A stretch of 52,919 nt of DNA from an uncultured Ruminococcus sp. (GTDB lineage: Bacteria > Bacillota > Clostridia > Oscillospirales > Acutalibacteraceae): contig CACXFS010000044.1 of the NCBI GenBank assembly GCA_902766885.1, positions 1 to 52,919 of the forward strand, in the 5' to 3' direction. The translations under genes and the position numbers were made by a program. Shown here piece by piece: positions 1 to 52,919 of the stretch. The notes beneath the pieces were generated by a model, which did not search any database, had not been told where the DNA came from, and was given only the letters and a program-made list of their open reading frames with translations. The number at the start of each line of letters is the position of its first letter. The stretch's first letter is position 1.

Positions 1-1
1 G

Positions 2-337
2 GACAATGTCCTCGGACGTATCAGCGACGAGCAGTACAGAATGCTGTCGGCAGATTACAACGACGAGCAGAAGGAGTTGGAAAGCAAGCTGCCTGAGCTC
101 AACAAGGAGATCGCCGCCCTCAATAACGAGTGTACCAATGTTCAGCGGTTCATGGATTTAGCGAAGAAGTATGTCTGCATAACAGAATTGACGCCGGACA
201 TTCTGCGTACCTTCATCAGCAAGATAGTTGTTCATGAACGCGCGGTAAAGCACAGTAAGACCGCTCCGCAGCAGATTGATATCTACTTCCGCTACATCGG
301 CAACCTTGCCGCACCCAAAAGCGAAGAAGTAGCGTAA
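2..337 (+). CDS. Large serine recombinase, C-terminal fragment (5' end outside window)
   Basis: The reading frame is open from the first bases, so the visible 111 codons are the tail of a longer gene. The residues (coiled-coil DEQKELESKLPELNKEI, then ITELTPDILRTFISKIVVHE and a final IDIYFRYIG) match the C-terminal region, including the DUF4368-like end, of TndX/Tn4451-type large serine recombinases, which excise and integrate mobile elements. The catalytic N-terminus is not in view, so whether the enzyme is intact cannot be judged. The two genes downstream are broken remnants typical of such elements, so this is probably the edge of an old integrated element. Confidence 0.85.
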   Translation, partial: DNVLGRISDEQYRMLSADYNDEQKELESKLPELNKEIAALNNECTNVQRFMDLAKKYVCITELTPDILRTFISKIVVHERAVKHSKTAPQQIDIYFRYIGNLAAPKSEEVA

Positions 338-444
338 CAGCAGAAAAAGCAGGACGGGTAACCGAATACGACCCGTCCTGCACAGACAAACCACACAAGG
401 CAAAACATCCTTATCGGAAATAGCCTAAAGGCACATTTGTTGTT

Positions 445-858
445 ATGAAAACAGGCTTTTATCCGATGAAAGTCAAACTGAAATTGTATTTCAAATGGGG
501 TATTGAGTTTGAAGAAAAGTATGAGGTGAGAGAAAACGGCAATCGTGAAGTTCACTATGCCAATCGTTCTGAGTTGTTCAACAACATAATCCAGACATAC
601 TGTCCTCAATGTTTTGAACAGCCTGAGGCTGACTCTGAATTTCAAGATGCAAAAGGTGAGAAAAAACATGAAAATGAAAATCTAAAGACCTCGCCAAACA
701 CTGAACGAACTGATAGTGAAAATACTATTGATTCTGAACAGGAAGATTAGTCAACAGAAGAACCTGAAATTTCAAGTCTTGAACAGAACGCAGACAAGCA
801 AAGAAAAATAGTCATAAGAACTGAAAGACCACCTCAGGAGGTGCTGGACAATGAGTAA
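445..858 (+). pseudogene. Small acidic hypothetical protein interrupted by an in-frame TAG
   Basis: A 101-residue ORF (start 445; a second ATG lies at 466) stops at TAG 748-750. The same frame then stays open for 35 more codons, with similar Glu/Gln/Asp-rich composition, to TAA 856-858. That end overlaps the ATG of the next (broken) gene at 851, in the usual translational-coupling arrangement. The simplest reading is a gene of about 137 codons whose codon 102 became a stop. The N-terminal half (KLKLYFKWGIEFEEKY) is folded-looking and the rest is low-complexity. I do not recognise a family; small proteins of this kind sit beside recombinases in clostridial integrative elements. Confidence 0.5.
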
Positions 859-1109
859 ATTAACTTTTCTCTATCAAATGGACTTGCCTCACCGAGCCGT
901 TGCCGTCTATACCTACCTCCACGACCGAGCAAACAAAAACGGTGAATGCTAGCTTCGGTAAAAACAATAGCAGGCGATATAAAGCTGTCGCCTGCCACCG
1001 TCCGCATAGCTATTAAAGATTTGAAAAAGCCGGACTAATCGAAATCGAGTATCGTTATCGTGATAAGGACGGAAAGAGTAGTTTGTTGTATATTGTAAAA
1101 AGAATATAA
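851..1109 (+). pseudogene. Helix-turn-helix (HTH_36-like) protein, two frameshifts
   Basis: Translation starts MSKLTFLYQMDLPHRAVAVY and reaches TAG right after NKNGEC (about 948). Shifting frame gives SVKTIAGDIKLSPATVRIAI, a winged-helix recognition helix, and a second shift near 1033 gives KAGLIEIEYRYRDKDGKSS to TAA 1107-1109. Together these make a short helix-turn-helix protein of the type found in integrative-element control or replication regions. Two single-base changes have destroyed it. With the neighbouring in-frame stop this shows that the element's cargo is decaying. Confidence 0.7.
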
Positions 1110-1138
1110 AAAGAGAAGTTTGCTGTTTTTGTTGTTTA

Positions 1139-1182
1139 TCTGTTCGTACACTAAAATTACGAAATGTCTGTTCGTTCATTAA
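1139..1182 (+). promoter_or_regulatory. Direct repeat upstream of the TetR gene (possible operator)
   Basis: Two 16-base copies, TCTGTTCGTACACTAA (1139-1154) and TCTGTTCGTTCATTAA (1167-1182), differ at two positions and are spaced 28 bp start to start. They lie just upstream of the promoter at 1192-1220. Regulator binding is inferred from position only. A separate inverted pair, CATCCG at 1201-1206 and CGGATG at 1233-1238, brackets the -10 box and is an alternative operator. Confidence 0.4.
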
Positions 1183-1191
1183 GGAAACATA

Positions 1192-1220
1192 TTGATTTTT
1201 CATCCGATATATGTTATACT
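1192..1220 (+). promoter_or_regulatory. Promoter of the TetR gene
   Basis: TTGATT (1192-1197), a 17-bp spacer and TATACT (1215-1220) form a good housekeeping-type promoter. It lies about 45 bp before the start codon at 1265, which is preceded by a purine-rich GAGGGGGG site. Confidence 0.6.
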
Positions 1221-1264
1221 TTTTATTTAGAACGGATGATTTAAATTCAGAGGGGGGCTGACAG

Positions 1265-1852
1265 ATGGCTAATTATACAGAAGAGCATTGGAATGAAAAA
1301 AAGGTTGCTCTTATGGAAAAGTGCTTTAACGGCTTTGCCGATTTAGGACTTCACGGCACCGGTATTCGTACCTTGGCTAAACATTGCGGATATAACACAT
1401 CTATGATTTATACATATTTCGAGGATTTGGATGACCTTATCGTTAAGTCTACCGAATACTGTATGAGCAAGGTTGAGGACGATTTTATGGCGAAAGCTCC
1501 AACCGATGCCGAGGATTTGTGGCGGTTTATCGACGAGATACCCTACTGGACGGCAGAAAAGCACGGCAAGAAATACCGCCTGATGTATCAGGTCTATACA
1601 CACCCGAAATACAGAGAATACGGTCAGAAGTTCTTTAAAGATGCAGATAAGCGTTATACCGAATATGCTAAACAGTTAGAGGGCAAATTGGGGATTCCTT
1701 ATCAGAAACTGACAGGGCTTATTTATATTCTCATTCGTGCCAGCGTTCACTATGCATTGTTTGAGGACGAATTTTACCTGAAATCACAGATTGCAGTGCT
1801 GAAAGAGAGCATTGAATTATTGACTGAAAAGAATATTTCCGGGGTTCAGTAA
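1265..1852 (+). CDS. TetR/AcrR-family transcriptional regulator
   Basis: A 195-residue protein, normal length for TetR regulators. Residues about 10-58 form the DNA-binding three-helix domain, with IRTLAKHCGYNTSMIYTYF matching the TetR helix-turn-helix. The rest is a helical ligand-binding/dimerisation domain without a recognisable ligand signature. It has its own promoter with repeats that may be its operator, and is followed after 78 bp by the giant GLUG gene on the same strand. Autoregulation and control of the downstream surface-protein block are reasonable inferences. Confidence 0.85.
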   Translation: MANYTEEHWNEKKVALMEKCFNGFADLGLHGTGIRTLAKHCGYNTSMIYTYFEDLDDLIVKSTEYCMSKVEDDFMAKAPTDAEDLWRFIDEIPYWTAEKHGKKYRLMYQVYTHPKYREYGQKFFKDADKRYTEYAKQLEGKLGIPYQKLTGLIYILIRASVHYALFEDEFYLKSQIAVLKESIELLTEKNISGVQ

Positions 1853-1881
1853 AATGAGTCAGAACACCTTGTATAGCGGCA

Positions 1882-1898
1882 ATACGAACGCTTCGTAT
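1882..1898 (+). other. Short perfect inverted repeat between TetR and GLUG genes
   Basis: ATACGAA-CGC-TTCGTAT, a 7-bp perfect stem with a 3-base loop, sits about 30 bp before the GLUG start codon. There is no T-run, so it is not a typical terminator. It could be an operator half-site pair or an mRNA hairpin. Confidence 0.35.
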
Positions 1899-1930
1899 AT
1901 CCAATATTAAATTTGACAGGAGGAATATTT

Positions 1931-4900
1931 ATGGTAAAAAAATACGCTAAAAAAATTACTGCTTTTATGATAGCGGTAACAATTGTTTTTTCAATGCTGC
2001 TGTATTTTCCGAGCGGAACATTCAGCAATATCGGCTTTGGACTTACGGCAAGTGCGGCGGAAATCACACTGACAGAGCCGTCAACTGATGACAATGGTGT
2101 GTACCAAATCGGAACAGCAGCGGAGCTTTACTGGTTTGCAGGACTTGTAAACGGTACGCTTGAGGACGTGACGCAGGACAGATTTGCAAACGCAGTCCTC
2201 ACGGCGGATATTACCGTGAACAGCAATTTGCTGAATTCTCTGAATGATGACGGTACTGTACCGGACGGAATTGCCGTCGCCGGCTGGACGCCAATCGGCA
2301 AAAATTCAAATCGGTACACCGGCACATTTGACGGACAGAATCACGCAATCAGCGGCTTATATTTCAATGATGCAAGTAAAGATTTTGTCGGCTTATTCGG
2401 TTATAGCCAAGGTACAGTAAAAAATGTCGGTGTTGTTGATTCCTATTTCAAAGGAGGTTGGTATGTCGGCGGCACATGCGGAAGGAATGACAATGGCACA
2501 ATCACAAACTGCTATAACAGCGGTGAAGTCAATGGTATAAATTTTGTCGGCGGCGTGTGCGGATGTAATTATGACGGCACAATAACCGGCTGCTACAACA
2601 CCGACGCAGTCAGCGGCAGTGATGGGTCTAAGTATGTCGGCGGCGTGTGCGGATATAATGATGGAGGCAAAATAACCGTCTGCTACAGCACCGGCGCAGT
2701 CAGCGGCAGTGATGGGTCTAAGTATGTCGGCGGCGTGTGCGGATATAATAATCTGGGCACCATCACAAACTGCTATAACGCAGGCACAGTCAATGGTACA
2801 CAAAATGTAGGCGGCGTGTGCGGAATTAATGATAATGGCACAATCACAAACTGCTATTATCTTGATAGCGAAGAAACAGACTCAATTGACGGCACAACAT
2901 TTAAAACCACAGAACAGTTTGCAAGCGGCGAGGTGGCATATCTCCTTTCACAGGGTGAAAACGGCGAAATCTGGGGACAGGAAATCGGCACAGACCCTTA
3001 CCCTGTTTTTGGCGGCACAAAGGTAAATAAGCTTACAAAAACTTACTGTGATAACACAACTGAACAAGGATACATCTACACAAATAGTTCTTCCTATATT
3101 TTACATAAAGAATACAATAATAACGGTTTCTGCACAAACTGCGGTGCATATCAGCCGGCAGTCTTCAATGAAACCAATAACTGCTACGAAATCTCCAACA
3201 CAGGTCAGCTTTACTGGTTTGCGGGACTTGTAAACGGTACGCTTGAGAACGTGACACAGAACAGATCTGCAAACGCAGTCATTACGGCAAATATTGTCGT
3301 GAATACGGGTGTGCTGAAATTAGACGGCACTCTTGCTGATGACACAAGCGGCTTTACAAGCTGGACGCCAATCGGTAGCAGTTCAAACTACTATACCGGC
3401 ACATTTGACGGGCAGAATCACACTATAAGCGGCTTGTATTTCAATAATGCAAACACAAGTCTTGTCGGCTTGTTCGGCTATGTAGGATCAAACGGCAGTG
3501 TTTCCAATGTTGGCATTGTTGATTCCTATTTCAATGGATGTCAGTTTGTCGGCGGCGTGTGCGGAGCTAATTTGGGCACAATCACAAACTGCTATAACAC
3601 AGGCAATGTCAGTGGTTCAAGTGCCATTGGCGGCGTGTGCGGAGCTAATTTGGACACAATCACAAACTGCTATAACACAGGCAATGTCAACGGTTCAGGT
3701 TATTTCGGCGGCGTATGCGGAAGTAATGAGTCCGGCAAAATAACCGGATGCTACAATATCGGCGCAGTCAGCAGCAGCGATGGGTCTCAGTATGTCGGCG
3801 GCGTGTGCGGATATAATTTTTGCATTAGTGCTGAAACAGCAGAAATCACAAACTGCTATTATGACAGCGATAAATACAGCGGAAATGCTGTTGACTATAA
3901 TGATGGCACAGTTACAGATGTCGAGGGTAAAACCACAGAACAGTTTGCAAGCGGCGAGGTTACATATCTCCTGAATGGTTCAACAAGTGAGGGTACTCTT
4001 GCTTGGGGACAAATGATTGGAAAAGATGATTACCCCGTTCTTGACAGCACTAAAAAGGTTTACTATGGTTATACCATATGTGATGAGAGCAAAGAAAAGA
4101 TTTACTCCAACACAGAGATGACTGACGTAAGACCTGAGCATAACTATTCAAACGGTATCTGTACTGTTTGCCGCATTTATGAGCCTGCAACCAAGAACGC
4201 AGACGGCGTTTACGAAATAAGCAACGCAGGTCAGCTTTACTGGTTTTCACAGCAGGTAAACAGCGGAAATAGAGGAATAAACGCAGTTCTCACGAATGAT
4301 ATTGTGGTGAATAAGAATGTTCTTGTAAATGGAGAGCTTAATTCAAGCCTGACTAATCCAAGAGAATGGACGCCAATCGGTAACAGTTCAAACTACTATA
4401 AAGGCACATTTGACGGGCAGAATCACACCATAAGCGGATTGTATTTCAACGATTCAAGCACAAGTTATGTCGGCTTGTTCGGCGGAAACTGGGGCACAAT
4501 AAAAAATGTCGGCGTTGTTGATTCCTATTTCAAAGGATATTATTATGTCAGCGGCGTGTGCGGAAATAATAATGGCACAATGACAAACTGTTATAACACA
4601 GGCACAGTCAGCGGAACAGAAAAAGAAGTCGGCGGCGTGTGCGCATGTAACAATGGCACAATTACAAACTGCAATAACATAGGGGCAGTCAGCGGCAGTA
4701 ATAATGTCGGCGGCGTGTGCGGATATAGTTCCAAAGAAATAACCGACTGCTACAACACCGGCACAGTCAGCGGCGGAGAGTCGTATGTCGGCGGCGTGTG
4801 CGGAGTAAATTGCGAAAAAATAACCGGCTGCTACAACACCGGCACAGTCAGCGGCAGAGAGTCGTATGTCGGCGGCGTATGCGGAGATAGTGGCGGCAAA

Positions 4901-7732
4901 ATAACCGGCTGCTACAATACCGGCGCAGTCAGCGGCAGCGATGGGTCTCAGTATGTCGGCGGCGTGTGCGGATATAGTTCCAAAGAAATAACCGGCTGCT
5001 ACAATACCGGCTCAGTCAGCGGCGGAGAGTCGTATGTCGGCGCCGTGTGCGGATATAATTCCGGCACAATAACCGGCTGCTATACAAACCGTGATGATGA
5101 AGAAGACACATATATTAAATCAGACGCAGAATTTAAAGACTCTACTGTATGCGGACTGCTCAATGCTGCTTTGATAAATTACGGCTCGGATGTCCGTTTC
5201 TATCAGGGCGTGAAATCGCCTGAGTTTATCCGTACTCCACAGCTTGTTGACGGTGTGTATCAGATTAGCTGCGCTTTGGAGCTTTACGGATTTGCAAAGC
5301 TTGTAAACAACGGCAACTTAAGCGCAAGTGCAGTTGTTACAGCGGATATTATTGTCAACAAATATGTGCTTAATGACAGCGGAGAATTAAACACCGACAC
5401 TTTCACCGACTGGACGCCCATTGGAAACGAATCCAATCCATATGCCGGCACATTTGACGGACAGGGTCACACAATCAGCGGCTTGTATTTAAATAATACA
5501 AGCACAAGCCGTGTCGGCTTGTTCGGCTGCCTCGGAGAAAACGGCGAAATCAAAAATGTAGGAGTAATTGATTCATATTTCAACGGCAGTGAGTATGTTG
5601 GCGGCGTGTGCGGAGAGAATGGCGGCACAATCACCAACTGCTATAACACAGGCATAGTCAGTGGTTCAGCTTATGTCGGCGGCGTGTGCGGATGTAATGA
5701 TGGTGGCACAATCACAAACTGTTATAACACAGGCATAGTCAATGGTTCAGCTTATGTCGGCGGTGTGTGCGGAAATAATGATGGCATAAACACAAACTGT
5801 TATAACACAGGCACAGTCAGTGGTTCAGCTTATGTCGGCGGTGTGTGCGGATGTAATGATGGCACAAACACATACTGTTATAACACAGGCACAGTCAGTG
5901 GCAGTACAGGTGTAGGCGGCGTGTGCGGATCTAATGAGAATGGCACAATCACAAACTGTTATTACATTGAAGGTTGCAACGCAGAGGAAACAACATTTGA
6001 TTGCTTCTATGCCGATATGAAAACTACAACGGAGTTCAACAGCGGCGAAGTATGCTATCTTCTGAACGGTTCAACAAGCGAGGGTACTCTTGCATGGGGA
6101 CAGAAAATCGGTACGGATCCTTACCCTGTTTTGGGAGGAGTAAAGGTTTATTATGAAGCTGAAAGCTCGTTTTATTCCAATTACGAACCTGCGACATATA
6201 ACACAACTGATAGTCGCTACGAGATAAGCAGTGCAGGTCAGCTTTACTGGTTTGCGGACTGTGTAAACGGAGGAAACACTTCGATAAACGCAGTTCTCAC
6301 AGCACCTATTACCGTGAACACAGGCGATGTTGCAAACTGTAACGGCACAAAGGAAGACGGCTGGATTGACTGGACGCCTATAGGAAAAAGCACTTCTACA
6401 TCGTATACCGGCACATTTAACGGACAGGGATATACTGTAAGCGGATTGTATTTCAATAATCCTGATGAAGCGTATGTAGGTTTGTTTGGCTGCGTAGATA
6501 GCGGCGGCAAGATTTCCTGTGTTGGTATTGCTGACTCATATTTCAGAGGAAATGACTATGTTGGCAGTATATGCGGAGAAAACGGCGGTATAATTACAAA
6601 TTGTTATAATTCAGGCGTAGTAATTGCAGTAAATCGTAAAGCTTCTGCCGGAGGTATCTGCGGATATAATGAAGGCGCAATTACAAATTGTTATAACACA
6701 GGCAATATCAGCGCAGAAGGCAGTGCATCATTAATCGGCGGCGTGTGTGCAGATAATGACGGCACAATCACAAACTGCTATTACCTTGCAGATACAGCAG
6801 ACGAAAACAGCGGCAAAACCACAGCGCAGTTCAACAGCGGCGAGGTTGCATATCTCCTTTCACAGGGCACAGACGGCTCAATCTGGGGACAGGAAATCGG
6901 CACAGAGGATTACCCTGTTCTGAACGGCAAAAAGGTTCTTGCAAATGTTGACCTGTCAGACTTTGCAAATGATATTATTGTTTATGGTCAGAGTGCTTCT
7001 CTTGACGGTACAATCGGCTTTAACATTTACGTTTCTGCTGATGATTCCTATGAGTGGGATAAGACTGTAAACGGCGTTCAGGGTGTGGAGATTGAAAACG
7101 GACTTTACAAGTTCACATATCTGGTTGCCGCAAAGGATATGGACAAAAAAATTAATTTCACTGTAAATGATAAAATTGATGTTACAGTTTCTGTTTCTGA
7201 TTATCTTGCAGTCCTTAGCAAATCCGATAATGAATCCCTCAAAAACCTTGCAGATTCCATGAGCGTTTACGGTGATGCAGCTAAGGCATACTTCAGCGGA
7301 GAAGCTGTTGCAGAGCAGACTGTTACAGACGATCTGAGTGTTTATGACTTCACAGTCGGCACAATGCCCGAAGGCATAAGCTACTACGGTTCAAGCCTTA
7401 TTCTTAAATCTGAAACCACTATCAGACATTATTTCAAGCTTGCAGAGGGCAAAGAGATTAGTGAATATACATTCTCAGTTGGCGGTAAGACATTAACACC
7501 TACAAAAAAACAGGGTTATTACTGCATTGACATAAAGAATGTCAGCGCAGAAAAGCTTGGAATATCATTTAATGTAAGTGTAAACGGCGAAGAAGTAATT
7601 ACAAATTACTCTGCTCTCAGCTATGTGTATAAGGCGCTGGACAGTGATTTAACAGATGATAACCTGAAAAATCTTGTAAAGGCACTTTATATCTACAACC
7701 AAAATGCACTTGCATATGTAAATGCAGAATAA
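1931..7732 (+). CDS. Giant secreted GLUG-repeat surface protein
   Basis: A 1933-residue protein. The ATG at 1931 is chosen because AGGAGG lies just ahead of it and the protein then begins with a signal peptide (VKKYAKKITAFMIAVTIVF, cleavage near ASAAE). The body consists of five blocks starting near residues 55, 417, 758, 1107 and 1423. Each opens with a YQIGTAAELYWF-like segment and a WTPIG...GTFDGQNHTISGLYF segment, continues with many GLUG motifs (VGGVCGYN, TITNCYNTG) and usually ends SGEVAYLL...WGQ.IG.D.YPV. FCTNCGAYQPA-like CxxC linkers join blocks. The last ~265 residues form a separate C-terminal domain. GLUG repeats probably fold as a beta-solenoid and occur in adhesins and surface proteins. 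No sortase motif or dockerin is visible, so the attachment mode is unknown. Confidence 0.85.
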   Translation: MVKKYAKKITAFMIAVTIVFSMLLYFPSGTFSNIGFGLTASAAEITLTEPSTDDNGVYQIGTAAELYWFAGLVNGTLEDVTQDRFANAVLTADITVNSNLLNSLNDDGTVPDGIAVAGWTPIGKNSNRYTGTFDGQNHAISGLYFNDASKDFVGLFGYSQGTVKNVGVVDSYFKGGWYVGGTCGRNDNGTITNCYNSGEVNGINFVGGVCGCNYDGTITGCYNTDAVSGSDGSKYVGGVCGYNDGGKITVCYSTGAVSGSDGSKYVGGVCGYNNLGTITNCYNAGTVNGTQNVGGVCGINDNGTITNCYYLDSEETDSIDGTTFKTTEQFASGEVAYLLSQGENGEIWGQEIGTDPYPVFGGTKVNKLTKTYCDNTTEQGYIYTNSSSYILHKEYNNNGFCTNCGAYQPAVFNETNNCYEISNTGQLYWFAGLVNGTLENVTQNRSANAVITANIVVNTGVLKLDGTLADDTSGFTSWTPIGSSSNYYTGTFDGQNHTISGLYFNNANTSLVGLFGYVGSNGSVSNVGIVDSYFNGCQFVGGVCGANLGTITNCYNTGNVSGSSAIGGVCGANLDTITNCYNTGNVNGSGYFGGVCGSNESGKITGCYNIGAVSSSDGSQYVGGVCGYNFCISAETAEITNCYYDSDKYSGNAVDYNDGTVTDVEGKTTEQFASGEVTYLLNGSTSEGTLAWGQMIGKDDYPVLDSTKKVYYGYTICDESKEKIYSNTEMTDVRPEHNYSNGICTVCRIYEPATKNADGVYEISNAGQLYWFSQQVNSGNRGINAVLTNDIVVNKNVLVNGELNSSLTNPREWTPIGNSSNYYKGTFDGQNHTISGLYFNDSSTSYVGLFGGNWGTIKNVGVVDSYFKGYYYVSGVCGNNNGTMTNCYNTGTVSGTEKEVGGVCACNNGTITNCNNIGAVSGSNNVGGVCGYSSKEITDCYNTGTVSGGESYVGGVCGVNCEKITGCYNTGTVSGRESYVGGVCGDSGGKITGCYNTGAVSGSDGSQYVGGVCGYSSKEITGCYNTGSVSGGESYVGAVCGYNSGTITGCYTNRDDEEDTYIKSDAEFKDSTVCGLLNAALINYGSDVRFYQGVKSPEFIRTPQLVDGVYQISCALELYGFAKLVNNGNLSASAVVTADIIVNKYVLNDSGELNTDTFTDWTPIGNESNPYAGTFDGQGHTISGLYLNNTSTSRVGLFGCLGENGEIKNVGVIDSYFNGSEYVGGVCGENGGTITNCYNTGIVSGSAYVGGVCGCNDGGTITNCYNTGIVNGSAYVGGVCGNNDGINTNCYNTGTVSGSAYVGGVCGCNDGTNTYCYNTGTVSGSTGVGGVCGSNENGTITNCYYIEGCNAEETTFDCFYADMKTTTEFNSGEVCYLLNGSTSEGTLAWGQKIGTDPYPVLGGVKVYYEAESSFYSNYEPATYNTTDSRYEISSAGQLYWFADCVNGGNTSINAVLTAPITVNTGDVANCNGTKEDGWIDWTPIGKSTSTSYTGTFNGQGYTVSGLYFNNPDEAYVGLFGCVDSGGKISCVGIADSYFRGNDYVGSICGENGGIITNCYNSGVVIAVNRKASAGGICGYNEGAITNCYNTGNISAEGSASLIGGVCADNDGTITNCYYLADTADENSGKTTAQFNSGEVAYLLSQGTDGSIWGQEIGTEDYPVLNGKKVLANVDLSDFANDIIVYGQSASLDGTIGFNIYVSADDSYEWDKTVNGVQGVEIENGLYKFTYLVAAKDMDKKINFTVNDKIDVTVSVSDYLAVLSKSDNESLKNLADSMSVYGDAAKAYFSGEAVAEQTVTDDLSVYDFTVGTMPEGISYYGSSLILKSETTIRHYFKLAEGKEISEYTFSVGGKTLTPTKKQGYYCIDIKNVSAEKLGISFNVSVNGEEVITNYSALSYVYKALDSDLTDDNLKNLVKALYIYNQNALAYVNAE
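4540..5085 (+). repeat. In-gene tandem GLUG repeats, block 3
   Basis: About seven consecutive imperfect units of roughly 65-80 bases, each coding for a YVGGVCG...TGCYNTGTVSG-type unit. Several units are almost identical at DNA level (GTCGGCGGCGTGTGCGGA recurs), so the copy number is open to slippage or recombination. Confidence 0.7.
5585..5965 (+). repeat. In-gene tandem GLUG repeats, block 4
   Basis: Five consecutive units of about 75-81 bases, the most homogeneous in the gene (repeated GSAYVGGVCG / NCYNTG codons with nearly unchanged third positions). This suggests recent duplication within the array. Confidence 0.7.
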
Positions 7733-7747
7733 AAAGGAGGACTTACC

Positions 7748-7858
7748 GTGAAAGAAGAATACATTAAACCTGAAATTGAAATAGTTGAATTTGAGTGTGA
7801 GGACGTTATAACTACAAGCGGTATTAGCACTGACGAAGATGAACTGCCGATTATGTAA
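7748..7858 (+). CDS. 36-residue acidic peptide, candidate precursor of the downstream cassette
   Basis: The GTG at 7748 has an AAAGGAGG site 7-8 bases upstream and lies 16 bases after the GLUG stop codon. The peptide begins VKEEYIKPEIEIVEFECEDV, continues with an ITTSGIS segment and ends in DEDELPIM. It has no signal peptide, one Cys, and an acidic, Thr/Ser-containing second half. Its end, ELPI plus one residue, resembles the tails of two other proteins in the same operon (ends at 10135 and 10646). It is followed by a strong hairpin and then by PqqD-like, peptidase and nucleotidyltransferase genes. In RiPP clusters a short leader-core precursor upstream of a PqqD-type recognition protein is usual, so a substrate role is likely but unproven. 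Confidence 0.65.
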   Translation: MKEEYIKPEIEIVEFECEDVITTSGISTDEDELPIM

Positions 7859-7874
7859 ATAAAAAATAACAAAA

Positions 7875-7915
7875 ATATGGTAGCCGCACTGTTTAGTTAC
7901 GGTGCGGTAACATAT
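7875..7915 (+). terminator. Hairpin between the peptide gene and the PqqD-like gene (attenuator or processing site)
   Basis: ATATG...CCGCAC (7875-7889) pairs with GTGCGG...CATAT (7902-7915), giving a long stem with single-base bulges and a 12-base loop, followed by TTTC. It lies between the small ORF and the enzymes, where partial termination or RNA processing could keep the peptide mRNA more abundant than the enzyme mRNA. Confidence 0.55.
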
Positions 7916-7944
7916 TTCAAAAAGTTTATCAGGGAGTTATTAGT

Positions 7945-8205
7945 ATGAAACTCAAAGACGGATTTGTAACACATATGTTTGATGATACTCAGGTGTTAAT
8001 CGGAACAGAAGCGGTATCCTTTAAGGGAATTGTAAACAGCAACAAGACAGCGGCGTTTATTGTTGATTGCCTGAAAACCGATACAACCGAAAGTCAGATA
8101 GTTGAAAAAATGCTTGAAAAATATGATGCCGACAAAGCAGTGATTGAAGAAGATGTGCATATGATTATTCAAAAACTGCGAGGCATAGGAGCGCTTGATG
8201 AATAA
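7945..8205 (+). CDS. PqqD-family peptide-recognition protein
   Basis: An 86-residue protein with the size and pattern of PqqD-like proteins: beta-rich start with VTHMFDDTQVLIG, then a helical half ending in EEDVHMIIQKLRGIGALDE. Family knowledge: PqqD and RiPP recognition elements bind leader peptides and present them to modifying enzymes. CAGGGAG precedes the ATG at a normal distance, and the stop codon overlaps the next start by 8 bases, indicating coupled translation. A 36-codon ORF lies directly upstream, which fits a peptide-binding role. The assignment rests on pattern and context. Confidence 0.7.
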   Translation: MKLKDGFVTHMFDDTQVLIGTEAVSFKGIVNSNKTAAFIVDCLKTDTTESQIVEKMLEKYDADKAVIEEDVHMIIQKLRGIGALDE

Positions 8206-8614
8206 GCAGAGCTTTGAGGAGTACCTTAAAAATCACGAAAGACTTGTTTACAGAAACACAGGCACAAGTATGCTTCCACTCTTAAAGCAAGGAAGGGATT
8301 TCTTCATTGTAGAAAAGGTTAATAACCGACAGCTCAAAAAATATGATGTTGTACTATATAAGCGACAGCCCGACAGCTATGTGCTTCATCGCATTATAAG
8401 AATTAAAAACGGAAAATATATAATCATAGGCGATAACTGTATAAACAAGGAATACGGAATAACCGATAACGATATAATCGCAGTTATGACAGGCTTTATC
8501 CGAAAGGGTAGGCAACACAGCACTTCAGAATTTTTCTACAAGCTGTATTCCGTCTGTCATTGTGCACTGGGTCCGTTAAGAATACTCTTGTTCAGAATCA
8601 GGTGTAAGCTATGA
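8198..8614 (+). CDS. S24/S26 (signal-peptidase-like) serine peptidase
   Basis: A 138-residue protein. The ATG at 8198 overlaps the PqqD-like stop and has ATAGGAG 7 bases before it. The N-terminal RNTGTSMLPLLKQGRDFFI carries the SxMxP signature with the candidate nucleophile Ser. VVLYKRQPDSYVLHRI and YIIIGDNC match the later conserved boxes of S24/S26 peptidases, with His in HRI as probable partner, as in SipW-type enzymes. There is no clear N-terminal membrane anchor; a hydrophobic C-terminus (ALGPLRILLF) might associate with membrane. It could cleave the 36-mer or the two ELPI-tailed proteins, but that substrate choice is inference. Confidence 0.75.
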   Translation: MNKQSFEEYLKNHERLVYRNTGTSMLPLLKQGRDFFIVEKVNNRQLKKYDVVLYKRQPDSYVLHRIIRIKNGKYIIIGDNCINKEYGITDNDIIAVMTGFIRKGRQHSTSEFFYKLYSVCHCALGPLRILLFRIRCKL

Positions 8615-9774
8615 ACGAATTAGTAAAAACAGGATATGATATGCTCTATCTTTCACTTTGCGCATTGAACAATATCACACCCGATAAAGAGCGAGTGGAA
8701 GAAATGAACAACGATATGCTATTTGAGCTTTGTCAGAAACACAGCCTGACCTCACTTGTTTACTATGCGCTTGCAAAGGTAATTACTCCCGGGCACAGGT
8801 GGCTTGAAGCAAACGGAAAAGCTGTCAGAAAAAATATGCTCCTTGACCTTGAAAGAGAAAAAATACTTGCCTTTATAAATGATAACGGAATAAAGCATAT
8901 GCCGTTAAAGGGAATAATCTTAAAGGAGCTTTATCCAAAGCCTTATATGCGCCAGATGTCAGATAACGACATTTGGTTTGATGAAAGCCATAGCAGAGAA
9001 CTTGAACAATTTATGCAAAAGCTCGGATATAAGGACATTGTTATTGGAAAAGGCAATCACGATAACTACAAAAGACCGCCGATATATAATTTTGAAATGC
9101 ATCGTGAATTATTCAATAAATCACAGGAACCTTTTTACAGCTACTATAAGGACATAAACAGACTTTTCATTCGTGATAAAAACAGCAAATACGGTTGTCA
9201 TTTCGAAATTAATGACTTTTATGTATATATGTTAGCTCACGAATACAAGCATTATTCAATCGGCGGTACAGGCTTAAGGTCAATTATTGACTGTTGTGTA
9301 TATCTTAAAAAATATGGTAATGAACTCAATTTCTCATACATAGAAACAGAAACAAAAAAGCTGGGTATATCCGAATTTGAAGAAAAGCAGAGAATGCTCT
9401 GCCGTAAATTAATAAATATGAATTTTGATATGCTTTGCGGATATGAAAAAGAAATGCTTGAGTATTTCTTTTTAAGCGGTGTATACGGAAACTTTGAAAA
9501 TAAAGTGAGCAACAAGCTAAAGAGCTTTGATGCAGACGGAAAAATAAATTCAAAATCAAAGGTTAAGTATATTTTATCACGCATATTTCCGTCTATGGAA
9601 TTTTACAAAGTTTATTACCCGTTTTTTTACAAACATAAGTTATTTTTGCCAATCTGTTTTTTAGTCAGAGTGTATAAGGGGATTTTTGTAAGCCGTAAAA
9701 AGCTGAAAAAAGAAATACAGGTATTGAAAAAGCATAATTATCAAAGCGAGGATAAAAATTATGAAAAGATTTAA
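8611..9774 (+). CDS. Nucleotidyltransferase-fold protein (NTP_transf_5-like)
   Basis: A 387-residue protein starting in an ATGA overlap with the peptidase gene. The central part contains HMPLKGIILKELYP and YMRQMSDNDIWFDE, matching the uncharacterised nucleotidyltransferase family PF14907 (KG motif and DxD-type metal-binding acidic pair). The family adds nucleotides or phosphate-type groups to unknown acceptors; members occur in some lasso-peptide and other RiPP clusters with PqqD-like proteins. The basic C-terminal region (SRKKLKKEIQVLKKHN) is not assigned. The stop overlaps the next gene's start, so five or more genes appear to be co-translated. Confidence 0.75.
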   Translation: MNELVKTGYDMLYLSLCALNNITPDKERVEEMNNDMLFELCQKHSLTSLVYYALAKVITPGHRWLEANGKAVRKNMLLDLEREKILAFINDNGIKHMPLKGIILKELYPKPYMRQMSDNDIWFDESHSRELEQFMQKLGYKDIVIGKGNHDNYKRPPIYNFEMHRELFNKSQEPFYSYYKDINRLFIRDKNSKYGCHFEINDFYVYMLAHEYKHYSIGGTGLRSIIDCCVYLKKYGNELNFSYIETETKKLGISEFEEKQRMLCRKLINMNFDMLCGYEKEMLEYFFLSGVYGNFENKVSNKLKSFDADGKINSKSKVKYILSRIFPSMEFYKVYYPFFYKHKLFLPICFLVRVYKGIFVSRKKLKKEIQVLKKHNYQSEDKNYEKI

Positions 9775-10135
9775 ATGTATAATTTTATGTTTAATGTCGG
9801 CTGTTACTGCATTAGTGTTCTCTTCAATGACCGCAGCAGCACTTGAAGATGATGAAACCGAAATTATTCCGAGCACTCCGATTGTGTCGCCAAAGGGTGA
9901 TGTCACGCTTGACGGAAAACTGGATATTACAGACGCTACAATGATTCAGAAATACTGCGCATCAATTATTACATTCAGCAGTGCTCAGAAAAATCTCGCA
10001 GATATTGACAAAAGCGGAGCAATAGATATTGCTGACGCAACATATATTCAGAAAAAAATATCGGGCTTGATTGCTGATGATTCAGACAAAAAAGATGATG
10101 TAATTGAATTGCCGATAATTCCGGTAGTAAGATGA
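9761..10135 (+). CDS. Small secreted type I dockerin protein with an ELPI tail
   Basis: A 124-residue protein with signal peptide (KRFKCIILCLMSAVTALVF, cleavage near TAAA) and a complete dockerin at about residues 47-107: two calcium-loop/helix repeats, GDVTLDGKLDITDATMIQK and ADIDKSGAIDIADATYIQK. Dockerins plug into cohesins of cellulosome- or amylosome-like complexes. No catalytic or binding domain accompanies it. The final KKDDVIELPIIPVVR follows the dockerin and resembles the ends of the 36-mer and the next protein. GAGG precedes the ATG and the start overlaps the nucleotidyltransferase gene. It may be a cohesin-targeted carrier of the processed tail. Confidence 0.85.
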   Translation: MKRFKCIILCLMSAVTALVFSSMTAAALEDDETEIIPSTPIVSPKGDVTLDGKLDITDATMIQKYCASIITFSSAQKNLADIDKSGAIDIADATYIQKKISGLIADDSDKKDDVIELPIIPVVR

Positions 10136-10172
10136 TGATAATTTATGTTGACCGAAAGGCTGTGAAGTTATT

Positions 10173-10646
10173 ATGAAAAAAAGGAATATCATTATTTTAG
10201 TATCTGTACTATCAGCTGCTCTTGTGATTGCCGGCATAATAATTGCTGTATTCTGCTTTGGGAATTCAAAAAGCAGTAATATTGAAACAGGCAAAAATCC
10301 TTCTGTTTATACAACTGAGTCTGCCATTGAAAAAAGTACCTCCTCGAATTCTTCTTCTCCGAGCAAAAGTGATTCCTCATATTTGACTGATTCGCAAGTT
10401 TCAGAAAAAAGTGACTCTGATGTTCCGCAAAGAGAAGACGGAGAACTTGAAATCATTGGCGGCAATGAAAACGGAGCAGAATCAGGAAACAGCAAATCAC
10501 CGGGAAATAATTCGAACAAAAAATCAGAAAGCGGTTCATCGGAATCTTCAAAGCAAGAAGGCGGCTCGTCAGCATCTTCAAATAAAGAGAGCAGTTCCTA
10601 TTCTTCGTCGGAAAGCGTGATTGAATTACCGATAGTCACTGTATGA
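10173..10646 (+). CDS. Membrane-anchored Ser-rich protein with an ELPI tail
   Basis: A 157-residue protein with a single N-terminal membrane helix (residues 4-30: NIIILVSVLSAALVIAGIII) without an obvious cleavage site. About 115 residues of Ser/Lys/Glu/Asn low-complexity spacer follow, probably extending through the cell wall. The last residues are SVIELPIVTV, nearly the same as the dockerin protein's tail (VIELPIIPVV). No enzymatic domain is present. It is the last gene of the co-directional block and may display the tail outside the membrane. I do not recognise a named family. Confidence 0.7.
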   Translation: MKKRNIIILVSVLSAALVIAGIIIAVFCFGNSKSSNIETGKNPSVYTTESAIEKSTSSNSSSPSKSDSSYLTDSQVSEKSDSDVPQREDGELEIIGGNENGAESGNSKSPGNNSNKKSESGSSESSKQEGGSSASSNKESSSYSSSESVIELPIVTV

Positions 10647-10802
10647 GGGGAATATAATTTGGGGTATATTAATATTCAAGTGATTCGGCATTAGAACTGA
10701 TATAAAAAAGTGTAATGTGCATTTCAAAGAATAACAATGTTTTACACATAATCAGTTTTGGTCAGAATAATTTGAAGCAAGAGGTAATATAAGGATATTT
10801 TT

Positions 10803-11947
10803 CAGGATATAGTTGAGAGTACAACTGTATATGGAAATGACAAGGGCATAACAGGCACAAGCGCACTGAAACGTGATGAGTTTCAAAAGATGATTCGTAT
10901 GTGTAAGAGAAAACAGATTGATATGATAATCACAAAATCAATATCAAGATTTTCAAGAAATACTGTTGACTGTCTGAATTATGTAAGAATGCTCAGGCAA
11001 CTTGATGTAGATGTATTCTTTGAAGAACAGGGAATACACAGCAAGGACGCAGGCGCAGAATTTTACATTACAATCTACGGCAGTATAGCACAGAGCGAAT
11101 CGGAAAATATCAGTGCCAATGTCCGCTGGGGCATACAGCAAAGAGCAAAAGAAGGCAAGGTGCATTTCGCCTTCAGCATATTTCTCGGCTACAAAGAAGG
11201 TCCTGACGGAAAATCGATGATTGATGAGGAACAAGCAGACACGGAAAATTCATATTCAACGAATACCTGTTAGGAAGCAGTCTTGCCGATATAGCCAAAT
11301 CGCTTACTGCTAAGGGCATAAAAACTACGAGCGGTAAATCAGATTGGAACGGCAGTACGGGCAGATGCACTTGGACTGCAAGCGGTAAGAAGAAAATCGT
11401 GTGGAGATGCATTAACCGACTTGACTACGGTAAAAAATACTGTCATCACTTCCCTACTATTGAAGAGAGCGTATTGCAAAACGCAATCATTACAGCCGTA
11501 ATGAACAACGCACAGCAAAGCTCTGATGCACTTTCAATCCTTAAAGAGCATATTCGTATAGGAATCCAAGCTGATGAAGTTGAAGATAACAGTCTTGAAC
11601 TTCTGATTGAAATTGCAAAGCTTGATGAGAAATACAATGAGCTGTTTAATAAAATGACAGCCGATACTGAAGATATAGAAAGTATAGAAAATCAGCTTAT
11701 AGAGATTATTAATAAAAAGCATTCACTTCAGGCACAGGTTGAAGAAATCAAGAATGAACGCATAAAACGAGAAAATGCACAGTCAAGACTTGAGCAGATA
11801 TACCTCATACTTGACGGCTTGAAAAACCACCCGATGGCTTATAACGACACCTTGGTCAGACAGATACTTGACACAGTAGTAGTTGAGTCCAAGGAGAGGA
11901 TAAAGGTAGTCTTCACAGGCGGCTATGAGGCAGAACAGGAGCTTTGA
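10803..11947 (+). pseudogene. Large serine recombinase remnant, N-terminally truncated and frameshifted
   Basis: The first part (10803-11273) reads ...VYGNDKGITGTSALKRDEFQ...IDMIITKSISRFSRNTVDCLNY..., the second half of a serine-recombinase catalytic domain; the N-terminal ~60 residues with the nucleophile Ser are missing. Near 11250 the frame shifts and continues FIFNEYLLGSSLADIAKSL ... TWTASGKKKIVWRC ... to TGA 11947, i.e. recombinase domain, a shortened zinc ribbon and the C-terminal coiled coil. It cannot be active. It lies beside the first copy of the 160-bp dispersed repeat, so it marks an old insertion. Confidence 0.85.
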
Positions 11948-12149
11948 TAAAATCGGCTGATAATAAAAGGCTGATTCAAGAGTGTTCACTGCTAAACACT
12001 TTTGAATCAACTTGGTTTATTTGAATATCCGCATTGACATCTAAAGAAAACCGTTTTATAATTTAATAAAGGATGAAAATAAATTACGGGCGTTCAAGAC
12101 TATATAAAAAATCGCTCAAAAAAATCTTTTTCAAGCAGAACCGACAAGC

Positions 12150-12184
12150 AAAACGGCTTAAACACTGAGTTTAAGTCGTTTTTT
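12150..12184 (+). terminator. Rho-independent terminator inside repeat copy A
   Basis: CGGCTTAAAC (12154-12163), loop ACTGA, GTTTAAGTCG (12169-12178) followed by six T, with A-residues upstream. The stem has one G-T pair. Confidence 0.65.
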
Positions 12185-12310
12185 CGTATAAATAAACAGT
12201 CGGGGCGTGGTCTAAAATACCACTTTTGATGCTCAAATTATGTTTCAAACTTCTCATACGGTTTCAAAAATTCCAACAATTCCGTTTGCTACATCATCAA
12301 TATAGCATCA
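12151..12310. repeat. Dispersed 160-bp repeat, copy A
   Basis: Aligns without gaps to 44010-44169 (offset 31859) with about 13 differences by eye, roughly 92% identity. It begins with a terminator hairpin and ends TAGCATCA. Both copies lie in non-coding sequence near recombinase remnants and next to isolated orphan genes. Confidence 0.8.
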
Positions 12311-12522
12311 ATAATATGTGCAGAATTTCAAAAAAAGGAAAACAATTATGTTTTTGTTCCACTTAATCAGGAGATTGAAATAATTTCCATGTTTGGATAC
12401 AAGTGATTTTTCAATAATCTTTATTACTAATGACATTATCTTTGTTTACTGTGACGCAAATTTTGGAAAATAATTATACATAAATTGAGAAACTCATCTT
12501 TATAATATATTATCCGATTGTT

Positions 12523-14043
12523 TTACTCATTATTTTTATCAAGGGACTTAATCTGTAATAATTTATAATATAGCGATTTGTTATTAAAAACTATTATTTT
12601 CATTTCATTAATCACACGCGTTATAATTTGATAAAACATACCGGGCAAGCTATAGAAACACTTTCTATACTGTAATTTTCCACTATCATCATAGCGAAAA
12701 TTATCATCCATAACAAATACTACTTTTTTAAACTCTTGCCCAATAACATCATGAGCCTTGAAATCCGATAGAGAAGCTAATGTATCAATAGGTTCGCGTT
12801 GATACTGCGAACTTGTGTATGTAATAAATTTCCATTCATTTTCTTCCAAATATTCTATATATCGTCTTATATCATTTAAATTTTCGAAATATTCAATTGT
12901 AATATCGCTATAATTTAAGTAAGAATTACTTTTTCCTATTTGAATAAGATTTGTGATGAAAGAAGATATATTCTTATTAGTTCTTATTTTATTAGTCAAT
13001 GACTTCATATATATGCTTATTTCCGGATAATTAGTTTTTATATACTCATAGATATTTTTAGATTCACCCTCACTCAAGTATTGTTTCGTATCATATGAGA
13101 ATACAATTGGAATTTTCAGTTCCTTCGATTTTCCAATAATCATTTCCAATTGATGAGTTCGTATTCTTTGTGATTCATCAATAAATATTGCCGTTACGGT
13201 ATCATCTATATATCTGTCAATTGTTTGTGCTTGAATACCTTTAATAGCGCATATATTCCAATTAAATTTATCTCTTAACAATTCATGCCCTTCATTAAGT
13301 TTTCCACAATGAATCAATATAGTTTTATTTGATTCTGAAATAGTTTTTGCAATATCATACAATAATAGAGTCTTACCGGTACCGGCATCGGCTGTAATGC
13401 AATACATCACATAATCTGAAGTAATTTTCTTAATCAATTCATTTTTTATTTCTTCTTGACTGCCTGTTAAAAAATATTCTCCATCTAAAAATCTTTCCGT
13501 ACTGTTAAATGGAGAAACCAGATAATTGCTTGGTATAAACAGCTTATCAGGATCAATATTTATATCAAAGTTTTGATTTTTCAGAATATCTATCAATTCT
13601 TCACAGCTAATTTTTTTAGTTTCATTTAATAAATTATCATATTCATATAATCCATTATTTTCAACACAGGTGCAAATGAAAACGCTTTTTTGCAAAGCCT
13701 TGAGATAATAAAAATTTTTCGATTGCTGTTTTAAAATTTTTTCAATTTTTTCTTTATCGGAAAGATTTAGTTCTTGTTTTAATTCAATATTAATAACCAA
13801 ATCTTCGCTAAAACGTAATAAATCGAATTCTTTACTTATCTGGTTAATAGAATACCCGATATAATATCCGTCAAAAACATCAAATGGGCAATCATATTTA
13901 TTAAGTAAATCACAAAACGAGCCCAATACTGTTGCTTCATTAACTGATATTTTATATGGAGCAACTTCTTTTTGATCCGAATCTTTACATTCATTAAATG
14001 CCTTGAGTCCTTGGAATGCTGAAATTAAATTCGTAGGTTTCAT
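12523..14043 (-). CDS. PD-(D/E)XK nuclease fused to SF1 (DUF2075-like) helicase
   Basis: A 506-residue protein. Residues about 36-120 look like a restriction-type nuclease core (EFDLLRF with Asp74, then NIELK with Glu87/Lys89). An ATPase follows: Walker A TADAGTGKTLL (218-228), Walker B AIFIDESQR (Asp289/Glu290). C-terminal helicase motifs are AHDVIGQEFKKVVFV and MFYQIITRVINEMKIIVF. This order matches DUF2075/Schlafen-like proteins, many of which act in phage defence or nucleic-acid degradation. It stands alone with a strong promoter and GGAGG site, between a dead recombinase and a truncated ABC gene, which suggests acquisition as a single-gene cargo. The biological target is unknown. Confidence 0.75.
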   Translation of the reverse strand: MKPTNLISAFQGLKAFNECKDSDQKEVAPYKISVNEATVLGSFCDLLNKYDCPFDVFDGYYIGYSINQISKEFDLLRFSEDLVINIELKQELNLSDKEKIEKILKQQSKNFYYLKALQKSVFICTCVENNGLYEYDNLLNETKKISCEELIDILKNQNFDINIDPDKLFIPSNYLVSPFNSTERFLDGEYFLTGSQEEIKNELIKKITSDYVMYCITADAGTGKTLLLYDIAKTISESNKTILIHCGKLNEGHELLRDKFNWNICAIKGIQAQTIDRYIDDTVTAIFIDESQRIRTHQLEMIIGKSKELKIPIVFSYDTKQYLSEGESKNIYEYIKTNYPEISIYMKSLTNKIRTNKNISSFITNLIQIGKSNSYLNYSDITIEYFENLNDIRRYIEYLEENEWKFITYTSSQYQREPIDTLASLSDFKAHDVIGQEFKKVVFVMDDNFRYDDSGKLQYRKCFYSLPGMFYQIITRVINEMKIIVFNNKSLYYKLLQIKSLDKNNE

Positions 14044-14071
14044 GTTATGCCTCCATTTATTCTATTTAATC

Positions 14072-14099
14072 ATTATAACAATACACTTATAAAGGTCAA
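14072..14099 (-). promoter_or_regulatory. Promoter of the nuclease-helicase gene
   Basis: Read on the minus strand: TTGACC (14099-14094), 16-bp spacer, TATAAT (14077-14072), with GGAGG a short distance before the start codon at 14043. This is close to the housekeeping consensus, implying constitutive expression. Confidence 0.7.
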
Positions 14100-14233
14100 T
14101 GAATAAGAGTATTGTATACTTGCTTCAAAAATATTATAAATCATAGCTTAACAACACAATTGATATTTTTGAACCATAAATCTTAATTAATGATATAACG
14201 TTTTGCTATATTAACCTGTTTTTTATTTGTAGT

Positions 14234-14614
14234 TTATAAATTATTTCCCTGTTCAAATACATAAAGATACAAATCTTCAAGGGTCGGCTTAACCTCTTGC
14301 ATTTTATATTCTTCAGGTGGGTTATCGGTTACTAATCTTACGATTATTTTATCGCCATTATGATAGAGATTTGACACACGGTAATTTCCCTGAAAATATT
14401 TCAGTTCTTCCTTATTAATTTCAACTTCAAATACCTTATTCCCAATTTCTTTTATAAGGTTGTTGCAGGTGTCGTGCGATACGAGCTGTCCGCTTTTGAG
14501 CAATATTATTTCCTTTGCGATAAACTCAATGTCCGACACAATTTGGGTTGAAATCAATACTATTTTATTCTCTGCAATTTCCTTTATGAAATTATGGAGG
14601 TTATTTATTGTTCT
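14234..14614 (-). pseudogene. Truncated ABC-2-type ATPase, C-terminal remnant
   Basis: The frame opens abruptly at the end of the FtsX gene (NNLHNFIKEIAENKIVL, then ISTQIVSDIEFIAKEIILLK) and runs 127 codons to the stop at 14234. This matches the end of an antibiotic-type ABC ATPase just after its Walker B/D-loop; Walker A, Q-loop, signature and Walker B are missing. The switch His of the usual STH motif reads Gln (ISTQ). No start codon with a ribosome site precedes it, so it is a deletion remnant. Its neighbour may once have been a BcrA/NatA-type exporter. Confidence 0.75.
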
Positions 14615-15813
14615 CTAAGTAAAATTGTGAGATCTATTTTTTCAGAACGTTTTACTGCACTCCTGCATACGAGTAAAAGTATTAAAATAAATAACATAAT
14701 AATAAAAACTATTTGAGTTAGTGTGATACTGACGGTCATTTCCATTATCGTATTACCTACCAAAGTAAAAAGATACGGATTTACAAAGATACTATTCAAG
14801 AGCATTGTGGTAATTATCCCTACCGCAATTGATATCAACCCCAAAAATAAATATTCAGAAAATATTATATAGAATATTTGTTTTGATTTATAACCTAAAG
14901 AACGATACAAGGCGAGCTCGTTTGTTCGGCTGTTTACATTGTTTTTGGCAAACATAAAGAAGCCAAACACTACCATTACAATAAAAAAAGCAAGCATAGC
15001 AAGCAGAATATAGAGCGCAGTATTGTATGTATCTGCATCAATCATACTAGGCTGTCTGTATGCAGTTCTGATAAACAAAACATCATCAAGCGCTTTTTCA
15101 GTGTTTTCAGCGTTATCAATCAGAATTATATAGCTCTTATCACTCGAAATAGACAAGCCGCCCGATGAAGCGTTTTTTAAAACTTCATCTGTGTACTTAT
15201 TCAAATCCGACTGCGGAATCAGTATTTGAGTATCCGAATACAAAGGGTCAGACGTACTGTATGCACCGACTACCTCTACTTTATGTGAATTATCACACTC
15301 GTCAATGAAAACAAGCGTTTTACCGATAAGACTCTCTCCCGAAATATCATAAATTCTGTTATCCTCAGGTTTAAAGTCCCTTATATTCTGCGGAACAAGA
15401 GCAACGCCTGTTTCGCTTTCGTCAAACGCTCTGCCTGAGGTAATCACGACTTCGCTTCCCGTGTGAATAAAGCCTAACGAATAGCCGTCGTGCAAAGTTC
15501 CGCTTGTTTCGGAAACACCAAGCAATGAAGGCATTTTATAGACTTCTTCTACGTGTTCAACCTTTTTTATTTCATCAATATTCTGCTTTATCAGTTCATC
15601 GGACGCATCTGCTTTAAACTCGGTTACCAGCTCTCTGTTAGAAATATGGTTATTGATTTTTTCCTCAATGTTCGCTTTCAAAGGAAAAGCAATACTGACC
15701 GAGATAAGTATGAGAACAGTTGAAAAAATTATAAAAATGCAGTAGAGTGCAGTTGAAAGCTTATTTGAGGCAACCGAGGATTTTAAAAGCATATTGAGAT
15801 TTCTGTTCTTCAT
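14605..15813 (-). CDS. FtsX-family ABC transporter permease
   Basis: A 402-residue protein with one N-terminal membrane helix (about 20-40), a large extracytoplasmic domain (about 50-265) and three C-terminal helices (about 275-395). The cytoplasmic NELALYRSLGYKSKQIF loop between helices is the hallmark of MacB/FtsX permeases. It starts 1 base after the ATPase stop codon and is the last gene of a three-gene transporter. Such transporters export or expel peptides, or provide immunity to them. With an agr locus and a secreted protein upstream, peptide export or resistance is a reasonable inference. Confidence 0.85.
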   Translation of the reverse strand: MKNRNLNMLLKSSVASNKLSTALYCIFIIFSTVLILISVSIAFPLKANIEEKINNHISNRELVTEFKADASDELIKQNIDEIKKVEHVEEVYKMPSLLGVSETSGTLHDGYSLGFIHTGSEVVITSGRAFDESETGVALVPQNIRDFKPEDNRIYDISGESLIGKTLVFIDECDNSHKVEVVGAYSTSDPLYSDTQILIPQSDLNKYTDEVLKNASSGGLSISSDKSYIILIDNAENTEKALDDVLFIRTAYRQPSMIDADTYNTALYILLAMLAFFIVMVVFGFFMFAKNNVNSRTNELALYRSLGYKSKQIFYIIFSEYLFLGLISIAVGIITTMLLNSIFVNPYLFTLVGNTIMEMTVSITLTQIVFIIMLFILILLLVCRSAVKRSEKIDLTILLREQ

Positions 15814-15814
15814 T

Positions 15815-16483
15815 TTACTTTTCCTCTAATACTCCGTCTTTCATAATGCAGATTCTGTCGGCAAAATCCATTACTGCGTCGTTGTGACTTACAACAAGCA
15901 CACCCTTGCCCGACTGGGTTAGCTTTTTGAGCTCTTCAAAAATCATCAGTTCATTTTTGCTGTCGAGGTTTCCCGTAGGCTCGTCGGCAAGTATAAAATC
16001 GGGATTGTTGGCAAGCGCCCTTGCAATTGCAACCCTCTGCTGTTCACCGCCCGAAAGCTCTGACGGATAGTGGTCAATGCGGTGTAAAAGTCCGACCGTT
16101 GCGACAAGTTCCTCTGCTCTTTGCTTCATTTCTGCTTTGTTTTTAAACTCACTGTTTATCAGCATCGGCACCATAATATTCTCGTAAACCTTTAGGTGAG
16201 AATTAAGATGAAAAGCCTGAAAAACAAATCCGAGGGATTTCATTCTGACATCGGCAAGCTTGTTTTTATCGAGCTTTGATACATTCTCACCGTTGATTAT
16301 AACCTCGCCTGAGGTGCAGGAATCAAGCAAGCCTGCAATCTGTAAAAGCGTACTCTTGCCGCTTCCCGACTGTCCCATAACTGCAATAAATTCTCCCTCG
16401 CTCAATTTGAGCGAAACATTATCCATTGCTGTGACTTTATTATTGTATATTTTTGAAACATTTTTTAACTCTATTGTTTTCAT
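15815..16483 (-). CDS. ABC transporter ATP-binding protein (MacB/LolD type)
   Basis: A 222-residue protein of normal length for the family. Walker A GQSGSGKST (about 36-44), signature LSGGEQQRVAIARAL, Walker B FILADEPTGNLD and switch VVSH are all intact, so it should hydrolyse ATP. It lies between two FtsX permeases and probably drives both as a heterodimer. The spacing to its neighbours is 1 and 14 bases, so the three are one transcription unit. Confidence 0.92.
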   Translation of the reverse strand: MKTIELKNVSKIYNNKVTAMDNVSLKLSEGEFIAVMGQSGSGKSTLLQIAGLLDSCTSGEVIINGENVSKLDKNKLADVRMKSLGFVFQAFHLNSHLKVYENIMVPMLINSEFKNKAEMKQRAEELVATVGLLHRIDHYPSELSGGEQQRVAIARALANNPDFILADEPTGNLDSKNELMIFEELKKLTQSGKGVLVVSHNDAVMDFADRICIMKDGVLEEK

Positions 16484-16497
16484 ATTTGCCTCTCAAT

Positions 16498-17865
16498 CTA
16501 ATTCATTACATTTATCGGCTGAATATCAGTTAATTTTTTAATCAGGATAACTTGACAAATTAGAGGAATAATTATTGATGTTGCTAACGATACGCAAACA
16601 AAAAGCAGGAATAAGCGCCAGTCAATTATATACACAAGCGTCTGATATTCTCCGTGAATAAATATATAATTAGTTAAAGCGACAAGTGCCGCTGACAAAG
16701 TGCCACCGATTAAAAAGCCTTTTAGTGTGAGTGACAACTGTTCGTAACACATACAAGCAAATATCTGCCTGTTTTTATAACCTATAGCCTTCAGCAAGCC
16801 TATGTAACTCTTTCTTTCATTAACGGAAAAAACTGACGACTGTACCAACATAATAACTGTCAGGATAAAAAGTGCGAAAATTAAAAACACACCAACCGTA
16901 CCGAATAAATTTGCCATCAAAACTGTACTGTCATTAATTAACTGTTCAGGCGAGTTTGCAATAGAATATCCCATTCGGCTTACTTCATTAAATATGTACG
17001 GTAAGTTATCAAAATCGTCGGCTAAAACATAATAACTGTGCAACGAAGAATTGTTCCACCACCTTGAAAGTTTACTTTCATTAGCCGACAAATCAACTCC
17101 CGCCGATTCTAATGCCATTTCTGTCATTTTTAAATCGGTTTCTCTTGAAACGAATATATCCGCATAATAACCCGATTTTGCAGGAGTACAGTAATAGGTT
17201 CCGACAATTTTTAATTTATACTCGGGTGACGGCAGCACCTCATCAGTATTGCTTGAAACATCATCTTCGCTGTAATTATATGTAACACTTACATTATCGT
17301 TATATCCCTTTACCGTAATTGTTTTTCCAATCATAGTTGTGCCGTCAATATAATCAAGTTCTCCGTAGTTACTGTTTTCGAGTTCAAACGGATAAAATAT
17401 GCTCGGTACTATACAACTGAAAATCGGTGAATCATCTAAATTCTTGCCGGCTGTTATGGTTTTTTCTTCATCACCGATTAATCCGCATATGTAAACTGTA
17501 GTATTTTCATCTTTAATCTTTTCATCAATTTTGTCCGGACTTCCATTTTCATTGTCAACATCTAAAATGCTAAACATACATACCCCTCTGAAACCGGTAA
17601 TATCATCCACCGAAGAAACGTGTTCAACATTTTCAATTGATGAAATTGCGTCATCGGTAAGCGGTAAAAGCCACGGGTCAAGTTCCAGTGATCTCGCCCT
17701 GTAGTCCTTTTTGTATTCATTTAGTGCCTGAGCTGTCACTGCCGTAAAACAAGATATGACCGTACAGGCTATTACAAGCAAACACATCAGCACTATAACT
17801 GCATTGCTTTTTTTGTTCCCTTTTATATTTGCTTTTGATAAAAATCTAATATATGAATGTTTCAT
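16498..17865 (-). CDS. FtsX-family ABC transporter permease
   Basis: A 455-residue protein with an N-terminal membrane helix (about 20-45), an extracytoplasmic domain (about 50-310) and C-terminal helices with the ERKSYIGLLKAIGYKNRQIF loop. It differs enough from the 402-residue permease to suggest a heterodimeric transporter with the ATPase between them. It is the first gene of the ABC unit, separated from the upstream secreted-protein gene by a hairpin at 17891-17920. Confidence 0.85.
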   Translation of the reverse strand: MKHSYIRFLSKANIKGNKKSNAVIVLMCLLVIACTVISCFTAVTAQALNEYKKDYRARSLELDPWLLPLTDDAISSIENVEHVSSVDDITGFRGVCMFSILDVDNENGSPDKIDEKIKDENTTVYICGLIGDEEKTITAGKNLDDSPIFSCIVPSIFYPFELENSNYGELDYIDGTTMIGKTITVKGYNDNVSVTYNYSEDDVSSNTDEVLPSPEYKLKIVGTYYCTPAKSGYYADIFVSRETDLKMTEMALESAGVDLSANESKLSRWWNNSSLHSYYVLADDFDNLPYIFNEVSRMGYSIANSPEQLINDSTVLMANLFGTVGVFLIFALFILTVIMLVQSSVFSVNERKSYIGLLKAIGYKNRQIFACMCYEQLSLTLKGFLIGGTLSAALVALTNYIFIHGEYQTLVYIIDWRLFLLFVCVSLATSIIIPLICQVILIKKLTDIQPINVMN

Positions 17866-17890
17866 AATGTTTCACCACAAGTAAATGACA

Positions 17891-17920
17891 GGGACTGTCA
17901 TTATTTATTTTGACAGTCCC
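17891..17920 (-). terminator. Hairpin between secreted-protein gene and ABC transporter
   Basis: GGGACTGTCA (17891-17900) and TGACAGTCCC (17911-17920) form a perfect 10-bp stem with a 10-base loop. No strong T-run follows on the minus strand, so partial termination or mRNA protection is more likely than full termination. Confidence 0.5.
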
Positions 17921-17929
17921 CGAATTTAT

Positions 17930-18367
17930 TTAGTATGTTCTTAACAGGGTAGCAGAGGCTCTGAAACCGCCTTTACTTACATTTTTATATTGAACATAAT
18001 AGGAGCCTGCGGGCATTGATGTCCCGTAAGTTACAGCGATAACAGCAGGATAATTTTTGGTTAATGTGAAATTTTTCCAGCCATAACTTTTACCTGTCTT
18101 CTCATTAACCGCTCTTGCACTGTTATTTGATGTACTATAACCGTCAAATATTGTTGGATAACTTCCAAAATTCTCAGACATTTTTCCGGTGCCACCCATA
18201 CTTGTTGATATACTGGTCATTACACCGGGATTTGTAGCAAGAGAAACCGTATGAGTCCATTGATAGGTTTTAGCACTCGCACTTATAGCCATAGCTGATG
18301 AAAGAGCACATACTGCCGCTAAAGCAGTTAATGTTATTTTTTTGACTTTACTTACCTTTTGCTTCAT
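17930..18367 (-). CDS. Small secreted protein of the agr-ABC locus (function unknown)
   Basis: The ATG at 18367 is preferred over 18382 because GAGG (18380-18377) lies 9 bases before it. This gives a 145-residue protein with a signal peptide (KQKVSKVKKITLTALAAVCA, cleavage near ISASA). The mature part is about 110 residues, beta-rich, Ser/Thr/Gly/Tyr-rich and free of Cys (YQWTHTVSLATNPG..., SYYVQYKNVSKGG). Size and placement between agrD and a dedicated FtsX-type ABC transporter recall lactococcin-972-like bacteriocin loci, but I see no sequence signature that proves this. It may be the output of the quorum-sensing circuit. Confidence 0.7.
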   Translation of the reverse strand: MKQKVSKVKKITLTALAAVCALSSAMAISASAKTYQWTHTVSLATNPGVMTSISTSMGGTGKMSENFGSYPTIFDGYSTSNNSARAVNEKTGKSYGWKNFTLTKNYPAVIAVTYGTSMPAGSYYVQYKNVSKGGFRASATLLRTY

Positions 18368-18478
18368 AGATTGAAACCTCATCTTCTAAATTCATAATAA
18401 TAATTAAGATATGGTACTATACAAATAAAAACAGATTTTAAACCATCGGACTCTCCTCTTTCTGTCATTACATATTCT

Positions 18479-18628
18479 TTACTTCTTTAAGATATTCTTA
18501 AGATTTTCGGGTTCTTTCGGCTGTCTGAGACCGCAAATGGAAGCAGAACCGCAAGCATATGAAGCAAACTTTTCGGCTGTTTTCTTAATAATACCTACAA
18601 CCATTTTTTTAGTTGTATTAGCTTTCAT
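18479..18628 (-). CDS. agrD: AgrD-like cyclic lactone autoinducer precursor
   Basis: A 49-residue peptide. An amphipathic basic N-terminus (MKANTTKKMVVGIIKKTAEK) is followed by a Cys-containing core (ASYACGSASICGLRQ) and an acidic tail (PKEPENLKNILKK). This three-part layout, with an ACGS.. core and a QPKEP-type processing region, is typical of clostridial AgrD. It overlaps agrB by 11 bases and has an AGGAG-type site in the agrB end. AgrB should cut after the core and close a thiolactone. Two Cys residues (in ACGS and SICG) make the ring position ambiguous. Confidence 0.88.
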   Translation of the reverse strand: MKANTTKKMVVGIIKKTAEKFASYACGSASICGLRQPKEPENLKNILKK

Positions 18629-19214
18629 AGTTTCTTTTTCTCCTTTCCTTTATTTTTCCTAATATTATCAGCACTGAAATCATCAGCAACGTACACGACA
18701 ACAAACTGCCGTAAACTACCGAATAACAGTGCATAATAAGTGATACAAGACTTATCAGCGCAGAAATTAATATTGCTTTCAGCTTTAATCCCATTCTTTT
18801 TTCGGCAGGAATCGGTTTGTTCCTGTTTTCTATCGGACTGAAAAATGCAATAATTGATAAAGAAAATAAATCAATTGCCAAAAGCAGATATACTGAATTA
18901 TAAACTTTCAGAATTTCAAATAACAACAGTACCATAACAAAGGAGATACAGAAAAACATGTTACATCTGAAATATGTATCAGCATGATATCCGCCTGAAA
19001 ACTGTCGTATTGGTATGAATACAGCTAAAAAAATCACGCTTTCAATAAAACGCCCTGTTACAGCGCCTATTGATAATATCAGCACTATATTCAATATAGA
19101 TGACAACGCAATTTCAATTCCGTATTTATAGCATCTGAATTCATTGATATCCCCGGATATTTCATTAGAATCAACAAGAAACCCGGTTATTTTTTCAGAT
19201 ATTTCTTCAATCAA
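18618..19214 (-). CDS. agrB: AgrB-like membrane endopeptidase
   Basis: An approximately 198-residue membrane protein. The TTG at 19214 is preferred because AGAGG lies 8 bases upstream; a GTG at 19223 overlaps that site. The conserved catalytic region RQFSGGYHADTYFRC holds the His and Cys expected for AgrB peptidases, followed by several hydrophobic helices and a short basic C-terminus (KIKERRKRNYES). It processes and cyclises AgrD. Upstream lies a 9-bp direct repeat with a 22-bp period (19257-19287) that overlaps the expected -35 region. Confidence 0.9.
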   Translation of the reverse strand: MIEEISEKITGFLVDSNEISGDINEFRCYKYGIEIALSSILNIVLILSIGAVTGRFIESVIFLAVFIPIRQFSGGYHADTYFRCNMFFCISFVMVLLLFEILKVYNSVYLLLAIDLFSLSIIAFFSPIENRNKPIPAEKRMGLKLKAILISALISLVSLIMHCYSVVYGSLLSCTLLMISVLIILGKIKERRKRNYES

Positions 19215-19256
19215 ATTTATCACCTCTTTGTCACAATTAAACTATATATCACAAAA

Positions 19257-19287
19257 AACAACACGTCTACAGTTTTGGAACAACACG
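19257..19287 (-). promoter_or_regulatory. Perfect direct repeat, candidate AgrA/LytTR operator of agrBD
   Basis: On the minus strand CGTGTTGTT occurs at 19287-19279 and again at 19265-19257, separated by 13 bp. Two 9-bp direct repeats spaced 12-13 bp are the described layout of AgrA/LytTR binding sites. A -10-like TATAGT (19246-19241) lies downstream, so the proximal repeat would overlap a missing -35 box, as expected for an activated promoter. Confidence 0.65.
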
Positions 19288-19308
19288 AAAAATTCAGGCA
19301 TAAAATGC

Positions 19309-19348
19309 AAAAAGATGTTTCGGACAAACAGTCTGAAACATCTTTTTT
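19309..19348. terminator. Bidirectional terminator between the kinase gene and agrBD
   Basis: A 17-bp stem (19309-19325 with 19331-19348, one G-T pair) with A/T runs on both sides (AAAAAGATGTTTC ... GAAACATCTTTTTT). It ends the kinase transcript at 19371 and isolates agrBD under its own promoter. Confidence 0.85.
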
Positions 19349-19370
19349 ATAAAAATAAACATAAATTTAT

Positions 19371-20687
19371 TTATAAATATTTTAATATTATATAGCAAAT
19401 AAAAAAGTCATCATTTTCAAAAAAATCCGCCATTCCGTTATACTTTTTTGCTATATCCTTAATTATTTTAGTTCCCAAGCCGTGCAGATGCTTATCTTTT
19501 TTGGTAGTAATCAAATTTGGATTATTTTGGATAACAGAACCTTCAATCGAATTTTTCATACAGAATGTATAGTTTGATTCATCTTTCTTTATAGAAAAAT
19601 GAATCTGTCTGTTTTCTTTCACCTTACGGCAAGCGTCAATGGCATTGTCAAACATATTGCTTATAAGACTGCATAAATCGAGGTCATCAATACCGTCGAA
19701 ATCCGAAACTGTAACAATTGAGGTTTCAATATCTAAGCTTTTTGCAACTTCTGCCTTGCAATTTATTATTGCATTTACTATATTGTTGTCTGTATTTACA
19801 AAAGTTCCCGAAACAGACATTTGGTCAAGGTAATCGCTTACATACTGCTTTGCCTTGTCAAAATCTCCGTTCTCTAATAACGATGCAATTACAATGTTAT
19901 GATTTTTAAAGTCATGTCGAAGTTTTCTAATAGTTTCATACTGATTTTCAGCATTTTCCAGATATTGCTGTTGATATTTCTGCTGAACTCTGAGCAGCTG
20001 ATTTTCCCTGACTGCGCTGTTTTTTCTGCTTAAATTTACTACAAGATAAACGGTTACAATATTAATAACTACTATTCCTAATATACAAATTACAATCAGC
20101 CATCTTGTATAATCCGGAATTTCCTGCATTGCAACAAAAGTCAGTAAAATCGAAATAACTATGCTGATAAAAAGCACCGCTAATATCAGCAGCCATTCGT
20201 GGTTGCTCAAATCACTTTTGTTTTCGTGTCTGAATATTCCAAGTGTAAGTTTGTATATGTACAGAATAATAAGCTGGCACACCACTACGCTTATAAGACG
20301 TTCAAGCGACTGAACAGTAAAAATTTCATCCAATTGCCGGTGAAATAATACCGAGAAAAAATTTGCAACTAAAACACTAAAAATGCTGATAAAAATAACG
20401 GAAAACGAAGAAATAAAAAGTTTTTTCATCATTTTTCCCTTAAGTCTCAGCAATGAGTAAAGAAAAACTATCACTATATATGCATATATATACATCCCAT
20501 CGAAGTATATAAAATAGTTAATTAAAGTAATCACAGCGGTCAATAAAAAGCCGCATACTAATCCGCCGCTTTTTATAAATGAACGTTTTTCTTTATCACC
20601 GAGAATTGAATACACATAGTGAGATATTAAAATTCCCTGAAACAAATTAATCCCGATTTCAAACAATACCCACAAAATATCTTTCAT
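19371..20687 (-). CDS. AgrC-like GHKL sensor histidine kinase
   Basis: A 438-residue protein. The N-terminal ~210 residues hold six hydrophobic helices, the usual AgrC peptide sensor. A coiled linker leads to RKLRHDFKNHNIVIASLL, with the phospho-acceptor His in the HDFKNH box. The GHKL ATPase has NMFDNAIDACRK (N box) and HGLGTKIIKDIAKKYNG (G box). It should sense the processed AgrD peptide and phosphorylate the regulator. It begins in an ATGA overlap with the regulator gene, so the two are co-translated. Confidence 0.88.
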   Translation of the reverse strand: MKDILWVLFEIGINLFQGILISHYVYSILGDKEKRSFIKSGGLVCGFLLTAVITLINYFIYFDGMYIYAYIVIVFLYSLLRLKGKMMKKLFISSFSVIFISIFSVLVANFFSVLFHRQLDEIFTVQSLERLISVVVCQLIILYIYKLTLGIFRHENKSDLSNHEWLLILAVLFISIVISILLTFVAMQEIPDYTRWLIVICILGIVVINIVTVYLVVNLSRKNSAVRENQLLRVQQKYQQQYLENAENQYETIRKLRHDFKNHNIVIASLLENGDFDKAKQYVSDYLDQMSVSGTFVNTDNNIVNAIINCKAEVAKSLDIETSIVTVSDFDGIDDLDLCSLISNMFDNAIDACRKVKENRQIHFSIKKDESNYTFCMKNSIEGSVIQNNPNLITTKKDKHLHGLGTKIIKDIAKKYNGMADFFENDDFFICYIILKYL

Positions 20688-21415
20688 ACCAGATTCCTTA
20701 AATACAACATATGTTTTTCAATTACTTCTTTTTTCAGATTTCGGCTCATCGGTAATTTTTTATTTATTGTTTTAAGTCCGATTTCATCATTGCTTTTGTC
20801 AACGAAATCAACATACCGTAAATTAACAATGTAGCTCTTATGTATCCTGATAAAATCATATTTTTCAAATTTAATTTCACAATCTTTTATCGTTGCTCTC
20901 ATTCTGAAAGGAATATCCTCACCGCTGACAAAAAAATTAATATAGTGTTTTTCGCTTTCAAGATAAACAATGTTTCGGATAGGAACAATATGAGTCCTCG
21001 AAAATTCGTCTTCAAACGTAAAAGTTTCGTTCTGCTTTGTATGGAAAATCAACTTCTTAACCGAATGATTAAGACTTTTAATCAGCGAATCTCTTGAATT
21101 TTTCCTGATGAAATCAAAGGGTTGAAAATCAAAGCTGTCATACACCAGTTCTGAATGGGAAGTAATAAAAATAATATAGCATTTTGAAAATTCTTCTCTT
21201 ATTGTCTTAGCCACATCAAATCCCGTAACATTAGGCATATCAATATCAAGAAAAATAACGTCAAAATTGTTTCTGTTATGAGCTTCAAGCAACGCTTTTC
21301 CGGAAATAAAGCAAAATATTTCAAATTCTGTTGTGTATTGCCTGAACAAAGTATTCAGAGTCGGTTTCAGAAACAAAAGTATTTCTCTGTTGTCATCGCA
21401 AATTGCTATTCTCAT
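20684..21415 (-). CDS. AgrA-like LytTR response regulator
   Basis: A 243-residue protein (a GTG at 21424 would add three residues). Residues 1-120 are a receiver domain: MRIAICDDNREIL with the acidic pair, DVIFLDIDMP with the phospho-acceptor Asp, IIFITSHSELVYD and the conserved Lys region. Residues about 135-243 are a LytTR domain (IVYLESEKHYINFFV, FIRIHKSYIVNLRYVDFV). LytTR regulators bind paired direct repeats, and the CGTGTTGTT pair before agrB is the natural target. A TATAAT lies at 21462-21457 on the minus strand with a weak -35. Confidence 0.9.
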   Translation of the reverse strand: MRIAICDDNREILLFLKPTLNTLFRQYTTEFEIFCFISGKALLEAHNRNNFDVIFLDIDMPNVTGFDVAKTIREEFSKCYIIFITSHSELVYDSFDFQPFDFIRKNSRDSLIKSLNHSVKKLIFHTKQNETFTFEDEFSRTHIVPIRNIVYLESEKHYINFFVSGEDIPFRMRATIKDCEIKFEKYDFIRIHKSYIVNLRYVDFVDKSNDEIGLKTINKKLPMSRNLKKEVIEKHMLYLRNLV

Positions 21416-21571
21416 TTTAATCACTCACATCCATAAAATTTATTTGCCTTATTGCCATTATATCACATGATAGTAAATTTTAAAACAGATATATAAAAAA
21501 ATGCTGTTTTTTGACGAATTTTTTATTTTATTGCATTTGAAGACAAAATTTAGCCTGTTGTGCCTAAACTG

Positions 21572-21599
21572 TTGATTATTTCATCCGTAAAGGTATAAT
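21572..21599 (+). promoter_or_regulatory. Divergent promoter opposite the agr regulator
   Basis: TTGATT (21572-21577), 16-bp spacer and TATAAT (21594-21599). Transcription would begin near 21606 and meet the strong hairpin at 21751-21821, giving either a ~215-nt RNA or a long attenuated leader of the gene at 22525. Confidence 0.6.
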
Positions 21600-21750
21600 C
21601 AAATTAAACAAGAGTTTTGAACAATATTTCATTGAATTATATATTAGTACATAAAACGAAATTTTCTAACCCGCTATTCCCTGTTGTATTAAGCTATGCA
21701 AAACATCAGAAATAAAACGGCATAATAATCAGGAACACTTTGTAAAAATC

Positions 21751-21821
21751 ATTTCGTATATATTTGCACCCCTTGAAAAATGTTGAAAAAATTGTGCAGA
21801 CAAGTGCAAATATATCGAAAT
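21751..21821 (+). terminator. Strong hairpin, terminator or attenuator
   Basis: ATTTCG and ATATATTTGCAC on the left (21751-21769, one bulged T) pair with GTGCAAATATAT and CGAAAT on the right (21804-21821). This is an 18-bp stem with a 34-base loop, followed by GTTTTTTAT. Confidence 0.65.
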
Positions 21822-22189
21822 GTTTTTTATAGCAAATATGCGTGATTTTTAGTCACACATATCCAATTTAATATTTTGCAGAAATGCGAAGCTTCTATAA
21901 GTGAGAGGTGTGGTAAAAATCATGTAACTTTGTCCGATTAATGCAAAGAACTCAAAAGTGTTTTGGATTAATCAGACTAAATTAAACTCCGAGCGTATTG
22001 CTACGCTCAAACTACAATTGAATATTTTTAAATAAACGGAAGAATGAAGAAAATATAATTTTATTTTGGTTCAAAGAGTAATCAGCATTAACTGACATAC
22101 TGATTTGATGAACAAGGATATTTTTAGAAGCAATTAGTTTTCTTCCGAACGATACCGATTTTAACAGAAAACGGCGGACGTTAATTTTT

Positions 22190-22410
22190 CACGTTTATGC
22201 GCTCCCAACAACCGTGTGGAACAGACGTAACTGCTCCGGCGCCTTAACGACAGAGTTCGGGATAAACTACCCTTACTTATCCGTATGCTCTGCAAAATTA
22301 AGCACCGTGCTTAAGGGGCGTTGAAGGCATACGCTGCATTCCGTGCAAACTAAAATTGTACGGCTGTCAATGCGGTAAAAATGCTTTCCGTACGGGCAAT
22401 ACGAAATTGC
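22190..22410 (+). ncRNA. Candidate structured RNA or leader of unknown class
   Basis: A GC-richer island in AT-rich surroundings with nested complementarity. CAGAG (22251-22255) pairs with CTCTG (22288-22292) around GGATAA/TTATCC (22260-22265 / 22277-22282). TTAAGC/GCTTAA forms a hairpin at 22298-22314, GTACGG/CCGTAC pairs 22358-22363 with 22388-22393, and GCAAT/ATTGC closes the end. CGTATGC (22282-22288) can pair instead with GCATACG (22327-22333), a switch-like alternative. It does not match riboswitch consensus sequences I remember. Confidence 0.4.
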
Positions 22411-22504
22411 TCAAAAACTGCAGGAGATTAATAGTAGTAAAGCAGCAAGACCAATAACACAAAAGCAAACAAAACTAACCGAAAATAAAAAATTCGGAAT
22501 TGAC

Positions 22505-22523
22505 AACGTAAGGAGGTTACGTT
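22505..22523 (+). promoter_or_regulatory. Ribosome binding site in the loop of a perfect stem
   Basis: AACGTAA (22505-22511), GGAGG (22512-22516) and TTACGTT (22517-22523) directly before ATG 22525. The Shine-Dalgarno bases occupy the loop of a 7-bp stem, so folding could modulate access or spacing. Confidence 0.6.
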
Positions 22524-22524
22524 T

Positions 22525-23466
22525 ATGAAAAAGGTTATAAGTTTATTGTTAACAGCATTAATGGCATTTTCAGTTGCAACTGTTGGTGCAGTTTCAGCTT
22601 CAGCAGTCGAAGAAGATCCTGAAATCGCTATCACAGCCGGTTCACACATTTTCTTCGACAACACAAACACACAGTGGACAGATGTTTACTTCTACGCTTG
22701 GAACTACGGTTATTTCGGCGACAGCGTTCCTATGGAGCAGATAGGCAATACAAACGTTTATGAAATCGTCGTTCCGCAGGATGTACCCGATGGCGCAGAG
22801 TATTTCCTCTTCAAGAGTGCACCCGACTGGAGCGGTCAGCAGACAGCAAACCAGACTGTTGAAACAGGAAAGAACACCTACACACCCGTTATTGACGAAA
22901 CAGGCGCAATGACAGTGACAAAGTCAATCACAATTGACAGCCCGACAACAGAAGTTGCTATTACTCCTTATTCAAAGAGCTTCACAGGTTCAATTGATGT
23001 TACTGTTTATGCTTTCAACACAGGCGACGCAACTGCAACATATCAGATTGGTGACGCTGCTCCTGTAGCTTTCACATCTCCTACAACAATCACTCTTACA
23101 TCAACTGCAACTGTAACAGTTACAGCAGGTGCAGCAACAACCTCCTGCACATTCACAAAGATTGAAGACGCAGTTATTACTGTAGATGCTGGCGGATATA
23201 CTGGTGACATTTATGTATATACCTATGGCGGTGATAGAGTTGCTCCCGGCTTTGAGCAAATGACATATGATGCTGTTAATCTAGAATATAACTATACTAT
23301 CAATGGTTCAGCTCATGTAATTTTCACTACAACTAATGATTGGTCAACAGCTGTAAAATTCTTGATTTATGACGAAGATGATGTTCTTCTTGAAGATCAG
23401 GAACCGCTTGTTACTGCTGGAGAGGAAGTAACATACCATTTAGCTTTACCTACTTCTGAAGAATAA
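22525..23466 (+). CDS. Secreted starch-binding (CBM26-like) protein
   Basis: A 313-residue protein with a signal peptide (KKVISLLLTALMAFSVATVG, cleavage near VSASA). Residues about 34-135 resemble CBM26 (IFFDNTNTQWTDVYFYAW, VPDGAEYFLFKSAPDWSGQQT), with the aromatic residues that stack on starch. A chitobiase-like beta-sandwich (about 140-215) follows, then a third beta domain (about 218-308: TGDIYVYTYGG, VIFTTTNDWS) that may be a diverged second starch module. No catalytic domain, dockerin or anchor is visible. It probably binds starch outside the cell, in the manner of R. bromii Sas proteins. Translation may be affected by the hairpin-embedded ribosome site. Confidence 0.8.
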   Translation: MKKVISLLLTALMAFSVATVGAVSASAVEEDPEIAITAGSHIFFDNTNTQWTDVYFYAWNYGYFGDSVPMEQIGNTNVYEIVVPQDVPDGAEYFLFKSAPDWSGQQTANQTVETGKNTYTPVIDETGAMTVTKSITIDSPTTEVAITPYSKSFTGSIDVTVYAFNTGDATATYQIGDAAPVAFTSPTTITLTSTATVTVTAGAATTSCTFTKIEDAVITVDAGGYTGDIYVYTYGGDRVAPGFEQMTYDAVNLEYNYTINGSAHVIFTTTNDWSTAVKFLIYDEDDVLLEDQEPLVTAGEEVTYHLALPTSEE

Positions 23467-23549
23467 TCATTCATAAAATATTAAACAAATATTTTAAGTC
23501 TGTTTTATCACTAATTTAATAACTAATCTCTTGTAGTCTCATAAACTAT

Positions 23550-23574
23550 GGGAGCGGCAATTTTTGCCGCTCCC
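23550..23574. terminator. Terminator after the starch-binding gene
   Basis: GGGAGCGGCAA (23550-23560), loop TTT, TTGCCGCTCCC (23564-23574), a perfect 11-bp GC-rich stem. The following bases are only moderately T-rich. Confidence 0.75.
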
Positions 23575-23636
23575 TATACGAGTTTTATAAGCAATTATTC
23601 TTTATATAATATATTTTTTAAGAAAGGGTGTTAATT

Positions 23637-26360
23637 ATGAAAGCTGTTAAACAACGGTATAAAAAACTGCTGAGCCTTATTATGGCATTTACTTTAGTAT
23701 TCAGCGTTTTCAGTATTACGCCTTTGTCAGTCTCTGCGGCAATCGGGGATACATTTACAATTGACGGTTTAACATATTCCGTCACCGATGAAGTATACGG
23801 CTCGTACACTGTATCGGTTACCGGATTTGATAACAGCACTACCGATGTTGTAATTCCTGAAAAAGTTGCAAATAACGGTGTGGAATACTCGGTAACTTCT
23901 ATTTCAGACTCTACTTTTCAAGGGAATACCGATATTTTATCGCTTAGCATTCCCGGTACTGTAAAGACTACTACTCCGAATTGTTTTATGAATTGCTCAT
24001 CACTTCAAAATATCACCCTTAATGAAGGTATTGAAGATATTGTTGGAGCTACATTTTACGGTACTGCGGTAAAAGAAATAAGATTTCCTAAATCACTTAC
24101 CACTATTAGAAAATTTGCTTTTTATGGCTGTCCAAATTTAAAAGATGTATATTTTAATTCAGATGTAAATATTTTAACAAGCGTATTTTACAATTCAACC
24201 TCGATAGAAAACATATATTGTTATGGCAAAAATACTACTTTTAATTCAACGGCATTTAAAAATATTAATAGTACATTCGTTTTACATGGCTATGCAGGAA
24301 GTACAGCAGAAACATTTGCAAATAAAAAAGGCTACAATTTTGCAGAAATTAAAGAAGAATCTACATCATCTACAGAATCCTCTACCGAGCCTACAGAGGT
24401 AACCGAACCATCAACTGAAGTAACCGAGCCTTCTACCGAAGTGACTGAACCTTCCACAGAAGTAACCGAACCTTCTACCGAAGTTACTGAGCCTTCTACT
24501 GAAGCGACCGAACCTTCTACCGAAGCAACTGAACCTTCAACCGAGGCAACCGAGCCTTCTACTGAAGTTACTGAACCTACAACAGAGCCGGAACCCACAA
24601 CCGAGCCTGATACATCGATTTTCAAGTGGAGAAAGATTAATAACGATACAGCCGTTGAAATTACGGGTATTAAGGACGAGTATAAAATGCAATCAACTGT
24701 TGACATTCCATCTGAGATAAACGGACTGCCTGTTACAGTAATTGGCGTATCTGCGTTTGAAGGCGGTCAGGTTATGTACCTTACCATTCCGTCCTCTGTA
24801 TTTGTAATCAGCGACAGCGCATTCAAAAATTGCAGTAACTTAACAACAGTTACCTTTGCAGAAAACAGTCAGCTCCAGAAAATCGGCAACGAAGCATTTT
24901 ACAGAACTAACGGCGCAGGCGACAGACTTAATTCGGTTGAACTTCCCGAATCGTTGAAGCTTATCGGCTACCGTGCTTTCTACAACAGAGCAAACCTGCT
25001 CACAGTTAAGGTATATTCAAAGGACGTTTACTTTGGCGACGCCGCAAAGGGCAAGGAAGTATTTGACCTCTACACGGGAACAAGCAACCTCAAGCTTTAC
25101 GGCTACACAGGCAGTACGGCTGAAACCTACGCCGCCGAAAACGGTCACTCATTCCGCTATCTTGACTTAAACACAGACGAGTTGCAGGCACTTTACGACA
25201 AGGCAGAGGCAATTGATTCAAGCCTTTACACAGAGGAATCGTATGCTAATCTTGCAACGGCTATGAAAGCCGCAAAGAGAATGCTTGCAAACAAGGACGC
25301 AACTCCTGCACAGGTTGAGCAGTGCATTGCCGATTTGCAGACAGCAATTGACAATCTTGAAGTTTACGTTGAACCCACCTCAGCCGAGCCGACAACTGCT
25401 CCGATTGAATATATTGAATATATCCTCGGAAACGTTGACGGAGTGGACGGAATAAGAGTTACAGACGCAACAATGATTCAGAAACAAATTGCCGAGCTTG
25501 TTTCTTTGACGGGCAAGGATTTGTTTGCGGCAGACGTTAACGGTGACGGAGTTGTCAGTATTTTAGACGCAACCATTCTCCAGAACTGGCTTGCAGAAAA
25601 CGAAAGTGCTATGGGTTACCATATCGGCGAGCTTGTCAAGAAAGAGGTTACTCCTACCGAGCCTACAGACCCTGAACCGACTACCGACCCCGAGCCGTCA
25701 ACAGTAAAATTCTATCTTCCCAACTACGTTTCGTGGCTTACCGACATGGGCGGAAAAATGTGGGTTTACAACGACGCAACCGCTGAATTTACGGTAATGG
25801 ACTACGACGAGGAAAGCAACTGTTTCTACTCGGAGCTTCCCATTGAGTGGATGGAGCTTTCGTTCTACAGAACTCCGTTTGAAACCACAGAAGATGATTT
25901 TGACATCAACAATCCGTGGAGCGACGAAACACAGTCGGGCGTTATCCTCAACAAGTGGGAACACCTCGGAAGTCGTGGCGACTACAACTGCTACAAGATT
26001 ACGGGTGACGGCGAGGGATTATACACAACCTACGACCCGAATGTTGAACCCGATGACGAAAGAACAATCTACTTTGACAACAGCCAGACAAAATGGAGTA
26101 ATGTTTACATTTACGGCTGGTCATTCGGAATTTCCAACGAGTTTATTCAGATGGAGCCCGAGGGCAACGACATCTGGTCATACACATTCTACGATGATTT
26201 ACCGATTGACGGAGTAAAGGGCTTCCTGTTCGTCAACAGCACAAGCTGGTCGGGTGCAACGCAAACGGTTGACCTTGCAACAGAAGAAGGCAAAAACCTG
26301 TTTGTACCTACTCCCGGCGGAAACAAACTAAGCGGTAAGTGGGAAGTCTATACCCCGTAA
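23637..26360 (+). CDS. Secreted LRR-dockerin-CBM26 multimodular protein
   Basis: A 907-residue protein. ATG 23637 has AGAAAGGG 8 bases before it. Order: signal peptide; BspA-type leucine-rich repeats (about 40-230: VVIPEKVANNGVEYSVTSIS, LQNITLNEGIEDI); nine exact-length VTEPSTE repeats (254-317); a second LRR section (about 325-510); a FIVAR-like helical module (about 515-580); a dockerin (about 597-660: GNVDGVDGIRVTDATMIQK, ADVNGDGVVSILDATILQ); an unassigned beta domain with aromatic patches (about 690-800); and a C-terminal CBM26-like module (about 806-900: IYFDNSQTKWSNVYIYGW). It likely docks into an amylosome-type complex and contributes binding to starch or other surfaces. No glycoside hydrolase motif is evident. 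Confidence 0.85.
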   Translation: MKAVKQRYKKLLSLIMAFTLVFSVFSITPLSVSAAIGDTFTIDGLTYSVTDEVYGSYTVSVTGFDNSTTDVVIPEKVANNGVEYSVTSISDSTFQGNTDILSLSIPGTVKTTTPNCFMNCSSLQNITLNEGIEDIVGATFYGTAVKEIRFPKSLTTIRKFAFYGCPNLKDVYFNSDVNILTSVFYNSTSIENIYCYGKNTTFNSTAFKNINSTFVLHGYAGSTAETFANKKGYNFAEIKEESTSSTESSTEPTEVTEPSTEVTEPSTEVTEPSTEVTEPSTEVTEPSTEATEPSTEATEPSTEATEPSTEVTEPTTEPEPTTEPDTSIFKWRKINNDTAVEITGIKDEYKMQSTVDIPSEINGLPVTVIGVSAFEGGQVMYLTIPSSVFVISDSAFKNCSNLTTVTFAENSQLQKIGNEAFYRTNGAGDRLNSVELPESLKLIGYRAFYNRANLLTVKVYSKDVYFGDAAKGKEVFDLYTGTSNLKLYGYTGSTAETYAAENGHSFRYLDLNTDELQALYDKAEAIDSSLYTEESYANLATAMKAAKRMLANKDATPAQVEQCIADLQTAIDNLEVYVEPTSAEPTTAPIEYIEYILGNVDGVDGIRVTDATMIQKQIAELVSLTGKDLFAADVNGDGVVSILDATILQNWLAENESAMGYHIGELVKKEVTPTEPTDPEPTTDPEPSTVKFYLPNYVSWLTDMGGKMWVYNDATAEFTVMDYDEESNCFYSELPIEWMELSFYRTPFETTEDDFDINNPWSDETQSGVILNKWEHLGSRGDYNCYKITGDGEGLYTTYDPNVEPDDERTIYFDNSQTKWSNVYIYGWSFGISNEFIQMEPEGNDIWSYTFYDDLPIDGVKGFLFVNSTSWSGATQTVDLATEEGKNLFVPTPGGNKLSGKWEVYTP
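24399..24587 (+). repeat. Nine 21-base tandem repeats (linker)
   Basis: In-frame units coding VTEPSTE or ATEPSTE (the last ends TTE), varying mainly at third positions. It forms an extended Thr/Pro/Glu linker between the two LRR sections. Confidence 0.9.
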
Positions 26361-26480
26361 AATATATCAGTTTTCCCATAAAATAAACTTATCCTCTCTG
26401 ATTAATGATTTTGCTTTTCAACTGAAAAAAATGTTTTTGATTTCAACAGTTCTCCCACCTTCAGAATCATTAATCACAAA

Positions 26481-26516
26481 AACGCCCCTGACAGATTGCC
26501 GACTGTCAGGGGCGTT
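26481..26516. terminator. Strong bidirectional terminator
   Basis: AACGCCCCTGACAG (26481-26494), 8-base loop, CTGTCAGGGGCGTT (26503-26516), a perfect 14-bp stem. A T-run follows on the minus strand; the plus side is T-rich further on. Confidence 0.85.
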
Positions 26517-26677
26517 GAGTTTATGTAAGTTATTTTTAATAAACTGAACAAAAAAATAATCAGTCAGGCAATCCAAAGGTCAAAATATAATTTATATTCA
26601 GTATATTTGCCAATAAGGAGCTAACTATTCTTTTTCTTTGTTTTCTGCGACGCAGATTTTGAATATGCAACTTGCAA

Positions 26678-26712
26678 AAACAGGAGACCACATTTTACAT
26701 GATCTCCTGTTT
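26678..26712. terminator. Terminator of the minus-strand DUF6809-like gene
   Basis: AAACAGGAGA (26678-26687) pairs with TCTCCTGTTT (26703-26712) around a 15-base loop. The stem core CAGGAGA is shared with the terminator at 27380-27417 on the gene's other side. Confidence 0.7.
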
Positions 26713-26725
26713 GCTGTTGCTCTTT

Positions 26726-27169
26726 TCAGGTCATTGATTCAATTACGATTTTTGCGCCAAGATTAAATCCTGTGATAAAGGATTGCCGTTCACAGATTTC
26801 AGAAATTTCACGATTGCAATCCTTGTATTTTTCAAAGGTGATTTTCTGTTCTTCGGAAAAAGTTACCGTAAGCTTTTCTTCATTTCTGTTTAGCAATTTC
26901 AGCAGTTTCGTGACCTCGCTGTTAAGTCTTGCACATTTTTCATTTGGAGCTATGTTTCCGAAATACAGCTCTTCAAGTATATTCATTATTGCACCGCCGT
27001 CAGGATTTGAAATTCCCGATGAATATCTTGCGGATTGGCTGATTTTCAGGGAAGCGTCTTTATTTTCAAATCCCTGATTCAATTCTTCTGCATTCACGCC
27101 CATTGACGTAAGCACCGAAAAAGCACTCAGCGTTGCCAGTACAGATGCAATTATTTTCTTATTTAACAT
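26726..27169 (-). CDS. DUF6809-like protein carrying a signal peptide
   Basis: A 147-residue protein behind a GGAGG site. Residues 1-27 form a signal peptide (NKKIIASVLATLSAFSVLTS, cleavage near GVNAE). After a ~35-residue linker, IMNILEELYFGNIAPNEKC through SFITGFNLGAKIVIESM matches the layout of DUF6809 proteins (LEELYxGNIxP start, FIxGFxLGxRM end). As I remember the family, its members are small cytoplasmic proteins without a signal peptide. The fused export signal is therefore odd and suggests a recruited, secreted version. Function unknown. Confidence 0.65.
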   Translation of the reverse strand: MLNKKIIASVLATLSAFSVLTSMGVNAEELNQGFENKDASLKISQSARYSSGISNPDGGAIMNILEELYFGNIAPNEKCARLNSEVTKLLKLLNRNEEKLTVTFSEEQKITFEKYKDCNREISEICERQSFITGFNLGAKIVIESMT

Positions 27170-27291
27170 ATTTTTCCTCCTTAATTTACTAAAATAATAA
27201 TTCTTAAATCACTATTGTAAAGCTCATAATGCTTTAATTTAATTTTAAATAGTTTACTTATTTAATTCTATCAGAACACTGTAAATTTAAA

Positions 27292-27306
27292 GTAAACATT
27301 GTTTAC
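27292..27306. promoter_or_regulatory. Palindrome GTAAAC-ATT-GTTTAC
   Basis: A perfect 6-3-6 inverted repeat upstream of the DUF6809-like gene; a related AGTTTACT lies at 27251-27258. It has the form of an operator, but no regulator can be named. Confidence 0.35.
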
Positions 27307-27379
27307 AATAAAACTCCATTATTTTTCTTATGCAAATTACGTTTGTGTTTTGTCAGATATAGTCAATAAGGCAACATCA

Positions 27380-27417
27380 AAACACAGGAGACTGCACTTT
27401 AGCAATCTCCTGTGTTT
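27380..27417. terminator. Terminator of the metallophosphatase gene
   Basis: AAACACAGGAGA (27380-27391) pairs with TCTCCTGTGTTT (27406-27417), a 12-bp stem with T-runs on both sides. It lies 24 bases after the minus-strand gene ending at 27441. Confidence 0.8.
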
Positions 27418-27440
27418 ATAAATTCCGCAATTATTATTTT

Positions 27441-30400
27441 TTAACATTTAACTTCTGCCGCAATCTTCTGAATTTCAGTTGCGTCAAAAATTGAAATTAC
27501 TCCGTCGCCGCTTACATCTGCTGAATTTTTCTGACTTTCACTTAATTCAACCAATTCGGCAAGGTATTTCTGTATTTCGGTTGCATCAGCTACATTTACT
27601 ACACCGTCACCGTTCACATCACCTTTGATTGCAGGCTGACTCGTATAAGCAATTTCACTTCTTGAAATTCCTCCGAAGTCATCACTTGCCTCAACGTACC
27701 AGCCGCCGGTTTCTCCGTCTGTACGGTTCCAAACAGCGTTTACGGTTGAACCGCTTTCAACTCCATTGATTTCGGAAATTACATCGCTGTGGTAGAGATT
27801 TACCGACAGGTTGTCTGATGAGAGTGTTTTCTGCTTTGACTCAATTCCAAGCTCTGCAAACGGGATTTCAAAGCACTCAAGCGAGTCGTCCATTGCTCCC
27901 GAATGATAGCTATTCTCGGAGGGTGAATAGGTTTTTACAGTTATTTTCTGATTTTCAAGCGAGAAGTGCATAAGTCGCATAAATCCTCTGCCGCCTTCAG
28001 CAAGGCTCTGATAATCGAACAGCATCTGATACACACTGCGGTCATTTACTCCGTCTCCGTCATCGTCAAACTGATCCACTCTTGTTGCGGCGCTGTGGTA
28101 GTGTCCCGAAAGCACCATACATACATTCGGATTCTTTGCAACAACCTCATCATATATTCTCTGTGGCTGTTCGCCGAAGCCCTTTGTCGTGAGGAGATAT
28201 TCGTGGAAGTTGAGTATTGCTTTACGCTCGGGGTACTGTGCAAGAACTTCATTCATCCACTCGATTTCTTCGTCGTAAATTCCCCAGCCCATATATACCA
28301 TTATGAAATCAATTCCGCCTGAGCTGATTAAGTCGTAGTGACCTTTGTTGTCCTTGTAACTTCCGCCGTACCAGGGATTTGAAGAATATCTGTCCTCGCC
28401 GAAATATGTGCAGTAGTTTGAATAATCCTCGTCCTTATGGCTTACGTCGTGATTACCTGCAAGCACTCCGTAAGGGAAGTTTGCGTCATCAAGCTTTTTA
28501 TATGCCGCATCAGCGTTTTCCCATTCGTACAGCTGGTCAAAATCGTCGATTATATCGCCGTTATGGAAAAGATACTGAATATTCATTCTCGGTCTGTTTG
28601 CAATAACCCAGTCGTGAATATTAACCTGATGTCTGTAAATATCTGTGAGGTTCTCATTGTAGTACTGTGTATCGGACTCAACTGCAAAGGTAAAGTCGTA
28701 GAGGTTTCTGTCAAGGTCCTCTGCATTTTCCGTTGTGATTTCCTTGTTTTCAGTCGGATTTGCCGGTGTTCCTGCTTCATATGAGGTCGGAGTGTATCCC
28801 TCTCCGTTCTGCACCATCAGTCTGAGTTTTCCGTTATTAAGATATTTTTCTCCGTCAAATTCACTGTCGATTGCTACCTTTCCGTTTTCGTCAGCCTTTA
28901 CGGAAGTTATTTTATCCCAGTTGCCGTCAGTATTTTGTGAATAGAGGCTGATTTTTGCATTCTCGTCTGATGTACCGTTCCAGCTTACTCCGATAACGTC
29001 GTCTGTCTTTGAAACTCCGTTTGTTTCAAGCTGATAAGTAAGAGTAGGATATCCGTTGAGCGTTGATACTGTTGTATCGCTGTTATAGCTTTCGGGTTCT
29101 TTGCCCGATGCGTCTGAAACACCTGACTTTACGCTGATTTCTCCGTTTACAGTCGAGAAGGTGTCGCCCTTTTTGAATACAACCGTCATAACGTCGTTTG
29201 TCGGATCATTTACTGTAGCCGTGAGCGTTGGATTTTCAGCACCGTTATCAGAAAGATTTACCGCCTTTTCGGGATTTTCTTTTGGTGTTGTGAACACAAC
29301 GGTTTTATCGGCTTTGTTGCCTACAATATCGGTTGCTGAGAGTACAAGCGTATGTTCTCCGTCTGAAAGCGTTGTTGACGAAAAGCTGTATGGAAGATTA
29401 ATCTTTTCTCCGTCGAGCGTTGCCGTAAATTCGCTTATTCCCGAGCCGTTATCAACAGCCGAGGCTGTAATCTCGTTATTTCCCTTGTACTGCTTCGGCT
29501 CAATATTTGTCGTAATTTCAGGTCTTGTGTTGTCAACGTTTACGTTTACCGTTTTTGTTTCAGAACCGTCATATACGGAAACAGTATGCTGACCGTCGTT
29601 TGTTTCGGCTGTGTTCCAGCTATATGAAATGCCCGTATATGCTGAATCGGGAGCAGTAAACTCCGCATCGAGAATTTCAATTTTACCTGTGCTGTCGCCC
29701 ATTTTTATTTCTGTATCGGGACTGCTGTATTTTTCTGTTCTCAACGTCAGACCGTTTGGAAGAATAAGTCTGATATTCTTTACAACAAAGTCATCGTTGT
29801 TTTCCTCGTTATGCTCAAGAGGATTTGCCTTGTTGCCTGCGTGAATTGAGATTGTAAGCGGCTCGCCCTTGGTAAAGTAGCTTGTTGAAATCGGATAAGC
29901 TATTGTCTGCCAGCTGTCATATGTTCCGTCGTCAAATATGCCTATTACGTCGTTGCCGATTGCTACAGCGTTTTTAAAGAATGTATCTGTCTGTGAAACT
30001 TCAAAAACGAACATTGCATCCTTGCTAAGCGAGGGCTTTGTCATTTCGGTTACGTCATTTCCGTCAATCGAAAGCTTAATTTCACTTCCGTTTTCCGACG
30101 AACCGATAACAAGCGTATCGCCTGAAATCTGCTGATTTTCAGCAAGGTTAAGGGTGAGATTTTCTTCTGACAGATTTGTCGAAAAGATTGTCTTTTCTTC
30201 TGTTGAAACCTTATTTACACCGTCGCTGACCGTAAAATAATAGGTGTAGCTTTTCTTTCCTGTAAGGTCAACGGAGAGAACTTGTTTGCCAAACTCGTCG
30301 CCGTTTTCACGCAGGAGATTGTATCTCTCAAAATCCTGCATAGTGTTGTCCTTTATATAAAGCTCAACAGTTTTTACGGAGACCTCGTCGGGTTGAGCGG

Positions 30401-32009
30401 TAAGTGAAAATCTCAAGTCGCTTACTCCGTCAAAGGAGTCGGGAGTGTTGTCAGTAAGCACTGGCAGATTTTCCGGTTTAACTGTTTTTGCTGTCATATC
30501 GGGCTTTTCATCTTCTGTAATTATTCCGGGTGTGGGTTCAGAAGCATTTGAAACCATATTCATTTCGCCTGAATAAACATCAAGCTTATATTTAATTGAC
30601 TTATCTGCTGTTGTATCGTCAGCACCGCCTTTGTTGTAAAGGACATAGTTCAGCTCGTCCTTAACATTTGAGGTAATCTTAACGCCTCTTGCACCGCTGT
30701 TAGCCATACCTCCGCTGTAAATTTCAACAAGGCTTTCATTCATCACAAGATTTGTATTGAATTTTGCGTTGAAATCATCAACTGTCAGGCTGTTGTTCTT
30801 TCCGTTTTTAATCCAGAAAACAAGCGTCTTTCCTGCTGGAATAACAACCTCTGAAGGAGTGCTTTCCCAGAGTGCGTCGGTTGAGCTGTCGGGATAGTTG
30901 TAATAGATTTTGTAGTCGCTGAAATCTATATCCTCATCACTGTTATTATAGATTTCAATAAACTCATAAGCGTCCGAGCCGTTGATATTACTGCTGTCGG
31001 GAAGAATTTCGGTAACAACAAGCGGTGAGATGTTATTCTCAAGCTCACCCTCTGCAAACACCGTAACGTCCTTTTTGTCGGTAGTAAAGGTTGTAACGCC
31101 GTCATACACGCTTGCATAGCAGGAAAAGCTTTTGAGATTTGCAAGCTCGCTGTAGGAAATTTCAGCATTGATTCCGCTTTCTGTTTTTGCAAACGTATAT
31201 GACTTTTCTCCGTTTTCAAAAGCAATAACAAGCTCTGCTTTAAGTGCTCTGTTACTGCCCGAAACATTCAGTGAAGGTTTAAAGCTTTCCCCGAAAAGCA
31301 CCTTGTCTGTGCAATTGAGTTCAGCCGATAAATTCGAAGGATTTGTAAAGAAAAACATTTCGGAAGGTTTCTGATTATCCTCTACAACCGATGGATTTGC
31401 GTCTGTTTCATAGCCGAGCCGTGTTTCATTTACATTGCCGTTTTCGTAAGCAAAAGTAATTCCCTTATTAAGCTTTACCTTTTTTACATCGCCGTCATTG
31501 TATTCAATGTGGCAGAGTACTTCTCCAAGCGGTGTGCGGATTTCAAGACTTCTTGCCTTTGAATTGTGAAGTCCTCCGCACTGGATTGTACCGAGGTTTT
31601 CACCCATAACAAGCTCTGTTCCGTAGTACGAGTTAAAATCCGCTTGTGTAAGCTCGTTGTTGGAGCCGTTGAGCACCCACAGAACTATACTCTCGCCTGC
31701 ACAAACGGTCAGGTCGCTCTGGTCGGGAGTCCAGAGAGTATCGCTGTTGGTGTAGGAATAGTGAATTTCATAATCGCTTAACTTAATGTCTGAATTGCTT
31801 GAATTGAAAATTTCAAGGTATTCGTATGCGTCGGCTCCGCTTACATTGTCGGTGTCGGGTACAATCTCCGTAAAAAAAAGAGGAGTACCATTTACGCTGT
31901 CGGTATCAGCCGCATAAACTGCACTTGTTGCCGCACCTGATAAAGAAATGATAAGAGCCATTACAGATGCGATTATTCTTGAACTGATTTTACTGTGTGC
32001 TTTCTTCAT
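27441..32009 (-). CDS. Secreted LTD-metallophosphatase-dockerin protein
   Basis: A 1522-residue protein; ATG 32009 has AAAGGA upstream and starts the signal peptide (KKAHSKISSRIIASVMALII, cleavage near VYAA). Two lamin-tail-like domains come first (about 36-170 and 330-470: PLFFTEIVPD...YEYLEIFNSS and PLVVTEILPD...YEFIEIYNNS). Ig-like modules follow. A calcineurin-type phosphoesterase (about 1100-1320) has FAVESDTQ, HNGDIIDD, AGNHD, ILNFHEY and SGHYHSAA, the complete metal-binding set. The protein ends with a dockerin (about 1460-1520: GDVNGDGVVNVADATEIQK). LTD-phosphoesterase combinations occur in extracellular nucleases and phosphatases. The dockerin implies a complex-bound enzyme releasing phosphate or attacking nucleic acid or phosphorylated polymers; the substrate is unknown. 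Confidence 0.88.
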   Translation of the reverse strand: MKKAHSKISSRIIASVMALIISLSGAATSAVYAADTDSVNGTPLFFTEIVPDTDNVSGADAYEYLEIFNSSNSDIKLSDYEIHYSYTNSDTLWTPDQSDLTVCAGESIVLWVLNGSNNELTQADFNSYYGTELVMGENLGTIQCGGLHNSKARSLEIRTPLGEVLCHIEYNDGDVKKVKLNKGITFAYENGNVNETRLGYETDANPSVVEDNQKPSEMFFFTNPSNLSAELNCTDKVLFGESFKPSLNVSGSNRALKAELVIAFENGEKSYTFAKTESGINAEISYSELANLKSFSCYASVYDGVTTFTTDKKDVTVFAEGELENNISPLVVTEILPDSSNINGSDAYEFIEIYNNSDEDIDFSDYKIYYNYPDSSTDALWESTPSEVVIPAGKTLVFWIKNGKNNSLTVDDFNAKFNTNLVMNESLVEIYSGGMANSGARGVKITSNVKDELNYVLYNKGGADDTTADKSIKYKLDVYSGEMNMVSNASEPTPGIITEDEKPDMTAKTVKPENLPVLTDNTPDSFDGVSDLRFSLTAQPDEVSVKTVELYIKDNTMQDFERYNLLRENGDEFGKQVLSVDLTGKKSYTYYFTVSDGVNKVSTEEKTIFSTNLSEENLTLNLAENQQISGDTLVIGSSENGSEIKLSIDGNDVTEMTKPSLSKDAMFVFEVSQTDTFFKNAVAIGNDVIGIFDDGTYDSWQTIAYPISTSYFTKGEPLTISIHAGNKANPLEHNEENNDDFVVKNIRLILPNGLTLRTEKYSSPDTEIKMGDSTGKIEILDAEFTAPDSAYTGISYSWNTAETNDGQHTVSVYDGSETKTVNVNVDNTRPEITTNIEPKQYKGNNEITASAVDNGSGISEFTATLDGEKINLPYSFSSTTLSDGEHTLVLSATDIVGNKADKTVVFTTPKENPEKAVNLSDNGAENPTLTATVNDPTNDVMTVVFKKGDTFSTVNGEISVKSGVSDASGKEPESYNSDTTVSTLNGYPTLTYQLETNGVSKTDDVIGVSWNGTSDENAKISLYSQNTDGNWDKITSVKADENGKVAIDSEFDGEKYLNNGKLRLMVQNGEGYTPTSYEAGTPANPTENKEITTENAEDLDRNLYDFTFAVESDTQYYNENLTDIYRHQVNIHDWVIANRPRMNIQYLFHNGDIIDDFDQLYEWENADAAYKKLDDANFPYGVLAGNHDVSHKDEDYSNYCTYFGEDRYSSNPWYGGSYKDNKGHYDLISSGGIDFIMVYMGWGIYDEEIEWMNEVLAQYPERKAILNFHEYLLTTKGFGEQPQRIYDEVVAKNPNVCMVLSGHYHSAATRVDQFDDDGDGVNDRSVYQMLFDYQSLAEGGRGFMRLMHFSLENQKITVKTYSPSENSYHSGAMDDSLECFEIPFAELGIESKQKTLSSDNLSVNLYHSDVISEINGVESGSTVNAVWNRTDGETGGWYVEASDDFGGISRSEIAYTSQPAIKGDVNGDGVVNVADATEIQKYLAELVELSESQKNSADVSGDGVISIFDATEIQKIAAEVKC

Positions 32010-32131
32010 AAAATTATCCTTTCTTATTTTATTAACTTCTTTATAAAACACTATTGTAAAATCGGATTCTCAATTTTTATCTTATTTATGTAAATTAATG
32101 TTTATTTTGTGTTATCTTGTGTAGTTGACTA

Positions 32132-33628
32132 TTATTCCTTTTTATAGAGATAATATGTTCTTTTTCCTCCTTTGTAGTCAGATGTTGCTGACGAAACAAG
32201 GCTGTAGTTTTCAAATTGATATTCCTTTCCCCTTGTTACAACATATTCGATTATGCCCGAGCTTACATACTCGTCCTGTGCATTTTTTATGTCGTCAAGA
32301 GGAAGATTAAGATTGCAAAAATATTTGCAGTTCGGCACAATGTTGCAAACTGTGTAAAAGCCGTTGTCAAGCGTTCCGTAATTTAGCAGTGTTGGATTTT
32401 TCGTTTCATTTATTATTTCTCTGAACTTATACTGTGCAAGCTCCTCTTTCGGCACAAGCATTGACCTTACATTCGGGCATATCAGAAGCGATAGCACTGT
32501 TGACAATATCAATGAAAAAGCGGCGGAAATTTTTACAATACCTTTTCCCTTTTTATTCAAGAAAAGTTCTGCCTTTTCCGCTACAAAAATAAATCCGTGC
32601 AACGAAAAAATGCAAAGCGGCAAAGCGTAATAATCATAATGTCTGCCACCTCCGAAAATAAACAGAGCGGTAAAGACTGTCAGCACAAGATAGTTTGCAA
32701 ACATTTTTCTGCCGTCCTTAATCAGCTCATACATTAATCCTGAAAGAATAAGTATTGCAGGCAAAATATTTTTCTTAGCCACCTCAATTAAACTTTTAAA
32801 GATAGTATTGAACATACTTAATATCTTTACTGCAAACGATTGGTTACTTACGCTGTCCGAGTAGAGAAACATATTGTCATAAAAATACACACGTAATAAA
32901 TCTTCAACTGCTCCGTTTACTGCAAAATAAAGCAACACAGGCAGACTTACAGCCGCAACGCCGAGCACAACAAAGCCGACGCATTTCAGAAGATATTTCC
33001 ACGCCCTGTTCCTGATTATCATAATCAGCGGAACAATTACAAAGCCGATAAAGAAACCGAGCATTGTGTATTTTATCCACAGCACACAGCCTGAAATAAC
33101 GCCGATACAGAACAGTTGTTTTGCCGAAAATGCCTTTTTTGATTTAAGCGATTTAAGTGAAAGATAGAGTCCGCACATAAGGAACGGCAGGCAGAATTCC
33201 TCGGCGCTGTCGCCCTGACAAAAAGCGTGAGAGGAATAAATTACAGCCAAAAATAACGGTGCAAACACAAACGCACTTTTGTTGCAGTCATACAGAAACA
33301 GAATTTTAAATGCAAAAATCATTACCGCTGTTGCACTTATCACTTCAAAAACAAATACGCCGAAAAAAGTATCGTTTGAAATCAGATAAGCCAGAGCGTG
33401 AATTACGTACAAAAGCAGACCTTTCTGCTCAAAAATATCACGGTAAACAACCATACCGTTTGTCATTGATTTTCCTACCGTAAAAAAGCAGTTTGCGTCA
33501 ACCCAGTCGTTGAGCGGATAGAGAAACGACGATTTCGAACAAATTGATATTATGAAAAATGATGTCAATAACGAAGTGATAAAAACACAGAAGTGTTTTT
33601 TCCTGAATACGCTGAATGTTTTTTTCAT
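32132..33628 (-). CDS. GT39/PMT-like integral membrane glycosyltransferase
   Basis: A 498-residue protein. The ATG at 33628 is chosen because GGAGG is 7 bases upstream; upstream ATG codons overlap that site. It has about 10-12 hydrophobic helices. The first extracytoplasmic loop holds NDWVDANCFFTVGKSM and VVYRDIFEQKG, the acidic positions typical of ArnT/PMT-type enzymes that use polyprenyl-phosphate sugars. The soluble C-terminal ~100 residues end KGGKRTYYLYKKE. It probably glycosylates a surface polymer or protein. It lies back to back with the polysaccharide operon, separated by a 323-bp promoter region. Confidence 0.7.
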   Translation of the reverse strand: MKKTFSVFRKKHFCVFITSLLTSFFIISICSKSSFLYPLNDWVDANCFFTVGKSMTNGMVVYRDIFEQKGLLLYVIHALAYLISNDTFFGVFVFEVISATAVMIFAFKILFLYDCNKSAFVFAPLFLAVIYSSHAFCQGDSAEEFCLPFLMCGLYLSLKSLKSKKAFSAKQLFCIGVISGCVLWIKYTMLGFFIGFVIVPLIMIIRNRAWKYLLKCVGFVVLGVAAVSLPVLLYFAVNGAVEDLLRVYFYDNMFLYSDSVSNQSFAVKILSMFNTIFKSLIEVAKKNILPAILILSGLMYELIKDGRKMFANYLVLTVFTALFIFGGGRHYDYYALPLCIFSLHGFIFVAEKAELFLNKKGKGIVKISAAFSLILSTVLSLLICPNVRSMLVPKEELAQYKFREIINETKNPTLLNYGTLDNGFYTVCNIVPNCKYFCNLNLPLDDIKNAQDEYVSSGIIEYVVTRGKEYQFENYSLVSSATSDYKGGKRTYYLYKKE

Positions 33629-33951
33629 TTGCATTCCTCCCATTTGTCATTGATAATTCTATCACAACACGTCAAACAATTACGAACATTTTGAAAAAGA
33701 AACTCTCTGAAATAAAAAAGAGAATTTACACACTTTTTATATAAGCAAAATAAATGGTTAATATTTTGCATTATTCCGATTTAAATAAACCGAAATTTAT
33801 CCCGAAACTGTAAAAATTATTAAGGTTTTATCAGTTTTTTCGGTTCGTTTGTAAAGCCTTGTATTTTTGTCGTAAATTGTTAATCAAGTTTATTGACCGC
33901 ATAGTTTTTTGAGAATATAATGCTTACTGAATTAATAATTTGGAGAGAAAT
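33629..33951. other. Divergent intergenic region of two surface-glycan units
   Basis: AT-rich and without a gene. It contains the operon promoter at 33893-33921; no clear promoter for the minus-strand glycosyltransferase could be chosen. Confidence 0.6.
33893..33921 (+). promoter_or_regulatory. Promoter of the polysaccharide operon
   Basis: TTGACC (33893-33898), 17-bp spacer, TATAAT (33916-33921). Only about 30 bp separate it from the start codon at 33952, so the leader is short. Confidence 0.75.
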
Positions 33952-35664
33952 ATGGTTGAGAAATTACCTCTTGATTTTGTGAGAAAAATCTACAATATGC
34001 TTACAAACGGAAACGACGACGTGAATTTCTATTGTATGTGTATTCAGAATCAGAACCGTGAAGCGGCTACAAACAGTCCGATAAAATTTGCTCTTAATCT
34101 TATAAAAATCAATATACTTTGCAGACTTCCGTTTTCAAAACGCAGGCTTTTTTCGGAGGAAATCGGCAAGGCGTATCTTTCGAGAATTTTCGTCCGTCCT
34201 GCAATATGCGAGCTTGCCTCGGGAATGCTCGACAACTCCCGACTGATTACCGACATATTCGGCTGTGCCGTTACCACAATAAAAAACAGAAACGACATTT
34301 TTAAGGATGTTGAAAAAGAAATCGGTGTAAAAGGCTTTGCCGATTTAAGAAAGCAGTATGACAACAGCAAGCTGCCGATTCAGCAGATTTACAAAAAAAT
34401 CAGTGCAAAGCTTAAAATAGTCATTGATTACAAAATTGAACTTTCGGTTATGGAAAAGCATTACGTTGCAAACAAATATGCCGTCAGACTGCTTGACATT
34501 GCAGCTTGCAACAACATATTTATTACTGCAATTATCCGTTCGAGTTATCCGAGAGAATTTATTGAGAAAATCCTTAAAAAATACAAAATCAGTGTTGACA
34601 GACTTATTATCACTTCCGAAAGTGAAACAGACTTTAAAAACGAAGCCTTGGTTAACCCCGAATTTACAGGCGCTTTCAGCAACGACTACAACGGTTTTAT
34701 CAAAAAGCTTATGAAGTACGGTTGTAAGCCTATTTACTACCGAAGTCCTCAGGCGCTTATGGAGCGGACTGTTCACCCGAAATTAAACGATGATTTCAGA
34801 CGTATTTACGACGGCATATGCGGACTTAACCTTTTCAGCGGAATTAAAAGAATGAGCAGAGAGTATGAGCTGTCTTTCCTCTGTGTAGCTCCTGCTGTTG
34901 CGGGATTTGCACAAAGGGTTTTGCAAAAAGCAGAAAAGGGCGAGTATGTAATCTGTCTTTGTGACGAAAGCTCATTCTTTGCAAGGCTGATTAAACGGCT
35001 TTGTAAAAGCACCGAAAATATTGTGTTTTTCCCCTGGTCACCTCTTGCGACAAATAAATACAAGTCGTCATTGGAGTGGAAAGAAATTATTGAAGAAACT
35101 CCGATTTTCGACGACGCATATTCGGGTGTGTTTGACAGCGTTCTGCGATACCCTGTGTCTGCACTCAAGGAGCCTCCCGATACGCTCACGCTTTCAGGAA
35201 TTATGGCTACTGCGTGGACTGATAAGTCAAGCGGCGGTGTGGATAACGCAATAAGCAAGGTAATCGGAAAGCATAAAAGAATTGTTATAGCAGACCCTGT
35301 TCCGGGAATCTGCGCAACGTCACAGCTTTGCAGTATTTTAGAAAGAATAAAGCCCGAAACGACATATACCTGCGTAACTATGAGCAATATGTTCGGAGTG
35401 AAAAGTGCAGATTTAAAGCCACTTGCAAGAATAATAAGTGGCAATATGCCGTTGCTTTGTCAGATTGGAGCTGACGGCAAAAGGTGGATTTACCCAAAGA
35501 AAATTGACAGCAATAAGCTTGACGAAATCTATCGGGCAATCCTTGATTTTTCGCTTAACTTTTTCAGGTATACAAAAGACGCCTCAGCCGAGCTGACAAT
35601 TTCGGGTGATGACGCATCTGCTCTGTATATGCAGGGGTTGTCCGAAATACGCAATATGATTTAA
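33952..35664 (+). CDS. Diverged HAD-like protein, paralogue of the COG5610-type protein at 39461
   Basis: A 570-residue protein; ATG 33952 follows GGAGAG. Residues about 80-290 line up with the HAD domain of the 692-residue protein at 39461: ITDIFGCAV against VSFDVFDTLI, AIIRSSYPREFIEKIL against AVSDMYLPKDVIEKML, KPIYYRS against TPIYYKN. The Thr after the nucleophile region, the motif II Ser and the motif III Lys context are changed. The following segment also corresponds (ENIVFFPWSPLATNK against TEYVYWSRSAATK). It seems a degenerate, perhaps non-catalytic member. It is the first gene of the operon, followed after 14 bases by a glycosyltransferase. Function is inferred only from context. Confidence 0.6.
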   Translation: MVEKLPLDFVRKIYNMLTNGNDDVNFYCMCIQNQNREAATNSPIKFALNLIKINILCRLPFSKRRLFSEEIGKAYLSRIFVRPAICELASGMLDNSRLITDIFGCAVTTIKNRNDIFKDVEKEIGVKGFADLRKQYDNSKLPIQQIYKKISAKLKIVIDYKIELSVMEKHYVANKYAVRLLDIAACNNIFITAIIRSSYPREFIEKILKKYKISVDRLIITSESETDFKNEALVNPEFTGAFSNDYNGFIKKLMKYGCKPIYYRSPQALMERTVHPKLNDDFRRIYDGICGLNLFSGIKRMSREYELSFLCVAPAVAGFAQRVLQKAEKGEYVICLCDESSFFARLIKRLCKSTENIVFFPWSPLATNKYKSSLEWKEIIEETPIFDDAYSGVFDSVLRYPVSALKEPPDTLTLSGIMATAWTDKSSGGVDNAISKVIGKHKRIVIADPVPGICATSQLCSILERIKPETTYTCVTMSNMFGVKSADLKPLARIISGNMPLLCQIGADGKRWIYPKKIDSNKLDEIYRAILDFSLNFFRYTKDASAELTISGDDASALYMQGLSEIRNMI

Positions 35665-35678
35665 CGGGAGTGAATATT

Positions 35679-37190
35679 TTGGTACTTTACCACGCTTCAA
35701 CAATGTATCATCTGCTGTACTGCATTGTTCACAAGCTGTCCTTCAACAGTGACAAGGATTGCGAACTTTTACTTGTTGAGTACATAAAGCCGCTCAAGGA
35801 GCGGACAGCGTTTCTTGAAAAGCTGAAAGCATACGGCTTTTTCAGCAAAATCCGCTATGTTCCCGAACAGCAGTTCAAGCTGAAAAAGGGAATTGCACTT
35901 GACGAAAACAGCAGTGAAAAGGATATAAAAACCGTAATCAACAATATCTCGTCAGCCTTTGAAAGCTGGTTTGGCGGAGATATGAAAAAGTACAGCGAAA
36001 TCTTCATTGCATCAGACCAGCATTCCTGCGGAATATATCTGATAAACAACAAAATCAGCTACACATATATGGAGGACGCAAGCGGAATGCTTTCGGAGCA
36101 AAGCCGCTATCTTTCCATTACAAAGAGCAACAACCGAACAAATTATATAATCAACGAGTATCTCGGCTGTGCAGGCAGAAACGAGTACGTCAAAGCAAAG
36201 CTGTGCGACCTCAGGCACCAGCAAAAGGGATTTAAAGATGAAAAGGCGGTTGATTTTTCAATCTATGACGCTCTGAAAAACATCATTCCCGACAAAGTTC
36301 CCGTACTGCTTGAATTTTTCGGGAACATCAGAACGGTTATCAGGAGCAGTAAAAAAATATGTCTTTTCCTCACGCAGGATTTGAACACGCTGAAAATTAA
36401 AGACCTCGACTTGCAGGAGCTGACGACCACAACGCTTGTCGACTACTTCTGCCCCGACTGCAAGCTGGTTATCAAGCCTCATCCCAAGGACAGGTGGCAA
36501 AACTACAAAAGGATTTTTCCGAACGCTGTAATTCTTGAAAAAAGCGTACCGTCCGAGCTTTTGCCCTTTGCAATCGACGGTGAAATCGACACTGTGCTGA
36601 CTGCAAGCTCAACCTCAATAAGGGGAGTTTCGGAATTTGCAAAAAAGGCGTATTCCTTTACAACCGAAATTGAAACGCACCGTGAACGCATTGACTCTAT
36701 GTTTGCTCTCACCGAGGTTTTAAAGCAAATCGGGATAAAAAACAGCGTTGCCGTCTGCAACATAAACGAAGAACAGATACTTAACTTTCTTGACAACACA
36801 GGCATAAAGGCAAACGGAAACGATATTATTGTTGACGGAGGAATAAATAAAACGGACAATGCCTACCTTGAAAGCTATCGTATGCTGTTCTGTCTGAACC
36901 TCGGCAACAAGCTCAACTACGGCAAGGATTACGGATGCAGACATAAATTTGTAATCAAGACAAAAATTATACCCGACAGCGACAGCCTTTGCGAAGAATC
37001 GGAGCACCTTATTTTCGCATACAGCAACGACACTTTGCTGAGTGAAAAATTAAGTGAAATTAATATCACAAGAAAGCTTTACCACTCCAAAGCAGAGGTT
37101 GAAATAAATTGTGAAAAAATCACATCGGAGCTTGACGAAAAATTCAGAGCCGAGCTGCTTGGAGAAGCCGAACAGGAGGAAATTATATGA
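35679..37190 (+). CDS. Polysialyltransferase/GT52-like glycosyltransferase
   Basis: A 503-residue protein. The TTG at 35679 is preferred: GGGAG lies 8 bases before it and the start MVLYHASTMYHLLYC then matches the paralogue at 41548 (MILYYALTTYHIQCC). A GTG at 35670 overlaps the ribosome site. The middle has CKLVIKPHPKDRW and the SELLPFAIDGEIDTVLTASSTS segment, the KPHP and acceptor-side patterns of polysialyltransferase- and LOS sialyltransferase-like families, which use CMP-sugar donors. A CMP-sugar synthetase follows directly. The C-terminal ~120 residues are unassigned. Confidence 0.7.
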   Translation: MVLYHASTMYHLLYCIVHKLSFNSDKDCELLLVEYIKPLKERTAFLEKLKAYGFFSKIRYVPEQQFKLKKGIALDENSSEKDIKTVINNISSAFESWFGGDMKKYSEIFIASDQHSCGIYLINNKISYTYMEDASGMLSEQSRYLSITKSNNRTNYIINEYLGCAGRNEYVKAKLCDLRHQQKGFKDEKAVDFSIYDALKNIIPDKVPVLLEFFGNIRTVIRSSKKICLFLTQDLNTLKIKDLDLQELTTTTLVDYFCPDCKLVIKPHPKDRWQNYKRIFPNAVILEKSVPSELLPFAIDGEIDTVLTASSTSIRGVSEFAKKAYSFTTEIETHRERIDSMFALTEVLKQIGIKNSVAVCNINEEQILNFLDNTGIKANGNDIIVDGGINKTDNAYLESYRMLFCLNLGNKLNYGKDYGCRHKFVIKTKIIPDSDSLCEESEHLIFAYSNDTLLSEKLSEINITRKLYHSKAEVEINCEKITSELDEKFRAELLGEAEQEEII

Positions 37191-37858
37191 GTAAAAAAAC
37201 AGTTGCATTTGTTCCGCTGAAGCTCAACAACGAGCGTCTGCCGGGCAAAAATACAAAATCATTCAAGGGCGGAAAGCCACTTCTTACCTACATTCTTTCA
37301 ACGCTTACAAAGGTAAACGGAATTGACGAAGCCTATGTTTATTGCAGTAACGAGGAAGTGAAAAAATATCTGCCCGATGGCATAAAATTTTTAAAGCGCA
37401 GTGAAAGCCTTGATACCGGCTCAACGCTGATTATTGACGTACTGAAAGCATTTGCAAAGGACATTGACGCAGACGTGTACGTTCTCACCCACGCAACAGC
37501 ACCGTTTATTAAGCCCTCAACAATTGAAACGGCTATTGAAAAAGTCAAGTCAAATGAATACGATTCTGCCTTTACAGTGAGAGCCGTTCAGGAATTTTTG
37601 TGGATTGACGGTCAGGCAATTTATGACACATCAAGAATCCCCAGAACGCAGGACATTAACAATGTCTTTGCCGAAACAACGGGACTTTACGTGTACACCA
37701 AGGAGCTTATTAAAAGCGGCAGAAGAATCGGGTGTAATCCATGCGGAATTCCTGTTGACTTTATCGAGGCTACGGACATAAATCAGCCGATAGACTTTGA
37801 GCTCGCACAGGTGATATTTGACAACTACATTAAAAACGAAAGTGAAAACAATGAGTAA
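37187..37858 (+). CDS. CMP-sugar (acylneuraminate-type) cytidylyltransferase
   Basis: A 223-residue protein starting in an ATGA overlap. The N-terminus AFVPLKLNNERLPGKNTKSF is a variant of the IPAR.GSKRLPGKN nucleotide-binding signature of NeuA/KdsB enzymes. DVYVLTHATAPFIKPSTIE and FAETTGLYVYTKELI match later conserved blocks. It activates a 2-keto-3-deoxy sugar acid as its CMP derivative for the two flanking transferases. The sugar itself cannot be read from sequence, and the family also includes pseudaminic, legionaminic and KDO-type enzymes. Confidence 0.85.
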   Translation: MSKKTVAFVPLKLNNERLPGKNTKSFKGGKPLLTYILSTLTKVNGIDEAYVYCSNEEVKKYLPDGIKFLKRSESLDTGSTLIIDVLKAFAKDIDADVYVLTHATAPFIKPSTIETAIEKVKSNEYDSAFTVRAVQEFLWIDGQAIYDTSRIPRTQDINNVFAETTGLYVYTKELIKSGRRIGCNPCGIPVDFIEATDINQPIDFELAQVIFDNYIKNESENNE

Positions 37859-39461
37859 AATTAAAATTCTTGACTGTACGCTGCGTGACGGCGGCTACAT
37901 AAACGACTGGAAATTCGGCAAAAAAGCAATTCAGAATATCCTCTTTAATCTTTCAAAGGCAAACACCGACATTGTAGAGTGCGGTTTTCTTACAAACAAG
38001 CCCTATAATTCCGACTGCTCGCTTTTTAACTGCGTTGAAACAATTGACGCACTCTTAGAGGATAATAAAAACAGCGACACTATGTACGTTGCAATGATAG
38101 CACTCGGCGAAAAAGAAATTAACCCAAGGCTTATTTCAGACTCGGCAAACAGCTATGTTGACGGAATACGCCTTACCTTCCACCCCGATGAAATTGACAA
38201 GGCGTTTGAATACGCCGAAATAATAAAGGAAAAAGGCTACAGGCTTTTTATGCAGCCTGTCGGAACAACTAACTACACCGACAAGCAGTTTCTTGATTTG
38301 CTTGAGCGCGTAAACATCCTTATGCCCTATGCTTTTTACATTGTGGACACGCTCGGTATGATGTATAAGAAGGACTTGATTCGTCAGGTTTTTCTTGTTG
38401 ACAACAACCTCGACACTAATATAAAGCTCGGTTACCATTCGCACAACAACTTTCAGCTTGCGTTCTCAAATGCACAGGCTCTTGCAGAGTACAACACAGA
38501 GCGTGAAATCATAATTGACTGCAGTGCAAACGGTATGGGACGTGGTGCAGGAAACCTCTGCTCCGAGCTGTTTATGAATTATCTCAACAAGGAATACTCT
38601 GCTCACTATGATGTTCTGCCTGTTCTTGAAATTGTCGACCAGTATCTTGTACCGATTTCGCTTTCAAATCCGTGGGGATATAACTCGGCTTATTTTCTGT
38701 CGGCGGCAAACAACTGCCACCCGAATTACGCAACATATCTAATGACAAAGCACTCGCTTTCGATGTCGTCAATCGGCAATATTCTTCAGCAGTTACCGAA
38801 GGAGCAAAAGCGTTTTTTTAACAAACAGCTTATTGAGAGCATCTACCAGAACTACCAGAGCAACGCCGTAAACGACATTGAAACAATCACAAAGCTCCGC
38901 AAGAAATTTGACGGAAAGGAAATTCTTGTAATAGCACCCGGTGAAAGCGTTAAATCCAAAAAGGATACCATACAAAAATACATTTCAAAGAAAAGGCCGT
39001 TTGTAATTTCGGTAAACTTCATTCCCGATTTTGTAAAGCCCGATATGGTGTTTGTGGGTAATGCAAGAAGGTATGAAGAGCTTTGTGACAGGCTCGACAT
39101 AAAAAAGTCGGTTTTCACCTCAAACATTCCAAAGCTTCCGAAAAAAGCGGTAAAGGTCAATTACTCCGAACTTATCAGCGCATCAAACGACGCATCAGAC
39201 AGCTCGGGAATAATGATTCTGAAACTGCTGAAAAAGACGTCCGTAAAAAGCGTTGCGCTTGCAGGCTACGACGGCTTTTCAAAAAATCCGCTCGGCAACT
39301 ACTTTAACAATGATTACTGCGGAATTTACGAGCCTGTTTTGTTGCAGGAGAAAACACTTGCTATAAGTGAAGAACTTGAAAGCCTATCAAAGAAAATGAA
39401 GATAAAGTTTGTCACTCCGTCAATTTACAACAAGGGAAAAAGGAGCAAAAAGAAAGCCTGA
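37851..39461 (+). CDS. DmpG/HMGL-like aldolase fused to a DUF115-like domain
   Basis: A 536-residue protein; ATG 37851 overlaps the end of the cytidylyltransferase gene. Residues 1 to about 275 are a metal-dependent aldolase barrel (KILDCTLRDGGYINDWKFG, IRLTFHPDE, LGYHSHNNFQLAFSNAQAL, IIDCSANGMGRGAGN), similar to 4-hydroxy-2-oxovalerate aldolases that join or split pyruvate and aldehydes. After a helical linker, about 360-536 (GKEILVIAPGESVKSKKD, RPFVISVNFIPDFVKPDMVF) resembles a DUF115-type domain found in glycan loci. Beside a CMP-sugar synthetase it may make a 2-keto-3-deoxy acid from pyruvate, replacing NeuB. That pathway is inference. Confidence 0.75.
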   Translation: MSKIKILDCTLRDGGYINDWKFGKKAIQNILFNLSKANTDIVECGFLTNKPYNSDCSLFNCVETIDALLEDNKNSDTMYVAMIALGEKEINPRLISDSANSYVDGIRLTFHPDEIDKAFEYAEIIKEKGYRLFMQPVGTTNYTDKQFLDLLERVNILMPYAFYIVDTLGMMYKKDLIRQVFLVDNNLDTNIKLGYHSHNNFQLAFSNAQALAEYNTEREIIIDCSANGMGRGAGNLCSELFMNYLNKEYSAHYDVLPVLEIVDQYLVPISLSNPWGYNSAYFLSAANNCHPNYATYLMTKHSLSMSSIGNILQQLPKEQKRFFNKQLIESIYQNYQSNAVNDIETITKLRKKFDGKEILVIAPGESVKSKKDTIQKYISKKRPFVISVNFIPDFVKPDMVFVGNARRYEELCDRLDIKKSVFTSNIPKLPKKAVKVNYSELISASNDASDSSGIMILKLLKKTSVKSVALAGYDGFSKNPLGNYFNNDYCGIYEPVLLQEKTLAISEELESLSKKMKIKFVTPSIYNKGKRSKKKA

Positions 39462-41539
39462 TGAAGCTGATTGATAAATCAAAAAGAAAACTGAAAAAAC
39501 TGAAAATACGTGCAGTTATGAAAAGCCGCTTTATACTCGAAGGATTTTACAAATACGGCGACAGCGACAAAAGCTTTCTGCGCAAAAGCATTTACCTTTT
39601 ATCGCTTTATTTTTCTGCGTTGATAAACGGAAAGGACAAATCAAGGCCGTATGTGTATGAACGAAAGAAATACACGATAAAACCCTGCACAAGCGCACCC
39701 GAATCCTCGTTTGTAAAGCGCCCGTCATATACTCTGATGGCTAAAAATTTTCTTGTGAACGACGTGGTTTCCTTTGACGTTTTTGACACGCTTATCCTGC
39801 GTCCGTTTGACAATCCTAAGTCTGTTTTCTTTATTCTCGGCGAGCTTAACAAGTGCCCCGGTTTCAAGCGGTACAGAGAGCTTGCGGAAAAGCTTGCACG
39901 CAAGGAGACGTTTGAAAAAACAGTCAGTTATGAGGTTACTCTGCATGACATTTACGAAAAGCTCAACAGATTTGTAATTATCGACACAGAAAAGGCAATG
40001 CAGTACGAAATTGAAACGGAGCTTAACCTTGTCTTTGCAAACCCGTATATGCAGAACGTTTTTAAAGAGGCAAAAAATCTGAATAAAAAAATCATTGCCG
40101 TATCGGATATGTATCTTCCGAAAGACGTAATTGAAAAAATGCTCGACAAATGCGGCTATAGCGGTATTGACGAAATCATAGTTTCAAACGAGTACGGAAA
40201 AAGCAAGCGCACAGGCGAGCTTTTTGAAATTATAAAGGAAAAGTACGGCGAAAACGCACGATACATTCACATCGGCGACAATTATGTTTCGGACAATCTG
40301 TCGGCTGAAAAAAGCGGCTTTACACCGATTTACTACAAAAACGTAAACGCCAGAGGCAACGCTCACCGTGCCTTTGATATGACTTCACTTATCGGCTCTG
40401 CCTACAGGGGAATTGTCAACGCAAAACTGCAAAACGGTGACAATACCTACTCGCAGTATTATGAGTACGGCTACACCTACGCAGGATTTTTAACTCTCGG
40501 CTACTGCAACTATATTCACGACTATGCAAATAATAATCATATTGAAAAAATACTGTTTCTGTCCCGTGACGGTCATATTCTGAAAGCCGTTTACGATAAT
40601 CTGTTTCCCGAAGAAAAGACGGAATATGTCTACTGGTCACGCTCGGCAGCTACAAAGCTGACGGTCAAAAAATTCAGAAACGAACTGCTCCTAAGATACA
40701 TTAAATACAAAATCCCACGCAAAATGACGCTCGAAAAAATACTCTCGGCTATGGACTTGCCGCAGATGCAGAAGATACTTGAACAAAGCGGATTTACACC
40801 CGACACCATACTTACAAAGGAAAATTACGAGGACATAGTCAAGGTATTTATTGACAACTGGGATATTGTTGTAAAAAGATTTGAGCGCAATAACAAAGCG
40901 GCAGAAGAATACTACCGTAATGTTATCGGCAACAGCAAAAGCGCCTGCATTGTCGATATTGGCTGGGCTGCAAGCGGATTTTCGGCACTGCGTTATCTTA
41001 TCGAGGACGAATGGCAGATTGACTGCAAGGTATCGGGACTTGTGGCAGGCTCAACATATCTTCACGATATGGACATCATCGAAACACAGCTTACCAAAAA
41101 CGTTATATCCTCATATATGTTTTCCCAGCGTGACAACCGTGAAATACGCCGTGACCACAACGTAAAGCAGATGCACAGCGTGTTTACGGAAATAATGCTC
41201 AGTGCACCCTCTCCCTCGTTTATCGGCTTTGATTATGACGAAAACGGAGAAATAAAATATGAATTTGACTGCCCCGAAACCGAGGGCTACGAGATGATTG
41301 AGCAGATTCAGCAGGGCATCAAGGATTTTGTAAACGATTACACAACTGCGTTCAAGGACTATCCGTTTATGTGCAACATTTCGGGCAGTGACGCTTACGC
41401 AGTTTGCCGTCAGGTTATTTCCTGTCCCGAATACTTCAAGAATCTTTTTGCTGACTATCCCGTAAACCGTGCCGTCGGCTCTGCTTCATACGAAATGGGA
41501 ACGCTCGGCAACCTGATTGAAAATGAATTTGTAAAGTGA
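39461..41539 (+). CDS. COG5610-type HAD hydrolase with C-terminal glycan-locus domain
   Basis: A 692-residue protein overlapping the preceding stop by one base. A basic N-terminus (KSKRKLKKLKIRAVMK) precedes the HAD domain at about 100-310: VVSFDVFDTLILRPF (nucleophile Asp), IIAVSDMYLPKDV (motif II Ser), EYGKSKRTGELF (Lys), ARYIHIGDNYVSD (acidic pair). The larger C-terminal part (about 325-690) is shared with the protein at 33952 and with COG5610-like proteins of capsule clusters (ILFLSRDGHILKAVYD, TEYVYWSRSAATK, CIVDIGWAASGFSALRYL). Motifs are intact here, so it is the likely catalytic copy. Substrate unknown, probably a sugar phosphate or glycan intermediate. Confidence 0.7.
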   Translation: MKLIDKSKRKLKKLKIRAVMKSRFILEGFYKYGDSDKSFLRKSIYLLSLYFSALINGKDKSRPYVYERKKYTIKPCTSAPESSFVKRPSYTLMAKNFLVNDVVSFDVFDTLILRPFDNPKSVFFILGELNKCPGFKRYRELAEKLARKETFEKTVSYEVTLHDIYEKLNRFVIIDTEKAMQYEIETELNLVFANPYMQNVFKEAKNLNKKIIAVSDMYLPKDVIEKMLDKCGYSGIDEIIVSNEYGKSKRTGELFEIIKEKYGENARYIHIGDNYVSDNLSAEKSGFTPIYYKNVNARGNAHRAFDMTSLIGSAYRGIVNAKLQNGDNTYSQYYEYGYTYAGFLTLGYCNYIHDYANNNHIEKILFLSRDGHILKAVYDNLFPEEKTEYVYWSRSAATKLTVKKFRNELLLRYIKYKIPRKMTLEKILSAMDLPQMQKILEQSGFTPDTILTKENYEDIVKVFIDNWDIVVKRFERNNKAAEEYYRNVIGNSKSACIVDIGWAASGFSALRYLIEDEWQIDCKVSGLVAGSTYLHDMDIIETQLTKNVISSYMFSQRDNREIRRDHNVKQMHSVFTEIMLSAPSPSFIGFDYDENGEIKYEFDCPETEGYEMIEQIQQGIKDFVNDYTTAFKDYPFMCNISGSDAYAVCRQVISCPEYFKNLFADYPVNRAVGSASYEMGTLGNLIENEFVK

Positions 41540-41547
41540 GATTAAAA

Positions 41548-43158
41548 ATGATTTTATATTACGCACTTACCACCTACCACATTCAATGCTGTGTTCTGCA
41601 CAGGCTGACAAAAAAGCCGGATGAAAAGGCTATTCTGCTTTTGTCGGACATTCACAAAAACTCGGTTGCGTTTTTGTCACGCTACAGAGAATCGGGAATT
41701 TTTGACGAGGTGTTTCTGCTTGAAGAATCAAATGTGAACAGCGCCGCAAGGCAGAACGAAGCAAAGCACCGTTCAAAGCGTTTTATTCTTAATTCAGCTT
41801 GCAGAGGTATAAAAAAGATACTTCCCGTTGACGCTGAAAAGATGGACGAGGTTTATCTCTGCCCCGACCATTTTCCGTTCGGCTGGTACATAATCAGGAA
41901 CAAGATAAAATATCACTGCTTTGAAGAGGGCTGCGGGGTGTTGTCCGACAACGAATTTATGCTCTCAAATTTGAAGCGCAACAAGGCGCAGTACAAGCTT
42001 ATGGATGTGCTCGGCTACTTTGGCAACAATGACAGCGCCGTTGAAATTCTCGCTGACGAATTGTTCCAGAAGGACGGATATTACAATTCAAAGATGACCA
42101 ACTTTTCCGTAACAAGGATTTTAAAATCAATGCCAGATGAACAGCGAAAGCGTGTGCTTTCCTTCTTCGGAGTCAACGGAACTGTCGGCGAAAGCGGAGC
42201 AAAAAACAGCCTGATATTAACCCAGCATATGGCTAACCTCGGAATTATGCCGCTTGGTGACCAGCATCTGCTTTACAGGCTTTTTGCCGACTATTTTCTT
42301 GAGGGTACTCACATTACGGTAAAACCTCACCCCGACGATATTGCAGGCTGTTATAACGAAATTTTTGGTGACAACGCAACCGTACTGCCGTTTGCAATGC
42401 CATCCGAGCTTTTGCCGTACACACTTGACGGAAAGCTGAAAGTTGCAATAGCTGCATATTCCACTGCGGTAAAATCTCTCGGCAGCTACAGCGACAGAAT
42501 AATCTGCTTTGACAACCGCATTATGGAAGATTTCAGACATCTCCACCGTTATTTTGCGGCTTTGATACTCACGTCTGCACTTTATGACGGCAAAGACAAA
42601 ATTATGACAAACGCAAACGAAATGCTGTTTAAGGAATTAAGTCAAAGTGAAAGACTGTATCTGAAATTTAAGCACGACAGCGAGCTTTGCGACCTTGAAA
42701 ACGTCGTTATCATCTCGGACAATCTGCCCGACTCAAGAAGCATTGAAAACTTCTGCAACTATCTTATTTCGGAACAGAACAAAGAATTTATAATTTTTCT
42801 CAACGAACATAACAGACACGTTTATTTTGACGGAGTGCATACAGAGGTTTTCCGTCATATCCGCCCGATATTCATTGATATATCGGACAAGAATGGCAAC
42901 AAAACAAGCGAGGTGATTTATTTGTATTCGACCGATGAAAAAGTATTGTCCGCCACTGAAAAATTCCAACATAAAAAAGAGCTGAAATACACTGGAATTA
43001 CACTTGACATTCACTCAATTTCACGCAGTGACAGCGAGAAAATAAGAATGCTTGAGGGCGTTTTAGAGGCAACGGAAGCAAGACTGAAGGAATACATTGC
43101 AAACAAAAAACAGCTTGACGAAATAATCGCCAAGCAGGGAAAGAGAAAGCACAAATGA
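41548..43158 (+). CDS. Polysialyltransferase/GT52-like glycosyltransferase (second copy)
   Basis: A 536-residue protein; ATG 41548 is used (a GTG at 41536 overlaps the previous stop). It begins MILYYALTTYHIQCCVLHRL and has EGTHITVKPHPDDIAGCYNE and MPSELLPYTLDGKLKVAIAAYST, parallel to the enzyme at 35679. The pair suggests two different linkages, or initiator and polymerase roles, with the same CMP donor. The C-terminal third contains VVIISDNLPDSRSIENF and a Lys-rich end that may contact membrane or partner proteins. Confidence 0.7.
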   Translation: MILYYALTTYHIQCCVLHRLTKKPDEKAILLLSDIHKNSVAFLSRYRESGIFDEVFLLEESNVNSAARQNEAKHRSKRFILNSACRGIKKILPVDAEKMDEVYLCPDHFPFGWYIIRNKIKYHCFEEGCGVLSDNEFMLSNLKRNKAQYKLMDVLGYFGNNDSAVEILADELFQKDGYYNSKMTNFSVTRILKSMPDEQRKRVLSFFGVNGTVGESGAKNSLILTQHMANLGIMPLGDQHLLYRLFADYFLEGTHITVKPHPDDIAGCYNEIFGDNATVLPFAMPSELLPYTLDGKLKVAIAAYSTAVKSLGSYSDRIICFDNRIMEDFRHLHRYFAALILTSALYDGKDKIMTNANEMLFKELSQSERLYLKFKHDSELCDLENVVIISDNLPDSRSIENFCNYLISEQNKEFIIFLNEHNRHVYFDGVHTEVFRHIRPIFIDISDKNGNKTSEVIYLYSTDEKVLSATEKFQHKKELKYTGITLDIHSISRSDSEKIRMLEGVLEATEARLKEYIANKKQLDEIIAKQGKRKHK

Positions 43159-43811
43159 AAAAGCTTATAATATTTGACTTGGACGGTACTTTGCTTGACA
43201 CCTCTGAGGGGATAATGCACTGCTACCGCAAAACAGGAGCAATTCTGAATTTACAGGAAAACACAATAGAAAATAAAAAATGCGTAATCGGCGGGCCGCT
43301 TAAGGACGGTTTTCAGTGTCTGTATAAGATTGACTCCGAAAATCAACTTGAAAAGGCAATTGCAACCTACCGCTCCATTTATCAGAGTGAGGGAATTAAA
43401 ATGTTCTGCGCTTACGACGGAATTGAAGAACTTTTGAAAAATCTTAAAGAAAACGGTTATCTGCTTGCAGTAGCTACGCTTAAAGCGGAAAGTTACGCAA
43501 AGCAGATGCTTGAAAGCGCAGGTTTTGCAAAATACTTTGACGTTATTCACGGCTGGGACGGAACCGACAGATGTACAAAAGCCTACATTATTACAAAGGT
43601 AATTTTCACTCTGAACATGATTTCATCTGAGGCAATTCTGGTGGGCGATTCCGAATACGACGCATACGGAGCAGATGCGGCAGACGTTGATTTTCTCGGT
43701 GTAAGCTACGGCTTTGGAATCAGGAAATGCGAAAGCAAAAGTAAGCTATTCCCCATTGCCGACTCCCCTGAAGATGTGCTGGATTACATAATAAACTTCG
43801 CCTGCGATTAA
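43155..43811 (+). CDS. HAD-family phosphatase (phosphoglycolate phosphatase-like)
   Basis: A 218-residue protein overlapping the glycosyltransferase stop (ATGA). All HAD motifs are present: IIFDLDGTLLDTSEG (nucleophile and general acid Asp), LLAVATLKAESYAKQML (motif II Thr), CTKAYIITKV (Lys) and AILVGDSEYDAYGADAADV (Asp pair). The alpha-helical cap fits the phosphoglycolate phosphatase/beta-phosphoglucomutase group. As the last gene of the operon it could dephosphorylate the sugar-acid phosphate before CMP activation. A terminator follows inside repeat copy B. Confidence 0.85.
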   Translation: MKKLIIFDLDGTLLDTSEGIMHCYRKTGAILNLQENTIENKKCVIGGPLKDGFQCLYKIDSENQLEKAIATYRSIYQSEGIKMFCAYDGIEELLKNLKENGYLLAVATLKAESYAKQMLESAGFAKYFDVIHGWDGTDRCTKAYIITKVIFTLNMISSEAILVGDSEYDAYGADAADVDFLGVSYGFGIRKCESKSKLFPIADSPEDVLDYIINFACD

Positions 43812-44008
43812 AATAATAAAGCCTAAATTCTTCTTTCAAACAAATGACAAAAAGCAAATTATCACTACCGTACAATTGAAAGGTAACTAATGAAGTAAAT
43901 CTTTTAATCAAAGAGCTTACAGATATTCTCAAAGCGAAATAATTTGTAACATTAAAGTTAAAATTTTATCCTTATGAGCAGTCAGCATCCTTCTGCCCCT
44001 GCCAAGAA

Positions 44009-44041
44009 AAAACGGCTTAAACACTGCGTTTAAGCCGTTTT
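44009..44041 (+). terminator. Rho-independent terminator inside repeat copy B
   Basis: AAAACGGCTTAAAC (44009-44022), loop ACTGC, GTTTAAGCCGTTTT (44028-44041). The stem is perfect and likely ends the polysaccharide operon. Confidence 0.8.
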
Positions 44042-44169
44042 CTCGTATAAATAAACAGTCGGGACGTGGTTTAAAATACCACTTTTGATGCTCAAATTGT
44101 GTTTCAAACTTCTCAAACGAGTTCAAAAATTCCGACAATTCCGTCTGTTACATCATCAAAATAGCATCA
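44010..44169. repeat. Dispersed 160-bp repeat, copy B
   Basis: Ungapped partner of 12151-12310, about 92% identical by eye. The flanking sequence diverges sharply upstream (before the hairpin) and gradually downstream (after TAGCATCA). Confidence 0.8.
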
Positions 44170-44211
44170 GTAATCAGTATCTAAATTTCATTATGTAAAG
44201 GTAGTGTTTAA

Positions 44212-44574
44212 ATGGAAATATGGGAACGATATAGTAAAAATGTAATAGAAAAATTTTCTATAGATGTAATAGCTGAATCCTTTGATAAAAGATATGGTAC
44301 ATATATCGCACCTAAAGATAGCGATAACTTTGATTTCATTTCTCCAGACAAAACAAGTGCAATAGAAATAACTTTGGTCATACCTGAAAACGAGCAAAAA
44401 GAATACGTTTATGAAATTGAGAAGCACAGAGGCAAAGAAAATCTGAAAACCGAAAATATTAAAAATTTGAGGCTTGATTCCCAATGTAACATTGCTTCTT
44501 ATTACGGCGGCTCAATGGCAGAGATAAAAAATGCTATTATTACTAGTCTGGAAAAAAACAACAAAAGGCTTTGA
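44212..44574 (+). CDS. Small orphan protein (possible restriction-type nuclease fold)
   Basis: A 120-residue protein following AAAGGTAG. NFDFISPDKTSAIEITLVIP has the spacing of a minimal PD-(D/E)XK core, but the last position is Thr instead of Lys, so this is weak. The C-terminal half is helical (EYVYEIEKHRGKENLKT). The next ORF overlaps by 4 bases in another frame and its start continues naturally from this end, so the two may be one gene broken by a frameshift. Composition is more AT-rich than the operon upstream, suggesting a different origin. Confidence 0.5.
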   Translation: MEIWERYSKNVIEKFSIDVIAESFDKRYGTYIAPKDSDNFDFISPDKTSAIEITLVIPENEQKEYVYEIEKHRGKENLKTENIKNLRLDSQCNIASYYGGSMAEIKNAIITSLEKNNKRL

Positions 44575-44786
44575 AACGAATAAAAGTAAAAAACTACCAT
44601 TATATTGATTTATGTCTTTGTATTCAAGACGGAAGTATATTTGATTTAAACAGTTTTAAAATGGCATTTACAAATTTAGATAAATACCTTTTTCAGAACA
44701 TATTTTTTATTACCCCATCACACTTTATACGTTACAATAAAAAAATCGGTTTTGAGGAATACCCAAGGAAATTGAAAAATATGTAA
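44571..44786 (+). CDS. Small orphan ORF, possibly the C-terminal part of the preceding gene
   Basis: A 71-codon frame starting at TTG in the stop of the preceding ORF: MKRIKVKNYHYIDLCLCIQD ... LFQNIFFITPSHFIRYNK. No ribosome site is clear. A -1 frameshift in the A-rich tract before 44571 would give one protein of about 190 residues. No family recognised. Confidence 0.4.
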   Translation: MKRIKVKNYHYIDLCLCIQDGSIFDLNSFKMAFTNLDKYLFQNIFFITPSHFIRYNKKIGFEEYPRKLKNM

Positions 44787-44846
44787 CAAAATCCTTAATC
44801 AGACTTATTGATATAAAATATTTTATTTATCTATATTACTTGTATT

Positions 44847-45188
44847 TTACATCTCAAATCCATCCGTAATACCATTCAATTCTGTCAAATCTCTTTTTAC
44901 ATAATACATCTCTGTGATTTCAGAAGTTGTATGTCCGAGCAAATCTGCAACCTGTCGAGGAGTTAAGGATTTTATTGTGCCGTCCGATTGTTTTTTGCCG
45001 TTTACAAGATTCGTAGCGAAGGTGTGGCAGCGGAGCGAGTGCAAGCCTTTGACTTCTATACCTGCGGCTTTGAGGATTCTGTAATAGCGTTTTTTGAAAT
45101 TCACCGGTCGGGTGAAGTTACCGTTTTCATCGGGTATCAGCGGTGAATCTTCTCCGAAGTAGAATTCTTTTCTTAAATCAGCTATCAT
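44847..45188 (-). pseudogene. Tyrosine recombinase (phage integrase) C-terminal remnant
   Basis: 113 residues carrying the C-terminal catalytic boxes: LHSLRCHTFATNLVNG (His-x-x-Arg box with a Cys where a His is usual), LTPRQVADLLGHTTSEITEMYYVK (second His and the nucleophile Tyr region). The first catalytic Arg and Lys and the whole DNA-binding half are absent, and an upstream stop closes the frame nine codons before the ATG. It is a truncated, probably inactive integrase, another sign of past insertion near repeat copy B. Confidence 0.75.
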
Positions 45189-45513
45189 TTCGCACCCTAA
45201 AAAATAATGTGTAAATTATAATCCTTCAAACAATAAAAGAATACTGAATAAGAGTACAATCAAACTTTTTGATTGGCCCCGTGGCAACTTTTATTTCTGT
45301 CCGTAAATCACTTATTCTTTACCGATGACGAAGACGATTGAAATTTGAGATATATATGATATAATAACCTCATATCATACAGAATCAAAAATTTGGCGTT
45401 AATATAATTACTTCATTTTTATAGCCATAGGCTTATAGGAAAATAATTATCCTCTTGTTAATTAATATGTAATCACAAAACGCAGCTTGATTAAAAAATC
45501 GGAGGTGTCTGAT
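45189..45513. other. Intergenic region before the LytTR-PAS gene
   Basis: No gene. It holds the promoter at 45338-45365 with an overlapping palindrome. Confidence 0.6.
45338..45379 (+). promoter_or_regulatory. Promoter with overlapping palindrome, LytTR-PAS gene
   Basis: TTGAAA (45338-45343), 16-bp spacer, TATAAT (45360-45365). TATGATAT (45355-45362) and ATATCATA (45372-45379) form an 8-bp inverted repeat across the -10 box, a plausible repressor site. Confidence 0.55.
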
Positions 45514-46314
45514 TTGCAGGAAGTCAAACACATTACTATAGTATCAAACGGAAGAAAAATTGTACTCAGTATCAGCACAATCCTTTATGTTATTATGATA
45601 AATAAGACTGCCGAGATACACGTTTCCGGCGGTAAGATATACGAAACAAGAATGACTCTTTCCGAGCTTGAAGAAGAACTCGGTGATGGATTTATAAAGG
45701 TTCACAGGGGTTGTATTGTGTCTGCTATGGCAATACACGATATAACCGACAACATTAACCTGAATAACGGTGAGTCCCTTATATATACGTTACGAAAGAA
45801 AAATCAGATTATTGAGCGGTTCCGTTCAAATCAAAAGAGTATTATAAGCAGTTTTAAAAGAGACGGAATTCCCGCAACGAAGGAAGAATACCGCAGTCAC
45901 TACAGCAGTTTTGAGAATTTACCCTTTGCGTTTGCGGATATAGAAATGGTATTTAATGATGAAAGTCACGCAGTAGACTGGATTTTCAGATACGGCAATC
46001 CCGCACTGGCACAGCTTGAAAAGATACCGCTTGAGCGTCTTATCGGCAGTTCTTTCGGCAGTCTGTTCAGCAACATGGACTCCAAATGGCTGCGCAGTTA
46101 CGAGCGTGCGATTCTTTACGGAGAAATGCTGGAGATAATTGATTACAGTCCCGAGATTGATACATACATAAAAGTAATATGTTTTCCGACTTTCAAAGGT
46201 CACTGCGGATGTATCCTGTTTGATATTTCTCAGATAAAATTCACCAAAAACAGCAGTGACGCCGAAAAAGCTCTGATGCTGTATTTCGGTAAGCTGCCTG
46301 ATAAAAACGACTGA
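45514..46314 (+). CDS. LytTR-PAS transcriptional regulator
   Basis: A 266-residue protein; the TTG at 45514 is chosen because GGAGG ends 8 bases before it (another TTG at 45487 precedes that site). Residues about 5-95 are a LytTR DNA-binding domain (ITIVSNGRKIVLSISTILYV, FIKVHRGCIVSAMAIHDI). About 125-255 is a PAS-like domain (ENLPFAFADIEMVF, WIFRYGNPALAQLEKIPLE, GCILFDISQIKF). There is no receiver domain, so activity is probably set by a ligand or partner sensed by PAS. It sits directly upstream of a giant GLUG gene whose promoter region carries LytTR-like direct repeats. Confidence 0.8.
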   Translation: MQEVKHITIVSNGRKIVLSISTILYVIMINKTAEIHVSGGKIYETRMTLSELEEELGDGFIKVHRGCIVSAMAIHDITDNINLNNGESLIYTLRKKNQIIERFRSNQKSIISSFKRDGIPATKEEYRSHYSSFENLPFAFADIEMVFNDESHAVDWIFRYGNPALAQLEKIPLERLIGSSFGSLFSNMDSKWLRSYERAILYGEMLEIIDYSPEIDTYIKVICFPTFKGHCGCILFDISQIKFTKNSSDAEKALMLYFGKLPDKND

Positions 46315-46425
46315 AAGTTACAGCCAATATATTAAAAATAAGCCGCATATCGGCGCTGATTCCATATGTTCTGCACATAATCCTACAGAATAACGGAAAA
46401 TTGCGAGGTGTGCGGCTTGTCTTAT

Positions 46426-46456
46426 GTCGTTTTGAGCCGTTTTAACGTCGTTTTGG
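46426..46456 (+). promoter_or_regulatory. Three tandem GTCGTTTTG-like repeats (candidate LytTR operator)
   Basis: GTCGTTTTGA (46426-46435), GCCGTTTTAAC (46436-46446) and GTCGTTTTGG (46447-46456). The outer two are 21 bp apart, two helical turns, as in paired LytTR sites. They end 10 bp before the -35 box. Confidence 0.6.
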
Positions 46457-46466
46457 GAATTACTTA

Positions 46467-46496
46467 TTGAATTAACTTACAATAATACCTTATAAT
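46467..46496 (+). promoter_or_regulatory. Promoter of the second GLUG gene
   Basis: TTGAAT (46467-46472), 18-bp spacer, TATAAT (46491-46496). The implied leader is about 180 nt. Confidence 0.55.
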
Positions 46497-46680
46497 TTAC
46501 ATAAATATTAAAACTACTGATGATTTACGGTATAAGACTTATTATGTCTGTATTTGAAAAGTATAAATCAAGGTGATTTAACAAGAATTCCCCGATAATT
46601 GATAATATTGTTTAATCCGTTTTCAAATTTTTGGATTTTATATATACATAAAAATATTAAGAAAGTTAAGGTGATTAATC

Positions 46681-49600
46681 TTGAAAAAGACAGTATTAAA
46701 AAGAATAACAGCTTTATTACTTTCGACTATACTTTCTGTTGGAATGCTGATAACTCCTGTATCAGCAACAACAACTGTAAAAGGAGCTCTGAAAGAAATA
46801 GGCATTGAGAAGCTTGTTGAAACCGGAATGCGCGTGGCAGCCGAAGCGTGCGAGGAGCTTGGCAAGGCAACGGGTACTGAAACAGGTGAAGAAATTTTTT
46901 CTTTTATAGCAGACTGGGTTTTCTCAAGCGGTGCAGAGTCGGCGGCAAATAAGGCAAAGGAGCTGTGCGAGGAAATTCTTGAACAAATCAAAGAACTGGA
47001 AATCGAAATAAACGACGATTTTTCTGTTGTTGAAAGTCAGATAAGCCAGGAAGCTGTCAACACAGCAAAGACAAATCTCCAGAATAAGTGGAAAAGCGAT
47101 GTTGACAATGTAATATCATACAATAATGCGACTGCATCGCTCGACAGTTATAAGAGCTATTTGAATAATTCCATTGAAAATAATGCTAAATATCATGACG
47201 GAAATATTTCGTATTCAGAACTTGAGGATTCAGTAGAAAAGGATCTTGAAGGACTGCTTGACGAATTTTACACAATGTACGTATTAATAGACGGCGAAAG
47301 TTCCTCAAGCGACGACAAAGACTATGCAATGTTTTACTCTAAAAAAATGAATGCAACTTTTGAAAATATAATTACTTTGCTTGCTACAAATCTTGATGCC
47401 GTAGAAAGCGGTTCGGTTGAGGAATATGCCGTTCAGTATGCATGCAACGCATTTCCGTTCAGTCATCAGCAGTATTCATTTGTTCATAACTATGTGGAAA
47501 AGCAGATTCTTCAGCTGATACTGGTTGAAATGATGTATAACGAATATTTGTATCAGCAGGGAGCTTTTATAGAAAATTATGAAAGCGAAGATAAGGATTC
47601 TCAGGCTTATCAGAATTATCTTAATCACCAGAGCTCCTTCTATACTCTTATGAGCGAAACTGTTAAGGACCATATAACAAATATGCTTAGCAGGGAAGTG
47701 GTTGCTGACAGTACCCGGAATTTTTCCCTTGACAGCTATATGAAGCCCGAGGATGCGGTGTCAGACTATTTAAAAATAAACGGTTACAGACCATATTATT
47801 CTACTCCGGGTACAACTACCAATAGCAAATATATATATGATACTGTGCGTTTTAATCGTGTTATGACACAAACAGGAAATAAAAATAATGTTTATTACAT
47901 TCTTGATCCAAGTCAGTTTTCCGATTCCAATGCGACAAAAGCACTTGCAATGGATACGAAAATAGATAATCCAAGCGGCTTTGATACACACGTTCCAAGC
48001 TGTGACTATCTGAATCTTACCAACAATTCTATGTCTGACGGAGTAAACACCTTTGCTTGTTCTGCGGATATATTCGGACTTTTTGACACAAAAGCATTTC
48101 GCTGGCTTGACAGCAAGCCCTCTACATATCTTAAGGAATATATTCCGAGCGGAACAACCCTTTTTATGACTCCCAAATATGAATACGGTTCAACTCAGCT
48201 TTTTGACACTACCTACGAGAAATTCTGGGTTATCGAAGGCGATACAGCAGTGTCCGGCTCTGATGTATCAACCAAGGAGTACTCCGCCGAGGCTTTCCAA
48301 TCCGATAAAGGCGGCGATAAATATAGTTATTCGGTAGTTCTTGCAAACAACAGCGATGAATACAAGCAGAAGGCTACCTTAAAAATTCCCGCACATTTAG
48401 AGGCAAGCGTTACCGACAGCGACGGCAATAAAATTATTGACACAACAAGCGGCGACGCTTCTCCGTCAGCCAACATCACTTCGGGTAAAATGCTTACAAT
48501 CAAATTCAAGGTTGATGACGGCTACTGTGTTGAATTATTAAATTGCATCAGAAATAACAGCAATTCAACCGAAACTGTCCTTTTTGACAGCGACGATATT
48601 GACATTCTGAAAACGGACGGAGAATATTACACATTTTCTTATCCTATGCCGTATTCCAATACTACCTTTGAATTTAAAGTAGTATCGGATGAAGGAGAAT
48701 ATGACATTTGGACTCCCGAAGACCTTATAAACTTTTCGAATGATATGAACAACGGAGTTAATCCGGATACAACCGCAAATTTGTGTGCCGATATTGACAT
48801 GACGGGCTACGAGGGTCAGCTCAGTCCTGTAGGAAACTCCAAACATCCCTTCAAAGGAGTATTTAACGGTAACAACCATAAAATTGAGGGATTGAAATTT
48901 AAAAATTTTGATTACTGCGGTCTTTTCGGATATATTGAAAATGCAGAGATAAAGGACGTTACCGTCAGCGGAGATTTTTCTCTTGCGGAATCCTCAAAAA
49001 TTAAGCAAGCAGGCGGAGCAGTAGGCTATGCAAACGGCGGCAGTCTGACAAATATCACCTCATATGTCACCATTTCAAAGGCAGATACATATATAATTCC
49101 AAATGTCGGCGGTATTGTCGGCTCGGTGGGTGCAAATGAAACGACAATCAAAAACTGTATGTTCGGTGGAACACTGAATCTTACAGATTGCGGTCCGAAT
49201 GTCGGCGGTATTGTCGGCAGAGCAGAAGAAGGAGCAGTGATTAAAAGCTGTGCAAACGTCGGCACAATTAATACCGCTAATTCTATAACTTGTGCCGGCG
49301 GAATCCTTGGCTTTCAAAAAGGAACTACCGTGTCCATTGAAAATTGCTACAATTATTCAAAGTTGGGCGGTTCTCAGAAGGAAGATCCTGACAGCTGTTT
49401 CGGTGCAATTATTGGCTATATAGACGAGGATGATATTTCCTACAATATAAGTGATAACTATTATCTTGACGTTTCCTGCGATAAAGTTATCGGAGATTCT
49501 TTGGGAGATATCAGCAATCCGGATTCATTAGCAACGAAAAAGTCAGAGGCTCAGTTTGCTTCGGGCGAGGTTGCTTATCTCCTTAACCACAAGGTGACAG

Positions 49601-52344
49601 ACGGAAGTCAGGTGTGGTATCAGAACATTGACAACGGAAAAACTCCCGATGATTACCCCGTGTTTGAGGGCGGTACGGTTTACTTCGGTTATGCCTGTGA
49701 CAGCGAAAGTGAAATATACAGCAACTATGAGTTAAGTGATGATCCTTCAGGTCACAAGTTCAACGATAACGGCTTCTGCACAAAATGCGGACAGTATCAG
49801 CCTGCAGCGCTTAACAGCAACGGTGTTTACGAAATCGGCAACGCAGGCCAGCTTTTCTGGTTTGCATCTCTTGTAAACAACGACAGCACTCACGCCGATT
49901 TTGATAAACAGAATACAGGCGCAAACGCTGTTCTTGTTAAAGATATTAATCTTGAAAGCCGTGAATGGTCGCCGATAATGAATTTCAGCGGTACATTTGA
50001 CGGAAATAACTATACAATTTCTAATCTGAAAATTACGGACACTTCAACATATTCCGGATTATTCGGAAAAACATCGGGAACAATAAAGGACTTTACCCTT
50101 AAGGGCGACATAACCCTTTCCTCCGACGGAGATGAAATCGGCGGCGTTGTGGGATGTGCCGGCGGTGCAACCGTTTCAGATGTAGTTTCATATGTCAATA
50201 TTTCAAATACAGACGGAGTGATTCACCATATCGGCGGTGTTGTCGGCTATATTGAAAACAATGAAACATTTGTTGATAAATGCGTTTATTACGGCACTGT
50301 TGATATTAAAAATTCAACTGACTGTATCGGCGGTATCGCAGGCTACACATACGGCGGTGCAAGAATCAGCAACTGCGCAAATCACGGTACTGTAACAACA
50401 TCCGAAGAAGGAGCATACACAGGCGGTATTTTGGGATATGTAAACAATCCCGATGTAACCCTTAAGGACTGCTACAACTACGCTACAGTAAGCAACGGCG
50501 ACAGTACAACTTACTGCGGAGCAATTATCGGCTGGGCGAGAGATTACACTTTGGCAAATATTGACAACAACTATTATCTTGACACCTCATCAACCCTTGC
50601 TTTCGGCAGCGGCGGCAAATCAGGAGTAACAGCAACATCTAAAAATGCTGAACAGTTTAAGTCGGGCGAGGTTGCATACTTACTTAATCATAGTGTAATA
50701 GACGATACACAGGTATGGTATCAGAATATCGACAACGGCGAAACTCCCGATGATTATCCCGTTTTTGAAGGCGGTACGGTTTATTACCTTGAATATAAGG
50801 ACGGCTATTCCAATACATATTCCGAGAAGCCTGAGCCCGATGAATTTGACAAGGACGACGACGGAAACTTCATCATCAGAACATACGACGACCTTGTAAA
50901 GCTTTCAAATCTTGTGAGAAGCGATTATGCAAAATACGGCTCGGCTGATTATATCCTTGAAAATAATATAAAAGCACCCGATGATTCCGAATGGACTCAG
51001 GGAATCGGCTCTGTGTCAGACAGTAAGCCCTTCAACGGCACATTTGACGGCAACGGCTACTGCATTATCGGTCTTAATGTAAATTCCTCAGAGTACGGCG
51101 GATTGTTCGAGATAATCGGCGAAAACGGAGTCGTAAAGGACTTATTCGTTTTCGATTGTGATTTCTCATCTTCTTCCAAAACAGCAGGCGGAATTGCGGC
51201 TGTAAACAAAGGCACAATTGACCACTGCACAAGCGGTGTGAACATCACTTCCGGTTATATACATAAAAACGGAAATGAATATTATGCACCTGAATTGAAT
51301 TCAAAAATTAACGGCGAGATAAGCGGCGGTGTCGTTGGCGAAAACAGCGGCTCGCTTACAGGCTGTCGAAGCTCCGCTGTTGTGTCAGGTACAATATGCG
51401 GCGGTATTGCCGGCGTAAATACAGGAAAAATTTACGGCTGTGCAAATAACGGTAAAGTCGGAACTTCAACAAGCTCGGTTTCGGGCGGACTTGTCGGAAA
51501 CAACGGCGGTACAATCGAAAGCTCTTACAATTCGGCAACGGTGGAAAGTGCTGATAAGAAAGGCAAAGGCTCGGTAGCAGGTATAAACGGATATGACGGA
51601 TTGATTCCCACAGTTAAAAACGTATATTATATTTTCGAAGAGGGACTTAGCGCAATCGGTACAGATTCAACACAATCCCTTGATAATACAAATATCGGTA
51701 AATCAGACATCGAATATCTGCAAAGCTCAGAATTTGCTGATGCTCTCAATGAAGTAACTGATGATTCAGTAAACTGGATGCATAATCCGCCACTCAATAA
51801 AGGCTATCCGATTATTGAGGGGAACTTCTTTATAAACACCGTTAAATCTGCCGGCAACAACATCACCGTACAGGGAAGAATGCATAAGGATTTGAATATA
51901 AGCTATGATGTTTGCAGTGAGAACGATGAAGAATACAAGCTTTTATCTTCATCAGCAGGCGAAAATAAAATACTGAAAACATATTCTGTAAGCCTTACCG
52001 ACAACGACGGCAACTATATCCCTGCCGAGCTGTGGTGCTCAGATTCCTGTAAAATTTCAGTGCCCGTTGACAGCGAGAATATACAGCTTGCAGGAATAAG
52101 CGACGAAGGCAATATCGTTTATTATGAGCCTGACTCTGTTGAAAACGGAACGGCATTGTTTACGGTTTCACACCCGATGTCGTTTGCTATTGTCGAAACA
52201 GCAGCAGAAAATCCGTCATCTGTCAACAATAATAACGGCACACCGATTCAGACAGGCTCGGAAATGTGCGGAGCAATACTGCTTGCAGCATTGCTTTCAC
52301 TTACAGTAATCTTGATTGCAAAAAGAAGGAACAAAATTGGATAA
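46681..52344 (+). CDS. Giant GLUG-repeat surface protein with C-terminal membrane anchor
   Basis: A 1887-residue protein starting at TTG 46681 (AAGG 9 bases upstream; no better ATG before the signal peptide KKTVLKRITALLLSTILSVG). Residues about 35-290 are helical and unlike known domains; about 290-670 are a second unassigned region. About 675-1650 hold three GLUG blocks with the same modules as the protein at 1931 (YEIGNAGQLFWFASLVN, GTFDGNNYTISNL, SGEVAYLLN, CTKCGQYQPA). The C-terminus has TPIQTGSE, a hydrophobic helix and AKRRNKIG, the layout of a sortase signal, although PIQTG is not a canonical LPxTG. It should be wall- or membrane-bound. The stop overlaps the next gene. Confidence 0.85.
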   Translation: MKKTVLKRITALLLSTILSVGMLITPVSATTTVKGALKEIGIEKLVETGMRVAAEACEELGKATGTETGEEIFSFIADWVFSSGAESAANKAKELCEEILEQIKELEIEINDDFSVVESQISQEAVNTAKTNLQNKWKSDVDNVISYNNATASLDSYKSYLNNSIENNAKYHDGNISYSELEDSVEKDLEGLLDEFYTMYVLIDGESSSSDDKDYAMFYSKKMNATFENIITLLATNLDAVESGSVEEYAVQYACNAFPFSHQQYSFVHNYVEKQILQLILVEMMYNEYLYQQGAFIENYESEDKDSQAYQNYLNHQSSFYTLMSETVKDHITNMLSREVVADSTRNFSLDSYMKPEDAVSDYLKINGYRPYYSTPGTTTNSKYIYDTVRFNRVMTQTGNKNNVYYILDPSQFSDSNATKALAMDTKIDNPSGFDTHVPSCDYLNLTNNSMSDGVNTFACSADIFGLFDTKAFRWLDSKPSTYLKEYIPSGTTLFMTPKYEYGSTQLFDTTYEKFWVIEGDTAVSGSDVSTKEYSAEAFQSDKGGDKYSYSVVLANNSDEYKQKATLKIPAHLEASVTDSDGNKIIDTTSGDASPSANITSGKMLTIKFKVDDGYCVELLNCIRNNSNSTETVLFDSDDIDILKTDGEYYTFSYPMPYSNTTFEFKVVSDEGEYDIWTPEDLINFSNDMNNGVNPDTTANLCADIDMTGYEGQLSPVGNSKHPFKGVFNGNNHKIEGLKFKNFDYCGLFGYIENAEIKDVTVSGDFSLAESSKIKQAGGAVGYANGGSLTNITSYVTISKADTYIIPNVGGIVGSVGANETTIKNCMFGGTLNLTDCGPNVGGIVGRAEEGAVIKSCANVGTINTANSITCAGGILGFQKGTTVSIENCYNYSKLGGSQKEDPDSCFGAIIGYIDEDDISYNISDNYYLDVSCDKVIGDSLGDISNPDSLATKKSEAQFASGEVAYLLNHKVTDGSQVWYQNIDNGKTPDDYPVFEGGTVYFGYACDSESEIYSNYELSDDPSGHKFNDNGFCTKCGQYQPAALNSNGVYEIGNAGQLFWFASLVNNDSTHADFDKQNTGANAVLVKDINLESREWSPIMNFSGTFDGNNYTISNLKITDTSTYSGLFGKTSGTIKDFTLKGDITLSSDGDEIGGVVGCAGGATVSDVVSYVNISNTDGVIHHIGGVVGYIENNETFVDKCVYYGTVDIKNSTDCIGGIAGYTYGGARISNCANHGTVTTSEEGAYTGGILGYVNNPDVTLKDCYNYATVSNGDSTTYCGAIIGWARDYTLANIDNNYYLDTSSTLAFGSGGKSGVTATSKNAEQFKSGEVAYLLNHSVIDDTQVWYQNIDNGETPDDYPVFEGGTVYYLEYKDGYSNTYSEKPEPDEFDKDDDGNFIIRTYDDLVKLSNLVRSDYAKYGSADYILENNIKAPDDSEWTQGIGSVSDSKPFNGTFDGNGYCIIGLNVNSSEYGGLFEIIGENGVVKDLFVFDCDFSSSSKTAGGIAAVNKGTIDHCTSGVNITSGYIHKNGNEYYAPELNSKINGEISGGVVGENSGSLTGCRSSAVVSGTICGGIAGVNTGKIYGCANNGKVGTSTSSVSGGLVGNNGGTIESSYNSATVESADKKGKGSVAGINGYDGLIPTVKNVYYIFEEGLSAIGTDSTQSLDNTNIGKSDIEYLQSSEFADALNEVTDDSVNWMHNPPLNKGYPIIEGNFFINTVKSAGNNITVQGRMHKDLNISYDVCSENDEEYKLLSSSAGENKILKTYSVSLTDNDGNYIPAELWCSDSCKISVPVDSENIQLAGISDEGNIVYYEPDSVENGTALFTVSHPMSFAIVETAAENPSSVNNNNGTPIQTGSEMCGAILLAALLSLTVILIAKRRNKIG

Positions 52345-52846
52345 AACAAAAGAAAAATCAAATAAAAAGCTTTTAATTATCATAATCGCAATACTTGTCA
52401 TTGCGGCTCTGGCTGTCGGCGGAGTGGTTGTGTATAACAGCTTCTTCGCCGAGAAGCCGACACCCTCAAACGGTGTTGTCGGAAAAATCTCCGACGGCTG
52501 GGATACAGGCATAGAGGACGAAACCGCTCCGCAGAGTCAGGAGATTCAGATTCCCGGCTACAGCACTGCCGAAATGAAAGAAGGGGATGAAAGCCTGATT
52601 CTGAGCATAGGCAATCCCAAGGCGAATAAATGCGGATTTTATGCCACACTCAAGCTTGAGGACGGAACAGTGCTTTATGAATCCGAGCTGATTAAACCGG
52701 GCTACGGACTGACAGAGGTTCCGCTTTCTCAGACGCTTAAATCAGGAGAATACACCGCAATGGTGGTGTATAAATGCGTTACTCTTGACGAGGAAGAAAC
52801 TCCTCTGAATTCCGCAGAATCGGAATTCAAATTAATTGTTAAGTGA
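52337..52846 (+). CDS. Small membrane-anchored extracellular protein
   Basis: A 169-residue protein starting at TTG 52337 (AGAAGGA six bases upstream), overlapping the GLUG stop. Residues 1-12 are basic, about 13-33 form one membrane helix (LLIIIIAILVIAALAVGGVV), and the rest is an extracellular beta-sandwich-like domain (ESLILSIGNPKANKCGFYATLKLEDG..., GYGLTEVPLSQTLKSGEYTAMV). Similar small proteins accompany large surface proteins in related Firmicutes, sometimes with misleading enzyme names. Coupled translation suggests it works with the GLUG protein, possibly as a display or assembly partner. Specific function unknown. Confidence 0.65.
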   Translation: MDKTKEKSNKKLLIIIIAILVIAALAVGGVVVYNSFFAEKPTPSNGVVGKISDGWDTGIEDETAPQSQEIQIPGYSTAEMKEGDESLILSIGNPKANKCGFYATLKLEDGTVLYESELIKPGYGLTEVPLSQTLKSGEYTAMVVYKCVTLDEEETPLNSAESEFKLIVK

Positions 52847-52911
52847 TTAAGGATTGTCGCACAATACGGCTTTCTTATCAATAAAATTTTATTTATGAAA
52901 GGATGTTTTCT

Positions 52912-52919
52912 ATGAAAAC
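52912..52919 (+). CDS. Start of a further gene (cut by the window end)
   Basis: ATGAAAAC at the window edge with AAAGGA 8 bases upstream. Only the first two codons are visible, and a signal-peptide start (Met-Lys) is possible. Confidence 0.45.

Follow-up and report, generated by a model that had tools for sequence, protein, structure and literature searches.

A C-terminal tail shared by a putative RiPP precursor, a dockerin protein and a membrane-anchored protein in a Ruminococcus operon

Varied exported bacterial proteins can carry a single short C-terminal motif, as in the LPXTG and PEP-CTERM systems, and cellulosomes make use of dockerin adaptors. Short peptides can also be matured by clusters built around a RiPP recognition element (RRE), for which the published binding motif is [Y/W]xxPx[L/V/I/F/A]. 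One such family, the linear polyphosphorylated peptides (LPPs), was described in May 2026 (Popov et al., PMC13381572); its core includes an RRE, a signal-peptidase-like protease and an NTP transferase, deletion of lppN produced no detectable change, and the biological role is given as unknown. Paeninodin/pseudomycoidin-type lasso peptides (PMC9266682) likewise employ a PqqD-type RRE, and the broader family includes kinases and nucleotidyltransferase-like enzymes for tailoring.

The locus described here lies in a 52,919 nucleotide stretch of DNA from an uncultured Ruminococcus sp. ('the window'; contig CACXFS010000044.1). An earlier note, made from the sequence alone, had proposed a six-gene cassette at 7748-10646, and this is borne out: the open reading frame (ORF) listing contains all six genes, with overlaps at 8198/8205, 8611/8614 and 9761/9774 (Table 1). 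A sequence scan gave 14 promoter-like sites, versus 12.8 in shuffled sequences, and three terminator-like sites, versus 1.7.

Table 1. Coordinates of the operon and of the gene immediately upstream
Feature	Position	Strand	Remarks
Giant secreted GLUG-repeat protein	1931..7732	+	17 Glug stretches
BigC, conserved domain formed by the last 264 residues of the giant secreted protein	6938-7729	+	
36-aa LPP-like precursor peptide (putative)	7748..7858	+	YxxP leader, EDVITTS, C-terminal ELPIM (7841-7855)
PqqD-type RRE	7945..8205	+	PF05402
Signal-peptidase-like Ser-His-Asp protease, LppS-like	8198..8614	+	TIGR02228 below cut-off
NTP_transf_5 protein, LppN-like	8611..9774	+	PF14907
Exported protein with one dockerin and a spacer	9761..10135	+	PF00404; C-terminal ELPIIPVVR (10106-10132)
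Membrane-anchored Ser-rich protein	10173..10646	+	hydrophobic N-terminus; C-terminal ELPIVTV (10623-10643)

An LPP-like enzyme set and its candidate precursor

The trio of PqqD, protease and NTP_transf_5 protein is of a known kind, corresponding to the LPP core. PqqD scores 51.4 bits against PF05402 (cut-off 23.4), and its family profile matches the lasso RRE TbiB1 (PDB 5v1u, E 2.8e-5). The NTP_transf_5 protein scores 135.6 bits against PF14907 (cut-off 31.2), with K100, G101, R114, D118 and D120 present in all 42 aligned relatives; a PDB sequence search gave nothing beyond weak matches to caspases, the best at E 0.051. The protease falls under the cut-offs of both Pfam Peptidase_S24 (14.1 of 23.3 bits) and its closest family, the archaeal-type signal peptidase I TIGR02228 (40.7 of 51.85 bits), and received the single, weak PHROGs match, to a family of unknown function. 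Its putative catalytic Ser25, His65 and Asp80 are unchanged in 46 of 46 aligned relatives, and its likeness to the LPP leader peptidase is drawn from this conserved triad.

Other shared features are the discrete RRE, a putative YxxP-leader precursor, the lack of a cyclase and the occurrence of related modules near polysaccharide-type genes. The LPP cluster differs in including a kinase and an MsbA-like exporter: no HprK-like kinase was found in the present operon and no MsbA-like exporter among its ORFs. Two HprK-like genes lie elsewhere in the genome, and such a kinase adjoins PqqD in 18 of 88 relatives with 'type-1' PqqD (a score of 52 bits or more among the loci retrieved). Neither an S26 protease nor an NTP transferase adjoins PqqD in 27 of these 88 loci. 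Two other cluster types were rejected. A radical-SAM RiPP system is disfavoured by the presence of a radical SAM relative near just three of the type-1 loci (L035, L036 and L038), and a lasso cluster by the absence of a macrolactam cyclase and of a B2 leader peptidase (PF13471) among the operon ORFs, B2 having no match over the cut-off in the whole genome and two below it.

The 36-mer has a GTG start with a GGAGG ribosome site seven bases upstream (7736-7740) and no apparent signal peptide. It matches no Pfam family, and a single NCBIfam model, for a sactipeptide precursor, far under its cut-off (13.5 of 42 bits). Its YIKPEI fits YxxPx[VI]; its leader is shorter than that of LPP, and what follows YxxP differs (IEIVEFECEDVITTS) from the LPP consensus YxxPxVLxHQxIxFETxxS. 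Many relatives' leaders have YxxL instead of YxxP. The leader family recurs beside PqqD, with 28 pattern matches near it versus two elsewhere, the peptide and tail patterns both having been composed after examples had been seen. The leader is under selection at the protein level: where the leaders of two relatives differ by no more than six amino acids (152 pairs), nucleotide differences at codon positions 1, 2 and 3 number 534, 305 and 1530. Of the 28 PqqD-linked peptides, 16 end in nothing that can be recognised as an E[LM]P or DLP tail; two of the 12 scored as tailed (L061 and L127) are loose matches. Tail and peptide occur together in locus L186 of the cultured relative Ruminococcaceae bacterium P7. 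With its YxxP leader and recurrence near PqqD, the 36-mer fits the role of an LPP-type precursor.

The earlier note's view of a RiPP-type peptide made without radical SAM, YcaO or cyclase is supported, although its enzymes are those already published for LPP. That note had made its reading depend both on the trio being new as a RiPP pathway and on conservation of the 36-mer; the former fails, given the LPP description (PMC13381572), but the peptide is conserved near PqqD, so its own test went against it by half only.

A tail at gene ends

The precursor, the dockerin protein and the membrane-anchored protein all end in ELPI followed by one to five residues (Table 1). The available part of the LPP account describes no dockerin or membrane proteins bearing the precursor's tail. 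The earlier note saw the LPI end of the peptide and missed the same ELPI on both exported proteins; the peptide-tag system that it suggested for surface proteins is supported only insofar as these and the peptide have a C-terminal tag in common, and nothing observed points towards or away from their nucleotidylation. The dockerin protein matches Dockerin_1 (PF00404) at 40.9 bits (cut-off 22.9) over residues 45-100 of 124, and the genome has two cohesin matches as putative partners, so that it classes as a cellulosomal dockerin protein. It shares the Type I dockerin with cellulosome adaptors and differs in consisting otherwise of spacer and tail, with no enzyme or other domain. The Ser-rich protein has an N-terminal hydrophobic segment, read from the sequence, and matches no Pfam family over the cut-off.

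Within its own genome, ELPI and ELPF DNA patterns match 10 and three times, not above their reversed patterns (seven and six); what stands out is not the number of matches but three gene ends in one operon. Only these three genes have ELPI or ELPF within 10 residues of the end of a frame longer than 32 codons; six further matches end frames of 32 codons or fewer and were treated as non-genes.

Across the genus the full form is YELPFIP plus one or two residues, borne by dockerin proteins, Ser-rich lipoproteins and one LPP-like peptide. Searched as a DNA pattern, PqqD disregarded, it occurs at 50 sites in 34 of 150 genomes; the reversed pattern does not occur. Gene ends account for 51 of 53 distinct sites, and 49 have one or two residues past the last Pro. 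A rule-based classifier assigned the 51 to 28 dockerin proteins, 20 lipoproteins, one peptide and two unclear cases. L088 672, which was labelled dockerin, reads as a lipoprotein. No paper describing the motif was found among open-licence PMC papers.

The tail is conserved, C-terminal and associated with PqqD and with BigC. Tails end 42 of 463 ORFs near PqqD (at least one a probable chance match, L045, and one marginal, L034; L076, a duplicate of L071, excluded) versus two of 1,121 elsewhere, both of which look like true dockerin carriers, one (L120) some 70 bases from a PqqD match. A close PqqD (best E <1e-14; 65 of 150 genomes, tables matched by hand) is present in 31 of the 34 genomes with a YELPFIP site versus 34 of the 116 without one; among the three exceptions, G141 lacks any PqqD match. 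BigC, which occurs once in the present genome, is present in 23 of 36 loci with tails versus four of 64 others, and four of the 34 YELPFIP genomes have no BigC match. The loci retrieved were chosen for the best matches to PqqD rather than at random, many being cut by contig ends, and p values are optimistic because close species are not independent.

Candidate roles of the tail

Three carriers with a common tail suggest one molecular address presented from three anchors. It is plausible, if short of probable, that the operon makes a peptide, a dockerin protein and a membrane protein as carriers of one C-terminal recognition tail. In its favour are the LPP-like enzymes, the gene-end tails with their PqqD and BigC associations, the cohesins and the agreement of tail variants within loci given below; against it count the tailless PqqD-linked peptides, the type-1 loci with neither S26 nor NTP next to PqqD, the YELPFIP genomes lacking BigC or a close PqqD, and some 20 tail genes away from any listed PqqD. 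We infer the catalytic steps by analogy with LPP, together with a kinase in trans, a receptor and the purpose of the tail. PqqD would bind the YxxP leader, the signal-peptidase-like enzyme would cut it off near EDVITTS, and the Ser in TTS may receive modifications from the kinase in trans and the NTP_transf_5 protein, giving a short linear peptide with an ELPI end. The dockerin protein would bring the same tail to a cellulosome-type scaffold, and the Ser-rich protein, as a flexible tether, would display it on the outside of the cell. A single receptor would read all three, perhaps the BigC of the giant protein just upstream; the tail could then be placed on the membrane, the scaffold or whatever the modified peptide joins. 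A fold search with a BigC model gave one match with E <0.001 and, among the 50 matches listed, a query-normalised TM of at most 0.21; we judged these matches not meaningful, and none suggests peptide binding.

The wider proposal, that the tail on RiPP core, lipoprotein and dockerin adaptor is an address tag with a dedicated receptor, is more doubtful. Its consensus would be YELPFIP-x(1-2)-COOH, with ELPI variants in the present genome. If true, LPP-type peptides would be chemically anchored or mobile forms of a protein-docking tag, and a RiPP family would gain a job in cell-surface assembly. Sharing of the tail with lipoproteins and cellulosome adaptors links one branch of RiPPs to the surface of Ruminococcus-type bacteria from rumen and gut, and a short synthetic peptide offers a direct handle with which to fish for the receptor.

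Rather unlikely, in our estimate, is that PqqD docks at the tail as well as at the leader. The published RRE motif accommodates YELPFI, so the RRE could capture exported proteins by their C-termini while they are still cytoplasmic, with modification by partner enzymes preceding export. Y, W or F stands at -3 of ELP/EMP in 46 of 61 pattern rows (three of which were afterwards discarded as spurious), PqqD is the nearest system gene where S26 and NTP are missing (L060 and L065), and the genome-level association with a close PqqD points the same way. The present operon's tails, however, carry I or D at -3, RRE binding gives no reason for a fixed distance to the free C-terminus, and capture would have to precede Sec export.

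Less likely again is that the tail is a signal for sorting or processing, to be cut or joined by an enzyme whose gene lies outside the operon. Like LPXTG and PEP-CTERM, a fixed short motif ends otherwise unlike exported proteins; unlike them, it is followed by no transmembrane helix or basic cluster, mostly one or two residues remaining. Its carriers already have a lipid or membrane anchor or a dockerin, and it also ends a RiPP-like peptide with no apparent signal peptide.

We consider it improbable that this is an ordinary LPP cluster whose neighbouring gene ends were made alike, with no function of their own, by duplication or gene conversion. Tail variants do agree within loci, as copying predicts: the residue after ELP is the same in 23 of 32 pairs versus 11.1 expected, in an alignment where ELP conservation follows from row selection and only adjacent columns are informative. 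Three spurious rows (window 10752, L093 10548, L052 2788) had been removed from it. Of the operon proteins that the crude classifier had overlooked, four were put in and a fifth could not be located. Yet the tail, at its gene-end position, is kept over many loci while the spacers are not, and it also occurs on isolated genes far from PqqD.

The least credible explanation, by a little, is a secreted signalling peptide freed from the three carriers like C-terminal pheromones, since neither a cognate receptor nor a release protease was found and dockerin or lipid anchoring ill suits a diffusible signal, although the short hydrophobic C-termini resemble octapeptides on secreted proteins and an agr-like locus, read from the sequence in the same window, indicates that the cell probably uses peptide signals.

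Cassette genes and enzymes

All six open reading frames of the cassette at 7748-10646 on the forward strand were confirmed, as were their overlaps (8198/8205, 8611/8614 and 9761/9774). Upstream, beyond the interval delimited in the earlier note, 15 bases separate the end of the giant secreted GLUG-repeat protein gene from the start of the 36-mer peptide, the GTG start codon of which is preceded by GGAGG seven bases upstream. The PqqD-type leader binder, NTP_transf_5-like nucleotidyltransferase and dockerin read by the earlier note each proved to contain a domain above cut-off (PqqD, 51.4 bits; NTP_transf_5, 135.6 bits; Dockerin_1, 40.9 bits). Its signal-peptidase-like protease is closest to the archaeal-type signal peptidase I model, with SipW also matching, but falls below every family cut-off.

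The recurrence of short leader-bearing ORFs beside PqqD was borne out, the leader pattern matching 28 of the 1,631 small ORFs that lie close to PqqD versus 2 of 10,628 elsewhere, one of these two being a true family member. The leader reads YIKPEIEIVEFECEDVITTSG in the window and YERLLMDVTEFDTEDVITTSG, for instance, in relatives; leader comparisons gave 534, 305 and 1530 differences at first, second and third codon positions respectively. Judged from sequence, the 36-mer peptide is real.

The trio of PqqD, protease and NTP protein is, by its sequence, machinery of the linear polyphosphorylated peptide (LPP) kind, since protease residues S25, H65 and D80 are invariant in 46/46 aligned relatives, NTP protein residues K100, G101, R114, D118 and D120 in 42/42, and the family PqqD profile matches the lasso RiPP recognition element TbiB1 (E 2.8e-5). 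In the LPP study, deleting the NTP transferase caused no detectable product change, and the biological role of LPP is given as unknown (PMC13381572, May 2026); the lasso homologue PsmN is required for hexose addition to phosphorylated serine, according to a review (PMC9266682). Neither a kinase nor a transporter is among the window operon genes, and two HprK-like genes lie elsewhere in the genome. One of these two kinase genes belongs to a further operon (C11:28089-29949), which also encodes a giant protein, a YxxP-type peptide of 49 aa (MRKLYEEPLFEVDKFSFED...) and a dockerin protein, with no adjoining PqqD. A second PqqD-protease-NTP set, found in loci L033 (the window's own genome, contig C36, where it adjoins GroEL) and L037, lacks tail proteins, and no precursor was found for it.

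PqqD matches occur in 143 of 150 genus genomes, and are close (best E < 1e-14) in 65 of these by manual count. Among the fetched loci, 88 type-1 PqqD genes (at least 52 bits) had at least 2 kb downstream: the protease adjoins 51, the NTP protein 39 and both 29, neither accompanies 27, and HprK lies upstream of 18. Natural protease-NTP_transf_5 fusions of about 485-495 aa were present at nine of the 88 (e.g. L061, L079, L102, L104, L115 and L129). The named relatives (80 loci) are mainly MAGs assigned to Ruminococcus, Clostridia or Clostridiales, many of them of rumen or gut origin, and include the Ruminococcaceae bacterium P7 assembly. Genes reading like polysaccharide chain-length and tyrosine-kinase determinants follow several modules (L039, L043, L049, L059 and L068).

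A C-terminal tail shared by peptide and surface proteins

The enzyme set being already known, the new element is a tail common to the peptide (ending ELPIM), the dockerin protein (ELPIIPVVR) and the membrane-anchored protein (ELPIVTV). DNA patterns encoding ELPI or ELPF and then I, V or M matched 13 times in the window's genome (2.02 Mb; completeness 92.6%), not above the reversed patterns (7 and 6); only the three window tails close a frame of >32 codons within ten residues. Across 100 genus loci, fetched as best PqqD matches, tails end 42 of 463 same-strand ORFs near PqqD versus 2 of 1,121 others (odds ratio 56; p 5e-21, optimistic as related species are non-independent).

A DNA search for YELPFIP, blind to PqqD, returned 50 sites, spread over 34 of the 150 genomes of the genus, the reversed pattern giving zero in the same genomes, and the motif stood at a gene end in 29 of the 30 loci returned. 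Of 53 distinct sites, 51 were gene ends and two were not, and 49 had one or two residues beyond the last proline; the carriers were classed as 28 dockerin proteins, 20 lipoproteins, two unclear and one LPP-like peptide (L276). Compared by hand, 21 of the 50 sites had a listed PqqD match no more than about 3.2 kb away; 20 further loci had no PqqD nearby, one of them (L264) containing an NTP fragment. Among 300 genomes of the wider family, a set that still included four from the same genus, three matched the pattern, two with genuine tails and one away from a gene end.

Most tailed dockerin proteins are ~105-165 aa, consisting of a signal peptide, one dockerin, a spacer and the tail, and one of 404 aa appears to follow a papain-like frame (L273); in tailed lipoproteins, a lipobox is followed by a spacer rich in Ser/Thr and then by the tail. 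Alignment columns -5 to +3, counted from the tail proline, are better conserved than the variable spacer columns. By manual reading, 12 of the 28 PqqD-linked peptides end in E[LM]P or DLP. All three carriers are present in the window, L052, L053, L088, L115 and L126, and a lipoprotein and dockerin pair stands alone in L277 and L280. In 20 loci with at least two tails, the post-ELP residue agreed in 23 of 32 pairs versus 11.1 expected from shuffling within carrier type (p 5e-5), an agreement partly due to shared ancestry.

A ~200-235-aa membrane protein with an acidic end (...DEIDLV) recurs between enzymes and tailed proteins (L088, L092, L096, L104, L114, L115, L126 and L129). Some peptides share the leader but form a subfamily with different ends, such as APGSWF (L054, L090, L099, L110 and L116); in L054 and L099, nearby dockerin proteins bear DGWGR-IFKP-like ends, perhaps a second tail system.

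Recognition of the tail

We think that the tail is a recognition tag, which would be presented C-terminally by three carriers, one membrane-anchored, one with a dockerin and one a modified peptide; its near-fixed distance from the C-terminus argues for recognition of a free end. The chief competing explanation is recognition of the tail by PqqD itself, as YELPFI agrees with the published [Y/W]xxPx[L/V/I/F/A] motif; however, the window's own tails have no aromatic residue, and the need for a free end would go unexplained. A sorting signal, a pheromone or a tail without function are weaker explanations.

For the recognition tag, the first candidate receptor is BigC, the last 264 residues of the giant protein, chosen because it is associated with tails: it occurs in 23 of 36 tail-bearing loci versus 4 of 64 others, and 83 of the 150 genomes of the genus encode it (30 of the 34 that have a YELPFIP site, 53 of the 116 that lack one). 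It was found once in the window's genome; many genomes have several copies, hence it is not confined to tail operons. Its AlphaFold model predicts two beta-plus-helix halves (mean pLDDT 82, pTM 0.79), with no convincing match in the PDB.

Open-licence PMC literature yielded no mention of ELPFIP, YELPFIP or ELPFVP, nothing on dockerin together with Ruminococcus and PqqD and, judged by title, only off-topic papers on dockerin with RiPP. A search for papers combining four of the five topics signal peptidase, RiPP, HPr kinase, nucleotidyltransferase and exopolysaccharide found none and missed PMC13381572 too, so these negatives are non-exhaustive.

Other features of the window

Recombinase-like fragments flank the giant gene and cassette on both sides, hence the block may have moved as one unit. 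A second giant GLUG-type protein, with a sortase-type C-terminus (TGSEMCGAILLAALLSLTVILIAKRRNKIG), was absent from the BigC matches of the window's genome. What we take to be an agr-type quorum-sensing locus includes a 49-aa AgrD-like peptide.

Coordinates of further features in the window
Feature	Position	Strand	Basis
Serine-recombinase-like fragments	41-337 and 10890-11947	+	ORF reading
Agr-type locus (presumed)	18479-21424	-	
AgrB-like membrane protein (presumed)	18618-19223	-	sequence reading
GHKL-type histidine kinase (presumed)	19371-20687	-	sequence reading
LytTR-type regulator (presumed)	20684-21424	-	sequence reading
Second giant GLUG-type protein	46681-52344	+
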